Positions 1 to 64,000 of a DNA stretch of 64,000 bases are shown in pieces. Every line of letters begins with the position of its first letter. Within the stretch, counting starts at the first letter, position 1. This stretch comes from a gamma proteobacterium HTCC2207. GTDB taxonomy: Bacteria; Pseudomonadota; Gammaproteobacteria; Pseudomonadales; Porticoccaceae. A program made the translations under genes and the position numbers. The stretch covers positions 106,243 to 170,242 of the forward strand of contig CAJJDA010000010.1 in the NCBI GenBank assembly GCA_905182855.1. Reading direction: 5' to 3'. The notes below the pieces were generated by a model that saw only the letters and a program-made list of their open reading frames with translations, was not told the origin of the DNA and did not search any database.

Positions 1-816
1 TGTCGCTGTTTGATCAAAGAAAAGGCTCAGATAATATTCAATACCCTGCGGCGCAATGCCGTCTTTAATATCGCGGTAAACGGGACATTTAGTTGGGTCA
101 TTATCGAAATGGTCGTGCCAGTTGTTTAGGAACCTATTTGTCGCTTCCTTATCAATGGGGAATTCTCGGGCCGGCAATAGCTGGACCTGAGTGATAGTTT
201 CTAATGTGCGCTGTGTTTCCGGGTCAAATAACCGCAGAGATTCAATTTCATCATCTAACAAGTCGATACGGAAGGGGTTTTTTGCACCCATGGGGAATAT
301 ATCAATTAGCGATCCGCGGAAGGCAAATTCACCATGTTCGAATACCGTCTCAACACGTAAATATCCTGCTCGGCTTAACTGGTCTAGCAGGTGCACGCGG
401 TCGAGGTCTTCGCCTATCTCATATTTGAAGGTGCGTGAGGCAACAAAATCAGTGGGCGCGATGCGATGCAATAGCGTCGGCATGGGCACAATTAATATGC
501 CCTGCTTAGTATTGGGTAAACTGGCCAATGTTTGCAGGCGCGCGGAGACAATATCCTGGTGTGGGGAGAACATGTCATAGGGCAGTGTTTCCCAGTCGGG
601 AAAAACAAGAACAGGCAGGTCTTTTTGGTTAGCAAAAAACTTGATTGCTCGGCTTTGAGTGCGGCTTGCTGAGCAGATTTCCGTGATCAGGAGTGTCAGA
701 CCAGCGTAGTTAATGGCTGATTCGGCAACCGCCAGCGCTCGGCCTGCCGCTTGCAACTCTCCCCAGGTTTTTTTATCGCCAGACAGTGAGGCTGGAAGTT
801 GGTTAAAAATGGTCAT
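1..816 (-). CDS. mfd: Transcription-repair coupling factor Mfd, N-terminal part (runs off window start)
   Basis: Reverse-strand reading from CAT at 814-816 gives MTIFNQLPASLSGDKKTWGELQAAGRALAVAESAI...LLITEICSASRTQSRAIKFFANQKDLPVLVFPDWETLPYDMFSPHQDIVSARL..., an Mfd/UvrB-like N-terminus; open to window edge. Not in the ORF track because it has no stop inside the window. Confidence 0.9.
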   Translation of the reverse strand, partial: MTIFNQLPASLSGDKKTWGELQAAGRALAVAESAINYAGLTLLITEICSASRTQSRAIKFFANQKDLPVLVFPDWETLPYDMFSPHQDIVSARLQTLASLPNTKQGILIVPMPTLLHRIAPTDFVASRTFKYEIGEDLDRVHLLDQLSRAGYLRVETVFEHGEFAFRGSLIDIFPMGAKNPFRIDLLDDEIESLRLFDPETQRTLETITQVQLLPAREFPIDKEATNRFLNNWHDHFDNDPTKCPVYRDIKDGIAPQGIEYYLSLFFDQTAT

Positions 817-1000
817 GCGTTTTTAAAGGCCTATCTTGTGTCAACGTCTCAACTCGCTATTCTACTGATCTAGCGCTTTTGATTATAGGGAAATTCCATA
901 CCTGAGCGTGTAAATTTTAATCTTGCGTTCGGTGGTTGTCAGAAATAGCTACCTGAACGATAATGCTCTACTTAATATTTATCTCTAAAAGGAATACTTC

Positions 1001-2461
1001 GTGGACCAACAACAACGCCCTTTACCCGATGATTTTTTCAAGGATTGGAAGCAGAGAGAAGCGCTTGCAGAAGGTATGATTCCCGTGATCGGTAAGCTTT
1101 ACCGAGAGCGTAACGTATCAACCTATATGTATGGCCAAAGTATGGTTAGCAAGTCGGTTACCGATCTGATGAAAGCCCACCGTCGCGTGCGACAGGTCGA
1201 AATGAACGAACTTTCCGAATTTGATTCAGCACCGATGCTGGATGCCATCGCGAAATTACATCTGGGCCCCGCCCATCTTGATATCGGCAAAATGGTCGTT
1301 AAGTATCAAAGTCAGGGTGAAGGCTGCTCACTGGACAAATTTCTTCGTCAAGAACTCGCGGATGTCATAGATTCTAATATTAAGCCTCTGCCTGAGCCTC
1401 AGGATATCGTGCTCTATGGTTTTGGTCGTATCGGCCGATTGGTAGCGCGTATTCTGATTGATAAAGCCGGCGGGGGAGACGTGCTGCGACTGCGCGCTAT
1501 CGTGATTCGCAAGGGAACGATTGAGAACGATCTCGAGAAACGTGCGGCCCTGCTGCGCCGTGACTCTGTGCATGGTGCATTTAAGGGTACCATTCGCGTC
1601 CTCAATGATGAGAATACTCTGGTGGTTAACGGCAACCCCATCAAAGTGATTTACGCGAATTCCCCCGCCGAAATTGATTACACCGAATACGGCATTAACA
1701 ACGCGCTGATTGTTGATAATACGGGTGTTTGGAAAGATACTGCGGGTCTCAGTGGCCACCTGCGTCCGGGTGCGTCCAAGGTGTTGCTTACGGCACCTGC
1801 TGGCGATGATATCCCCAATGTAGTCTACGGTGTCAATCATGACCAGATTACCCCGCAGCGTAAGATTATTTCTGCCGCATCCTGCACCACAAACGCGATA
1901 GTGCCAGTACTCAAATGTCTGCTCGATGAATACGGTGTTAATAGCGGCCATGTGGAAACGGTGCATGCCTATACCAATGACCAAAACCTGATTGATAACT
2001 ACCATAAAGGTGATCGCCGTGGTCGCAGTGCCGCGCTGAATATGGTGGTGACCAGCACCGGTGCCGCCAAAGCCGTGGCCAAAGCCATCCCTGAATTGAA
2101 GGGCAAGCTGACGGGCAATGCGATTCGTGTGCCCACGCCCAACGTGTCAATGGCCATACTCAACCTGCAACTGGCGCGTGAAACCTCTGTTGAAGAGGTT
2201 AATGAGTTCTTACGCCAGCAGGCGTTGCACTCACCTCTGCAGCAGCAGATTGGCTATACGGTCTCGTCAGAGGCAGTATCGACTGATTTTGTTGGCTCAC
2301 GCCAGGCCTGCGTGCTCGATTCGCAGGCGACGATTGTCGATGGTAAAAGCTGTGTGCTGTACTGCTGGTACGACAACGAGTTCGGCTACAGCTGTCAGGT
2401 CGTGCGCTGTTTGGAGAAGTTTGCTGGTGTGGTTTGGCCTAGCTATCCCAAAGAAGCCTAA
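1001..2461 (+). CDS. gap: Glyceraldehyde-3-phosphate dehydrogenase, long (~486 aa) form; GTG start
   Basis: Contains GFGRIGRLVAR Rossmann motif, SAASCTTNAIVPVLK catalytic Cys motif, and WYDNEFGYSCQVVR C-terminus. Confidence 0.92.
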   Translation: MDQQQRPLPDDFFKDWKQREALAEGMIPVIGKLYRERNVSTYMYGQSMVSKSVTDLMKAHRRVRQVEMNELSEFDSAPMLDAIAKLHLGPAHLDIGKMVVKYQSQGEGCSLDKFLRQELADVIDSNIKPLPEPQDIVLYGFGRIGRLVARILIDKAGGGDVLRLRAIVIRKGTIENDLEKRAALLRRDSVHGAFKGTIRVLNDENTLVVNGNPIKVIYANSPAEIDYTEYGINNALIVDNTGVWKDTAGLSGHLRPGASKVLLTAPAGDDIPNVVYGVNHDQITPQRKIISAASCTTNAIVPVLKCLLDEYGVNSGHVETVHAYTNDQNLIDNYHKGDRRGRSAALNMVVTSTGAAKAVAKAIPELKGKLTGNAIRVPTPNVSMAILNLQLARETSVEEVNEFLRQQALHSPLQQQIGYTVSSEAVSTDFVGSRQACVLDSQATIVDGKSCVLYCWYDNEFGYSCQVVRCLEKFAGVVWPSYPKEA

Positions 2462-2483
2462 TTTTATCGAAATGATAGCTGTC

Positions 2484-2512
2484 TAAAAGCCCCTTTATGG
2501 GGCTTTTTTATA
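2484..2512 (+). terminator. Intrinsic terminator after gap
   Basis: AAAAGCCCC-ttta-tGGGGCTTTTTTA hairpin plus T-tract. Confidence 0.85.
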
Positions 2513-2792
2513 GTCCGATTTGCGCGAGGCGAATGAGCGCATCTCATGGCGATGCACTCTTATGGTACGAAAAAAACCTGCCAGAATAGGTCATTTAAAG
2601 TCTTCTGCACTGGAATCAAAACCATTAGCCCTTTATAATTCCGCGCAAATATAAGTCTCCGATTGCCATTAGCGGCCGTTAGGCGAGCTTTCATTGTAAA
2701 AACATCGAATTTCTGGGCTTTAGCCCCCAGCCTAGGCAGTCATTTTTGACCGGCCCAATGACCATCATTTAAATTTGAGTAGTGGTATTTCT

Positions 2793-4133
2793 ATGATTAA
2801 AATTAGTCGCGGATTAGACCTGCCTATTTCTGGTGCACCAGAGCAGGTTATTCACGATGGCCCCAAGATAAGTCAGGTCGCCTTAGTCGGCACGGACTAT
2901 CCGGGCATGAAGCCCACGATGGCCGTGCGCGAAGGTGATCGCATCGCTTTGGGCCAGTTATTATTTACCGACAAGAAAAACGAGGGCGTTAGGTACACTG
3001 CTCCTGCTGCCGGCACTGTTTTGGCTATTAATCGCGGTGAGCGCCGCGTTTTTCAGTCATTGGTTATTGACGTCGACGGCGATAAGTCAGAGACATTTGC
3101 ATCTTACACCGATGATCAACTAGCGGGGCTGGACAGAGCAGCGGCGGTTGATAATTTGGTGAGTTCGGGGCAGTGGGTAGCCCTGCGCACTCGCCCTTAC
3201 TCAAAGGTACCTGCGGTGGGCTCTGTTCCCTCGTCGATTTTTGTTACTGCTATGGACACCAACCCTTTGTCTGCCGATCCTGCGGTGATTATTGCGCGGC
3301 GCAGTGCTGACTTTATCAACGGCTTAAAAGTGCTAACTCGCCTGACTGATGGCCCGGTTAATCTCTGCATAGCCCCTGAGTCTGGTGTAGTTGGCGATGA
3401 AGTTGATGGCGTTCGCGTAGTGGCCTTTAGTGGCCCGCACCCGGCTGGTCTTCCGGGCACTCACATCCATTTTCTCGACCCGGTCAGTGCAAATAAAACT
3501 GTCTGGACCATAGGCTATCAGGAGGTGATTGCTTATGGTGCGCTTTTTACCACAGGCCAGATTGATACCCAGCGCGTTATTGCTCTAGCAGGCCCTCAGG
3601 TTCTTGAGCCGCGTTTGCTGGCGACCCAACTGGGTGCCAACCTCAATCAGTTTGTGATTGGTGAGCTGGCCAATGACGAAAATCGTGTGATCTCTGGCTC
3701 GGTGCTCGCGGGCCGAAAATCAGCAGGAAAGTTTACCTTCCTCGGTCGCTATCACGATCAGGTGTCGGTCATACGCGAAGATCGAGAACGTGAGTTTCTG
3801 CACTACCTCCGTGCCGGTGTCAACAAGCATTCTGCGATCCCTATTTTTATCTCTTCGCTGACCAACAAGTTATTTAATATGACTTCCAGCACTAACGGCA
3901 GCGAGCGTGCGATGGTCCCCGTGGGTGGCTATGAGGGTGTGACGGCGCTAGATCTGCTGCCGGTACAGCTACTTCGCGCGCTCATTGTTGGGGATACCGA
4001 GATGGCTCAGAAGTTGGGTTGTTTGGAGCTCGACGAAGAGGATGTGGGTCTCTACACCTACGTTTGTGTCGGTAAATATGAGTATGGCCCGATTTTGCGT
4101 GACAACCTAACCAACATTGAAAGGGAGGGTTGA
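2793..4133 (+). CDS. nqrA: Na+-translocating NADH-quinone reductase subunit A
   Basis: [18 protein letters not shown]...; first gene of nqrABCDEF order; ATG at 2793 preferred over upstream TTG at 2775. Confidence 0.95.
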
Positions 4134-4137
4134 GCCC

Positions 4138-5331
4138 ATGATGCGTAATCTTCTTGATAAAATTGAGCCTAAGTTTCATAAGGGCGGCAAATGGGAAAAG
4201 TGGTATGCACTTTTTGAGGCCGTTGATACCGCGCTCTACAAGCCAGCGGACATTACCAAAAACGGCGCACATGTGCGTGACAATATCGACCTGAAGCGTG
4301 TGATGATCACCGTTTGGGTTGCGACCTTTCCAACCATGTTCTTCGGTATGTGGAATATCGGTTTTCAGGCTAATACCATCATGGCTGAGATGGGCATGGT
4401 GTCTCAAGAGGGTCTGCGTGGTCTGTTTATCGGCCTGTTGGCGGGTTACGATGCCACCAGTGTCTGGGACAATATGGTGCATGGTGCGGCGTACTTTTTG
4501 CCGATCTATATGACCACCTTTATTGTTGGTGCTGTCTGGGAAGTTATGTTTGCCGCTGTGCGTGGTCATGAGGTCAACGAAGGATTCTTCGTAACGTCTA
4601 TCCTCTTTGCGCTTTGCTGTCCGCCAGACCTACCGCTTTGGATGGTGGCTGTCGGTATTAGCTTCGGCATTGTAATTGGTAAAGAAGTGTTTGGCGGCAC
4701 CGGCAAAAACTTCCTAAATCCCGCGTTAACCGGTCGCGCGTTTCTGTATTTTGCCTATCCAGCCTACATGTCTGGGGATGCGGTTTGGACTGCGGTAGAT
4801 GGCTACACCGGTGCTACCATGCTGTCGGTAACGGCTGCCTCGGGGTTTGAAGCGCTGCAGCAGAGCGTCACCTGGACCCAGGCCTTTGTCGGAACTATTC
4901 AGGGCTCTATTGGTGAGACATCGACTCTGGCAATATTGATGGGCGCATCACTGTTACTTATTATGCGTATTGCTTCATGGCGCATTATTGCGGGTGTACT
5001 GATTGGCTCGGCACTACTTTCTATGCTGTTTAATAACCTTGAATCCACTAATCCTATGTTCGCCTTACCGTTTTACTGGCACTGGGTCATTGGTGGTTTT
5101 GCCTTTGGCGCTATCTTTATGGCCACCGATCCGGTTTCGGCGGCAATGACCAATACGGGTAAATTCTGGTATGGCATATTAATCGGTGTGATGGTTATTC
5201 TGATCCGCGTGGTTAACCCCGCATTTCCGGAAGGCATGATGCTGGCGATTTTGTTTGCCAACCTATTCGCTCCTCTGTTCGATCACTTCGTCGTGCAGGG
5301 AAATATTAAAAGGAGACTGGCCCGTGGCTAA
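4138..5331 (+). CDS. nqrB: Na+-translocating NADH-quinone reductase subunit B
   Basis: [31 protein letters not shown]...; multi-[12 protein letters not shown] flavinylation-type motif. Confidence 0.95.
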
Positions 5332-6091
5332 CGACTCTATACAAAAAACCTTTGCTGTTGCTATGGCGCTGTGCATTGTTTGCGCGGTCGTCGTGTCGAG
5401 CGCCGCCGTGATTTTGCGGCCGACACAGCAGGCAAACAAGCTGCTCGATTTGAAGACCAATATTCTCGCGTCTGCGGGTCTTTTGCAGGCTGGTGTTGAT
5501 ATTGAGACTCAGTTCGAACAGATCTCGGCGCGAATTGTCGATTTGGAAACGGGACTTTTCACCCAGAAGTTTGATGGTCAGGCTTTTGATCAACGCAAGG
5601 CTTCGAAGGATCCTGCGCTGTCGACCGCGCTGACTTCCGATGAGGACATAGCCAAGATCAAACGCCGTGCCAACTACGCGACAGTTTATGTCGTAGAGGG
5701 GCAGCAGGGGGTTGATAAAATTATTCTGCCTATCAAGGGTTATGGTCTTTGGTCGACAATGTATGGCTTCTTGGCTCTTGAGGCCGATTTGCAAACGGTC
5801 GCTGGCATTGGCTTCTACCAGCATGCGGAGACGCCGGGTTTGGGTGGTGAGATTGATAATCCCAAGTGGAAGTCGAGCTGGGTAGGCAAGCAGGCCTATA
5901 ACAACAATGAGTTAGTGCTAAGTGTACTCAAAGGTAAGGCGGATCTCAGTCGCCCCGGCTCTGAGTCGCAGATTGACGGTCTTGCGGGTGCTACATTGAC
6001 TACGCGTGGGGTGAATAATCTGGTGCAGTACTGGCTAGGTGAGCAGGGCTTCGCGCCACTGATCAGCCATCTAAAAACAGGGGAGGCCTAA
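5324..6091 (+). CDS. nqrC: Na+-translocating NADH-quinone reductase subunit C (GTG start)
   Basis: [39 protein letters not shown]...[24 protein letters not shown]-like FMN attachment motif. Confidence 0.95.
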
Positions 6092-6094
6092 ACA

Positions 6095-6756
6095 ATGTCG
6101 AAGATTCAAGACACTCTACTGGCGCCTGTCGTTACCAATAATCCCATTGCTTTGCAGATCCTTGGTATCTGTTCTGCGCTGGCGGTGACCTCAAGCATGA
6201 AAGTCGCGTTCGTTATGTGCCTAGCGCTAACCGTAGTCACGGCCTTTTCTAACCTCTTTGTTTCAATGATTCGAAACCATATCCCTAACAGCATCCGTAT
6301 TATTGTGCAGATGACTATTATTGCGTCACTGGTAATTGTGGTGGATCAAATTTTGAAGGCAGTGGCCTATGATATTAGTAAGCAACTGTCAGTGTTTGTT
6401 GGCTTAATTATCACTAACTGCATTGTTATGGGGCGCGCCGAAGCCTTTGCCATGAAAAACCCGCCTTTGGATAGCTTCTTTGACGGTATAGGTAATGGTC
6501 TTGGCTACAGTGCCATGCTGATGATATTGGCCTTTTTTCGAGAGTTGTTTGGTGCGGGTAAACTTTGGGGTTATGAGGTGTTCGCTCTGACTACTGACGG
6601 TGGCTGGTACGTAGCCAACGGCATGATGTTAATGCCACCCAGTGCGTTTTTCTTAATCGGTCTCATTATTTGGGCTATTCGGTCCTGGAAGAAAAATCAG
6701 GTGGAAGCGCCGGATTTAAGATTACCGCGAACAGTCGTCCGAGTGAGGTTGCCTAA
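6095..6756 (+). CDS. nqrD: Na+-translocating NADH-quinone reductase subunit D; C-terminus frameshifted (-1 at TTT 6715-6717); expected stop TAA 6754-6756
   Basis: NqrD-like through ...KKNQVEAPD; the ORF track reads on to 6799, overlapping nqrE. Adding one T gives [14 protein letters not shown] with TAATG overlap to nqrE. Confidence 0.9.
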
Positions 6757-7364
6757 TGGAACATTATTTAAGCCTGCTCGTCAGCTCGATCTTTATTGAT
6801 AATATTGCCCTAAGTATGTTCCTGGGCATGTGTACTTTTATTGCGTTGTCGAAGAAAATTGACGCGGCTATTGGTCTGGGTATTGCTGTTGTTGTCGTGC
6901 AAACCATCACCGTGCCGGTTAACAACCTTTTGCTGCAGTATCTGTTAGCGGATGGCGCGCTGGCTTGGGCAGGTCTGCCGGAGATTGATTTAAGCTTCTT
7001 GGTTTACCTCTGCTTTATTGGGGTGATTGCTTCGATTGTTCAAATCATGGAGATGGTTCTGGATAAGTACGTACCAGTACTTTATAACGCTCTGGGTGTA
7101 TTTTTGCCGCTGATTACGGTCAACTGCGCAATATTGGGAGGCTCATTACTGATGCAAGAGCGCGGTTATGATTTCACCGAATCGGTAGTTTACGGTTTTG
7201 GTTCTGGTACCTCTTGGGCGCTCGCTATTGTGGTGATTGCGGGTATCCGCGAAAAGTTAAAGTATAGTGATATTCCTGATGGCCTACAGGGTTTGGGTAT
7301 TGTTTTTATCACAGTCGGCCTGGTGTCCCTCGGATTTATGTCGTTTGGCGGCATAGATATCTAA
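6756..7364 (+). CDS. nqrE: Na+-translocating NADH-quinone reductase subunit E
   Basis: [34 protein letters not shown]... 202 aa. Confidence 0.95.
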
Positions 7365-7396
7365 ACTAGGGACCTGTAACGGAGAAGTAGCAACGT

Positions 7397-8620
7397 ATGA
7401 ATACTGAAATTATTATTGGTGTCGGCATGTTTACCACAGTGATACTGGCACTCGTTGCTTTTATTCTGGCGGCACGCAGCAGGTTGGTTTCTGCGGGCAA
7501 TGTCAATATCGAGATCAATGGCGAAAAAACCATCACCGTACCCGCTGGCGATAAGCTGCTTCAGACGCTGTCTAATGCTGGTCTGTTTTTGCCTTCAGCC
7601 TGCGGCGGTGGTGGCAGTTGTGCACAGTGTAAATGCGTCATTACAGAAGGCGGCGGTTCCATGCTGCCGACTGAGGAAGGCCACTTTAATCGTCGTGAGG
7701 CAGCCGAAGGTTGGAGGCTATCTTGTCAGACAGCGGTTAAACAGGACATGAAAGTCCAGGTGCCAGAAGAGGTCTTTGGTGTTGAGCGCTGGGAATGTGT
7801 CGTTGAGTCCAACGCCAACGTGGCAACGTTCATTAAAGAGCTGACACTGAGCCTGCCAAAGGGCCAAGATGTTAACTTCCGCGCTGGTGGTTATGTGCAG
7901 CTAGAATGTCCGCCACACCATATCAAGTACGCCGATTTTGATATCGATGCAGAATATCGTGGGGATTGGGAGCGGTTCAATTTCTTTAAGCATGAGTCGA
8001 CAGTTGACGAGACCGTTATTCGAGCCTACTCAATGGCTAACTACCCCGACGAGAAAGGTCAGGTTAGGTTTAACATTCGCATTGCCACGCCACCGCCGGG
8101 GTCAACCGGAATTGTGCCGGGCCAGATGTCGTCCTATGTGTTCAGCCTTAAGGCCGGTGACAAGATTTCTGTGTACGGTCCGTTTGGTGAATTCTTTGCC
8201 AAAGACACCGACGCCGAGATGGTATTTATTGGCGGCGGCGCTGGTATGGCACCGATGCGATCACATATTTTTGATCAGCTCAAGCGCCTTAAATCAGACC
8301 GAAAAATTAGTTTTTGGTATGGCGCTCGCTCGTTGCGAGAGTGTTTTTACGACGAAGACTATGACATGCTAGCCAAAGAAAATGATAACTTTGACTGGCA
8401 TCTCGCACTTTCAGATCCTCAGCCTGAAGATAATTGGGATGGTCTGACCGGATTTATCCATAATGTTTTATACGAGCAATACCTGAAAGATCATGAGGCA
8501 CCTGAAGACTGTGAGTTTTACATGTGCGGTCCGCCAATGATGAACGCGGCGGTGGTCAAGTTGCTAGTAGATTTGGGTGTAGAGCAGGAGAACATTTTCC
8601 TTGATGATTTTGGCGGGTAA
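7397..8620 (+). CDS. nqrF: Na+-translocating NADH-quinone reductase subunit F
   Basis: 2Fe-2S motif [25 protein letters not shown]-terminus IFLDDFGG. Confidence 0.96.
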
Positions 8621-8624
8621 GCGA

Positions 8625-9668
8625 ATGTCAGGCAAAACGATAACGAGGCTTCTCAAAAGAGCCTCGTTTTTGGTTTCTATAGGCGCTGCTTTATTATTGG
8701 CGGGCTGTGATTCTGGCCCTGAAATCATTAAGATTTCTGGAGCCAAAATGGGCACGACTTATCATGTTACCCTGGTGGCTGACCAACCTGCCCCAGATGA
8801 TTTAGCCGAACAGATAGAGCAACTTCTAAATGTTGTTGACCGGTCCATGTCTACCTATCGGGAAGACTCGGAGATTAGTACTTTTAATCAAATACCTCCC
8901 CATCAACAGCAGACTATCTCCAATGAGTTCGCTCAGGTGCTGAGCGTCAGCCAGCAGGTCTGGCAGCAGACTAATGGTGCCTTCGATCCTACCGTGGGTC
9001 CACTAGTGGATCTTTGGGGTTTTGGGCCGGTACCCACCGACGATGTGGTGCCCGACGATAGTCTTATCCAGTTGGCACTGGAAAATGTTGGCTTTGGCTC
9101 CGTGGTTCTGGACGCCTCGACACTGATTAAAACAAAACCGCTAAGTCTGGATTTGTCAGCGGTTGCCAAGGGCTATGCCGTCGATCAGGTGGCTGATTTG
9201 CTAGAGTCGTTGGCTCTGCCAGATTATCTGGTTGAGGTGGGCGGTGAGCTTCGCGCTAGCGGGTCCAATCCAGAGGGGCAGTCTTGGCGGGTGGCCATTG
9301 AAACGCCGGCGCTGATGTCTCAGATTCAGAACATCGTTGCTGTGAACGATGCAGCAGTGGCTACCTCTGGGGATTACCGCAATTATTTTGAACGTGACGG
9401 CATCCGTTATTCCCATACCATTGATCCACGCACAGGCAGGCCGATTACCCACCGATTGGGCTCGGTGACAGTGATCGCTAAAACCTGCGCTGAAGCTGAT
9501 GCTTGGGCGACGGCGCTGATGGTATTGGGCGAGGAAGCGGGCATGGCGCTGGCTAATCGTCATTCTGTGGCTGTGTATATGCTGGTGCGCGCCGATAATG
9601 ATTTTCAAGCACTGAGCAGCGAGGCCTTTATTAATTACGTAAAACAGACAGAACAAAGCGCACTATGA
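8625..9668 (+). CDS. apbE: FAD:protein FMN transferase (lipoprotein)
   Basis: Lipoprotein signal ...LLLAGCDSG; AKMGTTYHVTL, DPTVGPLVDLWGFG, YSHTIDPRTGRPI motifs; follows nqrF. Confidence 0.93.
   Translation: MSGKTITRLLKRASFLVSIGAALLLAGCDSGPEIIKISGAKMGTTYHVTLVADQPAPDDLAEQIEQLLNVVDRSMSTYREDSEISTFNQIPPHQQQTISNEFAQVLSVSQQVWQQTNGAFDPTVGPLVDLWGFGPVPTDDVVPDDSLIQLALENVGFGSVVLDASTLIKTKPLSLDLSAVAKGYAVDQVADLLESLALPDYLVEVGGELRASGSNPEGQSWRVAIETPALMSQIQNIVAVNDAAVATSGDYRNYFERDGIRYSHTIDPRTGRPITHRLGSVTVIAKTCAEADAWATALMVLGEEAGMALANRHSVAVYMLVRADNDFQALSSEAFINYVKQTEQSAL
8642..8671 (+). terminator. Terminator-like hairpin inside the apbE signal-peptide coding region
   Basis: Perfect 9-bp stem AACGAGGCT / AGCCTCGTT, 9-nt loop, then TTTTT. 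Confidence 0.7.
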
Positions 9669-9907
9669 CGACGATACTTCTTACTATTGTTATATTCGCG
9701 CTACTCATTGCCGGTATGGCGATTGGTGTTTTGATGGGTGGAAAGCCTATTTCAGGTTCCTGTGGTGGCGTCGGTGCCGCGCTCGGGGAGAGCAACTATA
9801 ACTGTGATATCTGTGGCGGTGATCCAAACAAATGTGACGAGCAGATAGAATTGGGTGATTCAGCATTGCACTATAATGCCGTTGACACAGATAAGGATGC
9901 TCAATGA
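9665..9907 (+). CDS. nqrM: Na+-NQR maturation protein NqrM (small TM, Cys-rich)
   Basis: 80 aa, one [32 protein letters not shown]; immediately after apbE. Confidence 0.9.
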
Positions 9908-11337
9908 CTATGTCCGACTTTTCCTATGACTTAGTGGTTATCGGCAGTGGTCCAGCCGGTGAAGGGGCTGCAATGAATGCGGTCAAACAGGGGTGGCGTG
10001 TTGCCGTTGTCGACGCGCGGGCCATGGCTGGCGGTAGCTGCACGCATTTGGGTACCATTCCCTCAAAGGCGTTGCGCCAATCTGTGCGGCGCATGATGCA
10101 GTACAACACCATGCCCATGTTTCGAGCTATTGGCGAGCCTCGCTGGTTCTCCTTTCCCGATCTGATGAAGGCCGCTGATCAGGTCATTTCAAAACAGGTT
10201 CAGGGGCGCACCAAAGGCTATGCGCGCAATCGTGTGCAGACGCATATTGGCCGTGCGATGTTTACTGGGCCCAACGAAGTCGCAGTAACCAGTGCCGATG
10301 GCAAGGTGGTGCATGTTCGGTCAAAACACTTTTTGCTAGCCACGGGTTCTAGCCCCTATAGACCTAAGGATATCGATTTCACTGATCCCTGTATTTTTGA
10401 TAGTGACAGTATTTTAAAGCTCGATAGTACACCGCGAAATATCATTATTTATGGTGCTGGCGTGATTGGTTGTGAATATGCCTCCATCTTCTCGGGGTTG
10501 GATACGCGAGTTGATCTAGTCAATACCAGAGAATGGTTAATGAACTTCCTGGACGATGAAATCTCTGATGCACTGAGCTATCACTTGCGTGACCTGAATG
10601 TCACGGTGCGGCACAACGAAGAATATGAGCGAGTAACGACTAATGAAAATGGCGTAACGTTGGAGCTTAAGTCGGGCAAGCGTATCCATGCTGAAGCGCT
10701 ACTCTGGTGTAATGGGCGGTCTGGTAATACCCAGAATTTAGGTCTGGAAAATGCAGGTCTGGAGGCTGATGAGCGCGGACAGCTTCAGGTCAATAAAGAT
10801 TATCAAACCGCTGTGCCACATATTTATGCTGCTGGCGATGTGATTGGGTGGCCTTCACTGGCAGGTGCTGCCTATGATCAGGGGCGTTTTGCAGCCTCGC
10901 ACATGTGTGGCATGGAAGATCAGTATCGGGTGGAAGATGTGGCTACAGGTATCTGGACCATCCCAGAGATTAGCTTCGTGGGTAAGAATGAGTCGGAGCT
11001 GACTGCGTTGAGAGTCCCCTATGAGATTGGCCGCGCATACTTCAAGGATACTGCGCGGGCGCAGATATCGGGTGAGGAAGTGGGCATGTTAAAGATCCTG
11101 TTCCATCAGGATACTTTGGAGATTTTGGGTATTCATTGCTTTGGGGCAGAGGCGGCGGAGATTATTCATATTGGTCAGGCCATTATGAATCAGGAAGGCA
11201 GAGCCAACAGCATCAAATATTTTCTGCGTACCACGTTTAATTATCCCACAATGGCGGAAGCCTACCGTATTGCTTCTATGAACGGTTTAAACCGAGTGAG
11301 CAGAGATACCCGGTCCTTTGACGATAAACAGGCCTAA
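9904..11337 (+). CDS. sthA: Soluble pyridine nucleotide transhydrogenase
   Basis: Flavoprotein disulfide-reductase fold ([48 protein letters not shown]) lacking the classical CxxxxC ([13 protein letters not shown]). Confidence 0.9.
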
Positions 11338-11408
11338 CAGGCCCTGCCGTTGAGGTTGATTGGCTGCTCGATGTTGTTTGTCATGGGTCTTTCGGGTTTA
11401 ATCCCTGT

Positions 11409-12658
11409 ATGACTAAAAACCTCCCACTTTTTGTAGGCTTACGCTATACCCGCAGCAAACGCAGGGAGGGATTCGTCTCTTTTATATCTGGGTTTTCGCT
11501 CTGCGCTATGGCTCTAGGGGTGATGGCGCTCATTGTGGTGTTGTCGGTAATGAACGGCTTTGATCGAGAGATTAAAAACCGCCTGTTGCTGGTGGTGCCC
11601 CATGCAACCGTCAGCCGCCCCGAAGGCTTTAACGTCGCTGAGATTGCCAACCTGACGTCCCAGATTATGGCAGATTCCAATATTCTCGCGGTGGTACCCA
11701 TGGTGCAGAGTTTCGTCATGCTGTCCTATGACACCGAGAAAATAGGGGTAATGTTACAGGGCATTGACCCGCAGTGGTCGACTGTCGAACCGCTCAGAGA
11801 GAATATGCTTAGTGGATTCTTGGAAAAGTTGGCACCTGGAGACTTCGGCGTTGTACTGGGCAGTCAGGTGGCCCGCAGGTTGGGGGTTTTTGTCGGCGAT
11901 CGAATTCAGTTGACCATGCCTAAGGTCACGGTGACACCAGCCGGTATTTTTCCACGCATTAAAACAGTGACCGTCACCGGTATTTTTCAGGTGGGCGCTC
12001 AGGTAGATTCTTCGGTGATCTTTGTCCATGAGCAGGATGCGCGGAAGCTTCTACAACAGACTGATAGATTTCAAGGCTTGCGGTTGCGAGCTGGCAGAGC
12101 CTTACGGGGCCGACGAATGGATCCGGCAAACAGGACTGCAGTTACTGCCTGATGCGAAATGGCGTTCCTGGGCGGACTCTATGGGCACTTTATTTCAAGC
12201 AATGCGCATGGAAAAAGTGGTCGTCAGTCTACTGCTATCTGTGGTCATCGCTGTGGCGGCCTTTAATATTGTCGCCAGTCTAGTATTAATGGTGTCAGAC
12301 AAGCGCAAAGATATCGCTGTTATCCGAACCCTTGGGGCTACCTCTGGCACGGTCATGCGAATATTTATGGTGCAGGGTCTGGCCGTGGGCAGTATTGGTA
12401 TTTTGGCGGGTACTATTTTGGGCTGCCTGTTGGCCTATTTTATTGGTGATATTGTCAGCTTTATCGAGACCGTGGCTGGGGTCTATATTTTTGATCCCAC
12501 GGTCTACTTGATCAGTGCACTGCCATCCAAAATTCTTGCTCAGCGATCTCGCTATAGTGGTGGGTAGTGCCTTTATTATTAGCTTTTTAGCCACTCTTTA
12601 TCCGGCCTGGCGCGCCGGCCAAGTATTGCCCGCGGAGGCGTTACGCTATGACCATTGA
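11409..12658 (+). CDS. lolC: Lipoprotein-releasing ABC transporter permease LolC, interrupted by two +1 frameshifts (about 12090 and 12529-12532)
   Basis: LPLFVGLRYTRSKRREGFVSFISGFSLCAMALGVMALIVVLSVMNGFDREI; continues in 12022-12567 frame (DKRKDIAVIRTLGATSGTVMRIFMVQG) and then ...GSAFIISFLATLYPAWRAGQVLPAEALRYDH* ending 12658. Confidence 0.88.
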
Positions 12659-13337
12659 TACAGTGTTAGTTGCCAGCGGCCTCAGTCGCTATTATCAGCA
12701 GGGCGGTACAGAGTTAATGGTTTTGCAGGGCTTAGATCTTCGTATCGAGCGCGGTGAAAAGCTGGCGATTATTGGCGTTTCAGGTTCGGGCAAAACGACA
12801 CTGCTGAATTTACTGGGTGGCTTGGATGATCCCGATGCCGGCTCTGTCAGGGTTTGTGATAGAGATTGGAGTGAACTGGGTGCCACTCAGAGGGCTGCTT
12901 GGCGCAATCAGCATGTCGGCTTTGTCTATCAGTTCCACCATCTGTTGGGCGAGTTTTCGGCGTTGGAGAATGTTTCCCTGCCACTACTGATCGGCCAATG
13001 CTCGGTTGCCGATGCGCGACGACGAGCTATTGCGGTACTGGAGCGGGTCGGACTGGGTCATCGCCTTGACCACCAGCCGTCTGAACTTTCGGGGGGCGAG
13101 CGTCAGCGGGTGGCGATTGCCAGAGCATTAGTCACAGAGCCATCATTGGTTCTGATGGATGAGCCAACCGGTAACCTTGATCCCCATACCGCGGAGTCGA
13201 TGCTGGACCTCTTGATCGAATTAAATCAGGCTTTAGATATCAGCTTTGTCGTGGTTACCCATGATCCGGCTATCGCCGCGAGAATGGATCGCACCGTGCG
13301 TCTGGTGGATGGTGTGCTGGAGAACTTAGTTGTTTAA
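12648..13337 (+). CDS. lolD: Lipoprotein-releasing ABC transporter ATP-binding protein LolD
   Basis: Walker A GVSGSGKTTLLNLLGG; signature LSGGERQRVAIARAL; between lolC and lolE. Confidence 0.93.
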   Translation: MTIDTVLVASGLSRYYQQGGTELMVLQGLDLRIERGEKLAIIGVSGSGKTTLLNLLGGLDDPDAGSVRVCDRDWSELGATQRAAWRNQHVGFVYQFHHLLGEFSALENVSLPLLIGQCSVADARRRAIAVLERVGLGHRLDHQPSELSGGERQRVAIARALVTEPSLVLMDEPTGNLDPHTAESMLDLLIELNQALDISFVVVTHDPAIAARMDRTVRLVDGVLENLVV

Positions 13338-14550
13338 GCCGGTCCCCAGTTTTATTGGCTTGCGCTATTTCATGTCTGGTGGTCGCGGTAATCTTTTGGT
13401 CTCGTTTATATCGCTTTTGGCGGTCACGGGTTTGGCTCTGGGCGTTGCTCTGCTAGTGGTGGTTCTGTCAGTTATGAATGGCTTTGATCGTGAACTGCGA
13501 GAACGTATTCTCTCAGTGGTTCCCCATGTTCAGTTGATACATTCTACCGGTGTTATCGATTGGCAAGATCAGCAATCTGTCATCGCTGGACTGCCGCAAG
13601 TGACTGAAGTGACACCCTACAATCAGGTCGATGGCCTGATTCAGGGCCGCCAGCAGACTAGACCTCTGCAGCTGTTAGGCTTGTCGGCCGAGTCAGTTCC
13701 GGCGGGGTTACAGCAGGTATTGGACGAGGGGCGCTTGGCAATTCCCAAGGCCAACCATCTGTTACTCTCTGCGGTTATCGCAGAGGATCTCAATGTCAGG
13801 CTAGATCAGCATGTCACGATTATTATTCCGGCGGCCAGCGGGGGCAAAACCGCCGCTTATGCTTTTAAGGTCGCAGGTATTTTTGCCACTCACACCGAGC
13901 TGGATCAGGTCTTAGCGCTCGGAGCGCTCGAGCAGGTGGCCGAGATTGCTGGGATTCCCAAGCAGGTGCAGGGTTTTAGAGTGCAGGTTGCCGATCAGTT
14001 TGATGCACGCAATATTGGCTACCAAGTACTCGATCAGTTGCCATTCGGCTATGGCTTTCGCGACTGGTTTCAAACGCATGGCAATCTGTATCAGGCCATT
14101 CAGCTGTCGCGCAATATGGTGGTCCTACTTATTTTTATGATTGTGGCGATCGCCGCGTTTAATGTGGTGTCAATGCTGATGATGTCGGTAATCGATAAGC
14201 GTAAAGATATTGCCATCTTGCAGACGTTGGGTCTGTCCAGAGCGCAGGTGATATGGCTCTTTTTGACGCAGGGAATGATGATAGGTCTGCTGGGTATTTC
14301 TATTGGCGTGGTGCTGGGTGTGACCGGTTGCTACTGGGTCGGCGATCTGGTGTCCTATGTGGAATCGCTTGTTGGCGTGGTGTTTCTTAATACCGAGGTG
14401 TATCCCATTGATTATGTGCCGGTGGATTTGCGCTGGACAGATGTTGTCGCCATCTGCATTACCGCTTTGATATTGAATCTAGTCGCGACGGTCTATCCTG
14501 CGGTTAGGGCTAGCCGGATGGCGCCAGCGCAAGAGCTAAGCTACGAGTAA
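13330..14550 (+). CDS. lolE: Lipoprotein-releasing ABC transporter permease LolE (TTG start)
   Basis: SFIGLRYFMSGGRGNLLVSFISLLAVTGLALGVALLVVVLSVMNGFDRELRERIL; MacB-like periplasmic and FtsX domains. Confidence 0.92.
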   Translation: MFKPVPSFIGLRYFMSGGRGNLLVSFISLLAVTGLALGVALLVVVLSVMNGFDRELRERILSVVPHVQLIHSTGVIDWQDQQSVIAGLPQVTEVTPYNQVDGLIQGRQQTRPLQLLGLSAESVPAGLQQVLDEGRLAIPKANHLLLSAVIAEDLNVRLDQHVTIIIPAASGGKTAAYAFKVAGIFATHTELDQVLALGALEQVAEIAGIPKQVQGFRVQVADQFDARNIGYQVLDQLPFGYGFRDWFQTHGNLYQAIQLSRNMVVLLIFMIVAIAAFNVVSMLMMSVIDKRKDIAILQTLGLSRAQVIWLFLTQGMMIGLLGISIGVVLGVTGCYWVGDLVSYVESLVGVVFLNTEVYPIDYVPVDLRWTDVVAICITALILNLVATVYPAVRASRMAPAQELSYE

Positions 14551-14557
14551 AGCCCAA

Positions 14558-15088
14558 TCACCGGTGATCCTGACCCTGCTGTCTATCTTTGCGCCGTTCC
14601 CAATTTTGAACAACCTTCCAGTGCCACAGGTAGAGAATGAAAAAATAACCGACTGAGGCCAGGATTATCCCGCATAGTAGACTGCCGACAAACAGTGGCA
14701 GTAAAAACGCCATGCCCATATTGGAAAACCACTCCCAGTTCAATGTGACAGTAAATTGCACCGCATCACTGCCCAATAAAAAGCTACCGAGCTGGTGAGT
14801 TAGATAAAACATCGGTGGAATGGTGACTGGATTACTCAGCCAAATCAACATAAGGCCAATGGGTAGATTGGCGCTCAACCACAGGCACATAAAGGCAGCA
14901 ATAATCGTTTGTCCCGGCAGAGGTATAAAGGCGCAGAAAATGCCGACAAATACCGCCAGCGATACCGAGTGCCGATTTAGGTGAAACAGGTTGGGGTCTT
15001 TGGATAGAAAACTAACCCACGCCATGGATGGGCGTTTCAGTAAACGGCTTATGTCAGGTAAAAAACGGCGAATAATTTTGCGCGGCAT
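14558..15088 (-). CDS. DUF2062 domain membrane protein
   Basis: HSVSLAVFVGIFCAFIPLPGQTIIAAFMCLWLSANLPIGLMLIWLSNPVTIPPMFYLTHQLG, characteristic of DUF2062. Confidence 0.85.
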   Translation of the reverse strand: MPRKIIRRFLPDISRLLKRPSMAWVSFLSKDPNLFHLNRHSVSLAVFVGIFCAFIPLPGQTIIAAFMCLWLSANLPIGLMLIWLSNPVTIPPMFYLTHQLGSFLLGSDAVQFTVTLNWEWFSNMGMAFLLPLFVGSLLCGIILASVGYFFILYLWHWKVVQNWERRKDRQQGQDHR

Positions 15089-15233
15089 AGACTCTTCACT
15101 GTCTTATTGTCGGTAACCGTCATTATGCCTTCAACTACTTGGGGTAACTAGTTAAAAAGTATCGTAAATCGGACTTGTTGATGCCCGCGAGTTATAATGT
15201 TGCCTTAGAAATTCAGCCAAAGGATAAGCCTCA

Positions 15234-16172
15234 GTGACCCAACCTGCCCTCGCAATCACGCAGCTGACCAAAATCTATGATGATGGCTTTGAGGCGCTTA
15301 AATGCATAGATCTCGAGGTTGCCCCTGGTGATTTTTTTGCTCTACTAGGCCCCAATGGCGCAGGAAAATCGACCACCATTGGTATCATCTGCTCCCTGGT
15401 GCGTAAAACCGCAGGCTCTGTCACCATATTTGGCCACGATATAGACAAAGACTTCAGTGCAGCCAAGCAGTTTGTCGGAGTCGTACCTCAGGACTTTAAC
15501 TTTAACCAGTTTGAAAAGCCGCTTGATATCTTGATTAATCAGGCGGGTTATTATGGCATCCACCGCGTTGAAGCTGAGCGGCGTGCAGAGAAGTATCTAA
15601 AGCAGCTAGGGCTCTGGGATAAACGCGATATTGCTTCACGAACCCTGTCCGGAGGTATGAAACGCCGACTCATGATTGCCCGTGCATTGATTCATGAGCC
15701 TAAGTTGCTCGTGCTAGATGAGCCAACTGCCGGAGTAGATATTGAGCTGCGTCGCTCTATGTGGTCGTTTCTGAAAGAGATTAATGCGCAGGGAACGACT
15801 ATTATTTTGACCACACATTATCTCGAAGAGGCGGAAAGTCTGTGTCGCAATGTGGCTATCATTGATCAGGGTCAGATTGTTAAAAACACGAGTATCCGCG
15901 AGCTGTTAACGCAACTAAATAAAGAGACGTTTGTGCTCGACAGTCGTGACGAGGTACTCCAATGTCCAGTGGTTGATGGCTATGTGCTATCTCAGGTTGA
16001 CGGTCACAGTATCGAGGTGGTTGTTGAGAAGTCCCAATCGATCAATGAGTTATTTGCGGCGCTGACAGCACAGGGTATTTATATCGTAAGTATGCGTAAT
16101 AAAGCCAATCGATTAGAGGAGCTATTTTTAGACCTCGTTGAGCAAAACCTGCAGGAGAAAGCCAATGGATAA
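15234..16172 (+). CDS. ABC-2 type exporter ATP-binding protein (YadG-like)
   Basis: LLGPNGAGKSTTIGIICSLV; LSGGMKRRLMIARALIHEPKLLVLDEPTAGVD; GTG start. Confidence 0.9.
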   Translation: MTQPALAITQLTKIYDDGFEALKCIDLEVAPGDFFALLGPNGAGKSTTIGIICSLVRKTAGSVTIFGHDIDKDFSAAKQFVGVVPQDFNFNQFEKPLDILINQAGYYGIHRVEAERRAEKYLKQLGLWDKRDIASRTLSGGMKRRLMIARALIHEPKLLVLDEPTAGVDIELRRSMWSFLKEINAQGTTIILTTHYLEEAESLCRNVAIIDQGQIVKNTSIRELLTQLNKETFVLDSRDEVLQCPVVDGYVLSQVDGHSIEVVVEKSQSINELFAALTAQGIYIVSMRNKANRLEELFLDLVEQNLQEKANG

Positions 16173-16938
16173 TGGGCAGAAGTGGATAGCATTTAGCACT
16201 ATCGTGCGTCGTGAGATTAACCGTTTTATGCGTATTTGGCCGCAGACTTTAGTGCCTCCTGTCATTACCATCGTTTTGTATTTTGTTATATTTGGCAAAT
16301 TAATTGGCTCTCGCATTGGTGAGATGTCTAATCTTCCCTATATTCAGTTTGTAGCTCCCGGCTTGATTATGATGTCAGTGATCACCAACTCATATTCTAA
16401 TGTGGTGTCGTCTTTTTATGGCTCCAAATTTCAGCGCAATATCGAAGAGCTGCTGGTATCTCCCACGCCCAACTGGATTATTCTATTGGGCTATATGGTA
16501 GGTGGTATGAGCCGAGGTCTCGGTGTGGGCGCGATGGTGACATTGCTGTCGCTGTACTTTGCAGATTTTAGCTTGCACAGTGTGCCTGTCACCATTGGTA
16601 TCGTATTGATGACCTCGCTAATGTTCTCCCTAGCGGGTTTAATTAATGCCATTTTTGCCAATAGTTTTGATGATATTTCGATCATTCCAACCTTTGTTTT
16701 GACGCCTCTAATCTATCTGGGTGGTGTGTTTTATTCGATTGATTTACTGGGCGATTTTTGGGGTTCTGTTTCGTTGATTAATCCGATTCTCTATATGGTC
16801 AATGCCTTTCGATATGGCATGGTCGGGATCACTGACATTAATATTGTCTGGTCATTCATTATGGTGGGAATTTTTTCTATAGTGATGTTTTCGGTGGCAT
16901 TGCATCTGCTGGAAAAAGGCTCGAGATTGCGTAGCTAA
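16165..16938 (+). CDS. ABC-2 type exporter permease (YadH-like)
   Basis: MDNGQKWIAFSTIVRREINRFMRIWPQTLVPPVITIVLYFVIFG; ABC-2 membrane protein downstream of its ATPase. Confidence 0.9.
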   Translation: MDNGQKWIAFSTIVRREINRFMRIWPQTLVPPVITIVLYFVIFGKLIGSRIGEMSNLPYIQFVAPGLIMMSVITNSYSNVVSSFYGSKFQRNIEELLVSPTPNWIILLGYMVGGMSRGLGVGAMVTLLSLYFADFSLHSVPVTIGIVLMTSLMFSLAGLINAIFANSFDDISIIPTFVLTPLIYLGGVFYSIDLLGDFWGSVSLINPILYMVNAFRYGMVGITDINIVWSFIMVGIFSIVMFSVALHLLEKGSRLRS

Positions 16939-17762
16939 TGGTTGATCATTCTGACACTAGCTTAGGTAAAGAAACGGCTTATACAGACCAGTATGATCCG
17001 GCATTGCTGTTCCCAATACCGCGCGCTAAGGCTCGTGCCTCGGGACAACGAGATAACTTTTTCATGGGCGTCGATCTATGGACCGCCTATGAAATCTCCT
17101 GGCTAAACCCGCAGGGCATACCGCAGGTCGTGATTGGCGAGTTCTGGTTTCCCTGCGACAGTCAGTCAATTGTTGAATCTAAATCCTTCAAGTTGTATCT
17201 CAACTCCCTGATACAGACGCAATACAGTGACAGAGAAACAGTACGGCAGCTATTGGTAGCGGATCTATCCCGCGTGACCGGCTCAACTGTCGATGCGGTC
17301 CTGTACGATGTGTCGGAATATAACGGCGTTAACCCAATAGTCGAGCCGCAGGGGGTGTGTTTGGATCAGCAGCCGGTGATAGTTGATATGTATCAACCGA
17401 ATCCTGATTTTCTTTGCTGTGTGGTTGAGAACGAATTACCGGTTGAAGAGTGCCTGTACTCCCACCTGTTAAAAACCAATTGTCCCGTGACTAATCAGCC
17501 CGACTGGGCATCGGTATATATTAATTACAAAGGTCCGGCCATTGATCGAGATGGTCTGTTGCAATATATCGTCTCGTTTAGACAGCATCAGGATTTCCAT
17601 GAGCAGTGCGTTGAGAAGATTTTTCAGGATATTACTGAACGCTGTCAGCCCAGTGAGTTGAGCGTGTACGCGCGTTACATGCGCAGAGGCGGTTTGGATA
17701 TCAACCCCTATCGCAGTAGCGTTAATGCTGTACCGGCAGCGCTTAGGCAGGCTAGACAGTAG
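16938..17762 (+). CDS. queF: NADPH-dependent 7-cyano-7-deazaguanine reductase QueF
   Basis: LGKETAYTDQYDPALLFPIPRAKAR, ESKSFKLYLNSL, SHLLKTNCPVTNQPDWASVYINYKG. Confidence 0.95.
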   Translation: MVDHSDTSLGKETAYTDQYDPALLFPIPRAKARASGQRDNFFMGVDLWTAYEISWLNPQGIPQVVIGEFWFPCDSQSIVESKSFKLYLNSLIQTQYSDRETVRQLLVADLSRVTGSTVDAVLYDVSEYNGVNPIVEPQGVCLDQQPVIVDMYQPNPDFLCCVVENELPVEECLYSHLLKTNCPVTNQPDWASVYINYKGPAIDRDGLLQYIVSFRQHQDFHEQCVEKIFQDITERCQPSELSVYARYMRRGGLDINPYRSSVNAVPAALRQARQ

Positions 17763-17780
17763 CGCAAACCGAACCGTCGA

Positions 17781-18635
17781 TTAGGCTAGGCTTGTTCTGA
17801 AGAATTCGATCAGTAGTTCGACCGCTTTATTTTTTCTATTTTTCGTCGAACATATCAGACTAATACCTACTTCGCCTAAATCGGGAAAGCGCGCCGATGG
17901 GCTAAGTATCTTTAAATTCTCAGGTACAGTACTGCGTGCCAAAACCGTGACGCCGAGTCCCTCCTCAATAGCATGCTGAATACCGGTCAGGTCGGGGATG
18001 GTATAGACAATCTGCCAGGGCTGTTGGTGGTGATCCAAAATTTTAATCGCGCGGTGGCGATAAATGCAACCTTCTGCCGCGGCAATAAGGGGCACTATCG
18101 AGACTTTCTGCGTATTGTGATCTCTGCTCGCGACCCAGACTAGGTCATCCGTTTTGAGCAGGTCTGAAGCGGTCTTTGAGGGGTTATCTTCAAGAGCTAG
18201 AATAAGCTCATGATTGGCTTTTCCCTCCTTGGAAAGTAGCTTCTTACTAAGTTCGCAATTTACTTCTAGTGTCACGCTTGGGTAGGCTTTGGCGAATCGA
18301 CTGACGATCTTTGGCAGAAGAGCGGTGGCAAATTCACTGGGGATACCCAATCGAATTCTGCCGCTTATCGTGCTTTTTGTTATCTGACTGATCGCTAGGT
18401 CATTGAGTGCCAGTATCTGGTTGGCATAATCATACAAACTCTCTCCGGCATCAGTCAGATCCAGAGACTTGCCGTTGCGGGTCAGTAATGGCTCGTCAAT
18501 CAGTTCTTCGAGCCGCTGTATCTGGAGGCTCACTGCGGGCTGCGACCGCCCCAAGATCTCACCCGCCTTGGTAAAACTATTGAGCTGGGCCACAGAGACA
18601 AACGCTCTCAGTAGGTCCATGGGTAAATTTTTCAT
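17781..18635 (-). CDS. LysR-family transcriptional regulator
   Basis: N-terminal wHTH LRAFVSVAQLNSFTKAGEILGRSQPAVSLQIQRLEELIDEPLLTRNGK; divergent from gcvT. Confidence 0.9.
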   Translation of the reverse strand: MKNLPMDLLRAFVSVAQLNSFTKAGEILGRSQPAVSLQIQRLEELIDEPLLTRNGKSLDLTDAGESLYDYANQILALNDLAISQITKSTISGRIRLGIPSEFATALLPKIVSRFAKAYPSVTLEVNCELSKKLLSKEGKANHELILALEDNPSKTASDLLKTDDLVWVASRDHNTQKVSIVPLIAAAEGCIYRHRAIKILDHHQQPWQIVYTIPDLTGIQHAIEEGLGVTVLARSTVPENLKILSPSARFPDLGEVGISLICSTKNRKNKAVELLIEFFRTSLA

Positions 18636-18782
18636 TGTGTAATCCCTATTTGAGCAACAATACTGGCATTTAAATTACTTATGCCTATATTGTATCTATT
18701 AATTTAACAAATTATCACTATGGCAATAAAATAGTGCATCGGACCCTGAGGTCCCTTTCTTAACCTGACGTTGTTACTGATT

Positions 18783-19919
18783 ATGGAAAGAGAAATTATG
18801 CCTGTAGAGCCTGAAATCAAACACACCATTTTCCATGATTACCATGTTGCGGCGGGCGGCAAGATGGTGCCCTTCGCGGGTTATCTTATGCCTGTGCAGT
18901 ACACCGACGGCATTATGCAAGAGCATCTGCACTGCAGAGATAATGCGGGTTTATTTGATGTATCTCATATGGGTCAGATTATTGTCAAAGGAGAGGGCGC
19001 TGCACAGGCGCTTGAGCGCTTAATGCCGGTGGATTTGCAGTCGTTAGGGATTAACCAGCAAACCTATAGCACGTTAACTAATGAGCAGGGTGGCGTGATA
19101 GATGACCTGATTGTAGCGCGCTGGACAGACGACACTTTCTTTCTGGTGGTCAATGCCGGTTGCAAGGAACAGGATGTCAGGCATATTCGTAAGCATCTGC
19201 CTGAATTTGAGGTGACGCATTTAGCAGATAGGTGTTTATTGGCTCTCCAAGGACTGCGCGCTAAGGATGTGATGGCCGACTTAGTGCCCGAGGCCAATGA
19301 ACTGATTTTTATGAATGGCGGTCATGCCACTATTAATAGTATCGAATGCTATATCACGCGGTCGGGTTACACCGGCGAAGATGGCTTTGAAATATCCATA
19401 GATCCCAGCGATGCCCTTCAGTTAGCCGATATTTTATTGAGCTATGACTATGTCAGCTGGATTGGATTGGGAGCCCGAGATTCTCTGCGCCTCGAAGCGG
19501 GCCTCTGTTTATATGGGCACGACATGAATGAACAGACATCACCAATAGAGGCGGGAATTACTTGGAGCATCAGCAAATCACGCCGTGCTGGCGCTCCTAA
19601 TGCCGGCGGATTTTTAGGGGCAGATATCATTCTTAAGCATATGGCCGATGGCGTGTCGAAAAAGCGTGTTGGTTTTTTGGTTGATGGCCGTGCGCCTGTC
19701 CGTGAGGGCGCCGAGATTATTGATGAGAGCGGCACCGTCATCGGTAACATTACCAGCGGCGGTTTTGGTCCCACACTGCAAGCACCCATAGCGATGGGTT
19801 ATGTGCCGTCTGAATTATCAGCGATAGGGACACAGCTAAACGCCCTTGTAAGGGGTAAGCCACGACCTATAACAGTGATGAAAATGCCTTTGGTAGAGCA
19901 CCGCTTTTACCGCGGTTAA
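18783..19919 (+). CDS. gcvT: Glycine cleavage system aminomethyltransferase (T protein)
   Basis: FHDYHVAAGGKMVPFAGYLMPVQYTDGIMQEHLHCRDNAGLFDVSHMGQI; followed by gcvP. Confidence 0.92.
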   Translation: MEREIMPVEPEIKHTIFHDYHVAAGGKMVPFAGYLMPVQYTDGIMQEHLHCRDNAGLFDVSHMGQIIVKGEGAAQALERLMPVDLQSLGINQQTYSTLTNEQGGVIDDLIVARWTDDTFFLVVNAGCKEQDVRHIRKHLPEFEVTHLADRCLLALQGLRAKDVMADLVPEANELIFMNGGHATINSIECYITRSGYTGEDGFEISIDPSDALQLADILLSYDYVSWIGLGARDSLRLEAGLCLYGHDMNEQTSPIEAGITWSISKSRRAGAPNAGGFLGADIILKHMADGVSKKRVGFLVDGRAPVREGAEIIDESGTVIGNITSGGFGPTLQAPIAMGYVPSELSAIGTQLNALVRGKPRPITVMKMPLVEHRFYRG

Positions 19920-19946
19920 CCTGAATAATACCCTGGAGCCCAGCTA

Positions 19947-22813
19947 ATGTTGCAAAAGAAACGAACCCTCGCCGACCTACAAAATAGTGCAGAATTTATC
20001 GCCCGACATATTGGTCCGAGCCCCGAAGACCAGCAACAGATGCTGAGTCAATTGGGCTGTAATAGCTTGCAGGAGCTAACTGCGCAGGTGGTGCCAAAAG
20101 CTATTGCCATGGCGGAGAGCCTTGATATCGTGGACGGTTGTACCGAAGCGCAGGCACTCGCTGAATTGCGTGTTATGGCCAACCAAAACAAGGTGTTTAA
20201 ATCATTTATTGGGCAGGGCTATTACGGCACCGTCACGCCAAACATCATTCAACGTAATATTTTAGAAAACCCAGCATGGTACACGGCGTACACGCCCTAT
20301 CAGCCAGAGATATCTCAGGGTCGCTTGGAAGCCTTGATAAACTTTCCAAACCATGGTCAGTGACTTGACTGGCATGGAGATGTCCAACTCCTCTATGTTG
20401 GATGAAAGTACCGCCGCTGCGGAAGCTATGGCACTTTGTCAGCGGATGTCTAAGTCTAAGTCGCTATGCTTTTTTGTCGACAGCGACTGCCTGCCACAGA
20501 CGATTGAAGTCATTAAAACCCGTGCTGAGCCAATGGGTGTTCAGGTCGAGATCGGTGATCCGGCAGATTTCGTCGGGGAAGCTTTTGGTATGTTGGTGCA
20601 GTATCCTGGCGCCAGCGGAGAAGTCCGTGACTACCGCGATATTATTAAGCGCGTTCAGGAGCAAAAAGGCTTGGTGGTCATGGCAGCCGATATTCTAAGC
20701 TTGGTACTTCTGCAGTCGCCAGGTTCGCTGGGTGCCGATGTCGCCATTGGCAGTACGCAGCGGTTTGGTGTGCCTCTAGGTTTTGGCGGCCCTCACGCCG
20801 GTTATATGGCGACTAGAGAGTCGTTCAAACGAAGCCTGCCCGGTCGTTTGGTTGGTCTTTCTCAGGATGCCAATGGCGAACCTGCCTACCGATTGGCACT
20901 GCAAACACGCGAGCAGCATATTCGTCGAGAGAAGGCCACATCTAACATCTGTACCGCACAGGTTTTGTTGGCCGTTATTGCAAGTATGTATGCGGTTTAT
21001 CATGGCCCTCAGGGCTTGCAGCGCATTGCCCAGCGTGTCCATCTGCTGACCAATGTTTTGGCTGAAGGGCTGCGGTTAAACAACGTTAAGATAGCTAATA
21101 AGACCTGGTTTGATACCCTGACCCTAAACACGGGAAGCCGCACGCAAGAGATTGTTCAGGCAGCTGAAAAACGAGAGATTAACCTGCGTTTGATCGATGC
21201 CGACAATATTGGCCTATCATTAGATGAAACCACGTCCGCTGAAGATATTGTCGCGCTGTGGGATATCCTGCTCGGTGATCACTACTTAAATGTTGATGAA
21301 CTGGCTGCAGAGTTGTCAGAGACTTTACCCGGCGACTTGATCCGAACCGACGCCTTTTTAACTCACGAAACATTTGATCGCTATCACTCGGAAACTGAGA
21401 TGCTGCGTTATCTGCGCAAGTTATCAGATAAAGATATTGCTCTGGATCGCGCCTATGATTCCTCTAGGCTCTTGCACGATGAAGTTAAACGCAACCGCCG
21501 AGATGCTACCTATTTCATGGCCAGAGTTTTCCAACATGCACCCCTTCGCACCATCCAATCAGACCGATGGCTATCGGACCATGATCGAAGATTTGGAGTC
21601 TATGCTCTGTGCCGCGACAGGTTATGACGCCATGTCTTTGCAGCCTAATGCTGGCTCACAGGGTGAGTATGCTGGCCTGTTGGCTATTCGCGGCTATCAT
21701 GAGAGTCGGGGTGACGAGCATAGAACGGTTTGCTTAATTCCAAGCTCAGCGCATGGTACCAATCCAGCTTCCGCGCAGATGTGTGGCATGGACGTTGTTG
21801 TTGTTAAATGTGATGATCAGGGCAATGTCGATGTCTCAGACTTGCAAGATAAAGTGGCCACGCATAGTAAAAACCTTGCCGCGATTATGGTTACCTACCC
21901 ATCCACCCATGGCGTATTCGAAGAGCGCATCACAGAGATTTGCGAGATTGTCCATGACCATGGTGGTCAGGTATATATTGATGGGGCCAATCTCAATGCC
22001 ATGGTCGGCGTCTGTCAGCCGGGTAAGTTTGGGGGTGATGTGTCGCACCTGAATCTTCATAAAACCTTTTGTATACCTCACGGTGGCGGTGGTCCTGGGG
22101 TTGGTCCTATCGGTGTAGGAGCGCATCTTGAGCCCTTTCTTCCGAAAGAGCATGAGGGGGGTAGCCGTCGAGGGGCCCAAGTATCTGCCGCGCCCTATGG
22201 CAGCGCCAGTATTCTGCCCATTAGTTGGATGTATATTCGCATGATGGGTCGTGTCGGTCTTAAACAGGCGACAGAGGTAGCGATTCTCAATGCCAACTAT
22301 ATGGCCAATAGACTGCAAGATCATTTTCAGGTGCTCTATACCGGTGCTAATGGACGTGTGGCCCATGAATGTATTCTTGATGTTAGACCGATCAAAGATG
22401 ATGCGGGCATAAGCGTAGACGATATAGCCAAACGACTTATCGACTTTGGGTTCCATGCCCCGACTATGTCATTTCCGGTGGCGGGTACTCTGATGATTGA
22501 ACCGACTGAAAGCGAGTCAAAAGCCGAGTTAGACCGGTTCTGTGACGCCATGATTGCGATTAAGCAAGAGGTCGAGCAGGTTGTTAATGGCCAATTTCCG
22601 CTGGAGGATAACCCACTAGTGCATGCGCCTCACACCGCTGCAGTTGTTACAGCAGATAACTGGGGCAGAGCGTACAGTCGCAGTCAGGCCGCCTATCCAG
22701 TCACCACCTCGCGTGAAAATAAATACTGGCCACCAGTCGGCCGTTTGGACAATGTCTTCGGGGATAGAAATTTGATCTGTTCCTGCCCATCAATGGCTAA
22801 TTATGAGACTTAG
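19947..22813 (+). CDS. gcvP: Glycine dehydrogenase (decarboxylating, P protein), interrupted by two +1 frameshifts (20346-20347 and about 21454)
   Basis: Three overlapping ORFs together form Gcv[99 protein letters not shown]. Confidence 0.92.
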
Positions 22814-22834
22814 TCTTTAGCTGTTGTACTCGTT

Positions 22835-24094
22835 CTAGCGAGTGGCATGTTTTAGCTGGTGCAGTTGGTCGGCCTCGATAGACCTATGCAGGTCGACCAC
22901 AAGGTAAACATTGACAGGTTCAGCTAAACCCTTGATCAAAAGAGGACCTTTGCTGACGCAATAAACGGCATCCTTGATCAACTGATAGGTATCGCTGGAT
23001 ATGAGAATTTCATCGCTTTGCGCAGCTGTCTCCAAGCGGCTGGCAAGATTGACAGAGCGCCCCAACAATGTGTAATCGAGCCGATTTTCGTTGCCAAAAT
23101 TACCCACTTCGCAAACACCGCTATTGATACCTATACGCAGCGTTGGTGCTGCCTGAATGCCTTCAGCTCGCCAGCGCTTTTGCAGATTGATCATCGCGCG
23201 TTTCATGGCAATGGCCATAGACACGCAGTTAATGGCGTCGATACGAATCCCATGGCTTCCAGGGTCGCCAAAGAACACCATGAGTCCGTCGCCCATCATC
23301 TTGTCTATGGTGCCGCCATATCGAGAGACAATCGCCGACATCGTATTAAAGTAGCTGTTCATGACTTTAGTTAGCTGGGCTGAATCAAGTTCTTCGGACA
23401 ACTGGGTAAAGCGTTTCATATCAGAAAAAAAGATAGTGAGAGGCTTCTGTTGAGAGCCAACAGATAGCTTTTTACCGCTGAGAACCGCATTTCGCAAAGG
23501 CGGAGAGAGGGACCCAAATAGCCTAAAATTGCGCAGCGTTAACCAACCATTTTCGAGCACTAAGGCATCATGCAGACCGTTCACTACCTGCAATCTGCGT
23601 CTGAAGATATTGATCTGCAACAGACAAACGACCGCGGCAACAATCAGAATCATAAGCTGTACGTTAGAACTGGGTACAACAGTGCCAATCCTAAGCGCAA
23701 CAGTCAGTGATATGCCCACAGCAACCCCAAGTAGCGCCCAGATAAAGTAACGGTTCTGAGAGCCCATAATGGCCGTACACAGGATAAGGCCGAGGCCGAG
23801 AGTCACAATAGAGTCAAAGCTAACAACGGCTGCCAACGAACCAACAAATAAACCGTCACTAGGCCTTAGAATTAGGGCCAATCTTTGACGCAGAGCAAAA
23901 GAGAGCGATGTGCCCAGGGTAAAGTAGCCTATCACCGGATACAGTAAAAGTATGGACAGCAAGGCGAATACAGGAGATTGGAGGGCAGTATTAGCCGACA
24001 GATCCAACAAAATTCTGGCAGCGCAAAGTGACAGTGCGAGCCGAAACAATGCCTGTCGTGTTGGTGACTGATAATCCTTATCTTTCCCTGTCAT
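22835..24094 (-). CDS. Adenylate/guanylate cyclase with N-terminal membrane region
   Basis: N-terminal TM helices; class III cyclase domain LTIFFSDMKRFTQLSEELDSAQLTKVMNSYFNTMSAIVSRYGGTIDKMMGDGLMVFFGDP. Confidence 0.87.
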   Translation of the reverse strand: MTGKDKDYQSPTRQALFRLALSLCAARILLDLSANTALQSPVFALLSILLLYPVIGYFTLGTSLSFALRQRLALILRPSDGLFVGSLAAVVSFDSIVTLGLGLILCTAIMGSQNRYFIWALLGVAVGISLTVALRIGTVVPSSNVQLMILIVAAVVCLLQINIFRRRLQVVNGLHDALVLENGWLTLRNFRLFGSLSPPLRNAVLSGKKLSVGSQQKPLTIFFSDMKRFTQLSEELDSAQLTKVMNSYFNTMSAIVSRYGGTIDKMMGDGLMVFFGDPGSHGIRIDAINCVSMAIAMKRAMINLQKRWRAEGIQAAPTLRIGINSGVCEVGNFGNENRLDYTLLGRSVNLASRLETAAQSDEILISSDTYQLIKDAVYCVSKGPLLIKGLAEPVNVYLVVDLHRSIEADQLHQLKHATR

Positions 24095-24274
24095 ACATTG
24101 AGTCTAGCAGGCGATTGGTAAACCTGCCGAAAAACAGCGTGCCGATTGCATTTGAGGGTCCGTTTGTGTACAGTTGCGACGCTTAAAATCCGGCTAAAGA
24201 AGCCACCATTGCGGTGTTATAAAAGTACTCTGGTGGGCCTTCTCGGTGAATAAAGCACGATAAGTTAGCAACAC

Positions 24275-24365
24275 GGTGAGGTGTCCGAGTGGCTTAAGGA
24301 GCACGCCTGGAAAGTGTGTAAGCGTTTATAGCGTTTCGAGGGTTCGAATCCCTCTCTCACCGCCA
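24275..24365 (+). tRNA. tRNA-Ser(GGA), including encoded CCA
   Basis: Acceptor GGTGAGG/TCTCACC, anticodon stem-loop CACGC-CTGGAAA-GTGTG (anticodon GGA), long variable arm, T arm GAGGGTTCGAATCCCTC, 3' GCCA. Confidence 0.95.
24346..24363 (+). repeat. Direct repeat copy 1 (att-like, inside tRNA-Ser)
   Basis: GAATCCCTCTCTCACCGC. Confidence 0.8.
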
Positions 24366-24542
24366 AGATCATAACCCTTTGTTTTTGCTGAAGTTTGTGC
24401 TACCTTGCGACTCTCAGGCACAATTTTGGCACACCCAGGAGGGGGGGTGACAGGTTGATGTTCTACAATCCTGTAAAAAAACCAATTCCCAGATGCGCTG
24501 ACCCTATGCCATGGGTACCATCGCTTTCTTTAGAAGATACTC

Positions 24543-24719
24543 ATGCTGTTACCTAGCATTAAAGAGCTTGTGATTGGCTTTAAAACCGGTCGAAAAGTCG
24601 CTTATCTAGAAACATCTAATGGTTTGTTTGTTGAAGGTGTTGGCCAGCCACACAAAGATGAAGTTCTGAAGTTACCAGAGGATGCTGAGTTTAAATCTAG
24701 TTCCATTGATAATCCCTAA
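24543..24719 (+). CDS. Small hypothetical ORF (58 aa)
   Basis: Direct translation MLLPSIKELVIGFKTGRKVAYLETSNGLFVEGVGQPHKDEVLKLPEDAEFKSSSIDNP*; no family recognised. Confidence 0.3.
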   Translation: MLLPSIKELVIGFKTGRKVAYLETSNGLFVEGVGQPHKDEVLKLPEDAEFKSSSIDNP

Positions 24720-24923
24720 GTTATATCACTTCCAACGCGGACCACTGCATCTTTCAGGTTCCAGATGACTTGGCTGGTGTTTTATGCAAGCGCAGCTTTC
24801 ACGGTCCCATCCAGTTACCATGATTCACCACAAAATGATCACTAATCTAATATAAATAGACCCAAAGGTAAGTCAGGTGCAGACTGAATGCAGCAAAGAA
24901 TCCCCAAAGTATTAACAGCATCG

Positions 24924-25331
24924 CTACTCTTTAGAAAATTTAATTGCACGCCCATTTCCGGTCATTGTTCCCCAACTCGTGAACGTAATGGTCGGAGCCA
25001 CGTATCTGGTGAAAATGACCGCATCCGCGCCTAGTTTTGCCGCCTCGTTTCGGAGTCTCCCGTCAATATCTTCCCTCGTCGGATCTTTATTAAATATGGT
25101 AAGTTTGCTCGCTGATACATTGATTTCACCCAGAGTAGTATAGGGGCGATCTGTGATATCGTTTTCAGTAACTATTATTTCATTGGTATTTGAGATTGTT
25201 GTGACCTCGGGCGTTACGCCATCAACTGTCTGAATCGTTGCTGACGTTCTAGTCCCGTCCTGACCGAATTGCGTCGATGCGCAACCTGAAAGAGTTAGAA
25301 CCGCGATACTGATAATCAAAAGATTTCTCAT
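24924..25331 (-). CDS. Putative lipoprotein
   Basis: MRNLLIISIAVLTLSGCASTQFGQDG lipobox; ATG at 25331 gives a clean signal peptide versus the longer ORF start at 25400. Confidence 0.65.
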   Translation of the reverse strand: MRNLLIISIAVLTLSGCASTQFGQDGTRTSATIQTVDGVTPEVTTISNTNEIIVTENDITDRPYTTLGEINVSASKLTIFNKDPTREDIDGRLRNEAAKLGADAVIFTRYVAPTITFTSWGTMTGNGRAIKFSKE

Positions 25332-25771
25332 GACTTGTATTCCTCTAGGTAAATTTTCTTTGCAAAAAATAGCTGTAGTCTGTTGGATGATATTCGGCAA
25401 GGATAATATATTTAGCTATATCTTAAACGGTCGGATAGTTCCCTTCAGTTAATTATAAATATCCGTGAGCGGGTCAAAATAAAAAGTTAAAGGGTTTCTT
25501 ACTATTTTGCTTTAAAAATTGGGTATTTATTTTTTCTCATTAACTTTATGTATAAATGATTATTGCAGAACTAAGTCGTACTAAATTCCAGTTTCTCTAT
25601 CTTTCAGCAATCAAAGGATGCGATGAATATAGGTGACAAAAAACGAAATTACTGTATGTTGTATTCACAGTATTATAAATACACTGAATGTTATGTGAAT
25701 ATAGCCAAAATGTAATGAGCAATATGATACTCTTAACTCACTAGACAATACAATAAAAAGGAAGATCTAAA

Positions 25772-26167
25772 ATGCTAAGACCTAAAATTTTTTTAAAGTA
25801 TTTCTCTATTCTAGCATCCACGTTCATTTTCTCGGGATGCGCGACAATAACAAATGATGCATATATTCCAGTAGCACTTTCGTTTAGCGATGGAAGCGAT
25901 GGTAGCTGTAATCTTCGTAATAAACGAATGTCACTTGAAGCTAATATCCCGGGCACTCCAATGATAAGACGATCAGATGACGCGCTGACATATACCTGTA
26001 AAACAACTGATGGGCGGGAGGCCTTTGGCAGCATCGCGAGTACTATTGAAGCCGCAAAACTCGCAGGAAGTGTAGTATTTTTTGACCTGGGAATTACAGA
26101 TGCCATTACAGATAAGCACAGATTATATCCTTCGAATTTTGTTATTCCAATGTCACGTAATAAGTGA
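25772..26167 (+). CDS. Putative lipoprotein
   Basis: MLRPKIFLKYFSILASTFIFSGCATITNDAYIPVALSFSDGSDGSCNLRNKR; lipobox FSGC. Confidence 0.65.
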   Translation: MLRPKIFLKYFSILASTFIFSGCATITNDAYIPVALSFSDGSDGSCNLRNKRMSLEANIPGTPMIRRSDDALTYTCKTTDGREAFGSIASTIEAAKLAGSVVFFDLGITDAITDKHRLYPSNFVIPMSRNK

Positions 26168-26564
26168 GTAATTTGCGATAGCCGCTTTAAGAGATACGAT
26201 GGATAGGTTTCAGAACGCACTTGAAAATTGAAGTGATTGGAATATATGGGGATATCATGAACTTATGGTATCCCTATTTTCTCCTATAATAACAATCGCT
26301 TTTTTTGTTCAATACGTCGTTAGAGTGCGAAAAATACGCAGTATGGCAATTATGATACTGTACATTATCGGAATTATTCTTATATCGCTAGACGCTATAG
26401 CCAAGCAAGACCTGTAAGTGTGCCACTGGCACAATAAGAAATAATGTAAAATAAATTATATAGAGATATCAACAGGTTAGCTGACTTGAGTATAGCTATT
26501 AGTAATAGTATTATATAGAAGATAACCCCCTGATTTACAAGGATTTTCGGGGCAGAACTATAGT

Positions 26565-26582
26565 GAATCCCTCTCTCACCGC
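26565..26582 (+). repeat. Direct repeat copy 2 (att-like, distal)
   Basis: GAATCCCTCTCTCACCGC, identical 18 nt to tRNA-Ser 3' end. Confidence 0.8.
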
Positions 26583-26720
26583 TATACCTCTAAGCCTCAG
26601 TATATTCAATGGTTGTAGGGCGTTTTTGTAGCTGCTTTGTAGCAAAACTTTGTAGCAAAATTGTCCTCTATATCTCCCTTTTTAGTCAATCCACGTTTTT
26701 CTGTACCTACAAATCTTAAT

Positions 26721-26790
26721 AGGGGGGCGGGGGGCTGCTGACTGCTGCTGTATTAGCAGTAGTTCCTGCGTAGATATAAAGTAAACCAAA
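26721..26790 (+). repeat. Dispersed intergenic repeat, degenerate copy R0
   Basis: AGGGGGGCGGGGGGCTGCTGACTGCTGCTG...TTCCTGCGTAGATATAAAGTAAACCAAA resembles R1/R4. Confidence 0.45.
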
Positions 26791-26982
26791 TCTACAGTCC
26801 TTGCCCCCGATATCGTCTTTATTGCAATAAAGATACCCATATTTACGCATTTACCCCATGATAAAATACAGCGATAATGGTGCCCCAGTGTCGGTCAAAC
26901 TGTACCTACGTTTAGTTCGGACATCCGTAGAAAACCCTAAATTACAGATGAAAAAAAACTAGGTTCTGCCTAGGAGACGGAA

Positions 26983-28339
26983 ATGCCTGCGAGTAACAAC
27001 AACCCGATTATCAAGTTTTTAAAGGCGGCCTCTAATATTGAAGCTCAGGAAGTAAAAGCCGTCGCAGGTTCATTTATGTTTGTGGTTGTGTTGATGTCGG
27101 CCTATTACATTCTTCGACCAGTACGCGACGCCATGGCTAGTGATTGGACAGATGCAGAGGTGAGTTGGTTATGGACGCTTAACTTTTTTATCAGTACCGC
27201 AGTGGTTGCTGTTTATGGCATTGCCGTTTCACGGTTTCGGTTTTCGTCTATTGGTACCGACTATGTACGGTATTTTTGCACTGACATTTGTGGTTTTTTA
27301 TGGGCTGGTATCGACCTCTACTGATCGGACATTGATTGATAAATCATTTTATGTATGGGTTAGTGTCTTTAGCCTTTTTCATATTTCCGTCTTTTGGAGC
27401 TTTATGTCGGACCTGTTCAACAAAGAACAGGCGGGCAGGCTTTTCAGCATTATTGCCGCTGGGGCCAGTGTCGGCGGTCTTATTGGTCCGTCTATACCGT
27501 CATTTTTCTCAGCATCGCTGGGCACCGACAATTTAATGTTAATCGCTAGCCTGATGCTGCTGATCCCCATACCGATTATCTTTTATTTACAATCATTGAA
27601 ATCCACTGACCTACAGAATAAAGATTTGGAGTTAACCTCTCCCAGCGAGCCAATTGGTGGTAACCCGTTTGTGGGCTTCAAGATGTTCTTCTCAAACCCC
27701 TATTTACTGGCTATAGGCTTGTTTATTTTTCTTTATACCGGCGTTAGTTCTTTTGTCTATTTCGAATTAAAGAATCTACTGAGCGAACTGAGTCGGGCAG
27801 AGCGGACGGCGGTGTGGGCGCAAATGGATCTAGCAGTAAATGTACTATCAATCGCAACGGGGTTATTTGTAACGAGCCGCATTGTCGTAAAATTTGGAAT
27901 GGCGATGACTATTGCGCTGGTTCCTGTAATGATCTGTATTGGTTTGCTGGTGCTGGCTATTTCACCATTTTTAGGTACCGTTGTGGTCTTGCAGGTAATA
28001 CGACGCGCAGGTAACTACTCAGTCACGCGGCCTGCCCGCGAAATGCTGTTTACACGAGTTGACCGCGAAACCCGCTTTAAGGCCAAGCCTGTGATCGACA
28101 TTGTCGCATATCGTGGCGGAGACATGCTGATGGCTTGGCTTTTTACTGGCCTGACGCAGGGCTTGGGCCTCGGTTTAGCGGCTGTCGCAATCGTTGGTGC
28201 TGGTATAGCAGCGCTTTGGTCACTAGTCGGCATCTATCTGGGTCGCTGTTTTGAGCGGGATGATACTGACATCGAGTTGTTGCGCGAGGTTGCACCGAAA
28301 GTTACAGGTGGGATAACGCAGAAGAATTTAACAGTATAG
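26983..28339 (+). CDS. MFS-type transporter (NTP/NDP exchange transporter-like), interrupted by one +1 frameshift at TTTT 27241-27244
   Basis: Two overlapping ORFs; removing one T joins ...VYGIAVSRFRF-RLLVPTMYGIFALTFVVFYG...; 12-TM-like hydrophobic protein with YYILRPVRDAMA and NKEQAGRLFSIIAAGASVGGLIGP. Confidence 0.75.
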
Positions 28340-28432
28340 AGGTCATATTTTTAGTATTACCAACAGGCTGTAATGCCGATTAATTTATTGGTGTTATATT
28401 GACAAAAATAAAATAGGTAACGGATTCAGACC

Positions 28433-29539
28433 ATGAAACATTTCTCTATTATTGCAATTTTGGCGCTTTCTATAGGCTGCATCTCTTTCGCTGTTGCAGG
28501 TCATCACTCTTACGCTGAGCATCAGCAGCCTCAATCCAGTCTGAAATACATTGAGTTTAGTCAACTTGGCGATCCTGCCGATGTACTTGAAGTAAAGTCA
28601 GAGAGTTTGCGCGCCCTGAAAAGTGGTGAAGTCAGAGTGAAAGTATTGGCCGCGCCGATTAACCCGTCAGACTTACTACAGATCGCAGGAAAATATGGCG
28701 TCGACCCAGAATTACCCTCCAGACCAGGTAGCGAAGGCATTGCTCGGGTGCTAGAGATATCTGCAGAAGTGAAGCACTTGGTCGTTGGGCAGTTGGTACT
28801 TCCTGTCGGTGGCGGAACCTGGAGTGAGGAAATCGTCGGTCCGGCATCCGCTTTTCTTCCCTTACCCAATCTCGGCCCGCTAGATTCTGACGTTATCGAG
28901 CAGCTTGCTATGTCGGCGGTTAACCCTGTGACTGCGTTACTTATGCTGACTTCTTTTGTCGAGCTTCAAGAAGGGCAATGGATTGTGCAAAGTGCGGCGA
29001 ATTCTGCAGTTGGCGGCTATGTTATCCAGCTGGCGAAACAGCGAGGTATTAAGACAGTGAATGTTGTGCGCCGCGAAGGGCTAGCCGAGGATTTGATGGC
29101 AAAGGGCGCTGATGTAGTGTTGATCGATGGGCCAGATCTTGCCGAGAATATTGCTAAGGCTACCGGCAGTGCGCCTATTGCTCTTGCGCTCGATCCAGTT
29201 GGTGGCGATACCTATATTCGGTTGGCAGATAGCCTCGGTTATGGCGGTACTCTGGTAGCCTATGGCGTTCTTTCAGGACAACCTGCAACATTGAATACAG
29301 GAAAGATTATTTTTAATGACATTAGGCTACGTGGCTTTTGGCTTTATAAGTGGTATCAGACGGCAACTATGCAGGATAAACAAGCTGCTTTTGGGCAAAT
29401 CGTTCCTTTGATCGCGAAGGGTGTTCTTAAGGCGAATGTTGACTCACGTTATACCGTTGATGAAATCGATCAGGCAGTCACTCGCGCTGCGCAACGTGGT
29501 AGGAATGGGAAGGTACTCATCGTGCCAAATGCGCAGTAA
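28433..29539 (+). CDS. Zinc-type/MDR-superfamily alcohol dehydrogenase (2-enoyl reductase-like) with N-terminal signal peptide
   Basis: MKHFSIIAILALSIGCISFAVAGHHSYAEH leader; then MDR domain VLAAPINPSDLLQIAGKYG, PGSEGIARVLE, NSAVGGYVIQLAKQRGIKTVNVVRRE. Confidence 0.85.
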   Translation: MKHFSIIAILALSIGCISFAVAGHHSYAEHQQPQSSLKYIEFSQLGDPADVLEVKSESLRALKSGEVRVKVLAAPINPSDLLQIAGKYGVDPELPSRPGSEGIARVLEISAEVKHLVVGQLVLPVGGGTWSEEIVGPASAFLPLPNLGPLDSDVIEQLAMSAVNPVTALLMLTSFVELQEGQWIVQSAANSAVGGYVIQLAKQRGIKTVNVVRREGLAEDLMAKGADVVLIDGPDLAENIAKATGSAPIALALDPVGGDTYIRLADSLGYGGTLVAYGVLSGQPATLNTGKIIFNDIRLRGFWLYKWYQTATMQDKQAAFGQIVPLIAKGVLKANVDSRYTVDEIDQAVTRAAQRGRNGKVLIVPNAQ

Positions 29540-29574
29540 TAACAGAGTTTGAGCTTTTTAATGGGGATACTCAA

Positions 29575-29868
29575 CAATAAAGATGCGCATGACAGCGGTG
29601 CATCCTCTTGGACTAATAACAATAAACGAGCGTTCGCCAATGACAAGGCTAACCATGTACCGTCCTGTGGCCGTGTGAACAGTTCTAAAGGCTCTACTAG
29701 GCCAAAGGACTTCCGGCGCAGAAGCAATGATGGCTAGGGTCTGGAGTACAAGATTGTTAGGTTCTGTGAGTATGTTGAGAAATACTATGCTGTGAAGGTT
29801 AGGTATGAGTTGTCTTTTGAAAGCAATAGTGCTGAGACCTTTGCTAGCTGTGGTGTAGCTATCTACGT
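29575..29868 (+). pseudogene. Truncated, nonsense-mutated copy of the secreted HNH-like nuclease gene at 33055
   Basis: KDAHDSGASSWTNNNKRAFANDKANHVPSCGRVNSSKGSTRPKDFRRRSNDG*GLEYKIVRFCEYVEKYYAVKVRYELSFES; TAG where the 33055 copy has AAG; no 5' end. Confidence 0.8.
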
Positions 29869-29870
29869 CA

Positions 29871-29927
29871 CGGGGCAGTCTGCTGAGTCCTTATGATTGT
29901 TACTGTACCTGCGTAGATACAAGATAG
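29871..29927 (+). repeat. Dispersed intergenic repeat, copy R1
   Basis: CGGGGCAGTCTGCTGAGTCCTTATGATTGTTACTGTACCTGCGTAGATACAAGATAG. Confidence 0.7.
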
Positions 29928-30063
29928 CTGATTAAAGCGTCAATATTTTGGTAGAATTTAACGCGAGGCTCTGAGTAGGTGTCGTGCAGTTATGGGTTGG
30001 TTTACTTGATGCTGCAACGCCAACTCACGATGCTAGATAACATGGGACGTTATTAGGTTTTAA

Positions 30064-31413
30064 GTGGTTACATCTTTTGGGTTGAGTAAAAGTATGAGGT
30101 TAGCGATGAATCATGTTATTCGATGTATTTTGATAGGTGGTATTTCAGTGCTGGCAAGCTACGGCGCATCCTCTGATGAAATGGCGTTAAAAGACTTAGT
30201 GGTGGTGCGGGCAGATCGGCTGCTTGATGTTGTCACGGGCGAGTTTGTAGACCAACCATTGGTATTTATTGAAGGAGATAGGATTGTTAAAGTAGTCTCT
30301 GGTGCAGCGGCAGCGCGCTTAGATATTATCCCTAGTGACGCTAAAGTGGTAGAGCTCCAAGGACAGACCCTACTGCCTGGTCTAATGGATATGCATGTGC
30401 ATCTGTCTTCTGCGTCTAAAGACATCTCTTTTTTAGAAGCACGGTTGCAATCAGTACCACGCAGAACAGTTAATGCAGTTAAAAATGCAAAAGCAACGTT
30501 GTTGGCTGGATTTACTTCGGTGCGTAATGTTGGCGCCTCTGACTATACGGTGATCGCAGTGCGCGATGCGATCGATATCGGTGATGTTCCTGGGCCACGC
30601 ATTTGGGCTACAGGCCCATCGCTAGGTATCACCGGCGGCCATTGTGATGACAATTATTCGCCCCCAGAATTAAAACAAAAAAGCCAAGGCATTGCTGATG
30701 GCCCATGGGCCGTAAAAGCAAAGGTACGAGAAAATATAAAGTACGGCGCAAATGCCATTAAATTTTGTGCCACCGGCGGTGTGTTCTCTAGGGGCACTAA
30801 GGTTGGGGCGATTCAATACTCTCTAGAGGAGATGCAAGCGATTGTCGAGGAAAGCCACCGCAGGGACATGATCGTTGCAGCCCATGCACATGGTACCGAG
30901 GGTATTAAAACCGCAATAATTGCGGGAGTGGACAGCATAGAGCATGCCAGTATATTAGACGATGAAACTATTCTTCTGGCCAAAGAATACGGCACTTATT
31001 TGTCGATGGATATTTATAATACCGAATATACCTTCGCGTTTGGTAAAGCCAATGGCGTGCCCGAGGAAAACTTAAAGAAAGATGAAGCCATTGGCCAGGT
31101 TCAACGAGACAGTTTTACGGCCGCGGTTAAAGCGGGCGTGAACATGGTGTTTGGCAGCGACGCCGCTATTTATCCACATGGCGATAATGCTAAGCAATTT
31201 TCGCGGATGGTGACATATGGCATGACTGAGTTACAAGCTATTCAGGCTGCCACTGTTAATGCGGCTGCCATGATGAAGCGCAATGACATCGCGCAAATCA
31301 AAGCGGGATTTTTAGCCGACATTGTGGCGGTATCGGCTAATCCATTAGTGGATATTAGCGTGACTGAACGCGTAACTTTTGTGATGAAGGGCGGAGTGAT
31401 TTACAAACAATAA
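30064..31413 (+). CDS. Secreted/periplasmic amidohydrolase family protein (Xaa-Pro dipeptidase-like)
   Basis: LLPGLMDMHVHL (HxH), NAIKFCATGGV Lys region, AAHAHGTEGIKTAI, GVDSIEHAS, VFGSDAAIYPHGDN; N-terminal signal-like segment. Confidence 0.87.
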   Translation: MVTSFGLSKSMRLAMNHVIRCILIGGISVLASYGASSDEMALKDLVVVRADRLLDVVTGEFVDQPLVFIEGDRIVKVVSGAAAARLDIIPSDAKVVELQGQTLLPGLMDMHVHLSSASKDISFLEARLQSVPRRTVNAVKNAKATLLAGFTSVRNVGASDYTVIAVRDAIDIGDVPGPRIWATGPSLGITGGHCDDNYSPPELKQKSQGIADGPWAVKAKVRENIKYGANAIKFCATGGVFSRGTKVGAIQYSLEEMQAIVEESHRRDMIVAAHAHGTEGIKTAIIAGVDSIEHASILDDETILLAKEYGTYLSMDIYNTEYTFAFGKANGVPEENLKKDEAIGQVQRDSFTAAVKAGVNMVFGSDAAIYPHGDNAKQFSRMVTYGMTELQAIQAATVNAAAMMKRNDIAQIKAGFLADIVAVSANPLVDISVTERVTFVMKGGVIYKQ

Positions 31414-31513
31414 TTTGTTTCAGCCTAATATCCTTCCGATGTTTCTGCTCGACCTAAATCTCGGTAGAGCTTAACCTTTATAATTTTCCTGCCAGGTCTC
31501 AAGCATGACTTGC

Positions 31514-31610
31514 TTAGTCTCCAAATCAGCAGAGGCCGCGGGGGGAGGTTGCCGAGTCCTTATGATTGTTACTGTGCTTGCCTTGGTACAAACTAAGCCC
31601 ATTTCAAAAC
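31514..31610 (+). repeat. Dispersed intergenic repeat, copy R2
   Basis: TTAGTCTCCAAATCAGCAGAGGCCGCGGGGGGAGGTTGCCGAGTCCTTATGATTGTTACTGTGC...AACTAAGCCCATTTCAAAAC. Confidence 0.7.
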
Positions 31611-31735
31611 CTTACCTGCCCCATAACCCACCTGCGCAGCCCATCTAAGTTGCATAGCCATCGTTGGTCTGCGAAATTTAACCTTGACCATAGACCAAGC
31701 TAGTGAGAACCTAACATTAGAATTGCGAAATCATC

Positions 31736-32977
31736 ATGGGCCATATTATGACTGTCTCTAATACTTTTCGATTTATTGCGGCTACCCTCTGCCTGATCTT
31801 GTCGCTGCCGGCAATGGCTCAAGACCGGCCGTTTGCTCTCACGCATGCAAATCTATTCGATGGATCAAGAAATAAGATAATTAAAGACGTAACGGTGTTC
31901 GTAAGAGACGGATTGATAGAACGCATCATAACAGGTGAAGTAAATATTTCAGGCGACTACGAGGTTATCGACACAGAGGGAAACTACTTGATGCCGGGCA
32001 TGTTTGACGTGCATACCCACATCGATTCGGTTAATCGTGCCAGACAGGCTGTTGAGTCTGGCGTCACAACTGTTCGGAGTGCGAGTGTCACCTCATTTCA
32101 AGACGTAGCGTTACGTGAACTGGTTCGAGAGGGGAAAATTATCGGTCCTGAGTTCTTTGCTGCAGGCATTTATATTACACCAAATCTCGGCGACACTATT
32201 CTTTCAGACCCTAGGTTGGTGGCACTCTCTGATGGCGTTAATACGGATGACGAATTGCGGCTGCTGGTAAATGTTAATGTTGACCGTGGCGTTGACGTTA
32301 TCAAGACCCGTGGCACCCAACGTGCTGGCCTACCTGACACGGATCCACGACAGCAAGTTTACACTGAGCGTCAGCTGCGCGTAGTAGTAGAGGAGGCAAG
32401 CAAACACGGGTTACCCGTCTTAGTTCATGCGCACGGCGATGAAGGCGCTCGCGCCGCAGTGTTAGCCGGTGCAAGAAGCATTGAGCATGGCACCTATCTC
32501 AGCAACGAGACATTACGATTAATGAAAGCGCGAGGCACTTGGTTTGTGCCGACTTATGTGACGATGGATGCTATGAACGAACAACGTTATGGCTACGTGC
32601 TCCGCTTGCGGGGCAAGCATATGGTGCCGCAGCTGGAGCGAGCGATTCGGGAGGCGTATCGAATTGGCGTAAAAATCGCAACGGGCGCCGATCACTATTA
32701 CGAGGAGGATGCGATCAACAGAATATCGATCGAGGTACAGCGCTTTGTTGAATTCGGTATGAGTCATTTTGATGCTCTGAAAACGGCTACAGTGAATTCG
32801 GCTGAGTTACTTCAGATAGCGGATCGCACTGGCCGAATTAAAGAAGGCTTCGAGGCTGATATGATCCTGATACCGGGCAATCCCTTGACAAACATAGAAG
32901 CACTGCAAGACGTCTTGCTCGTGATGAGTAATGGTCGACTTGTTTTAAAACGCATACCATTCTCTGTGTCCGGTTGA
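31736..32977 (+). CDS. Secreted amidohydrolase family protein
   Basis: Signal peptide ...LPAMAQDRPFALTHANLFDGSRN; YLMPGMFDVHTHID, VLVHAHGDEGARAAVLAGARSIEHG, IATGADHYYEEDA. Confidence 0.87.
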   Translation: MGHIMTVSNTFRFIAATLCLILSLPAMAQDRPFALTHANLFDGSRNKIIKDVTVFVRDGLIERIITGEVNISGDYEVIDTEGNYLMPGMFDVHTHIDSVNRARQAVESGVTTVRSASVTSFQDVALRELVREGKIIGPEFFAAGIYITPNLGDTILSDPRLVALSDGVNTDDELRLLVNVNVDRGVDVIKTRGTQRAGLPDTDPRQQVYTERQLRVVVEEASKHGLPVLVHAHGDEGARAAVLAGARSIEHGTYLSNETLRLMKARGTWFVPTYVTMDAMNEQRYGYVLRLRGKHMVPQLERAIREAYRIGVKIATGADHYYEEDAINRISIEVQRFVEFGMSHFDALKTATVNSAELLQIADRTGRIKEGFEADMILIPGNPLTNIEALQDVLLVMSNGRLVLKRIPFSVSG

Positions 32978-33012
32978 GGCCTGCTTCCTGCCCCAGTTTG
33001 CCTCTGCTGACT

Positions 33013-33047
33013 TGATCTGAGATAGTAGATTGATTACTCAATAGGCT
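33013..33047 (+). repeat. 35-nt identical 5' leader repeat, copy 1 (upstream of HNH-like nuclease gene)
   Basis: TGATCTGAGATAGTAGATTGATTACTCAATAGGCT; also at 35462-35496. Confidence 0.85.
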
Positions 33048-33054
33048 CTGCTCT

Positions 33055-33600
33055 ATGAAATATATACTGATACTTGCGGCTTTGCTTAGCTATGGTACTT
33101 TAGCATCTGACTTTTATGACCATAAGGCATTAACTGAGAAAGGAGAAACATGGGCGCAGTTTGGGATTGGGTCTTTGATTACATCAGCTGTAGTTGCGGG
33201 TAGCTACAATCGCGCACAATTCTACTTCCAAAGCTACAAGCCAGACACCTCAATAGGCTTCTACACAAATCAAACGTGTTCCTCCATAAACATAGACCAC
33301 GTAGTTAGTCTAAAAGATGCGCATGACAGCGGTGCATCCTCTTGGAGTACTTACAAGAAACGAACCTTCGCCAACGACAAGGCTAACCATGTGCCTTCCT
33401 GTGGCCGTGTGAAAAGCTCTAAAGGCTCTGTCGGGCCAAAGGACTTTCTGCGCAGAAGCAATGACGGCAAGGGTCTGGAGTATAAGATTGTCAGGTTCTG
33501 TGAGTATGTTGAGAAGTACTATGCGGTGAAGTTGAAGTATGAGTTGTCTTTTGGGGCAAATAGCAAAGCAACTTTTCAAAGCTGTGATGTAGCTATTTAG
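33055..33600 (+). CDS. Secreted HNH/DUF1524-like endonuclease
   Basis: Signal peptide MKYILILAALLSYGTLASDF; IDHVVSLKDAHDSGASSW...FANDKANHVPSCGRVKSSKGSVGPKDFLRRSNDG matches the DH...ND..N/H pattern of GmrSD/DUF1524-type HNH nucleases. Confidence 0.7.
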   Translation: MKYILILAALLSYGTLASDFYDHKALTEKGETWAQFGIGSLITSAVVAGSYNRAQFYFQSYKPDTSIGFYTNQTCSSINIDHVVSLKDAHDSGASSWSTYKKRTFANDKANHVPSCGRVKSSKGSVGPKDFLRRSNDGKGLEYKIVRFCEYVEKYYAVKLKYELSFGANSKATFQSCDVAI

Positions 33601-33655
33601 GGGGCGGGGGAGTCTGCTGAGTCCTTGTTATTGTACCTGGGGAGATACTTTAGAG
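33601..33655 (+). repeat. Dispersed intergenic repeat, copy R3
   Basis: GGGGCGGGGGAGTCTGCTGAGTCCTTGTTATTGTACCTGGGGAGATACTTTAGAG. Confidence 0.65.
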
Positions 33656-33953
33656 AGCCACTATTACCTTTGCATGGATACATGGGCGTGGTCGAATATA
33701 TAGTTATTTGTGTCGCCGTATTTAGGAAGCTCCCATTTATGGCCTCAAACTCTACAGACTCGATATTTACGGAAGTGCTTTCCACTTACCGCTATTGATC
33801 TGCATGATGCGCAGACAGATTGTTGTAATCTTCTCAAAATCCATAAAAGATGCGGCATAGATTGTTTGCAGAGGGGAGCTGGTAAATAAAGTATTTTATA
33901 CACTACTATTTTTGGTACTATCAAAGGCCAATTTCGAGTAAAACAATAAACTG

Positions 33954-35324
33954 ATGATTTGTACCTCTGAATTTACTTTTATCCATCTCCATAAGACTGG
34001 TGGTCAGTCCATAAGCAATGCACTTTTACAGACTATTCCAGACGCGCGAGAGATCGGCTATCACCTTCCTTTAAAATACTTACCTAGTGACGCGACATCG
34101 CTGCCCGTTATTGGCGTCCTACGCAACCCATGGGATTGGTATGTCTCTTGGTACGCATTCAACAACCTGCATGGCGTAAAAAATCCTCTATTCAGCATTG
34201 TGTCGCGCGGAAAACAGGTTGGCTTCAATGACACAATCAAGAACCTCGTGGAATATACAGAGCAAACTCACTACAACGAAATCATGAAAGTTGCTCATAG
34301 ATCTTTGTTGCCTGACGACTTTGAAAACGATGGCGGTTCGGGGTTCAAAAAAAGCTGCTTAGATGAATTTTACTCCGCTTCAGATGGCTACTACAGCATG
34401 CTTGCTAATCGCATGTTTGGAGAAGACTTTAAAGGGGTACACCTCATCCAGTTTGAGAATCTTGAAAGTGAATTTATAAGTACTCTTAAGCAGCTTGGGA
34501 TAAAGCAGGTTACAGCGGTAGAGAATATATTAATCAACGAACCCAAGAAAAACAAATCTGCACGCGGACATTACTCTCAGTATTATAATGAAGATCTTAT
34601 TGAACTTATCAGCAGCAAAGAGCGACGTATTATTGAAGAGTTTGGATATGAGTTTGAGTCAAAAAAAGATTCGATACCGATTCGCCATCTTGAACCTGGC
34701 GAACGCGTAAGAAAGGTTGGAGGAACAGGAGGCAACTTTCTCAAATTGGGCAACGTGCGAGACATTGAGCCACTCAGGGAAAAAGTTTCCTGCCTTTCCG
34801 AACATGATTGGTCAAAGTCAGACAGACACACCCAATTTGACATCCATAAGGAAACGCAAAGCGTTCAGTTACTGGCAGATGACATGTCTCATACTTATCC
34901 TGTACCAACCGATTTCTACGATGATTTTGCTGATTTGATCAATCCCATTCTTCAGCAGCTATCTTCTCATTTTGGTGATAATGGTACTTTCATCAGGGTT
35001 CTGCTGGCCCGATTGAAAGGCAAGTCAGAGATTAAGCCACATGTTGATAAGGGCTACTCGCTGATCAACTGCAATAGATTGCATATTCCTTTAATTTCAA
35101 ATGTGGACGTAACCTTTTTTGTCGGGGGAGAATCTCGAAAAATGGGTGAGGGCGAAATTTGGGAAATCAACAATGCTAACGTTCATGCAGTAACAAATAA
35201 GTCTGACTTGGCGCGGGTACACCTTATTGTCGATTGGACGCCTACTGAAACGCTACTCAAAGAAAAAAAAGCCTTCAGGATGGATGTCTCGCGGCTTTAT
35301 CAAGCTGAGATGCGTGTAAGTTAG
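33954..35324 (+). CDS. Sulfotransferase domain fused to C-terminal aspartyl/asparaginyl beta-hydroxylase-like dioxygenase domain
   Basis: N-term FTFIHLHKTGGQSISNALLQTIPDAREIG (PAPS-binding type) and VLRNPWDWYVSWYAFNN; C-term LLARLKGKSEIKPHVDKGYSLINCNRLHIPLISN...WEINNANVHAVTNKSDLARVHLIVDWTP. Confidence 0.78.
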   Translation: MICTSEFTFIHLHKTGGQSISNALLQTIPDAREIGYHLPLKYLPSDATSLPVIGVLRNPWDWYVSWYAFNNLHGVKNPLFSIVSRGKQVGFNDTIKNLVEYTEQTHYNEIMKVAHRSLLPDDFENDGGSGFKKSCLDEFYSASDGYYSMLANRMFGEDFKGVHLIQFENLESEFISTLKQLGIKQVTAVENILINEPKKNKSARGHYSQYYNEDLIELISSKERRIIEEFGYEFESKKDSIPIRHLEPGERVRKVGGTGGNFLKLGNVRDIEPLREKVSCLSEHDWSKSDRHTQFDIHKETQSVQLLADDMSHTYPVPTDFYDDFADLINPILQQLSSHFGDNGTFIRVLLARLKGKSEIKPHVDKGYSLINCNRLHIPLISNVDVTFFVGGESRKMGEGEIWEINNANVHAVTNKSDLARVHLIVDWTPTETLLKEKKAFRMDVSRLYQAEMRVS

Positions 35325-35415
35325 TCTTCAGATCAGCAGGCCACGGGGGAGTCTGCTGCGTCCGTGTGATTGTTACTATATCTGGGTAGATACAAAGTAG
35401 ACCCATTTCAAAACT
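35321..35415 (+). repeat. Dispersed intergenic repeat, copy R4
   Basis: TTAGTCTTCAGATCAGCAGGCCACGGGGGAGTCTGCTGCGTCCGTGTGATTGTTACTATATCTGGGTAGATACAAAGTAGACCCATTTCAAAAC. Confidence 0.7.
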
Positions 35416-35461
35416 CAAAGAAGCCTTCCTAGCCACGCCCCATCGTTTGCCTCTTCCGACA

Positions 35462-35496
35462 TGATCTGAGATAGTAGATTGATTACTCAATAGGCT
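35462..35496 (+). repeat. 35-nt identical 5' leader repeat, copy 2 (upstream of Sel1 remnant)
   Basis: TGATCTGAGATAGTAGATTGATTACTCAATAGGCT. Confidence 0.85.
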
Positions 35497-35503
35497 TCTC
35501 ACC

Positions 35504-35765
35504 ATGAAATACATTCTGCTACTTACTGCGCTACTTAGTTATTGTTCTTTTTCATCTGACTTTGATGAGATGATGGAGCTGGCTGGCTAAACAAAAACAC
35601 ATAATTGCTCAGTACAACATAGGTGTTATGTATAACAGAGGAATCGGTATGCCAAAGGATGATGCCGAGACTGCTAGGTGTTACAGGAAGGCTGCTGACT
35701 ACTTAGAAGTTGATGCGGTAATTAGACCGCGCCAAGACTCGGGACCTGATGATCAAGGCGTTTAA
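35504..35765 (+). pseudogene. Degraded secreted Sel1-repeat protein gene
   Basis: MKYILLLTALLSYCSFSSDFDEMMELAG* then in another frame IIAQYNIGVMYNRGIGMPKDDAETARCYRKAADYLEVDAV, a Sel1 repeat consensus. Confidence 0.65.
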
Positions 35766-35896
35766 TAGACGACTTAGCTAAAATTTAGGGCCAAAAGTGA
35801 GGTAATGCAATGAGCGTAACTAATGCACAGGCCATGGACTTTAAAAACTCTTGTTAGGTGGCCAAACTCACTGTACCACTACAATTGGCGATGGTT

Positions 35897-37270
35897 CTAT
35901 TTATCGGTCTGCGCTTTTCTTTGGTGGAGCTCCATACCAATTGCTGTCCAGTTAGCAAAACCTTTCCAATAGTTGGGGTCCTTAGTGTCTGTTCGTGGCG
36001 TATCGTTTGAGATGATAGGTAATTTTAAGTAATCACCATATTTGTTTGAATTACCGAGCAGGTGCATTTCCAAAAACGCGGTTATAAAGTGTTGATTAAT
36101 GTTGTTTAGACGCCGATTATCCCAAGCAGGCTCCTGATAATGGGCGTACTCACGAGGATAGAGCGCTGCGAGAGGCGGAGCAGGATTAGTCGCAACCTCA
36201 TGTATGGCTCCTTGATAGACCAATAGATAACGTTCGGCATTTATCGCATGGTCAAATAACCACTGTGCGGCCGCAAAGCCGGTTGTTTGGTCCTGAGATC
36301 CGACGATAAAAAGACTAGGTACTATCAGATTTTTTATGCCTTCTTCGCTCCAGTATCCGGCAGGGGCGTATGGCGCGAATGCCACTATCGCCTTGATACG
36401 AGTGTCGAGCATCGCTTCGAATCTAGGGTCTCCCTCCTGCAGACTAGCGAGATGGCGACCGGGGACCACGCCTGAATAGTCTACCGCGGCTTGGCTTGCA
36501 CCAACGCCTGCCGCGCTCAATGTTCCATAGGTTCCCATAGAGTATCCGACTACGGCAGTGAGCTCTGCGTTGACCATACCTTGAAGAAATGAATCCGATT
36601 CTTCGCTCATGTTTGCTAGGCTGCTAATGACAAAGTTTATATCTCGAGGTCTGTGCACTAGGGTGCTACTGACCGATGCCGCATCGGCATGGGTGGATTC
36701 GGTGTGGTCGATGGCGGCCACCACATAGCCTTTCGAGGCTAGATTCTCTGCTAGCCAGGTCATCATAACCCTTGATCCGGAGTAGCCATGAGAGATTATG
36801 ACTAGGGGTAATGATTGACTGTTGGCATCTGGCACTGCGTTACGAGCTGCCCGCCCGCCAAAGTGGAACGGTAGATTAGGCCGATCGGGATTGCCCACGC
36901 CGTGACCAAGGACATCACTATAGGTGGTGATTTGGGTTTCGCCCGCTCGTAGTATCGCGGGATACCAGACTTCGACGGTCAGTTGGCGGTCATAGCGTGG
37001 GTTGGGCTGCTCCTCGCTATAGCTAAGAATGTCCAGTTGATTGAGGTTAACCAATTGCAGGGTGCGAACACCAACCTTAAGCTCGCCACGGGCTGCTAAC
37101 GCTGGTGCGTCTCCACGCGGATCACCATAAAAGAAGTCAGTTTCCTTAAGACTGTCACAGCCATGCTCAGTGTGGTCGCTGTCCGTTATATGGGGCGAGC
37201 CGCATTCATGAACGGCATGACTATTGAGTGACAGAAGTACAGTTATAAGTAATACAGCCGGTTTGCGCAC
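35897..37270 (-). CDS. Secreted alpha/beta hydrolase (dienelactone hydrolase / PAF-acetylhydrolase-like)
   Basis: Signal peptide; HGYSGSRVMMTWLAENLASKGYVVAAIDHTES; nucleophile elbow VVGYSMGTYGTLSAAG; HEVATNPAPP. Confidence 0.8.
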   Translation of the reverse strand: MRKPAVLLITVLLSLNSHAVHECGSPHITDSDHTEHGCDSLKETDFFYGDPRGDAPALAARGELKVGVRTLQLVNLNQLDILSYSEEQPNPRYDRQLTVEVWYPAILRAGETQITTYSDVLGHGVGNPDRPNLPFHFGGRAARNAVPDANSQSLPLVIISHGYSGSRVMMTWLAENLASKGYVVAAIDHTESTHADAASVSSTLVHRPRDINFVISSLANMSEESDSFLQGMVNAELTAVVGYSMGTYGTLSAAGVGASQAAVDYSGVVPGRHLASLQEGDPRFEAMLDTRIKAIVAFAPYAPAGYWSEEGIKNLIVPSLFIVGSQDQTTGFAAAQWLFDHAINAERYLLVYQGAIHEVATNPAPPLAALYPREYAHYQEPAWDNRRLNNINQHFITAFLEMHLLGNSNKYGDYLKLPIISNDTPRTDTKDPNYWKGFANWTAIGMELHQRKAQTDK

Positions 37271-37344
37271 GCTTAATCCTTAGAAGAGGTTACCTTGTGT
37301 AAGGTCTAGAATACCACCCGTGATGGAGGCTGACACGCGTTCAA

Positions 37345-38316
37345 TTAGAGGGTGGCTTTCTCTACGTGCTCTGCGGCCTGATTGAGATAGAAGTGTTTTC
37401 GCTGCTCATAGTCCAAAGGCTTATCTTTGCGGTGTTGGAATGGCGCAATAATTTGGCCGATATAGTCTTTGGGGTAATCTGGATTCAGGACCCCAATAAC
37501 ACCAACTTCTTTGTTTTGGGGTAAAAAGAAAGAGCCAAACACTAAATCCCAAATAATTAAAATGTTACCAAAGTTTTTGTCGGACTGATCAATCACTTTA
37601 GAATGATGCCAGCGGTGTAATTCTGTCATTGAAAACACATAGTTCAGCAGACCAATTTTGGTTCGGATGTTGGCATGTTGAAAAAACCCATGAACTGAAT
37701 TGGTAACTAAATATAACATCAAGACTGTTTCAGAAGGGTTGAGTAATATAAAGGGAATTAGTTCAGGTATCTGTAAATATAGTCGCTCTACAGGGTGGAA
37801 GCGGCCAGCGTTTAACCAATATAGCCGATTAGGACTATGGTGTACCGCATGAAACCGCCAGAGCCACTGTACGTTGTGCGATAGACGATGAAACCAATAA
37901 CGACCAAATTCGCATAGCACCAACATAAGCACCAACTGGCAAACAAGGTTCCAATGGTGTGGCCATATATGGTCACTGCCATAGCGCGCACCTAAAAAGC
38001 CAACCACAGGCATTAGGATAAACATATAAAGTGGTTTGACAAATTTTGTCATCATCGCTGTAACCGCAAGGTGGATAGTATCAGTCGTTAGATCACTATC
38101 GGTTTTGTTCCACGCATTGCGATAGGGCAGAATGAACTCCCAGATCCAGATCCAAAGCCCCGCAGCGATAGTCGCAATCACGGCTGAGGTCTCGGGTGTA
38201 TAGCTGTGACTTTGATTAAGCCAATAAGCGAGAGCTACGGCTCCAATTAAAGTCATCGGAAAAAGAATTGCCGCTAACATCGATTTCAAAAGTGCTGACC
38301 TGTCTAAGTAAATCAC
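37345..38316 (-). CDS. Sterol desaturase / fatty acid hydroxylase family membrane protein
   Basis: Histidine boxes HRLSHNVQWLWRFHAVHHSP and TELHRWHHSK. Confidence 0.88.
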   Translation of the reverse strand: MIYLDRSALLKSMLAAILFPMTLIGAVALAYWLNQSHSYTPETSAVIATIAAGLWIWIWEFILPYRNAWNKTDSDLTTDTIHLAVTAMMTKFVKPLYMFILMPVVGFLGARYGSDHIWPHHWNLVCQLVLMLVLCEFGRYWFHRLSHNVQWLWRFHAVHHSPNRLYWLNAGRFHPVERLYLQIPELIPFILLNPSETVLMLYLVTNSVHGFFQHANIRTKIGLLNYVFSMTELHRWHHSKVIDQSDKNFGNILIIWDLVFGSFFLPQNKEVGVIGVLNPDYPKDYIGQIIAPFQHRKDKPLDYEQRKHFYLNQAAEHVEKATL

Positions 38317-38609
38317 TTGACCCTAGGGGCTATTAGGGGCGTAGTCAATAATTAGCCTAAGTTAGTGGCAATATTTAATAACAGTCTTTCTAGGAACTGC
38401 ATTGAAGATGAGTATCCATTCGTGCTGTAAGCATTAAAAGTGCCGTGTCATTCCAACACGAGTGATAAATTACTAACCCCAATGCAAGTATGTTTTCTCT
38501 AATGGAGTTGAGTCAATAAATCTGGCCGTATGTTAGGGGCAGATATTGTCAGAACAGATGGCGCTAAATCAGCTTGTTGACACCCCAACTGGCACGGGGT
38601 GATGCCGAC

Positions 38610-39290
38610 CTAACCTAGATGGCCAACTTTTACATAGATGAGAGCACCCTCGTCTTGAGTGTATGGTGTGTGCTCGCTGAGATGCGGATTTCGCAGCCAT
38701 GATCCTTGGGGATAGCTTCCCTGTTCATCGTAAAATGTTCCTTGGAGTACCAAGATCTCTTCTCCGTTCCAGTGCTGGTGACGGGTGAACTGGGTATTTG
38801 GCGCCCACTTGACCAGAGCTACCTGTTCCCCTGCAAACTTATGTAAGGGCATAACACTCAGGCCTTCGACCATCCCAGGAAGCCATTGTTCGCTCTGGGT
38901 ATTAATTTGTATCTGTTCGTTGTCCTCTTCGGCGAATTGGTGCAGCTTGACAAAAATAGTTGCGCCTTCGGTGCCGATGATAGGTGTATGCGAGGTTCCC
39001 ACAGGGTTGCGGACATAGGTGCCTGTGGGATAACTGCCATGTTCATCGGCAAAGGTGCCTTTGAGGACTAAATATTCCTCACCACCATCATGGCTATGTG
39101 ACGAAAATGCGCTATTAGGCTGGTAACGCACAATGGAGGTTGCGCGCGCTACTTCGCCGCCGACACGATCAAGCATCATTCGTTCTACGCCAGGCATTGG
39201 CGATGTTAACCATTGGTACTCTTCGGGTCTTATTACGACTGATTCATCAAAGACGGCGTTATAACGCGTATTTTGCCTGAGGATATCCAT
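38610..39290 (-). CDS. Double cupin-domain protein (ChrR-like)
   Basis: Two tandem repeats: FSSHSHDGGEEYLVLKGTFADEHGSYPTGTYVRNPVGTSHTP and FTRHQHWNGEEILVLQGTFYDEQGSYPQGSWLRNPHLSEHTP. Confidence 0.85.
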   Translation of the reverse strand: MDILRQNTRYNAVFDESVVIRPEEYQWLTSPMPGVERMMLDRVGGEVARATSIVRYQPNSAFSSHSHDGGEEYLVLKGTFADEHGSYPTGTYVRNPVGTSHTPIIGTEGATIFVKLHQFAEEDNEQIQINTQSEQWLPGMVEGLSVMPLHKFAGEQVALVKWAPNTQFTRHQHWNGEEILVLQGTFYDEQGSYPQGSWLRNPHLSEHTPYTQDEGALIYVKVGHLG

Positions 39291-39598
39291 AGAGACAGGT
39301 CCTGCGTATTAGGTGTTGCTCATAGCATAGCCTGCAGTGATCAAAATTCAAGCCTGAGGGACACAAAAGTGATGTTTACGTGACTGTTTTTCCTCACTAG
39401 AGGGTCTCTCAGGTCAATAGTCTGAATGTAATAGGGAGCTAATGAACTACTTTCAAAGGAAATCAGTTATTTTTACCAACGATATTGGGTTCGGCACGCC
39501 TATTCGGCTATCATTGTGGTAGCTTTAACCGGCCCTGAGGTCAGATACATTGGTGCTTTTCGGGGCGGAATTTTGTTATAAACCTAGGGATTACATAT

Positions 39599-40399
39599 AT
39601 GTCAAATCATAGAGCGCTACAGATGTTCGGTCGTTCAGGCAACCCGGCGCTGAGCGCCGATACGTTCAGCAAGAGTGCCCAGTCTTCATCACCGACAGGT
39701 GGTATTCAATCAACGTCGTCACAGACCATGACGCTGCAGGGGACGGTGAACAAGACCGGTATCTTACTGGCATTGGTGGTGTTGTCAGCGTCCTGGACTT
39801 GGAATCTGTTCTTTGAAAGTGGTAACGCAGCCGCGGTGATGCCGCTTGCGATTGGTGGCGCGATCCTGGGCTTTATCTTTGCTCTGGTGACTATATTTAA
39901 AAAGCAGTGGTCGGGTATCACAGCACCGCTGTACGCCGTATCTGAGGGCCTATTTTTGGGCGCTATCTCGGGCATCTTCGAGATGCAATATCCGGGCATT
40001 GTGATTCAGGCGGTGGGATTAACGTTGGGTACGTTGGCGTCTTTATTGTTCCTTTATAAAACGGGCATCGTTAAACCCACAGAAAATTTTCGCTTGATGG
40101 TGACCTCGGCCACCATGGGAATTGGTGTGCTTTATTTGGTTAGTATGGTGATGAATATGTTCGGTTCTGGCGGTATAGGATTTATCCATTCAAACGGTTT
40201 ATTTGGTATTGGTTTCAGTCTGTTTGTCGTTGCCATTGCCGCGCTTAATTTAGTGTTAGATTTTGATTTTATTGAGCAGGGTTCAGAGATGGGCGCGCCC
40301 AAATATATGGAATGGTTCGGTGCTTTTTCTCTGATGGTGACGCTGATATGGCTCTATCTTGAAATGCTCAGGCTACTGGCTAAACTGAGAAGTCGCTGA
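39599..40399 (+). CDS. Bax inhibitor-1/YccA family membrane protein
   Basis: LYAVSEGLFLGAISGIFE..., LDFDFIEQGSEMGAPKYMEWFGAFSLMVTLIWLYLEMLRLL. Confidence 0.87.
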   Translation: MSNHRALQMFGRSGNPALSADTFSKSAQSSSPTGGIQSTSSQTMTLQGTVNKTGILLALVVLSASWTWNLFFESGNAAAVMPLAIGGAILGFIFALVTIFKKQWSGITAPLYAVSEGLFLGAISGIFEMQYPGIVIQAVGLTLGTLASLLFLYKTGIVKPTENFRLMVTSATMGIGVLYLVSMVMNMFGSGGIGFIHSNGLFGIGFSLFVVAIAALNLVLDFDFIEQGSEMGAPKYMEWFGAFSLMVTLIWLYLEMLRLLAKLRSR

Positions 40400-40605
40400 T
40401 GGATGGCAATACATTGGTGTTTGGCTCCATGGCAGTTTTGTCGTTAGCGGTTTTCTTTTATCTCGGTCAGTTTAAAGCCTCCAAGAAGCAAACTGAGCGA
40501 GATGATCGTATTGACTGGTCAGTGCGAAATTTTTCAATATGGAAAATTTTATTATATTCCCTCGCACTGGTCGGCGGTATTGTGTTGATCCTGCAGTTTA
40601 TCTAG
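40399..40605 (+). CDS. Small membrane protein, hypothetical
   Basis: 68 aa, two hydrophobic segments, overlaps preceding stop (TGATGG). Confidence 0.55.
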   Translation: MDGNTLVFGSMAVLSLAVFFYLGQFKASKKQTERDDRIDWSVRNFSIWKILLYSLALVGGIVLILQFI

Positions 40606-40776
40606 CTGCAGGAGTGACCAGTATGCGGGCAAGACTACCCAGCCCTGGGGAGTCTCGTCTGCCCTAGACCTTGTCGTAAGTAGATATTTTTTCGTCGCTA
40701 AATTATATGCTTTGGCGCTTAAAAGTGCGCAAGATGCCGTATTAATCTATCCGCTAATGACAGTTTTGGTGTCGAT

Positions 40777-41934
40777 ATGAAAGAGCCATCTATAACGTTT
40801 GGGTTTGGTACTCAAATCCGTAAATCTCCTTACTTTGATGCCACAATTCGTTGGGGCGCCAAAGACTTTTCAGTCTACAATCATATGTACATTCCGCGAG
40901 ATTTTGGCGACGCTGAGCAGAACTTTTGGAATCTAGTCAATACTGCAACCCTCAGCGATGTTGCTGTCGAGCGGCAAGTGGAGATTACTGGTCCAGATGC
41001 AGCGACATTCGTACAACTGTTGACCCCTCGCAATCTCTCGCAATGTGCGGTGGGCCAGTGCAAATATGTACTGATCACCAATGCGCAGGGCGGCGTACTC
41101 AATGATCCAATATTACTGCGGCTGGCAGAGAACCATTTTTGGCTGTCACTGGCCGACAGTGATATTTTGCTTTGGGCCCAGGGCGTTGCGATTAATTCTG
41201 GGCTGGATGTCAGCATCTGCGAGCCAGATGTTTCACCATTGCAGCTTCAGGGTCCGGTCTCTGGGGATATTATGCGTAGCCTGTTCGGTGAGCGCATAGA
41301 GACACTGCGCTATTACTGGCTCGAAGAGATGGTGCTAGAGGGGATTCCACTGATTGTGTCACGCACTGGATGGTCGACGGAGCTGGGTTACGAAATCTAC
41401 CTGCGCGACGGTAGTTGCGGTGATAGGCTGTGGGAACTCATTATGGAGGCCGGCAAGCCATTTGGTCTGGCGCCGGGACATACTTCTTCGATTCGTCGTA
41501 TTGAGGCGGGTATGCTGTCTTATCATGCCGATATGGATGCCTACACCAACCCCTATGAATTAGGGCTCGGACGATTGGTTGATCTCGAGTTAGAGGCTGA
41601 GTTTATAGGCAAGGCAGCCTTAAAGGCTTTTGCACTGAAGGGGTTAAGCCGCAAACAGGTTGGCATACAGATTGGCGGTGAGCCACTGATTGGGTCGAAC
41701 AATGAATTTTGGCCCGTTCTGGTTAACGGTGAGCAGGTGGGTAAAGTGACATCGGCGACTTATTCGCCTCGCTTGAAAAGTAATATTGCGTTGGCCATGG
41801 TTGCTATTGAGCACACGGTGATTGGCACTGCCCTTGATGTTGCGACGCATAGGGAGCAGCGCCCTGCTACGGTAGTCGAGAAGCCTTTTTACGACCCTAA
41901 GAAAAACCCATCTAGCAGCGCGGCAAAGCTCTAG
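40777..41934 (+). CDS. GcvT/DmdA-superfamily methyltransferase, DMSP demethylase-like
   Basis: FSVYNHMYIPRDFGD, VAVERQVEITGPDAATFVQLLTPRNL, VGQCKYVLITNAQGGVLNDPILLRL, FWLSLADSDILLWAQG, EPDVSPLQLQGP: resembles DmdA/DmdA-like proteins more than housekeeping GcvT. Confidence 0.6.
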   Translation: MKEPSITFGFGTQIRKSPYFDATIRWGAKDFSVYNHMYIPRDFGDAEQNFWNLVNTATLSDVAVERQVEITGPDAATFVQLLTPRNLSQCAVGQCKYVLITNAQGGVLNDPILLRLAENHFWLSLADSDILLWAQGVAINSGLDVSICEPDVSPLQLQGPVSGDIMRSLFGERIETLRYYWLEEMVLEGIPLIVSRTGWSTELGYEIYLRDGSCGDRLWELIMEAGKPFGLAPGHTSSIRRIEAGMLSYHADMDAYTNPYELGLGRLVDLELEAEFIGKAALKAFALKGLSRKQVGIQIGGEPLIGSNNEFWPVLVNGEQVGKVTSATYSPRLKSNIALAMVAIEHTVIGTALDVATHREQRPATVVEKPFYDPKKNPSSSAAKL

Positions 41935-41968
41935 AAGGTCCTATAAAACAGGCCAAAGACGGATAATA

Positions 41969-42430
41969 ATGGACGAGCAAAGTAGCCAAAACGGCGCAGC
42001 CGATGCTTATTCGGATGAGTATCTCAAGCAGATACTTATGGATGTCAATGTTATCGCCCTAGTTGGCGCCAGCCCAAGATCTGATCGCGACAGTTATCGG
42101 GTTATGCAGGTTCTGTTGGAGCATGGCTATACGGTTATTCCGGTCAATCCCCGAGAGGCGGGCAACCAAATCCTTGGGCAGCGGTGCTATGCTGACCTCG
42201 CGTCTATTGAGCCAGCTGTGGATATGGTTGATATTTTTCGGTCTTCGGAGGCTGCCTTTGGAGTCACTGAAGAGGCCATTGCTATTGGTGCCAAAGTGGT
42301 GTGGATGCAGTTAGAGATTATCAATCATCAGGCTGCGGCGCTGGCCGCAGCGGTGGGAATAAAAGTTGTGATGAACCGATGCCCAAAGATAGAGTTAGAA
42401 AATCCCTGTTGGACTGGCAGAGTCGATTAA
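41969..42430 (+). CDS. CoA-binding domain protein (YccU-like)
   Basis: VNVIALVGASPRSDRDSYRVMQVLLEHGYTVIPVNPRE...VDMVDIFRSSEA. Confidence 0.85.
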   Translation: MDEQSSQNGAADAYSDEYLKQILMDVNVIALVGASPRSDRDSYRVMQVLLEHGYTVIPVNPREAGNQILGQRCYADLASIEPAVDMVDIFRSSEAAFGVTEEAIAIGAKVVWMQLEIINHQAAALAAAVGIKVVMNRCPKIELENPCWTGRVD

Positions 42431-42452
42431 CCTTTAAATACAGGTACAGTTT

Positions 42453-43253
42453 ATGAACAGTAACGACATTTTGCACAGTGAGTTATTTGATAATGGCGTC
42501 CTGCGTCTGACACTCAATGACCAAAAACGCCGAAATGCACTTTCTGAAGCCATGCTAGCTAAGCTGGCCCATGTTTTGTCCGAGGCTGTGACTAATGCTG
42601 ACGTACGGGTGATTGTGCTAGCGGCTGAGGGCCCTGCGTTTTGTGCTGGGCATGATCTTAAAGAAATCACGGCAGCTCGCGCTGCACCGGACGCGGGTCA
42701 GGACTATTTCAAGCAGTTATTCGATACCTGTGCCTCAGTGATGCAGTTGATTGTTCACAGCCCTAAGCCCGTGATTGCCGAGGTAGCTGGTGTGGCGACA
42801 GCGGCGGGTTGTCAGTTAGTGGCCAGCTGTGATTTGGCGCTGGCAGCAGATAATGCAAGATTTGCTACACCCGGCGTCAATATCGGGTTGTTCTGCTCGA
42901 CCCCTATGGTGGCACTGTCGCGTAATGTCGTAACGAAACATGCTATGGAAATGCTGTTGACTGGCGAGATGGTCAGCGCTGAAAAAGCCTTGCAGATTGG
43001 ACTGATTAATCGCAGCATTGCGCCAAGCCAGCTAACCACCGAAACCATGGCTATGGCAGACACGATTGCCGGCAAGTCCGCTATGACCGTCGCGGTTGGT
43101 AAGCGGGCTTTTTACGCTCAGGGCGAAATGGCCTTGACTGAGGCCTATCAGTACACCTCTCAGGTGATGGTCGACAATATGCTGACCTTCGATGCTGAAG
43201 AGGGAATTGGTGCATTTATCACTAAGCGTGCTCCTGAATGGAAAGACCAGTAA
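42453..43253 (+). CDS. Enoyl-CoA hydratase/isomerase family protein (possible methylthioacryloyl-CoA hydratase-like)
   Basis: VIVLAAEGPAFCAGHDLKEI; PVIAEVAGVATAAGCQLVASCDLALAA. Confidence 0.85.
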   Translation: MNSNDILHSELFDNGVLRLTLNDQKRRNALSEAMLAKLAHVLSEAVTNADVRVIVLAAEGPAFCAGHDLKEITAARAAPDAGQDYFKQLFDTCASVMQLIVHSPKPVIAEVAGVATAAGCQLVASCDLALAADNARFATPGVNIGLFCSTPMVALSRNVVTKHAMEMLLTGEMVSAEKALQIGLINRSIAPSQLTTETMAMADTIAGKSAMTVAVGKRAFYAQGEMALTEAYQYTSQVMVDNMLTFDAEEGIGAFITKRAPEWKDQ

Positions 43254-43259
43254 TAGCTA

Positions 43260-44905
43260 ATGACCAATATCTATGACTGCGACTTAGATAAAAATCAGGC
43301 TAACTACCAACCGCTGACGCCGTTGACGTTTCTCGAGAGAGCCGCCACGGTTTTTCCCGATCATATCGCCGTCATTCACGGTAATTTACGCATATCCTAT
43401 GCCGAGTTTTATGCACGCTGCCGCCGTTTTGCCTCTGCACTAGCCCTGCAGGGCATAGGCCGCGGTGATACGGTTTCTGTTATGTTGGCCAACACACCCG
43501 CGATGTTGGAAGTGCACTATGCGGTGCCCATGTGCGGCGCTGTGCTGCACTCGATGAATACGCGACTGGATGCCAAGGTGATTGCATTTCAGCTAGACCA
43601 TGCCGAATGTCGACTGCTGGTGACTGACACGGCGTTCAGTGCGACGATAAAGGAGGCTTTGGAATTGACCTCGGAAAAGCCACTGGTGGTCGATTATCAG
43701 GATCCCGTGTTTCCTCAAGCGGGTGAACTTCTCGGCAGTCGAGATTATGAGTCAATGGTTGCCTCAGGCGATCCGAGTTACAGTTGGCTTATGCCTTATG
43801 ATGAGTGGGACGCCATCAGCGTCAATTACACTTCGGGTACCACCGGCGATCCCAAGGGCGTCGTCTATCATCATCGCGGTGCCTGTCATTGCTGGCCCAA
43901 GGCAATGCCATCACGGCCTCTATTCCCAAGCATGCGGTGTACCTCTGGACACTGCCCATGTTCCACTGCAATGGCTGGTGCTTTCCCTGGACCATGTCTG
44001 CTGTTACTGGCACCCATGTCTGTCTGCGTGAGGTGCGAGCAGACGCGGTCTGGGCTGCGCTGGCAGAGCATAATGTGACCCACCTGTGCGGCGCGCCGGT
44101 GGTTATGTCAACGATTCTGGCTGGGGATAGAGACCAATGGCCAAATTTAGGTAGGACGATTGAGTTTTTTACTGCCGCCGCTCCGCCTCCCGAACGCGTG
44201 CTTACCGACATGCATAAGGCGGGTTTTAATGTCACCCACCTGTACGGCCTGACTGAAGTCTATGGTCCCGCCGTGGTGAATGACTGGAATCAAACCTGGC
44301 AATTTCTACCAGCCGATGAGCAGGCCAGACTCAAGTCCCGTCAGGGTGTGCGCTATCATGCATTAGAGGAGCTCGACGTGCTGGACCCAACCAGCATGAT
44401 ACCTGTGGCCCGAGATGGCGTGGCTCTAGGCGAAGTTGTGTTTCGTGGCAATGTGGTGATGAAGGGATATCTAAAGAATAAACAGGCCACTGATGATGCT
44501 TTTAACGGCGGCTGGTTTTGGTCTGGTGATCTGGCTGTGGTCTACCCAGATGGGTATATTCAGCTCAAGGACCGCTCCAAAGATATTATTATCTCTGGTG
44601 GTGAAAATATCTCCTCTATTGAAATTGAAGAGGTTCTGCATAAACATGCGTTGGTGGTCTCGGCAGCGGTGGTGGCCATTGCCGATGTTAAATGGGGAGA
44701 AACTCCCTGTGCCTTTGTAGAGGTTGCCGAGGGCGCCCAGCTATCATCTGCGCAACTAGTAAGCTGGTGCCTAGAGCATATGGCGAGTTACAAAGTACCC
44801 CGTAATTTTGTGTTCGAGGCTATACCTAAAACCTCTACCGGTAAGGTGCAAAAGTTTCTCTTGCGTCAGCGTGCGGTGAAGCTGCAAAACGCGGAGCCCG
44901 ATTAG
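43260..44905 (+). CDS. AMP-forming acyl-CoA synthetase (DmdB-like), interrupted by one -1 frameshift near 43885-43892
   Basis: NYTSGTTGDPKGVVYHHRGA in first ORF, continues GNAITASIPKHAVYLWTLPMFHCNGWCFPW... in second; GWFWSGDLAVVYPDGYIQLKDRSKDIIISGGENISSIEIEEVL. Confidence 0.85.
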
Positions 44906-45078
44906 TCCTGCTGCTTAGTGATGCGCCTCATTATTAGGAAAAAACTGCACTTAAGTAGCGACAAGCTGCCATACTCAGGTTTGTTAAAAACCATGCCAAC
45001 GATGGCCTTGCAAGGTGGCGGGCAGCTGCGCCCGTCGGATAGTGTTCTAGCGTTTGAGATGTAACAAGGGGGGCCTTG

Positions 45079-46224
45079 ATGTACGAGATACTTTCAGTAG
45101 CGATTGCGATTACCTTATCGACGTCAGTGTTTATTTGCGTGAAGTGGCGCAATGTTCGATGTGTTGGTCAGACTCCGGTGTCGCTGCTGGCCTTTTCGGC
45201 CATTCTGTTTACCTCGGGACTCGATGTTGGTCTTATCATGTTTCCACTCATAGAGTTTCCTGTCTACGCAGCTGAGCAGGACTATAGTTTTACCAACCCG
45301 CTGGCGATTGAATTTGGATTTTGGGGCTTTCTGGTTTGGGCTTTCTACTTTTTAACTACTTTCTATTTTTGTGTTGTTGAGCCTAAGTTGGGGCTTTTTC
45401 AGTACCGACCTATTCGTTGGCTTAACAACCTCATCATCATTGCTACCTGTGCGTTTACTGCCTATTTATTTCTCAGCTATGCACCCAGTTATATTGCCGG
45501 CATCACCCCTTGGCAGCAGTATCTTTTGATTGCTTTGATTATTTTTATGGGCGCTTTTTCGAGTACAGATATTCGCTATTTAAAAGTGCTTAGCCTAGCG
45601 TCTAGCGCGCTATTTATGTTGTTAACACTGGTGATGATATGGGCATCTGGTGCCTCCGCGACCGCTTATTTGGAGTCCATGTTCAATATCGGCGGTTATT
45701 TTAAAAATATCCACCGCTTCGTCAGTCCTATCAGTGATTACCATGGCTGGTATTTATTTTGGTGGTTTGCGTGGAGTATTATGATAGGCCAGTTTGTGGC
45801 CAGATTTGTTAGTGGCCTGAAAACATGGCAGCTAATGCTGGCTCTGTTAGTCATTCCTTCTACCGCTTTAGCGCTTTGGTTTACCACACTTTATTACTAC
45901 TTTAATAACGGCATTGCGGTGACAGGATTACTGCGTTGGGCCATGGTGATTTTGGGGATTATTTTTGTGATCAACTCTCTGGACTCACTGATTCGACTGT
46001 ACACCGACAATCTCGGTCTCAATGTAGATCGGCTAGGACGGTCAAAATATATTGCGGGAAACTGGTTGTTAATTGGCAGCTTGGTACTTTTATATCAGTA
46101 CACGCCGTTCAAAATTGAATGGGTAGGGTTAGTCGTTATTGGCCTTTATGTGGTTATTTATACACTGCTGTTCAAACATAGAAAAAAACTGCGTGACAGC
46201 TTTGCTCTCGCAGATAATAGCTAA
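45079..46224 (+). CDS. Short BCCT-like (betaine/carnitine/choline transporter family) membrane protein
   Basis: [20 protein letters not shown] resembles BCCT GMGIGL segment; [48 protein letters not shown] resembles BCCT signature region; only ~381 aa. Confidence 0.55.
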
Positions 46225-46246
46225 CAGGTTTACGGTGACGGAGAGT

Positions 46247-47930
46247 ATGCAGCAAACTCAAGAATATGACTATATTGTGGTCGGCGCCGGTTCTGCTGGA
46301 GCCATTGTTGCTTCGCGGCTCAGTGAAGATCGAAACTGCACCGTGTTGCTAGTGGAATATGGTGGCAGTGATCGCAGTGTGTTTATTCGTATGCCCTCGG
46401 CTCTGGGGATCCCAATGAACAGTAAAAAATATAATTGGGGATTCGAAAGTGCACCGGAACCGCATTTGAATAATCGGCGCATGAACTGTCCTCGAGGAAA
46501 AGTGCTAGGTGGTAGTTCTTCTATAAACGGTATGGTTTATGTCAGAGGTCATGCCGGTGATTATGATGAATGGGAGGCCTGTGGTGCGGTTGGTTGGAAC
46601 TACCAAAATTGTCTGCCTTATTTTAAAAAGTTAGAGAGTCATCAATGTGTCGTCAGTGAGTACGCGGGCAGTGACGGACCGGTAGCGATAAGTGGCGGTA
46701 ATAACATGCGCAACCCACTTTACCGAGCATTTATTGACGCTGGTGTTGAGGCTGGCTACGCAGAGACAGAAGACTATAACGGTTTTAGGCAGGAGGGCTT
46801 TGGGCAAAAGTTTATGACAGTTGATCGTGGCGTGCGCGCATCGACCAGTCATGCGTATCTGAACCCAGCAAAAAGTCGGCGTAACTTGACGTTGTTAAAA
46901 CATACCATGGTCACGAGAGTTGTTTTTGACGAAAAAACAGCGACTGGCATTGAATGCGATGTGCGCGGCAAAATGCAGATGTTTACGGCGCGGCGTGAGG
47001 TGATCCTCTGTGCCGGAGCGATCGGGTCACCGCATCTCCTGCAGGTTTCAGGCGTGGGGCCTGAGAAAGTGTTGCAGGCAGCCGGCATTAAAGTCGTACA
47101 TGATTTGCCAGGCGTCGGTGAGAATTTACAAGACCACTTAGAATTCAACTTTCAATACCGTTGCAAACAACCGATAAGTCTCAATAGTGAACTGGGGTTA
47201 TTTAAAAAGGCGTTGATAGGGGCGCAGTGGCTTTTGTTTAAAACGGGTTTGGGCCGAACCAATCACTTTGAGTCTTGCGCGTTTATCCGGTCTAGAGCCG
47301 GCGTCAAATGGGCCTGATATTCAATACCACTTTTTGCCTGGCGCGATTACCTATGACGGCAAGGTCGCCTTTAAGGACCATGGTTTTCAAGTGCATGTGG
47401 GGCATAATAAGCCAACCAGCCGCGGTCATGTGAGGGCGATGTCTGCGGACGTAAAGCAGCATCCAGAAATACTGTTTAACTATCTGGAGACAGAGCAGGA
47501 TAGGCAAGGATTTCGAGATTGTGTACATTTAACCCGAGAAATTATGCGCCAGCCAGCAATGGATGCGTTCCGAGACGAAGTGATTCAACCCGTGGCTGAG
47601 GTTCAAACTGACGATCAAATTGATGCCTTTGTCCGTGAGTCGGTTGACAGTGCCTATCATCCTTCATGCACCTGCAAGATAGGCGTTGATGCCATGGCGG
47701 TGGTCGATGCAGAACTCAGAGTCAGAGGGGTGAAAAATTTGAGAGTCATTGATTCATCCGTATTTCCCACCATTCCCAACGGTAATTTGAATGGGCCCAC
47801 CATGATGGTTGCTGAACGCGGTGCAGATATCATTAAGGGCTGCACAGAGCCTGCGCTCGCAATGGCAGTCTATACGGATCCACAGTGGCATAAACGGCAG
47901 CGGGAGGGGACGCCTCTGCGCGCGCTGTGA
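46247..47930 (+). CDS. GMC-family FAD oxidoreductase (choline dehydrogenase-like), interrupted by one +1 frameshift at GGG 47310-47312
   Basis: [44 protein letters not shown], second ORF ends [30 protein letters not shown]. Confidence 0.9.
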
Positions 47931-48013
47931 GGCGAGCGTCGGCCCAATAGCCTAGGTATCGAGTGATTGAATCTCCGGCTATAATTTCCTTGGACAAAAT
48001 GCTGGCCAAAGAA

Positions 48014-48040
48014 AAGGGCCATCTCTTAGAGATGACCCTT
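48014..48040 (-). terminator. Intrinsic terminator-like hairpin between convergent genes
   Basis: AAGGGCCATCTC-TTA-GAGATGACCCTT with one mismatch; T-rich tract after the stem on the minus strand. Confidence 0.65.
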
Positions 48041-48069
48041 GGGTAGTGATAGAGCCCTACTGAGCGATG

Positions 48070-48810
48070 TCACTCAGCGGCATAAATCTGCTCACAGCTC
48101 TCGAAATTGTCACTGATAACGGCGTCTATATGGGGCGAGACAGCCTGAAAAGCGCCGGCCCAAGCCGCAGTTCCAGAGAAGTATTCGTCAAAGAGGGCGC
48201 CTGCTGCTGCTGCGTCTTTACTGACGGAGCGAACCATTAGTGTTTGCACTTCATGCGAGCCGCCACCAATAGAGACAAAAATACCGTTACCGAAATCTGC
48301 ATGGCCGTTATTTTGAATGGCTGCTTCTAAATCGGACATTGCGGCAACAAAAGCAGGGACCTTTTCGTTGGCTACCTTGATGCGCTGGACTCTTTCATAA
48401 CCAGGGTTGAGCTTAAATGGCTTAAGTGATTTCCAAGTTACGCCATATTTAACCTCTCGCAGCCTTGCGACCTGCTGGGGCGCTTTGGCGGGATCGTACT
48501 TAGATGAGCCGATCAGAGCAGCCTGTATACTCGGGTATCCGCTCCAAATCATCATTTGACCCGGGTATTCATGACCTGACTGAGTGACACAGACGCCGGC
48601 AGCTGAGGCTCCGACAGCTTTAAATGCCCCACTATTTTTTTTCAGACTGGCGATATATTTACCGGTATCAGGTGCGGCAACCATCAGGGTGGTAAAGGCT
48701 CCATCAGTCGTTGCTTCACCGGCGTGGTTATCGGCAAAAGAGTGGGGCGAAAGTGCCAATAAAGCAGTGAGTGAAACGGTTAAATAGGTGTTCGTTTTGA
48801 TAGTTAACAT
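48070..48810 (-). CDS. Secreted hypothetical protein
   Basis: Signal peptide MLTIKTNTYLTVSLTALLALSPHSFADN; no family confidently recognised. Confidence 0.6.
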   Translation of the reverse strand: MLTIKTNTYLTVSLTALLALSPHSFADNHAGEATTDGAFTTLMVAAPDTGKYIASLKKNSGAFKAVGASAAGVCVTQSGHEYPGQMMIWSGYPSIQAALIGSSKYDPAKAPQQVARLREVKYGVTWKSLKPFKLNPGYERVQRIKVANEKVPAFVAAMSDLEAAIQNNGHADFGNGIFVSIGGGSHEVQTLMVRSVSKDAAAAGALFDEYFSGTAAWAGAFQAVSPHIDAVISDNFESCEQIYAAE

Positions 48811-48935
48811 TGGTGGCTTCCTCTTGTTATTATTGTATTAAAGCGTCTGCTTCAGCATGAGGCTACCACGGGAATAGGGGACAGGCAAATATAGGCGCGT
48901 GTCAAATACATTACGCCTAAACCATATAATGGTAA

Positions 48936-50828
48936 CTAGCCTCTAGCTGCCGTCGCCACTGAGCGCAATAATCTGCCCATTGGCTGCACCCCTAGGGTGC
49001 TACTGAAGGCGTTATTTTCGTAGGCCGTTTGGCCGCCGATCATCACAAGGTTGACCACTCCGTCAGAGCGATTGACTAACTGTTGTGCCTGAAATTCCTC
49101 CCGATAGACACGAGCCACGCTCTGCTCACCATTGTAGGTTGCGAGCTGAACCGGATCGATCAGAATCAAATCGGCAACGTCCCCTGGGTAAATAGTGCCG
49201 CCCTCGACACCAAATACCTCGGCGGCATCTTTGGTGAGTCGTTTGACCATGTAGCTCAGGTCAGCATCGCCTCCGGTAGCAGCCATTTGCAGGCTGCGTA
49301 AGTTGCCATCGTAAAATGCCATGTTGGTCAGGTGGGCGCCGCTGTCGTTAAAACCGGGCAGGAGCAGCGGGTCCATAAGCAGTTCCCGAACCGTCTTGAG
49401 GTCTCGATTAGCGGTGATGGTGCTCCAGCTAAGGTCTGTATCGAATGACCTTAGCATCTGCAACATAAAGTCGGCTTCGTCCCTCACTTGGCTGAAGTCG
49501 CTGTTTATCAGCTGTTGCTCCTTATTGCTTAGTTCTTCGTTCAGGCAGTCATTGGTTATGGCGAGAACGCGATCGAAAACCGACTGAAAATCCATACCCT
49601 GCCAATTTTTTTGCGGGCAGAGTTCAACGGTCATATCGGCAAGCTTCCGATTAAAGGCATAGTCCTCGATGTTTAGCTTGCGCTTGAGGCGCGATATTCC
49701 CCAGCGATGCTTGCCTTTAAGCCACATTGCCTTGAAATCTCTGATGTAGTCTGGATCACTGAGGATACTGAGACGCCCTGCACGGTCTTCCAGGTCGGTT
49801 TCATTGAGTCTTCGCAGTTCGGGGATCTCCTCTGCAATAGGGGTGATAGCGCCGTCGGACCAGATTTTAAAGCGCGCTCCCAATGCCTGCATGTGAAAAT
49901 CGCCCTGAATGAGAGATGAATTCAGCAGCCGCGCCAGAATCTTTGCTAATCGAGACAGTTTCCAGTTATTAGCCACATCCAAGGCGGCCACAACGGTGGT
50001 TCGCAATGGCCGACCGTGCAATCTTCCGCTGGTCAGCATGAAGGTCTTTAACGTGTCAATGACGCTATCTTTTGGCGGAGTTGCCTGCCAGGTGGCTCCC
50101 TGTTCGCGGACCACCTCAGTCAGTGCTTTAATTTCCCGGTACTGAGCAAACTGCGTGGGGATTGTTTTGTCGCAATGGGGCTGCGCAGCGAGGTAGTGAA
50201 AGGGTAATGCATCAGTAGAAAGTCCGACATAACCTAATTTAAGAGCGTCTCCAAGGGCATCTTTCATCGCCTGCAGTTCACTGTGGGTCGGGTCTCGAGT
50301 AATACTGCCTTCAAAGCCCATGGTTTCGATGCGCAGCATTGAGTGGGGCAGTAACACGGCAACGTTGGGCCCTAGATTAAGCTGATCAAGATGGTCCAGG
50401 TAGGCCTGTGGCGTCGACCAACTGACGTTGTCAGCACAGTGGGTTAATACTGATTTGGGTATATTTTCAACCCGAGCGTAACAGGCCACGATAGGGTCAA
50501 ATTTACCGTCCCGCTGAGCGCCAAATGCTAACCCGAGACTGCAGTTGGCAATTACCACCGAGGTAGTGCCGTGGCGAGTCGATTCCGGCAGGCCGGGGGC
50601 GATCTCAAGCTCTAAATCATAATGGGTATGTATATCGAAAAGCCCGGGCATCAACCATAGTCCCTTAGCATCAATAACTCGACTGGCGCCCTGATCATTG
50701 ATCTGCTGCCCTCGGCTGACAATGCGACCACCGGTTATCGCGACATCTTCAATGACGGCTGTCTCGCCATTGTTAAATACCTTGGCGTTTTTAATCAGCA
50801 TGTCGATTTTTTGAATCTTCCCCGTCAT
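48936..50828 (-). CDS. N-acyl-D-amino-acid deacylase-like amidohydrolase
   Basis: LWLMPGLFDIHTHYDLELEIAPGLPESTRHGTTSVVIANCSLGLAFG; C-term GVEGGTIYPGDVADLILIDP. Confidence 0.85.
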   Translation of the reverse strand: MTGKIQKIDMLIKNAKVFNNGETAVIEDVAITGGRIVSRGQQINDQGASRVIDAKGLWLMPGLFDIHTHYDLELEIAPGLPESTRHGTTSVVIANCSLGLAFGAQRDGKFDPIVACYARVENIPKSVLTHCADNVSWSTPQAYLDHLDQLNLGPNVAVLLPHSMLRIETMGFEGSITRDPTHSELQAMKDALGDALKLGYVGLSTDALPFHYLAAQPHCDKTIPTQFAQYREIKALTEVVREQGATWQATPPKDSVIDTLKTFMLTSGRLHGRPLRTTVVAALDVANNWKLSRLAKILARLLNSSLIQGDFHMQALGARFKIWSDGAITPIAEEIPELRRLNETDLEDRAGRLSILSDPDYIRDFKAMWLKGKHRWGISRLKRKLNIEDYAFNRKLADMTVELCPQKNWQGMDFQSVFDRVLAITNDCLNEELSNKEQQLINSDFSQVRDEADFMLQMLRSFDTDLSWSTITANRDLKTVRELLMDPLLLPGFNDSGAHLTNMAFYDGNLRSLQMAATGGDADLSYMVKRLTKDAAEVFGVEGGTIYPGDVADLILIDPVQLATYNGEQSVARVYREEFQAQQLVNRSDGVVNLVMIGGQTAYENNAFSSTLGVQPMGRLLRSVATAARG

Positions 50829-50984
50829 AACTATCCTAGTCTCAGCCAGTTTATCTATCTGCCGAAGTTACCTGAACAGAGGTGCGAGAGCAACCAAAGA
50901 TTTTGGTGGACTGGTGGTCGCATTTCACTATTGCAAAAATAGTCACCGATGATAGCCTATAGCCTTTATGGAGCCAGTCCGCTT

Positions 50985-51860
50985 ATGTACGAAAAAAAGT
51001 ACCAAGCCATTAAGGGTAGGCAAATAGCCTATGTGGAGGAGGGCGAAGGCGATCCCATCGTGTTACTTCATGGGAATCCGACGTCATCTTATCTTTGGCG
51101 CAATGTCATCCCTGCACTTGTCGGCAAAGGGCGTGTCATAGCGCCAGATCTCATTGGTCAGGGTGACTCGGAGAAGCTCCCGGCAAGTGAAGGTCCTCTT
51201 AGATACTCATTTTTGACCGCCTATGAGTATTTAGCGGGATTGCTCAAGGCGATTAACGCTGATCAAAATGTAACGTTGGTGGTACATGATTGGGGCAGTG
51301 CGTTGGGATTTTATTGGGCTCAGCAGCATGCCGGCGCGGTGCGCGGTATCGCTTATATGGAAGGGATTGTCTGTCCGATCGATAGCTGGGATGATTGGCC
51401 CGACTCTGCGCGTGGTATTTTCCAAGGTTTTCGCTCTGAAGCGGGTGAGAATCTGGTTTTGGAGCGTAATATGTTCGTCGAGAACGTCTTGCCTAGTGCT
51501 ATCATTCGCACCCTCGAAGAGACGGAAATGCAACAGTATCGCGCTGCTTTTTCGACACCAGATGATCGCCAGCCAACGCTTAATTGGCCCCGGCAAATAC
51601 CCATAGCGGGAGAGCCTCCAGACATGGTGGCGTTAGTGCGAGGTTATGGCCAGTGGATGTTGCACAACAAAAAGCTACCAAAGCTTTTTGTTAATGCTGA
51701 ACCCGGATCTATCCTGGTAGGCAAGGCGAGGGAGTTCTGTCGCAGTTGGCCTAATCAAACAGAGATTACGGTTGCGGGAACACATTTTATTCAAGAGGAT
51801 AGTCCTCAAGAGATTGGTCTCGCTGTGGCGGACTGGTTAGAGCTTATTAATCAACAGTAA
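50985..51860 (+). CDS. Haloalkane dehalogenase (HLD, LinB/DhaA-like)
   Basis: HGNPTSSYLWRNVIPAL (halide Asn), VVHDWGSALGFYWAQQH (nucleophile Asp-Trp), GIAYMEGIVCPI, WPRQIPIAGEPPD, FVNAEPGSIL, WPNQTEITVAGTHFIQEDSPQEIG. Confidence 0.88.
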   Translation: MYEKKYQAIKGRQIAYVEEGEGDPIVLLHGNPTSSYLWRNVIPALVGKGRVIAPDLIGQGDSEKLPASEGPLRYSFLTAYEYLAGLLKAINADQNVTLVVHDWGSALGFYWAQQHAGAVRGIAYMEGIVCPIDSWDDWPDSARGIFQGFRSEAGENLVLERNMFVENVLPSAIIRTLEETEMQQYRAAFSTPDDRQPTLNWPRQIPIAGEPPDMVALVRGYGQWMLHNKKLPKLFVNAEPGSILVGKAREFCRSWPNQTEITVAGTHFIQEDSPQEIGLAVADWLELINQQ

Positions 51861-51873
51861 AGGAAGAAAAAGT

Positions 51874-52188
51874 ATGAGTGAAGTATCTGTCTATGTAATA
51901 GCTAATCTAATCGTTACCGAAGCTGAGCACTATAGAGTTTACGAAAAGGGTTTTTTCCCGCTGTTAAAAAAGTACGGTGGGTCGTTTATAACCTATGACG
52001 ACAGCCCAGTTCATCTGGAAGGATTTTCACCAAGAGAAGGACGCATGATCATGTTCACCTTTCCCTCTGAACAGGCAGCCACAGATTGGTATGCAGACCC
52101 AGACTATCAAGCCCTGTCTGAGCACCGTCGTGCTGGCACTAGACTGGAATCTTTAACCATGGTTCACGGCTTGCCACCACGCACCTGA
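51874..52188 (+). CDS. DUF1330 family protein
   Basis: YVIANLIVTEAEHYRVYEKGFFPLLKKYGGSFITYDDSPVHLEG...RMIMFTFPSEQAATDWYADPDYQAL. Confidence 0.85.
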   Translation: MSEVSVYVIANLIVTEAEHYRVYEKGFFPLLKKYGGSFITYDDSPVHLEGFSPREGRMIMFTFPSEQAATDWYADPDYQALSEHRRAGTRLESLTMVHGLPPRT

Positions 52189-52499
52189 GCGATAGCCAGT
52201 CTATGAGGCGAAACGGCCAGGGGTGAGATGTTGTTATTTATAGCGACACCGCTTTGCCGGTCGTATTGCCTGAGAATATCTGACTGTGCAGGGTAGATGA
52301 GACTCTCTATGAAAAAGGCATTTCATGGGGCGCGTGCAGATGGGTAAAGATTCCGACGGTAAAGCGACCCTGATAACGATGGCCGCAATGGCTGATTATG
52401 ACTCAACAGGAGATAGACTACTAATAACATCATTGACGACACAAACATGGCAAATACAGGTCTCTAATTGACGAATAGTGAACAGGAAAAATTTTTATA

Positions 52500-54539
52500 A
52501 TGATTAAGAAAATTGGACTTTATATGGCTGTTAGCGCGGCTATTTTTACCAGCGCATCGATGGCCGATATAGAGGAAATCGTTACGGTTGCTGCGCGTGC
52601 GGAGACCCCACTTTCGGATGTAATTGGCAGTATCACTGTGGTCGATGAGACGGCTCTAGCGTTAGTCTCACATGCTCACATACAGCAGGCGCTATCGCGA
52701 GTTGCCGGTGTCAACTTACACCGTGGCAATGGTCAGGAATATTTGCCTGCTGTGCGCTCGCCCGTGTTGACGGGTGCTGGCGGTTGCGGCGGTTTTTTGA
52801 TGCAAGAAGATGGCATTCCTCTGAGGGCTGCCGGCTTTTGTAATATCAATGAGTTGTTTGAAGCCAATACAGAAGTGGCTCAGCGTGTCGAAGTGTTGCG
52901 GGGAACAGGTACGGTATTGCACGGCTCCAATGCGATGCATGGGGTGATTAATGTGGTCACACCAGAGGTTTCTCCGGAGAGCTATTTAGGCCTGGAGGCG
53001 GGAGCCAATGATTATGGTCGTCTCAAATTTAAGTCAGCTATAGACAATCTAGGCATCGCGGCCAATTTTACCCGCGATGGCGGTTATCGTGATGATTCAA
53101 GTTTTGGACAGCAGAAAGTATCGCTGCGTCACGCTTATAAGGGCGACGACTTGAAGATTGATTCGGGTTTAACAGTGACCAATCTTAATCAAGAGACCGC
53201 GGGTTTTATTGAGGGCTTAGATGCCTATAAAGACGACTCTAAGGTTAAGCTAAATCTTAATCCTGAAGCCTATCGCGATGTCAGGTCTGCGCGCCTATGG
53301 TCGCGTATTAGTCAATCAAAGAAAAATTATGAATTGGTGATTACGCCCTACATTCGTTATGGCCAAATGGATTTTTTACAGCATTTTTTGCCGGGTGATC
53401 CACTGGAAGAAAATGGACAAAAGAGTGCCGGTGTGCAGGTAGGTTATTACCGAGCGCTTAGCCAGAGCGTAAATGTTATCGCGGGTTTTGATGCTGAGAT
53501 CACAGACGCCTACTTGAAGCAGTCTCAGGATGCTCCCACTCAAGGGTCTAGCTTTTTACAGGAGACAATCCCTGAAGGACAGCATTACGACTATCAGGTT
53601 GATGCAACAATGGTAGCGCCATTTATAAGTCTAGATTGGATGCTCTCTGATCGTATGACCGTGACAGGCGGATTGCGTTTCGAATCAATGCGTTACGACT
53701 ACGATAATAAAATGTTGGCTGGTCGCACCAAAGCCGATGGGACTAAATGTGGTCGTGGCGGCTGTCGCTACAGTCGTCCAGTCAGTGGCGAAGATGACTT
53801 TAATAACTGGTCATCTAATCTAGGTGCTAAGTTCCAGCTGAGTGATACTCACAGCGGGTTTGTAAGGTTAGCGCGCGGTTTTAGGGCGCCCCAAGCGACT
53901 GAGTTATATCGTTTACAGCGCGCGCAACAAATAACTGATCTCGACTCTGAAAGTATGGATTCCATTGAAATGGGTATGGCAGGTAATCTGAGCTCTCTGC
54001 GTTATCAGGTGGCTATTTATCACATGGAAAAAGATAATGTGATTTTCAGAGATTCCAGTTACTTTAATGTCAGCAATGGCAATACTGAGCATCAGGGTAT
54101 TGAGTTGGAGCTTGACTATGCGATCAATACACAGTGGTCTCTAGGCATTAGCGTAACGCAGGCTCGGCACACCTATCTCAACAGTGTAGTGCTCGGTGAG
54201 GTTGATATTCGTGGCAATGATATAGACACGGCGCCGAGACACTTTGGCAGCGCTAGGCTGGCGTGGACTCCAACCAGTGATAAAATTGTCGAGCTTGAAT
54301 GGCAGTCTATGGGCAGTTATTACCTGAACCCTGAAAATCTGCATCAGTATCAAGGTCATGACTTAGTGCATCTTCGTGCGGGTTGGTCTCTGTCTGAATC
54401 AATGCGTATTTTTGCCAATATTAGCAATCTCACTGATGAGCATTACGCTGAGCGAGCTGATTATACAACCTTTAGTCAGGAACGTTATTTCCCCGGCACG
54501 CCACGCAGCGTGCAGGTCGGCGCTGAGTGGACCTGGTAG
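52500..54539 (+). CDS. TonB-dependent outer-membrane receptor
   Basis: Signal peptide; plug domain (HIQQALSRVAGVNLHRGNG, RVEVLRGTGTVLHGSNAMHGVINVVTP); C-terminal beta-barrel ending VQVGAEWTW. Confidence 0.92.
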   Translation: MIKKIGLYMAVSAAIFTSASMADIEEIVTVAARAETPLSDVIGSITVVDETALALVSHAHIQQALSRVAGVNLHRGNGQEYLPAVRSPVLTGAGGCGGFLMQEDGIPLRAAGFCNINELFEANTEVAQRVEVLRGTGTVLHGSNAMHGVINVVTPEVSPESYLGLEAGANDYGRLKFKSAIDNLGIAANFTRDGGYRDDSSFGQQKVSLRHAYKGDDLKIDSGLTVTNLNQETAGFIEGLDAYKDDSKVKLNLNPEAYRDVRSARLWSRISQSKKNYELVITPYIRYGQMDFLQHFLPGDPLEENGQKSAGVQVGYYRALSQSVNVIAGFDAEITDAYLKQSQDAPTQGSSFLQETIPEGQHYDYQVDATMVAPFISLDWMLSDRMTVTGGLRFESMRYDYDNKMLAGRTKADGTKCGRGGCRYSRPVSGEDDFNNWSSNLGAKFQLSDTHSGFVRLARGFRAPQATELYRLQRAQQITDLDSESMDSIEMGMAGNLSSLRYQVAIYHMEKDNVIFRDSSYFNVSNGNTEHQGIELELDYAINTQWSLGISVTQARHTYLNSVVLGEVDIRGNDIDTAPRHFGSARLAWTPTSDKIVELEWQSMGSYYLNPENLHQYQGHDLVHLRAGWSLSESMRIFANISNLTDEHYAERADYTTFSQERYFPGTPRSVQVGAEWTW

Positions 54540-54590
54540 GCGGGAGGGAGGATTGGCAGCAGTAACTTTGATCAACGAACGTCACTATAA

Positions 54591-54616
54591 CAACTGCGTC
54601 GGGGGCGGCGCAGTTG
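54591..54616 (+). terminator. Terminator-like hairpin after TonB-dependent receptor
   Basis: CAACTGCG-tcgggggcgg-CGCAGTTG followed by ATTGAATTTTT (weak T-tract). Confidence 0.55.
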
Positions 54617-54766
54617 ATTGAATTTTTAATAGTCGGGGCAATGTAATACTTAATCTGTTAGTCAACGTATAGTCTAGTTATGGGCTACACCAATGTCTGG
54701 AAAATAGGCTTAGTAGAGCTAGCCAGAATACATTAGCTGGCATCATCGACAGAGAGGTTACATTGC

Positions 54767-56035
54767 ATGGATCATCACCCGCTTAAAGATGCTTTAGTCA
54801 ATGAGTTGCACAATCGGCCTTTTCCGGTGGTTGCAATGCCTGCGCAGATTTCCAGCTTGGTATTTCTGCATACTGGTGATCGTCAAGACGAGTTAAATAA
54901 GCTAGCTGAGCTCGCCCACCTTTACGGCGTAGCAGTGCCGTCTGAGAATGCTGACTGTTATTATCAGAGCTTTGTAGACTTTGATTTACGTTGGGAGTTT
55001 CATAATGAGTTCTCAACGTATACGGTTGTGCGGCAAGGACGTGCGGAGTCGGAATTCTTTAAAGATGTATTTTCACTGATCGACCAAAGTTGGGTTGATG
55101 GTATCTCAGGGCAGCTTATCGCGGCCAACCATATTGATCTTCGCCCAGCGGCGGACACGCCGGCGACGGAAGAAGCATTGGGTGAATATTTTAATGGTCA
55201 GCGCCTGGTTGGCGGCACTATCTATGAGGGGTTAGCGACTCTCTGGACTTCAGTTCAAGCGGAATCTGATGGTTTTATACGTACCCTAGTGATTGATGAT
55301 GGCTTAAATCCCTCTCAGGCGGGTCGCGTTGTACGCAATCTTTTAGAGATTGCGGCTTACCGCTCAATGACCCTATTGGCACTGCCGACCGCAAGGCTTC
55401 TAATGCCTGAGGTTCGACAACTTGAGCAGCGTCTGGTAGACACCAATGACAAATTAAACATGCTGATCACGCTAGAGGACGAACAGAATTTAATGAACGA
55501 ACTGATCGCTGAGGCGACACAGTTAGAGAAATTGGTCGCTGATCATAATTTCCGTTTTTCCGCTACAGAGGCCTACTTTAATTTGACCGAGAGCAGGCTG
55601 GATATGCTCCGGGAGAAAAAAATGCCAACTATGCGAACTCTGAAACAGTTCCATGCACGTCGATTTATTCCGGCTTTTAATACCTGTATGTCTATTGTTA
55701 AGCGCAAAGAAAATCTATCTAAACGGATTAGTCGTACCAGTGAGCTTCTGCACCTTAGATTACAGTTATCATTGGAAACTCAAAATCAAGAATTGTTGGC
55801 TTCGATGGATAAACGTAGCGAATTACAGCTGCGGTTACAGCAGACGGTTGAGGGCCTTTCCGTTGTTGCGATGACCTATTACAGTATGAATCTGATCGAA
55901 CTATTAACTAAGCCTCTTCCGATTGAAGAGTACCTGCCTATCTCTCATTCTATGGCTCTGGCCGTTGCTACGCCGATTGTTTTCGTCATAGCGATTTTGG
56001 GAGTGATAAGAATACGCAAGAAATTGCACAGTTAA
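54767..56035 (+). CDS. DUF3422 family protein
   Basis: HPLKDALVNELHNRPFPVVAMPAQISSLVFLHTG...; C-terminal TM pair. Confidence 0.85.
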   Translation: MDHHPLKDALVNELHNRPFPVVAMPAQISSLVFLHTGDRQDELNKLAELAHLYGVAVPSENADCYYQSFVDFDLRWEFHNEFSTYTVVRQGRAESEFFKDVFSLIDQSWVDGISGQLIAANHIDLRPAADTPATEEALGEYFNGQRLVGGTIYEGLATLWTSVQAESDGFIRTLVIDDGLNPSQAGRVVRNLLEIAAYRSMTLLALPTARLLMPEVRQLEQRLVDTNDKLNMLITLEDEQNLMNELIAEATQLEKLVADHNFRFSATEAYFNLTESRLDMLREKKMPTMRTLKQFHARRFIPAFNTCMSIVKRKENLSKRISRTSELLHLRLQLSLETQNQELLASMDKRSELQLRLQQTVEGLSVVAMTYYSMNLIELLTKPLPIEEYLPISHSMALAVATPIVFVIAILGVIRIRKKLHS

Positions 56036-56793
56036 ACGCGTCGATCATTCCACTTAATGCAGTCTTTAAGGCTTATGCCGTCGCCGCCGAAGATGTCCAA
56101 GGCGCTGCCGATGGTCAGGTCGACTTTACCATGAGACAGTGACTCAACCAGCGTCAGGTCCGCGATTGAACGGGCACCGCCTGCGTAGGTGACAGGTACT
56201 GTGCAATACTTTCCCAGTTCCGTCACTAGGTCCTCATCAATGCCAGCCTGCAGGCCTTCTACATCTGCGCCGTGCACCAAAAATTCTGCGCAATGTTGCT
56301 CTAGTTCAGTAATAGTTTGCTGGTTTACTGGGGTGTTGGTTAGGGTCTGCCAGCGATCAGTAGCAATCATCCAGCCGCTGCTTGTTCGGCGACAACTGAG
56401 GTCGAGTACTAACCGGTCGGAGCCGACTTCAGCCTTAATAGCGGCGAGGCGCGGCCAGCAAAATTCACCGTTTTCAAAAAGGTAAGAGGTGACAATAATA
56501 TGTGAGGCACCTGCGGCTAGATAGCTAGCGGCATTTTCCAGATTGACGCCACCACCAAACTGCAGACCATTGGGATAGGCCGCTAGCGCCTCAAGAACCT
56601 GCTGTTGGTTGTTTGGTCCTAGGGCGATGACATGTCCGCCCCCAAGCTGGTTTTGCTGATACAGGTTGGCGTAGTACGCGGCATCAAAGGAGCTGACAAA
56701 ATTGGTTTTGACGCCAGTATCGCTCAGACTGCCACCGACAATCTGTTTTACCTTGCCTTGGTGAAGATCAATACAGGGGCGAAACGCAGTCAA
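56032..56793 (-). CDS. hisA: Eukaryotic-type phosphoribosylformimino-5-aminoimidazole carboxamide ribotide isomerase (HisA/HIS6-like)
   Basis: FRPCIDLHQGKVKQIVGGSL...TNFVSSFDAAYYANLY...GGHVIALGPNN...LVLDLSCRRTSSGWMIATDRWQTLT...EFLVHGADVEGLQAGID...YAGGARSIADLTLVESLSHGKVDLTIGSALDIFGG. Confidence 0.88.
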   Translation of the reverse strand: MTAFRPCIDLHQGKVKQIVGGSLSDTGVKTNFVSSFDAAYYANLYQQNQLGGGHVIALGPNNQQQVLEALAAYPNGLQFGGGVNLENAASYLAAGASHIIVTSYLFENGEFCWPRLAAIKAEVGSDRLVLDLSCRRTSSGWMIATDRWQTLTNTPVNQQTITELEQHCAEFLVHGADVEGLQAGIDEDLVTELGKYCTVPVTYAGGARSIADLTLVESLSHGKVDLTIGSALDIFGGDGISLKDCIKWNDRRV

Positions 56794-56835
56794 AAGGCCA
56801 ACTCCAAATAGTTTTTTCGAGGGTCGCAGTATAAC

Positions 56836-57729
56836 TTACTGCCGTGCTAATCCCACCTTTGAGCCATTGATGCGATTAAGTTTCTGACTAATAAAATTGC
56901 CTGCTGCAATCAATTTAGTCAGGTCTACGCCATGGTCTATACCTAGGCCGTCCAACAGATAGACGAGGTCTTCAGTGGCTAGATTACCTGAGGCGCCTTC
57001 AGCGTACGGGCAGCCCCCTAATCCGGCGACAGAACTATCAATCACCGAAATACCCATCTGTAATGCTCGCAGGACATTAGCCAGTGCCTGACCATAGGTG
57101 TCATGCAGGTGCACCGCGAGTTTGCTCGCAGGAATATCGACCAGAAGTCTATTTAGTAATAATTCTATAGTCGCTGGCGTACCCGTCCCTACGGTGTCGC
57201 CAAGTGAGACTTCATAGCAACCCATGCCGAGTAACTGGTTGGCTACAGCAGTAGCAGACTCGATGTCCACGGTCCCTTCGTAGGGACATCCCACCACGCA
57301 GGATATATAGCCGCGGACGCGCAGGTCGTTAGCTAGGGCTTTCTCGGCCAGAGGTTTAAAGCGTTCGATACTTTCTGCGATTGAGCAGTTGATATTTTTT
57401 TGACTAAAGCTCTCGGAAGCCGCGGCGAAAACAGCTACTTCTCGGACACCACAGGCAATGGCACGCTCTAGGCCCTGTATATTAGGTGTTAGGGCGGTAT
57501 AGGTCGTTGCTGTGTGCTTTGGGAGTTGGCTGAAGACCTGATCACTACCGGCCATTTGTGGCACCCATTTAGGACTGACAAAGCTACCAGCCTCTATGGT
57601 ACTGAGTCCAGCCTCACTTAAGCGGTTTATCAATGCAACTTTGGTATCGATATCAACTGTCGTTTTTTCGTTTTGGAGGCCATCACGGGGGCCGACCTCA
57701 ACAATCTTTACGCGTTTGGGGTAGTTCAT
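56836..57729 (-). CDS. liuE: Hydroxymethylglutaryl-CoA lyase
   Basis: KRVKIVEVGPRDGLQNEKTTVDIDTKVALINRLSEAG; GLGGCPYAEGASGNLATEDLVYLLDGLG. Confidence 0.95.
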   Translation of the reverse strand: MNYPKRVKIVEVGPRDGLQNEKTTVDIDTKVALINRLSEAGLSTIEAGSFVSPKWVPQMAGSDQVFSQLPKHTATTYTALTPNIQGLERAIACGVREVAVFAAASESFSQKNINCSIAESIERFKPLAEKALANDLRVRGYISCVVGCPYEGTVDIESATAVANQLLGMGCYEVSLGDTVGTGTPATIELLLNRLLVDIPASKLAVHLHDTYGQALANVLRALQMGISVIDSSVAGLGGCPYAEGASGNLATEDLVYLLDGLGIDHGVDLTKLIAAGNFISQKLNRINGSKVGLARQ

Positions 57730-59654
57730 TGAGGGCTTGCCTCAAAGGCCAATAATTCAGTGCCACCATCAACTAGCTCCCCTGCTTGGAAATAAAACTC
57801 TGTGACCATTCCATCGCTGGGGGCAACAATGGTATGTTCCATTTTCATCGCTTCCATGACCAATAAGGTGTCACCTTTAGTCACGGCAACACCGATATTC
57901 ACCAGCAGAGCGACCAGCGTCCCATTCATCGGCGCATGGAGATTACTACCATGAGAATCTTCATCATCAGCGCCTAAATCTGGCGCGACTTCAATGCAGC
58001 GAAAGAAACCTTTTGGCGTAAACAAATCAAAGCCAGTGTCAGTGACGACCGGTGTCATGCCCGCGAGGCTAACGTCGCTATCAGCCATTGTTTCAACCGT
58101 CGCTTGCTGCACTTGAATAGTTAGGTTCGGTGCTGGCAGTCCCCAGCTATTATTGAGATGCCAGGGAGAGTTGGGCTCGGTAGATAGTCTCGCCGCCTCA
58201 AGGCCTTGCTCGACTCTCCGTTTAATGATGGCTGCTGCCGCCAAGGGAACCGCATAATTAATATCGGCATCTCGGCGGCGAAATATCTCCAGCTCATGCT
58301 CCTCAATATAGCCGGTGTCGACATCGCCATTTTGAAAGGACAGGCTCGTGGCTAGATTGTATAGGAAGCCAATATTAGTGGTCAGACCACTGATGCGATA
58401 CTGGCTCAAAGCGTCTGTTAAACGTTGCAGTGCGCGATCGCGATCGATATCCCAGACTATTAACTTAGCAATCATGGGGTCGTAATAAATACTCACCTCA
58501 TCACCTTCAACCACGCCAGTATCGATACGCACATGAATATTTTCATTCGGTCCCTGCAAACTTCTCAATACGCCAGTGGCAGGCAGAAAGTCATGTTCGG
58601 GATCTTCAGCATAAATACGTGCCTCAAAGGCATGGCCATTGATTTTCAATTGAGCTTGAGAACAGGGTAGAGGTTCTCCGGCGGCTACCCGCAGTTGCCA
58701 TTCGACCAAGTCTTGCCCACTGATCATCTCAGTTACCGGATGCTCTACTTGCAGTCGAGTATTCATCTCCATAAAGAAGAACTCACCCTGCGCATCGAGC
58801 AAAAACTCCACCGTCCCGGCGCCTTCATAGTTGATCGCTCTGGCCGCTTTAATCGCCGCTTCGCCCATACGTTTGCGCAGAACCTCAGTCATGCCAGGAG
58901 CAGGGGCCTCTTCAATGACTTTTTGATGACGCCGCTGTACAGAGCAGTCCCGTTCGAAGAGATACACAGCATTTTGATGACTGTCGCAGAATATCTGTAT
59001 CTCGACATGGCGTGGTTTCAATAGGTACTTTTCTACCAGCATAATATCGTCATTAAAACCATTCATAGCTTCGCGCTTAGCTGCGTCTAGGGCCTCGTCA
59101 AATTCCGCCTCAGAGTAGACCGCGCGCATGCCTTTGCCGCCGCCGCCAGCAGCGGCTTTAAGCAGCACCGGGTAGCCCATCTTGTTAGATGCCTGTTTGA
59201 TAATATCAGGATTTTGATCATCTCCGTGGTAGCCAGGAACCAGTGGTACTCCAGCTTCCGCCATGATGTTCTTAGCTGCGGACTTAGAGCCCATGGCCAA
59301 AATAGCGGCAACCGGAGGACCAATAAACACCAGATTATTGGTCGCGCACTGACGGCAAAATTGTGCATTTTCTGAGAGAAACCCATAGCCCGGATGGATG
59401 GCTTCAGCGCCGGTATCCAGTGCCGCCTGAATAATTTTTTCTCCCACTAAGTAGGATTCACTTGAGGGCGATGGTCCTATCGAAACGGACTCATCTGCCA
59501 TTTTTACATGCAGCGCATTACGGTCAGCTTCGCTGTAAACGGCAACGGTCAAAATGCCTAGTGCGCGGGCAGTTTTAATCACTCTGCAGGCTATTTCACC
59601 ACGATTGGCGATCAGTATTTTAGTAAACATAATGGGGCTTAGTCCTCTAACCAA
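57726..59654 (-). CDS. liuD: Methylcrotonyl-CoA carboxylase, biotin-containing alpha subunit
   Basis: TKILIANRGEIACRVIKTARALGI biotin carboxylase; C-terminal LVMEAMKMEHTIVAPSDG biotin attachment. Confidence 0.95.
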   Translation of the reverse strand: MVRGLSPIMFTKILIANRGEIACRVIKTARALGILTVAVYSEADRNALHVKMADESVSIGPSPSSESYLVGEKIIQAALDTGAEAIHPGYGFLSENAQFCRQCATNNLVFIGPPVAAILAMGSKSAAKNIMAEAGVPLVPGYHGDDQNPDIIKQASNKMGYPVLLKAAAGGGGKGMRAVYSEAEFDEALDAAKREAMNGFNDDIMLVEKYLLKPRHVEIQIFCDSHQNAVYLFERDCSVQRRHQKVIEEAPAPGMTEVLRKRMGEAAIKAARAINYEGAGTVEFLLDAQGEFFFMEMNTRLQVEHPVTEMISGQDLVEWQLRVAAGEPLPCSQAQLKINGHAFEARIYAEDPEHDFLPATGVLRSLQGPNENIHVRIDTGVVEGDEVSIYYDPMIAKLIVWDIDRDRALQRLTDALSQYRISGLTTNIGFLYNLATSLSFQNGDVDTGYIEEHELEIFRRRDADINYAVPLAAAAIIKRRVEQGLEAARLSTEPNSPWHLNNSWGLPAPNLTIQVQQATVETMADSDVSLAGMTPVVTDTGFDLFTPKGFFRCIEVAPDLGADDEDSHGSNLHAPMNGTLVALLVNIGVAVTKGDTLLVMEAMKMEHTIVAPSDGMVTEFYFQAGELVDGGTELLAFEASPQ

Positions 59655-60424
59655 TGGGGTTTTCTCTTTTCTAAAAAGGCCTGCAAACCTTCTTGGCCCT
59701 GTTCGCTAACACGAATTTTTGCGATCATTTTGCAAGTGTGTTCAATTAAATTAGATCCTATGGCTTGGCCATTGATATCAGCTACCAGTTGCTTAGAGGC
59801 GATAACTGCTTCGGGCCCATTAGCCAGTAGGGCATCAATTAAAAGACCGATCTGCTTATCTAGATTTTCGGGGCCAATGACTTCGCTAAGTAGTCCAATG
59901 TGCTTTGCCGTCTGAGCACTGAAACGTTCCGCCGTCATAAAATAACGACGTGCTGCGCGCGCACCAATCGCTTCTATCACGTAGGGGCTAACCGTGGCGG
60001 GAACCAAACCGATTTTAACTTCGCTTAGACTAAATGTTGCAACAGTTGCCGCCACCGCAATATCGCAGCAGCTAACGAGACCCACCGCACCGCCAAATAC
60101 AGCACCCTGAATTCGGGCAATAGTCGGTTGAGGCATGGTCTTGAGTGTTTGGAGCATCAGTGCCAATGCCCGCGCATCTTGTAAGTTTTCATCATAAGAA
60201 TAGCTTGCCATGCGCTTCATCCAGTCGAGGTCAGCCCCAGCAGAGAAGCTTTTTCCCTCAGACGCTAAAACCATCACACGCACATTCGAGTTGGCAGCGA
60301 CTGCGCTAAAGGCGTCAGTCAACTGCGCAATAATTTGATCATCAAATGCGTTGTGCTTGCTGGGATTGTCTAACGTTACCCGAGCAATACCATCGCTATC
60401 AATTTCAGTAATGACTTTTTCCAT
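59639..60424 (-). CDS. liuC: Methylglutaconyl-CoA hydratase
   Basis: Enoyl-CoA hydratase family (SEGKSFSAGADLDWMKRMA; IQGAVFGGAVGLVSCCDIAVAA) in liu operon position. Confidence 0.92.
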   Translation of the reverse strand: MEKVITEIDSDGIARVTLDNPSKHNAFDDQIIAQLTDAFSAVAANSNVRVMVLASEGKSFSAGADLDWMKRMASYSYDENLQDARALALMLQTLKTMPQPTIARIQGAVFGGAVGLVSCCDIAVAATVATFSLSEVKIGLVPATVSPYVIEAIGARAARRYFMTAERFSAQTAKHIGLLSEVIGPENLDKQIGLLIDALLANGPEAVIASKQLVADINGQAIGSNLIEHTCKMIAKIRVSEQGQEGLQAFLEKRKPHWLED

Positions 60425-60534
60425 ATTTAGAGCCTCCTACCTAATTCTTTAATACTTATCGCGATTGAGCCAAGCTGTTCTCTGCGCTGCTGCAATCTTC
60501 CGTGGGCTTTTTGGTGTTGCGCCTTAGGTCATAG

Positions 60535-62148
60535 TTACATTCTAAACACGCCAAATTTGGTCTCTTCAATCACTTGGTTATGGCTGGCCGAAATCGCGAG
60601 TCCCAACACCATGCGCGTGTCGGCCGGGTCAATCACACCATCATCCCAAAGCCTAGCTGAGGCGTAATAAGGGTGGCCCTGATGTTCATAGTTATCAATA
60701 ATAGGCTGCTTAAAGTCGGCCTCTTCTTCCGCGCTCCAATGCTTGCCATCACGCTCATATTTATCCCTAGTCACCTGAGCCAGCACGCCAGCTGCCTGCT
60801 CACCACCCATGACCGAAATCCGCGCGTTAGGCCACATAAATAGAAAGCGAGGATCATAGGCGCGACCGCACATGCCGTAATTGCCGGCACCAAAGGAACC
60901 CCCGATGAGTATTGTAAATTTGGGCACATTGGCCGTAGCAACGGCGGTAACCATCTTGGCACCATGCTTGGCAATACCGTCATTTTCATACTGCTTGCCG
61001 ACCATAAAGCCAGTGATATTTTGTAAGAATACGAGGGGAATTTTGCGCTGGGCACAGAGTTCAATAAAATGTGCACCCTTTTGAGCTGACTCGCCAAACA
61101 GAATGCCGTTGTTAGCCACAATACCGACTGGATAGCCGTGTATGCGAGCAAAACCGCAGACTAATGTGGTGCCGTAAAGAGCTTTAAATTCATCAAAATC
61201 TGAGCCATCTACCGTTCGGGCAATGATTTCACGGACATCATAGGACTTGCGTGAATCGGCTGGCACCACACCATAGACTTCTTTTGTGTCATACAGCGGT
61301 TCCTCAGAAGCTTTGAAGTCACCGTTGACGGGTTTGACGCGATTGAGCCTAGCAATGGCGCTGCGCGCTAGAGCTAAAGCGTGGTGATCATTATTCGCAT
61401 AGTGATCGGCGACACCAGAGGTGCGACAGTGGACGTCAGCTCCACCGAGTTCTTCGGCGGTGACAACCTCACCTGTGGCCGCTTTAACCAGAGGGGGACC
61501 CGCTAAAAAGATGGTCCCCTGTTCCTTGACAATAATTGACTCGTCGGCCATGGCCGGCATGTAGGCACCGCCAGCGGTGCAAGATCCCATAACCGCTGCA
61601 ATTTGGGGAATATTGCGAGCTGACATGTTGGCCTGATTAAAAAAGATACGCCCAAAATGTTCGCGATCTGGAAAGACTTCATCTTGGCGCGGTAAATTAG
61701 CACCGCCAGAATCTACTAAATAGACACAGGGTAGATTATTTTCTGCGGCAATAGCCTGAGCACGCAGATGTTTCTTGACCGTAAGAGGGTAGTAGCTGCC
61801 TCCCTTAACTGTCGCATCATTGACTACCACCACACATTCCTGACCACTGACTCGACCAATACCGGTAATAATACCCGCGGCAGGGACTTCCTCGCCGTAG
61901 ACCTTATGGGCGGCCAGTGCAGACAGTTCTAAAAAGGGGGATCCCGAGTCTAGCAAGCCTAGTAATCGCTCGCGGGGCAATAATTTACCGCGACTGACAT
62001 GGCGATCACAGGCCTTGGCGCCACCGCCCTGCTTAACTCGATCTAGAGTGGTCGCCAGTGCGTCGATCTGGGTTTGCATCGCTGCGGCATTCGCGGCGAA
62101 GTCAGTGCTTTTAGTATTGATTTTGCTTTTGATTGTTGTCATAAACAT
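60535..62148 (-). CDS. liuB: Methylcrotonyl-CoA carboxylase, carboxyltransferase beta subunit
   Basis: [63 protein letters not shown]. Confidence 0.95.
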
Positions 62149-62189
62149 TCTCTTAAGGGATTTCTTAAGTGGTCATTCAAATACGCCGA

Positions 62190-63359
62190 TCAGGCCGTCT
62201 GGGAAAAAAGCTCGCGGCCTATCAACATACGGCGCACCTCGGATGTGCCTGCACCGATTTCATAAAGTTTGGCATCGCGCAATAATCGACCAGTCGGATA
62301 TTCATTGGTATAGCCATTGCCACCCAAGGCCTGAATGGCTTGCAATGCCATTTGTGTGGCCTTTTCAGCGGTAAATAAGATTACTGCAGCGGCATCTTTG
62401 CGAGAATCTTGTCCGAGATCACAGGCTCTGGCGACTGCATATAAGTAGGCGCGAGAGGCGTTTAATTCCGCATACATGTCAGCAATTTTGCCCTGCATTA
62501 ATTGGAATTCACCGATAGCCTGACCAAATTGCTTACGCTCATGGATATACGGTAATACGACGTCCAGACAGGCCTGCATAATCCCGATGGGACCGCCCGA
62601 TAGTACTGTGCGTTCATAATCCAAACCCGACATCAGTACTGCAACTCCACGGCCTTCGCCACCCAGAATATTCTTCGCGGGAACCTCGCAGTCTTGAAAC
62701 ACAAGCTCACAGGTGTTGGAACCGCGCATGCCCAACTTATCGAGCTTTTGATGGCGCGAAAATCCGGGGTAATCTCGTTCAACTATAAACGCAGTCATGC
62801 CTTTCGAACCGGCGCTGAGATCGGTTTTAGCATAAATAATATAAGTATGGGCATCGGGACCATTGGTTATCCACATTTTGTTGCCATTGAGAATATATTT
62901 ATCACCCCGTTTGTCGGCTCTGAGTCTCATGCTGACCACATCAGAACCCGCATTGGGCTCACTCATTGCCAGCGCGCCAATATGCTCGCCAGAGCATAGC
63001 TTGGGTAGGTACTGTTGCTTTTGTGCCTCAGTGCCATTTTTGTGTAGCTGGCTAACGCAGAGATTTGAATGGGCGCCATAGGACAGCGCTACCGATGCGG
63101 AGGCGCGAGAGATTTCTTCCATGGCCACGCAGTGAGCCAAATAGCCCATGCCTGTGCCACCATACTGCTCGTCTGCGGTAATACCTAGCAAACCCATATC
63201 GCCCAATTTACGCCATAGATCCATGGGAAACTCATTGCTACGATCTATCTCAGCTGCACGGGGGGCGATCTCTGCAGCGCAAAATTGATAAACGCTCTCG
63301 CGCAGCATGTCGATATCTTCGCCAAGATTAAAATTTAAAGTGGGGTAGGAAGTGTTCAT
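62190..63359 (-). CDS. liuA: Isovaleryl-CoA dehydrogenase
   Basis: Acyl-CoA dehydrogenase with [37 protein letters not shown] and [42 protein letters not shown]. Confidence 0.95.
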
Positions 63360-63362
63360 AGG

Positions 63363-63755
63363 TTAGAGCTGTCCGTTTGATTTGAGCGCTTCAACGCAGT
63401 CAGTTTCTGCTTTGTTCAGGTCCTGAAGCAGTTTACTAATATCGTCGAGTTGCTGATTGAGTTTGTGGCGCTGTAATTGAATGGCATCGATCAGTTTCCT
63501 CAACTGATCAACATTGGTTTTACCCGGCTCGTACATATCGATGATTTCGCGGGAGTCGTCGAGCGATAGACCGAGACGCTTACCTCGCAGAATAAGTTTT
63601 AAACGAATACGATCAGCGGGGCTATAGACACGAGTTTGCCCGCGACGAGCCGGAGCTAATAGCCCTAAATCCTCATAGTGACGGATTGTTCTGGTGGTAA
63701 TTTCAAACTCTTTGGAGAGCTGTGAAATACTGTAGTCAGGCATTAAGGGACCCAT
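63363..63755 (-). CDS. liuR: MerR-family regulator LiuR
   Basis: YSISQLSKEFEITTRTIRHYEDLGLLAPARRGQTRVYSPADRIRLKLILRGKRLGLSLDDSREII; first gene of liu operon. Confidence 0.9.
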   Translation of the reverse strand: MGPLMPDYSISQLSKEFEITTRTIRHYEDLGLLAPARRGQTRVYSPADRIRLKLILRGKRLGLSLDDSREIIDMYEPGKTNVDQLRKLIDAIQLQRHKLNQQLDDISKLLQDLNKAETDCVEALKSNGQL

Positions 63756-63785
63756 ATCAGCAAAAGGGCTCGAGTATATACTTAC

Positions 63786-63803
63786 CTTTACGTTAACGTA
63801 AAG
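63786..63803. promoter_or_regulatory. Putative LiuR operator
   Basis: Perfect 18-bp palindrome CTTTACGTTAACGTAAAG just upstream of liuR. Confidence 0.75.
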
Positions 63804-64000
63804 TATTTGTGCTAATTTGATTGATCATAAAGTATGACTTGGGGTTGTTGGTCGAGTGATAGATTACGGTAGAGGCTGGAGAATTCGATACCCGACATTG
63901 GTTTATGATTCCTAAAAAGGTATAGGCGCATCTCTTAGCGATGTAGAAAATATTCCTCTCATGCGTCAACCCCTACAATTCGTTGCATACACTTTAGGGT

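What the first reader, a model, noticed from the sequence alone, without database searches (positions are those of the whole stretch)
33954..35324. Sulfotransferase fused to an Asp/Asn beta-hydroxylase-like Fe(II)/2OG domain
The N-terminal half has PAPS-sulfotransferase motifs (HLHKTGGQSIS, VLRNPWDWYVSWY). The C-terminal half has an HxD...H-type dioxygenase core (KPHVDKGYS ... NVHAVTNKSDLARVHLIVDW). A single polypeptide coupling hydroxylation and sulfation suggests hydroxylate-then-sulfate tailoring of a peptide, lipid or small molecule, inside the accessory mosaic.
Basis: partly seen in the sequence, partly recalled or inferred. Interest (0 to 1): 0.6.

Follow-up and report, generated by a model that had tools for sequence, protein, structure and literature searches.

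The report
Fused sulfotransferase and Fe(II)/2-oxoglutarate hydroxylase
One bacterial protein really does join a sulfate-adding enzyme to an oxygen-adding enzyme; the same fusion recurs in at least 20 other bacterial genomes with both active sites intact, so it is probably a rare two-step modifying enzyme whose natural target is still unknown.

Summary
Observation confirmed. ORF 33954-35324 (+, 456 aa) has a PAPS-sulfotransferase domain (PF00685) followed by an Asp_Arg_Hydrox dioxygenase domain (PF05118), both above Pfam cut-offs. It is not a chimera: 20 other genomes carry the same full-length fusion at 36-63% identity. K14, H37, R57 and S65 of the sulfotransferase and H363-x-D365, H411 and R421 of the hydroxylase are invariant in all 21. 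In L054 and L056 the two activities are adjacent or overlapping genes in reversed order, and in Natronospirales they are neighbours, so the pairing is independent of the fusion. Other fusions carry TPRs (9 of 21) or a SecA-like SEC-C tail (7 of 21), absent here. TPR-type fusions sit beside TonB-dependent receptors, tryptophan-halogenase-like genes and more hydroxylases. The window's own genome also has a TonB receptor/TPR-sulfotransferase/sulfotransferase/hydroxylase locus. No NRPS condensation domain occurs in 16 host genomes. Best reading: a cytoplasmic bifunctional tailoring enzyme that hydroxylates and sulfates one substrate, more likely a polypeptide than a free small molecule. Order of action and substrate are inferred. 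New architecture of known domains.

The parts
33954..35324 (+). CDS, 456 aa, fused PAPS sulfotransferase - Fe(II)/2-oxoglutarate hydroxylase
33954..34658 (+). N-terminal sulfotransferase domain, residues 1-235 approx.
   Evidence: PF00685; AF2 model of this part pLDDT 87, SULT-like fold
33981..34013 (+). 5'-PAPS-binding motif IHLHKTGGQSI (res 10-20; K14 invariant in all 21 fusions)
34062..34064 (+). H37 of GYHxP, aligned with the catalytic histidine of cytosolic SULTs; invariant in all fusions
34122..34154 (+). 3'-phosphate-binding motif RNPWDWYVSWY (R57, S65 invariant)
   Evidence: WDWYVSWY was one of the search patterns, so its apparent conservation is inflated
   Evidence: conserved in 20 other genomes
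34728..35249 (+). C-terminal Asp_Arg_Hydrox double-stranded beta-helix dioxygenase domain, residues about 259-432
   Evidence: PF05118; foldseek 4p7w, AspH
35040..35048 (+). HxD iron ligands H363 and D365
   Evidence: H and D in 47 of 47 homologous domains
35184..35186 (+). distal iron ligand H411
   Evidence: 47 of 47
35214..35216 (+). R421, presumed 2-oxoglutarate-binding arginine
   Evidence: 47 of 47; aligned to 4p7w
33605..33634 (+). copy of a 30-nt repeat upstream of the gene (flanking feature, relation to the enzyme unknown)
35344..35373 (+). copy of the same repeat just downstream of the gene

Best explanation
A soluble (no signal peptide seen by eye) bifunctional tailoring enzyme. The C-terminal Fe(II)/2-oxoglutarate domain oxidises a C-H bond to a C-OH. 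The N-terminal PAPS-dependent domain, with a SULT-type catalytic histidine, transfers a sulfuryl group to a hydroxyl. Both act on the same substrate, most simply sulfating the hydroxyl just made. The substrate is most likely a polypeptide reached before it leaves the cytoplasm. Shown here by sequence and model: both domains, complete catalytic sets, fusion conserved and not a chimera, recurring genetic pairing of the two activities. Inferred: both active (about 0.8), same substrate (about 0.65), hydroxylation before sulfation (about 0.45), polypeptide rather than free small molecule (about 0.5).
For: Catalytic residues invariant in 21 fusions. The pair is found fused in 21 genomes, as two genes in reversed order in L054 (hydroxylase stop and sulfotransferase start overlap as ATGA at 8573) and L056 (also reversed), and as neighbours in L050-L053. 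The sulfotransferase tree puts the fusions in one clade (98/93) next to the L050-L054/L056 sulfotransferases that lie beside hydroxylases; the Halieaceae, TPR-type and part of the SEC-C-type subgroups recur in the hydroxylase tree, as expected for co-inheritance. Fusion C-termini carry TPRs in 9 of 21 and SEC-C in 7 of 21; the SecA metal-binding tail binds SecB (PMC8076867, PMC4257090), and SecB is present in 14 of 15 host genomes. Eight of nine TPR-type loci lie within 8 kb of 1-3 tryptophan-halogenase-like genes and eight of nine beside a standalone hydroxylase of the same subfamily; such halogenase genes number only 1-6 per 3.4-4.8 Mb genome there. No NRPS condensation domain in 16 host genomes.
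Against: No activity data. The window protein and its four Halieaceae-clade relatives lack the TPR/SEC-C tails and have no conserved tailoring or TonB-receptor neighbours. The neighbourhood cases are related by descent, so they are not independent counts. Standalone sulfotransferases and hydroxylases exist without a partner. The closest solved hydroxylase acts on free proline (4p7w). The closest solved sulfotransferases are small-molecule SULTs. An APS kinase above cut-off was not found in the window's own genome, which is only 76% complete; it is present in the four closest relatives.
Confidence: 0.5

Rival explanations
1. The enzyme hydroxylates and then sulfates a free amino acid, lipid or other small metabolite.
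For: Closest solved hydroxylase is free-proline cis-4-hydroxylase; closest solved sulfotransferases are small-molecule SULTs. The Halieaceae-clade members stand alone without tails.
Against: Relatives carry TPR or SEC-C tails. Neighbouring genes are TonB receptors, a prolyl oligopeptidase-like gene and more tailoring enzymes, with no conserved small-molecule pathway and no NRPS condensation domain.
Confidence: 0.22
2. Two independent modifications: the hydroxylase acts on Asp/Asn/Pro and the sulfotransferase on a pre-existing Tyr/Ser/Thr hydroxyl of the same or another protein, fused only for co-recruitment.
For: In many loci the two activities are separate genes with extra copies of each. Bacterial tyrosine sulfation of a secreted peptide has precedent in RaxST/RaxX (PMC6637879, abstract). 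Human AspH acts on protein residues (own knowledge).
Against: A fusion kept as a unit across families fits a shared reaction path slightly better.
Confidence: 0.2
3. One domain is a non-catalytic binding module (for example the sulfotransferase half serving only to recruit).
For: The sulfotransferase fold match is weak (TM 0.4-0.5) and the domain is short.
Against: Complete and invariant catalytic set in both halves; inactive domains usually lose these residues.
Confidence: 0.06
4. Assembly chimera of two neighbouring genes.
For: The window is from an incomplete assembly (76% complete, 14 contigs), and the region is accessory.
Against: Twenty independently assembled genomes carry the same full-length fusion, including one on a 3.6 Mb contig (L043).
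Confidence: 0.01

Closest known systems
PF05118 Asp_Arg_Hydrox: L-proline cis-4-hydroxylase (4p7w) and human AspH
   Same: DSBH fold; HxD...H...R aligned to 4p7w; RxH motif; foldseek best hits; AspH and several relatives here combine the domain with TPRs
   Different: This protein has an HxD triad, whereas AspH lacks the carboxylate ligand (own knowledge); fused to a sulfotransferase; substrate unknown
PAPS-dependent cytosolic sulfotransferases (PF00685; SULT family)
   Same: 5'-PSB KTGG, catalytic His and 3'-PB RNP...S; weak fold match
   Different: About 235 aa, 10-16% identity to solved SULTs; C-terminally fused to a dioxygenase
SecA-like metal-binding (SEC-C) proteins such as YecA and YchJ (PMC8076867)
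   Same: Seven relatives carry a SEC-C tail that passes Pfam
   Different: The window protein itself lacks it; the rest of the chain is unlike YecA or YchJ (not tested directly)
TonB-receptor-linked tryptophan halogenase clusters
   Same: TPR-type relatives are embedded in such clusters
   Different: The window gene is not; literature searches for the combination with a sulfotransferase found nothing
RaxST tyrosine sulfotransferase (PMC6637879, PMC4216712)
   Same: Bacterial PAPS sulfotransferase acting on a secreted polypeptide, used as precedent only
   Different: No conserved small precursor ORF in the gaps of nine related loci; direct homology not tested

Membership tests
PF05118 Asp_Arg_Hydrox / Fe(II)-2OG dioxygenase | Pfam match above gathering score | tested here: met
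   51.4 bits against 22.6; 21 of 21 fusions match
PF05118 Asp_Arg_Hydrox / Fe(II)-2OG dioxygenase | 2-His-1-carboxylate iron ligands and 2OG arginine | tested here: met
   H363, D365, H411, R421 invariant in 47 domains; aligned with 4p7w
PF05118 Asp_Arg_Hydrox / Fe(II)-2OG dioxygenase | DSBH fold | tested here: met
   AF2 model and foldseek
PF05118 Asp_Arg_Hydrox / Fe(II)-2OG dioxygenase | hydroxylation of an Asp/Asn residue | not testable with these tools
   needs an assay; nearest solved structure is a proline hydroxylase
PAPS sulfotransferase (PF00685) | Pfam match above gathering score | tested here: met
   25.2 bits against 22; 16 of 21 fusions match at E 0.01
PAPS sulfotransferase (PF00685) | 5'-PSB lysine, catalytic His, 3'-PB Arg and Ser | tested here: met
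   K14, H37, R57, S65 invariant in fusions
PAPS sulfotransferase (PF00685) | sulfotransferase fold | tested here: inconclusive
   best foldseek hits are all sulfotransferases but E 8e-4 and TM 0.4-0.5
PAPS sulfotransferase (PF00685) | PAPS supply in the host | tested here: inconclusive
   APS kinase above cut-off in 9 of 10 host genomes (one of these, G140, only marginally) but not in the window's own 76% complete genome
SEC-C / SecB-interacting proteins | SEC-C motif on this protein | tested here: not met
   absent in the window protein; present in 7 of 20 relatives
RiPP tailoring enzyme | nearby precursor peptide gene | tested here: inconclusive
   no conserved small ORF in gaps of nine TPR-type loci; not tested around the window gene or at a distance

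The most novel reading that the evidence does not exclude
These fusions, and the halogenase, hydroxylase and sulfotransferase genes around their relatives, modify outer-membrane proteins (foremost TonB-dependent receptors) in the cytoplasm before Sec export, recruited through TPRs or a SecB-binding SecA-like tail: an undescribed bacterial system of hydroxylated and sulfated outer-membrane receptors.
Probability: 0.12. Interest if true: 0.85.

Novelty: new variant of a known kind. Interest (0 to 1): 0.5.

Why it matters
A single chain that can make a hydroxyl and then sulfate it would be a compact two-step tailoring catalyst, and no such fusion was found in the open-access papers searched. Its relatives tie together four observations that are usually seen apart: TonB receptors, tryptophan-halogenase-like flavoproteins of unknown substrate, orphan Asp/Asn hydroxylases and TPR-sulfotransferases. 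If they share one substrate, the function of those orphan halogenase and hydroxylase genes becomes testable by mass spectrometry.

Tried and rejected
Chimera (rejected: 20 further genomes). Phage origin: phages give only a 26% hydroxylase match and IMG/VR only distant sulfotransferase matches over the N-terminal half; no sign that the fusion is phage-borne. RiPP precursor search in intergenic gaps of nine TPR-type loci: no conserved small ORF; the only matches look like the antisense of TonB-receptor N-termini or of neighbouring genes. Integron cassette: the gene lies in a gene-plus-repeat array but no integron integrase was found in the 76% complete genome and the repeat does not read as attC by eye. 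NRPS product: no condensation domain in 16 genomes. Search of the neighbouring TonB receptors for a special conserved acceptor motif by eye: nothing distinctive. Literature: no paper holding sulfotransferase together with this hydroxylase type, or with TonB receptor and tryptophan halogenase.

Full report
Observation. ORF 33954-35324 (+) encodes 456 aa. Pfam finds Sulfotransfer_1 at residues 21-78 and Asp_Arg_Hydrox at 333-428, both above the curated cut-offs. The window lies in a 1.64 Mb, 76% complete genome (contig C10, 106243-170242). Composition falls to 42.5% GC over the gene against 49-50% in the outer parts of the window.

Real fusion. A scan of GTDB genomes returned 34 loci; 20 hold a single full-length fusion at 36-63% identity over residues 1-430 or more. 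Hosts named in the records include Halieaceae, Luminiphilus, Woeseiaceae and Colwellia, one on a 3.6 Mb contig. This excludes an assembly chimera. It is rare: within the window's family only its own genome of 112 held genomes gives a full-strength match, and in a sample of 369 genomes of the class only one other genome gave a fusion-like, partial hit and one gave the split pair, which is the L053 locus. The seeds of the search included WDWYVSWY, so conservation of that stretch is inflated by ascertainment.

Active sites. In 21 fusions K14, G17, Q18, H37, R57, N58, P59, S65, H363, D365, R375, H377, H411 and R421 are invariant. Across 47 hydroxylase domains, including standalone relatives, H363, D365, R375, H377, H411 and R421 are identical in all. 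H37 (GYHxP) aligns with KSHLP of cytosolic SULTs, whose His is the catalytic base (established knowledge). The hydroxylase half aligns with 4p7w, HxD to HRD, and H411 and R421 to its distal His and Arg. AlphaFold2: pLDDT 84, pTM 0.83 for the whole protein, 87 and 0.85 for the sulfotransferase half. Foldseek: 4p7w 5e-10 and AspH about 1e-6; SULT-like for the N-terminal half, weak (8e-4). Coordinates of the models were not available, so metal and cofactor geometry was not measured directly.

Linked activities. Apart from fusion, the pair occurs in reversed order as separate genes in L054 (Gammaproteobacteria), where the hydroxylase stop and sulfotransferase start overlap at 8573, and in L056 (Polyangia), and as neighbours in L050-L053. 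The sulfotransferase tree groups all fusions (98/93), with the L050-L054/L056 sulfotransferases as sister; the Halieaceae-clade five form a supported clade in both trees (100/99 and 97/97). In the hydroxylase tree the fusions as a whole are not resolved as one clade, so a single fusion event is supported by the sulfotransferase half only. The window's genome holds a second, unfused set outside the window: C10:3239-9904, TonB receptor, TPR-Sulfotransfer_3, small Sulfotransfer_2 and a convergent Asp_Arg_Hydrox; the same order occurs in G011 and G013.

Appended modules and neighbours. TPRs end 9 of 21 fusions and a SEC-C motif 7 of 21; the five Halieaceae-clade proteins, the window's among them, have neither (sequences). 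The TPR-type loci (L032-L034, L037, L038, L040, L041, L043, L045) carry tryptophan-halogenase-like genes in 8 of 9, a standalone hydroxylase of the same subfamily in 8 of 9, a TonB receptor in 6 of 9 (three of the contigs end close by), and a second sulfotransferase-like gene in 6 of 9. Halogenase-family genes number 1-6 in the TPR-type genomes searched (3.4-4.8 Mb), so proximity is not expected by chance; but these loci share ancestry and count as few events. TonB receptors are commoner (16-53 per genome above 3 Mb), so their proximity alone is weaker. L042 (Colwellia) has a TonB receptor, TPR-sulfotransferase, fusion and another hydroxylase.

Interpretation. The SecA metal-binding tail binds SecB, and other proteins with such tails are suspected Sec accessory factors (PMC8076867; PMC4257090). 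SecB is found in 14 of 15 host genomes. With TPRs, TonB-receptor neighbours and no NRPS condensation domain, a polypeptide substrate is more likely than a free metabolite, though the nearest solved relatives act on small molecules. Hydroxylation followed by sulfation of the new hydroxyl is the simplest reason to fuse the two and remains inference. PAPS supply is clear in nearly all relatives searched but no APS kinase above cut-off was found in the incomplete window genome.

Setting. In relative G028 the genes matching 21374-22813 and 39599-40399 of the window lie about 15 kb apart with none of the intervening window genes, so roughly 22.8-39.6 kb is a variable region. Within it the gene lies between copies of a 30-nt repeat. 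Mobility is likely, its mechanism unknown.

Verdict. Ordinary domains in an unreported (in the papers searched), conserved and rare combination, probably a bifunctional tailoring enzyme; substrate open.

Noticed in passing
window 29579-35568: A 30-nt repeat recurs at 29871, 31540, 33605 and 35344, each after a gene on the + strand, with partial copies (84% over 300 nt; 82% over 124 nt) of a small gene 33055-33600 that weakly resembles GmrSD_C/HNH (below cut-off). It looks like a gene-plus-repeat array; no integron integrase was found in the 76% complete genome.
   Followed up: partly
window 22814-39598: Variable region: in G028 the flanking genes are about 15 kb apart with entirely different content between.
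   Followed up: partly
L080 3239-9904 (own genome C10, outside the window): TonB receptor, TPR-sulfotransferase, small sulfotransferase and convergent Asp_Arg_Hydrox gene; same order in G011 and G013.
   Followed up: partly
L032, L033, L034, L037, L038, L040, L043, L045: One to three tandem tryptophan-halogenase-like genes next to hydroxylases and TonB receptors; substrate unknown. The standalone hydroxylases (L043 7208-7888, L032 9875-10555) end in a Cys-rich tail CCCGxKLHPxTxCxPxxC.
   Followed up: no
own genome C10:75137-79886: Tryptophan-halogenase-family matches, one split over two frames (75137-75637 and 75664-76485), possibly frameshifted.
   Followed up: no
L048 8001-9341: Fusion relative broken by a frame change and an in-frame stop; pseudogene or sequencing error.
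   Followed up: no
L022-L026 (IMG/VR contigs): Distant relatives of the sulfotransferase half on viral contigs (25-32% identity).
   Followed up: no
own genome: No APS kinase above the Pfam cut-off although the four closest relatives with the fusion have one; the genome is 76% complete.
   Followed up: no
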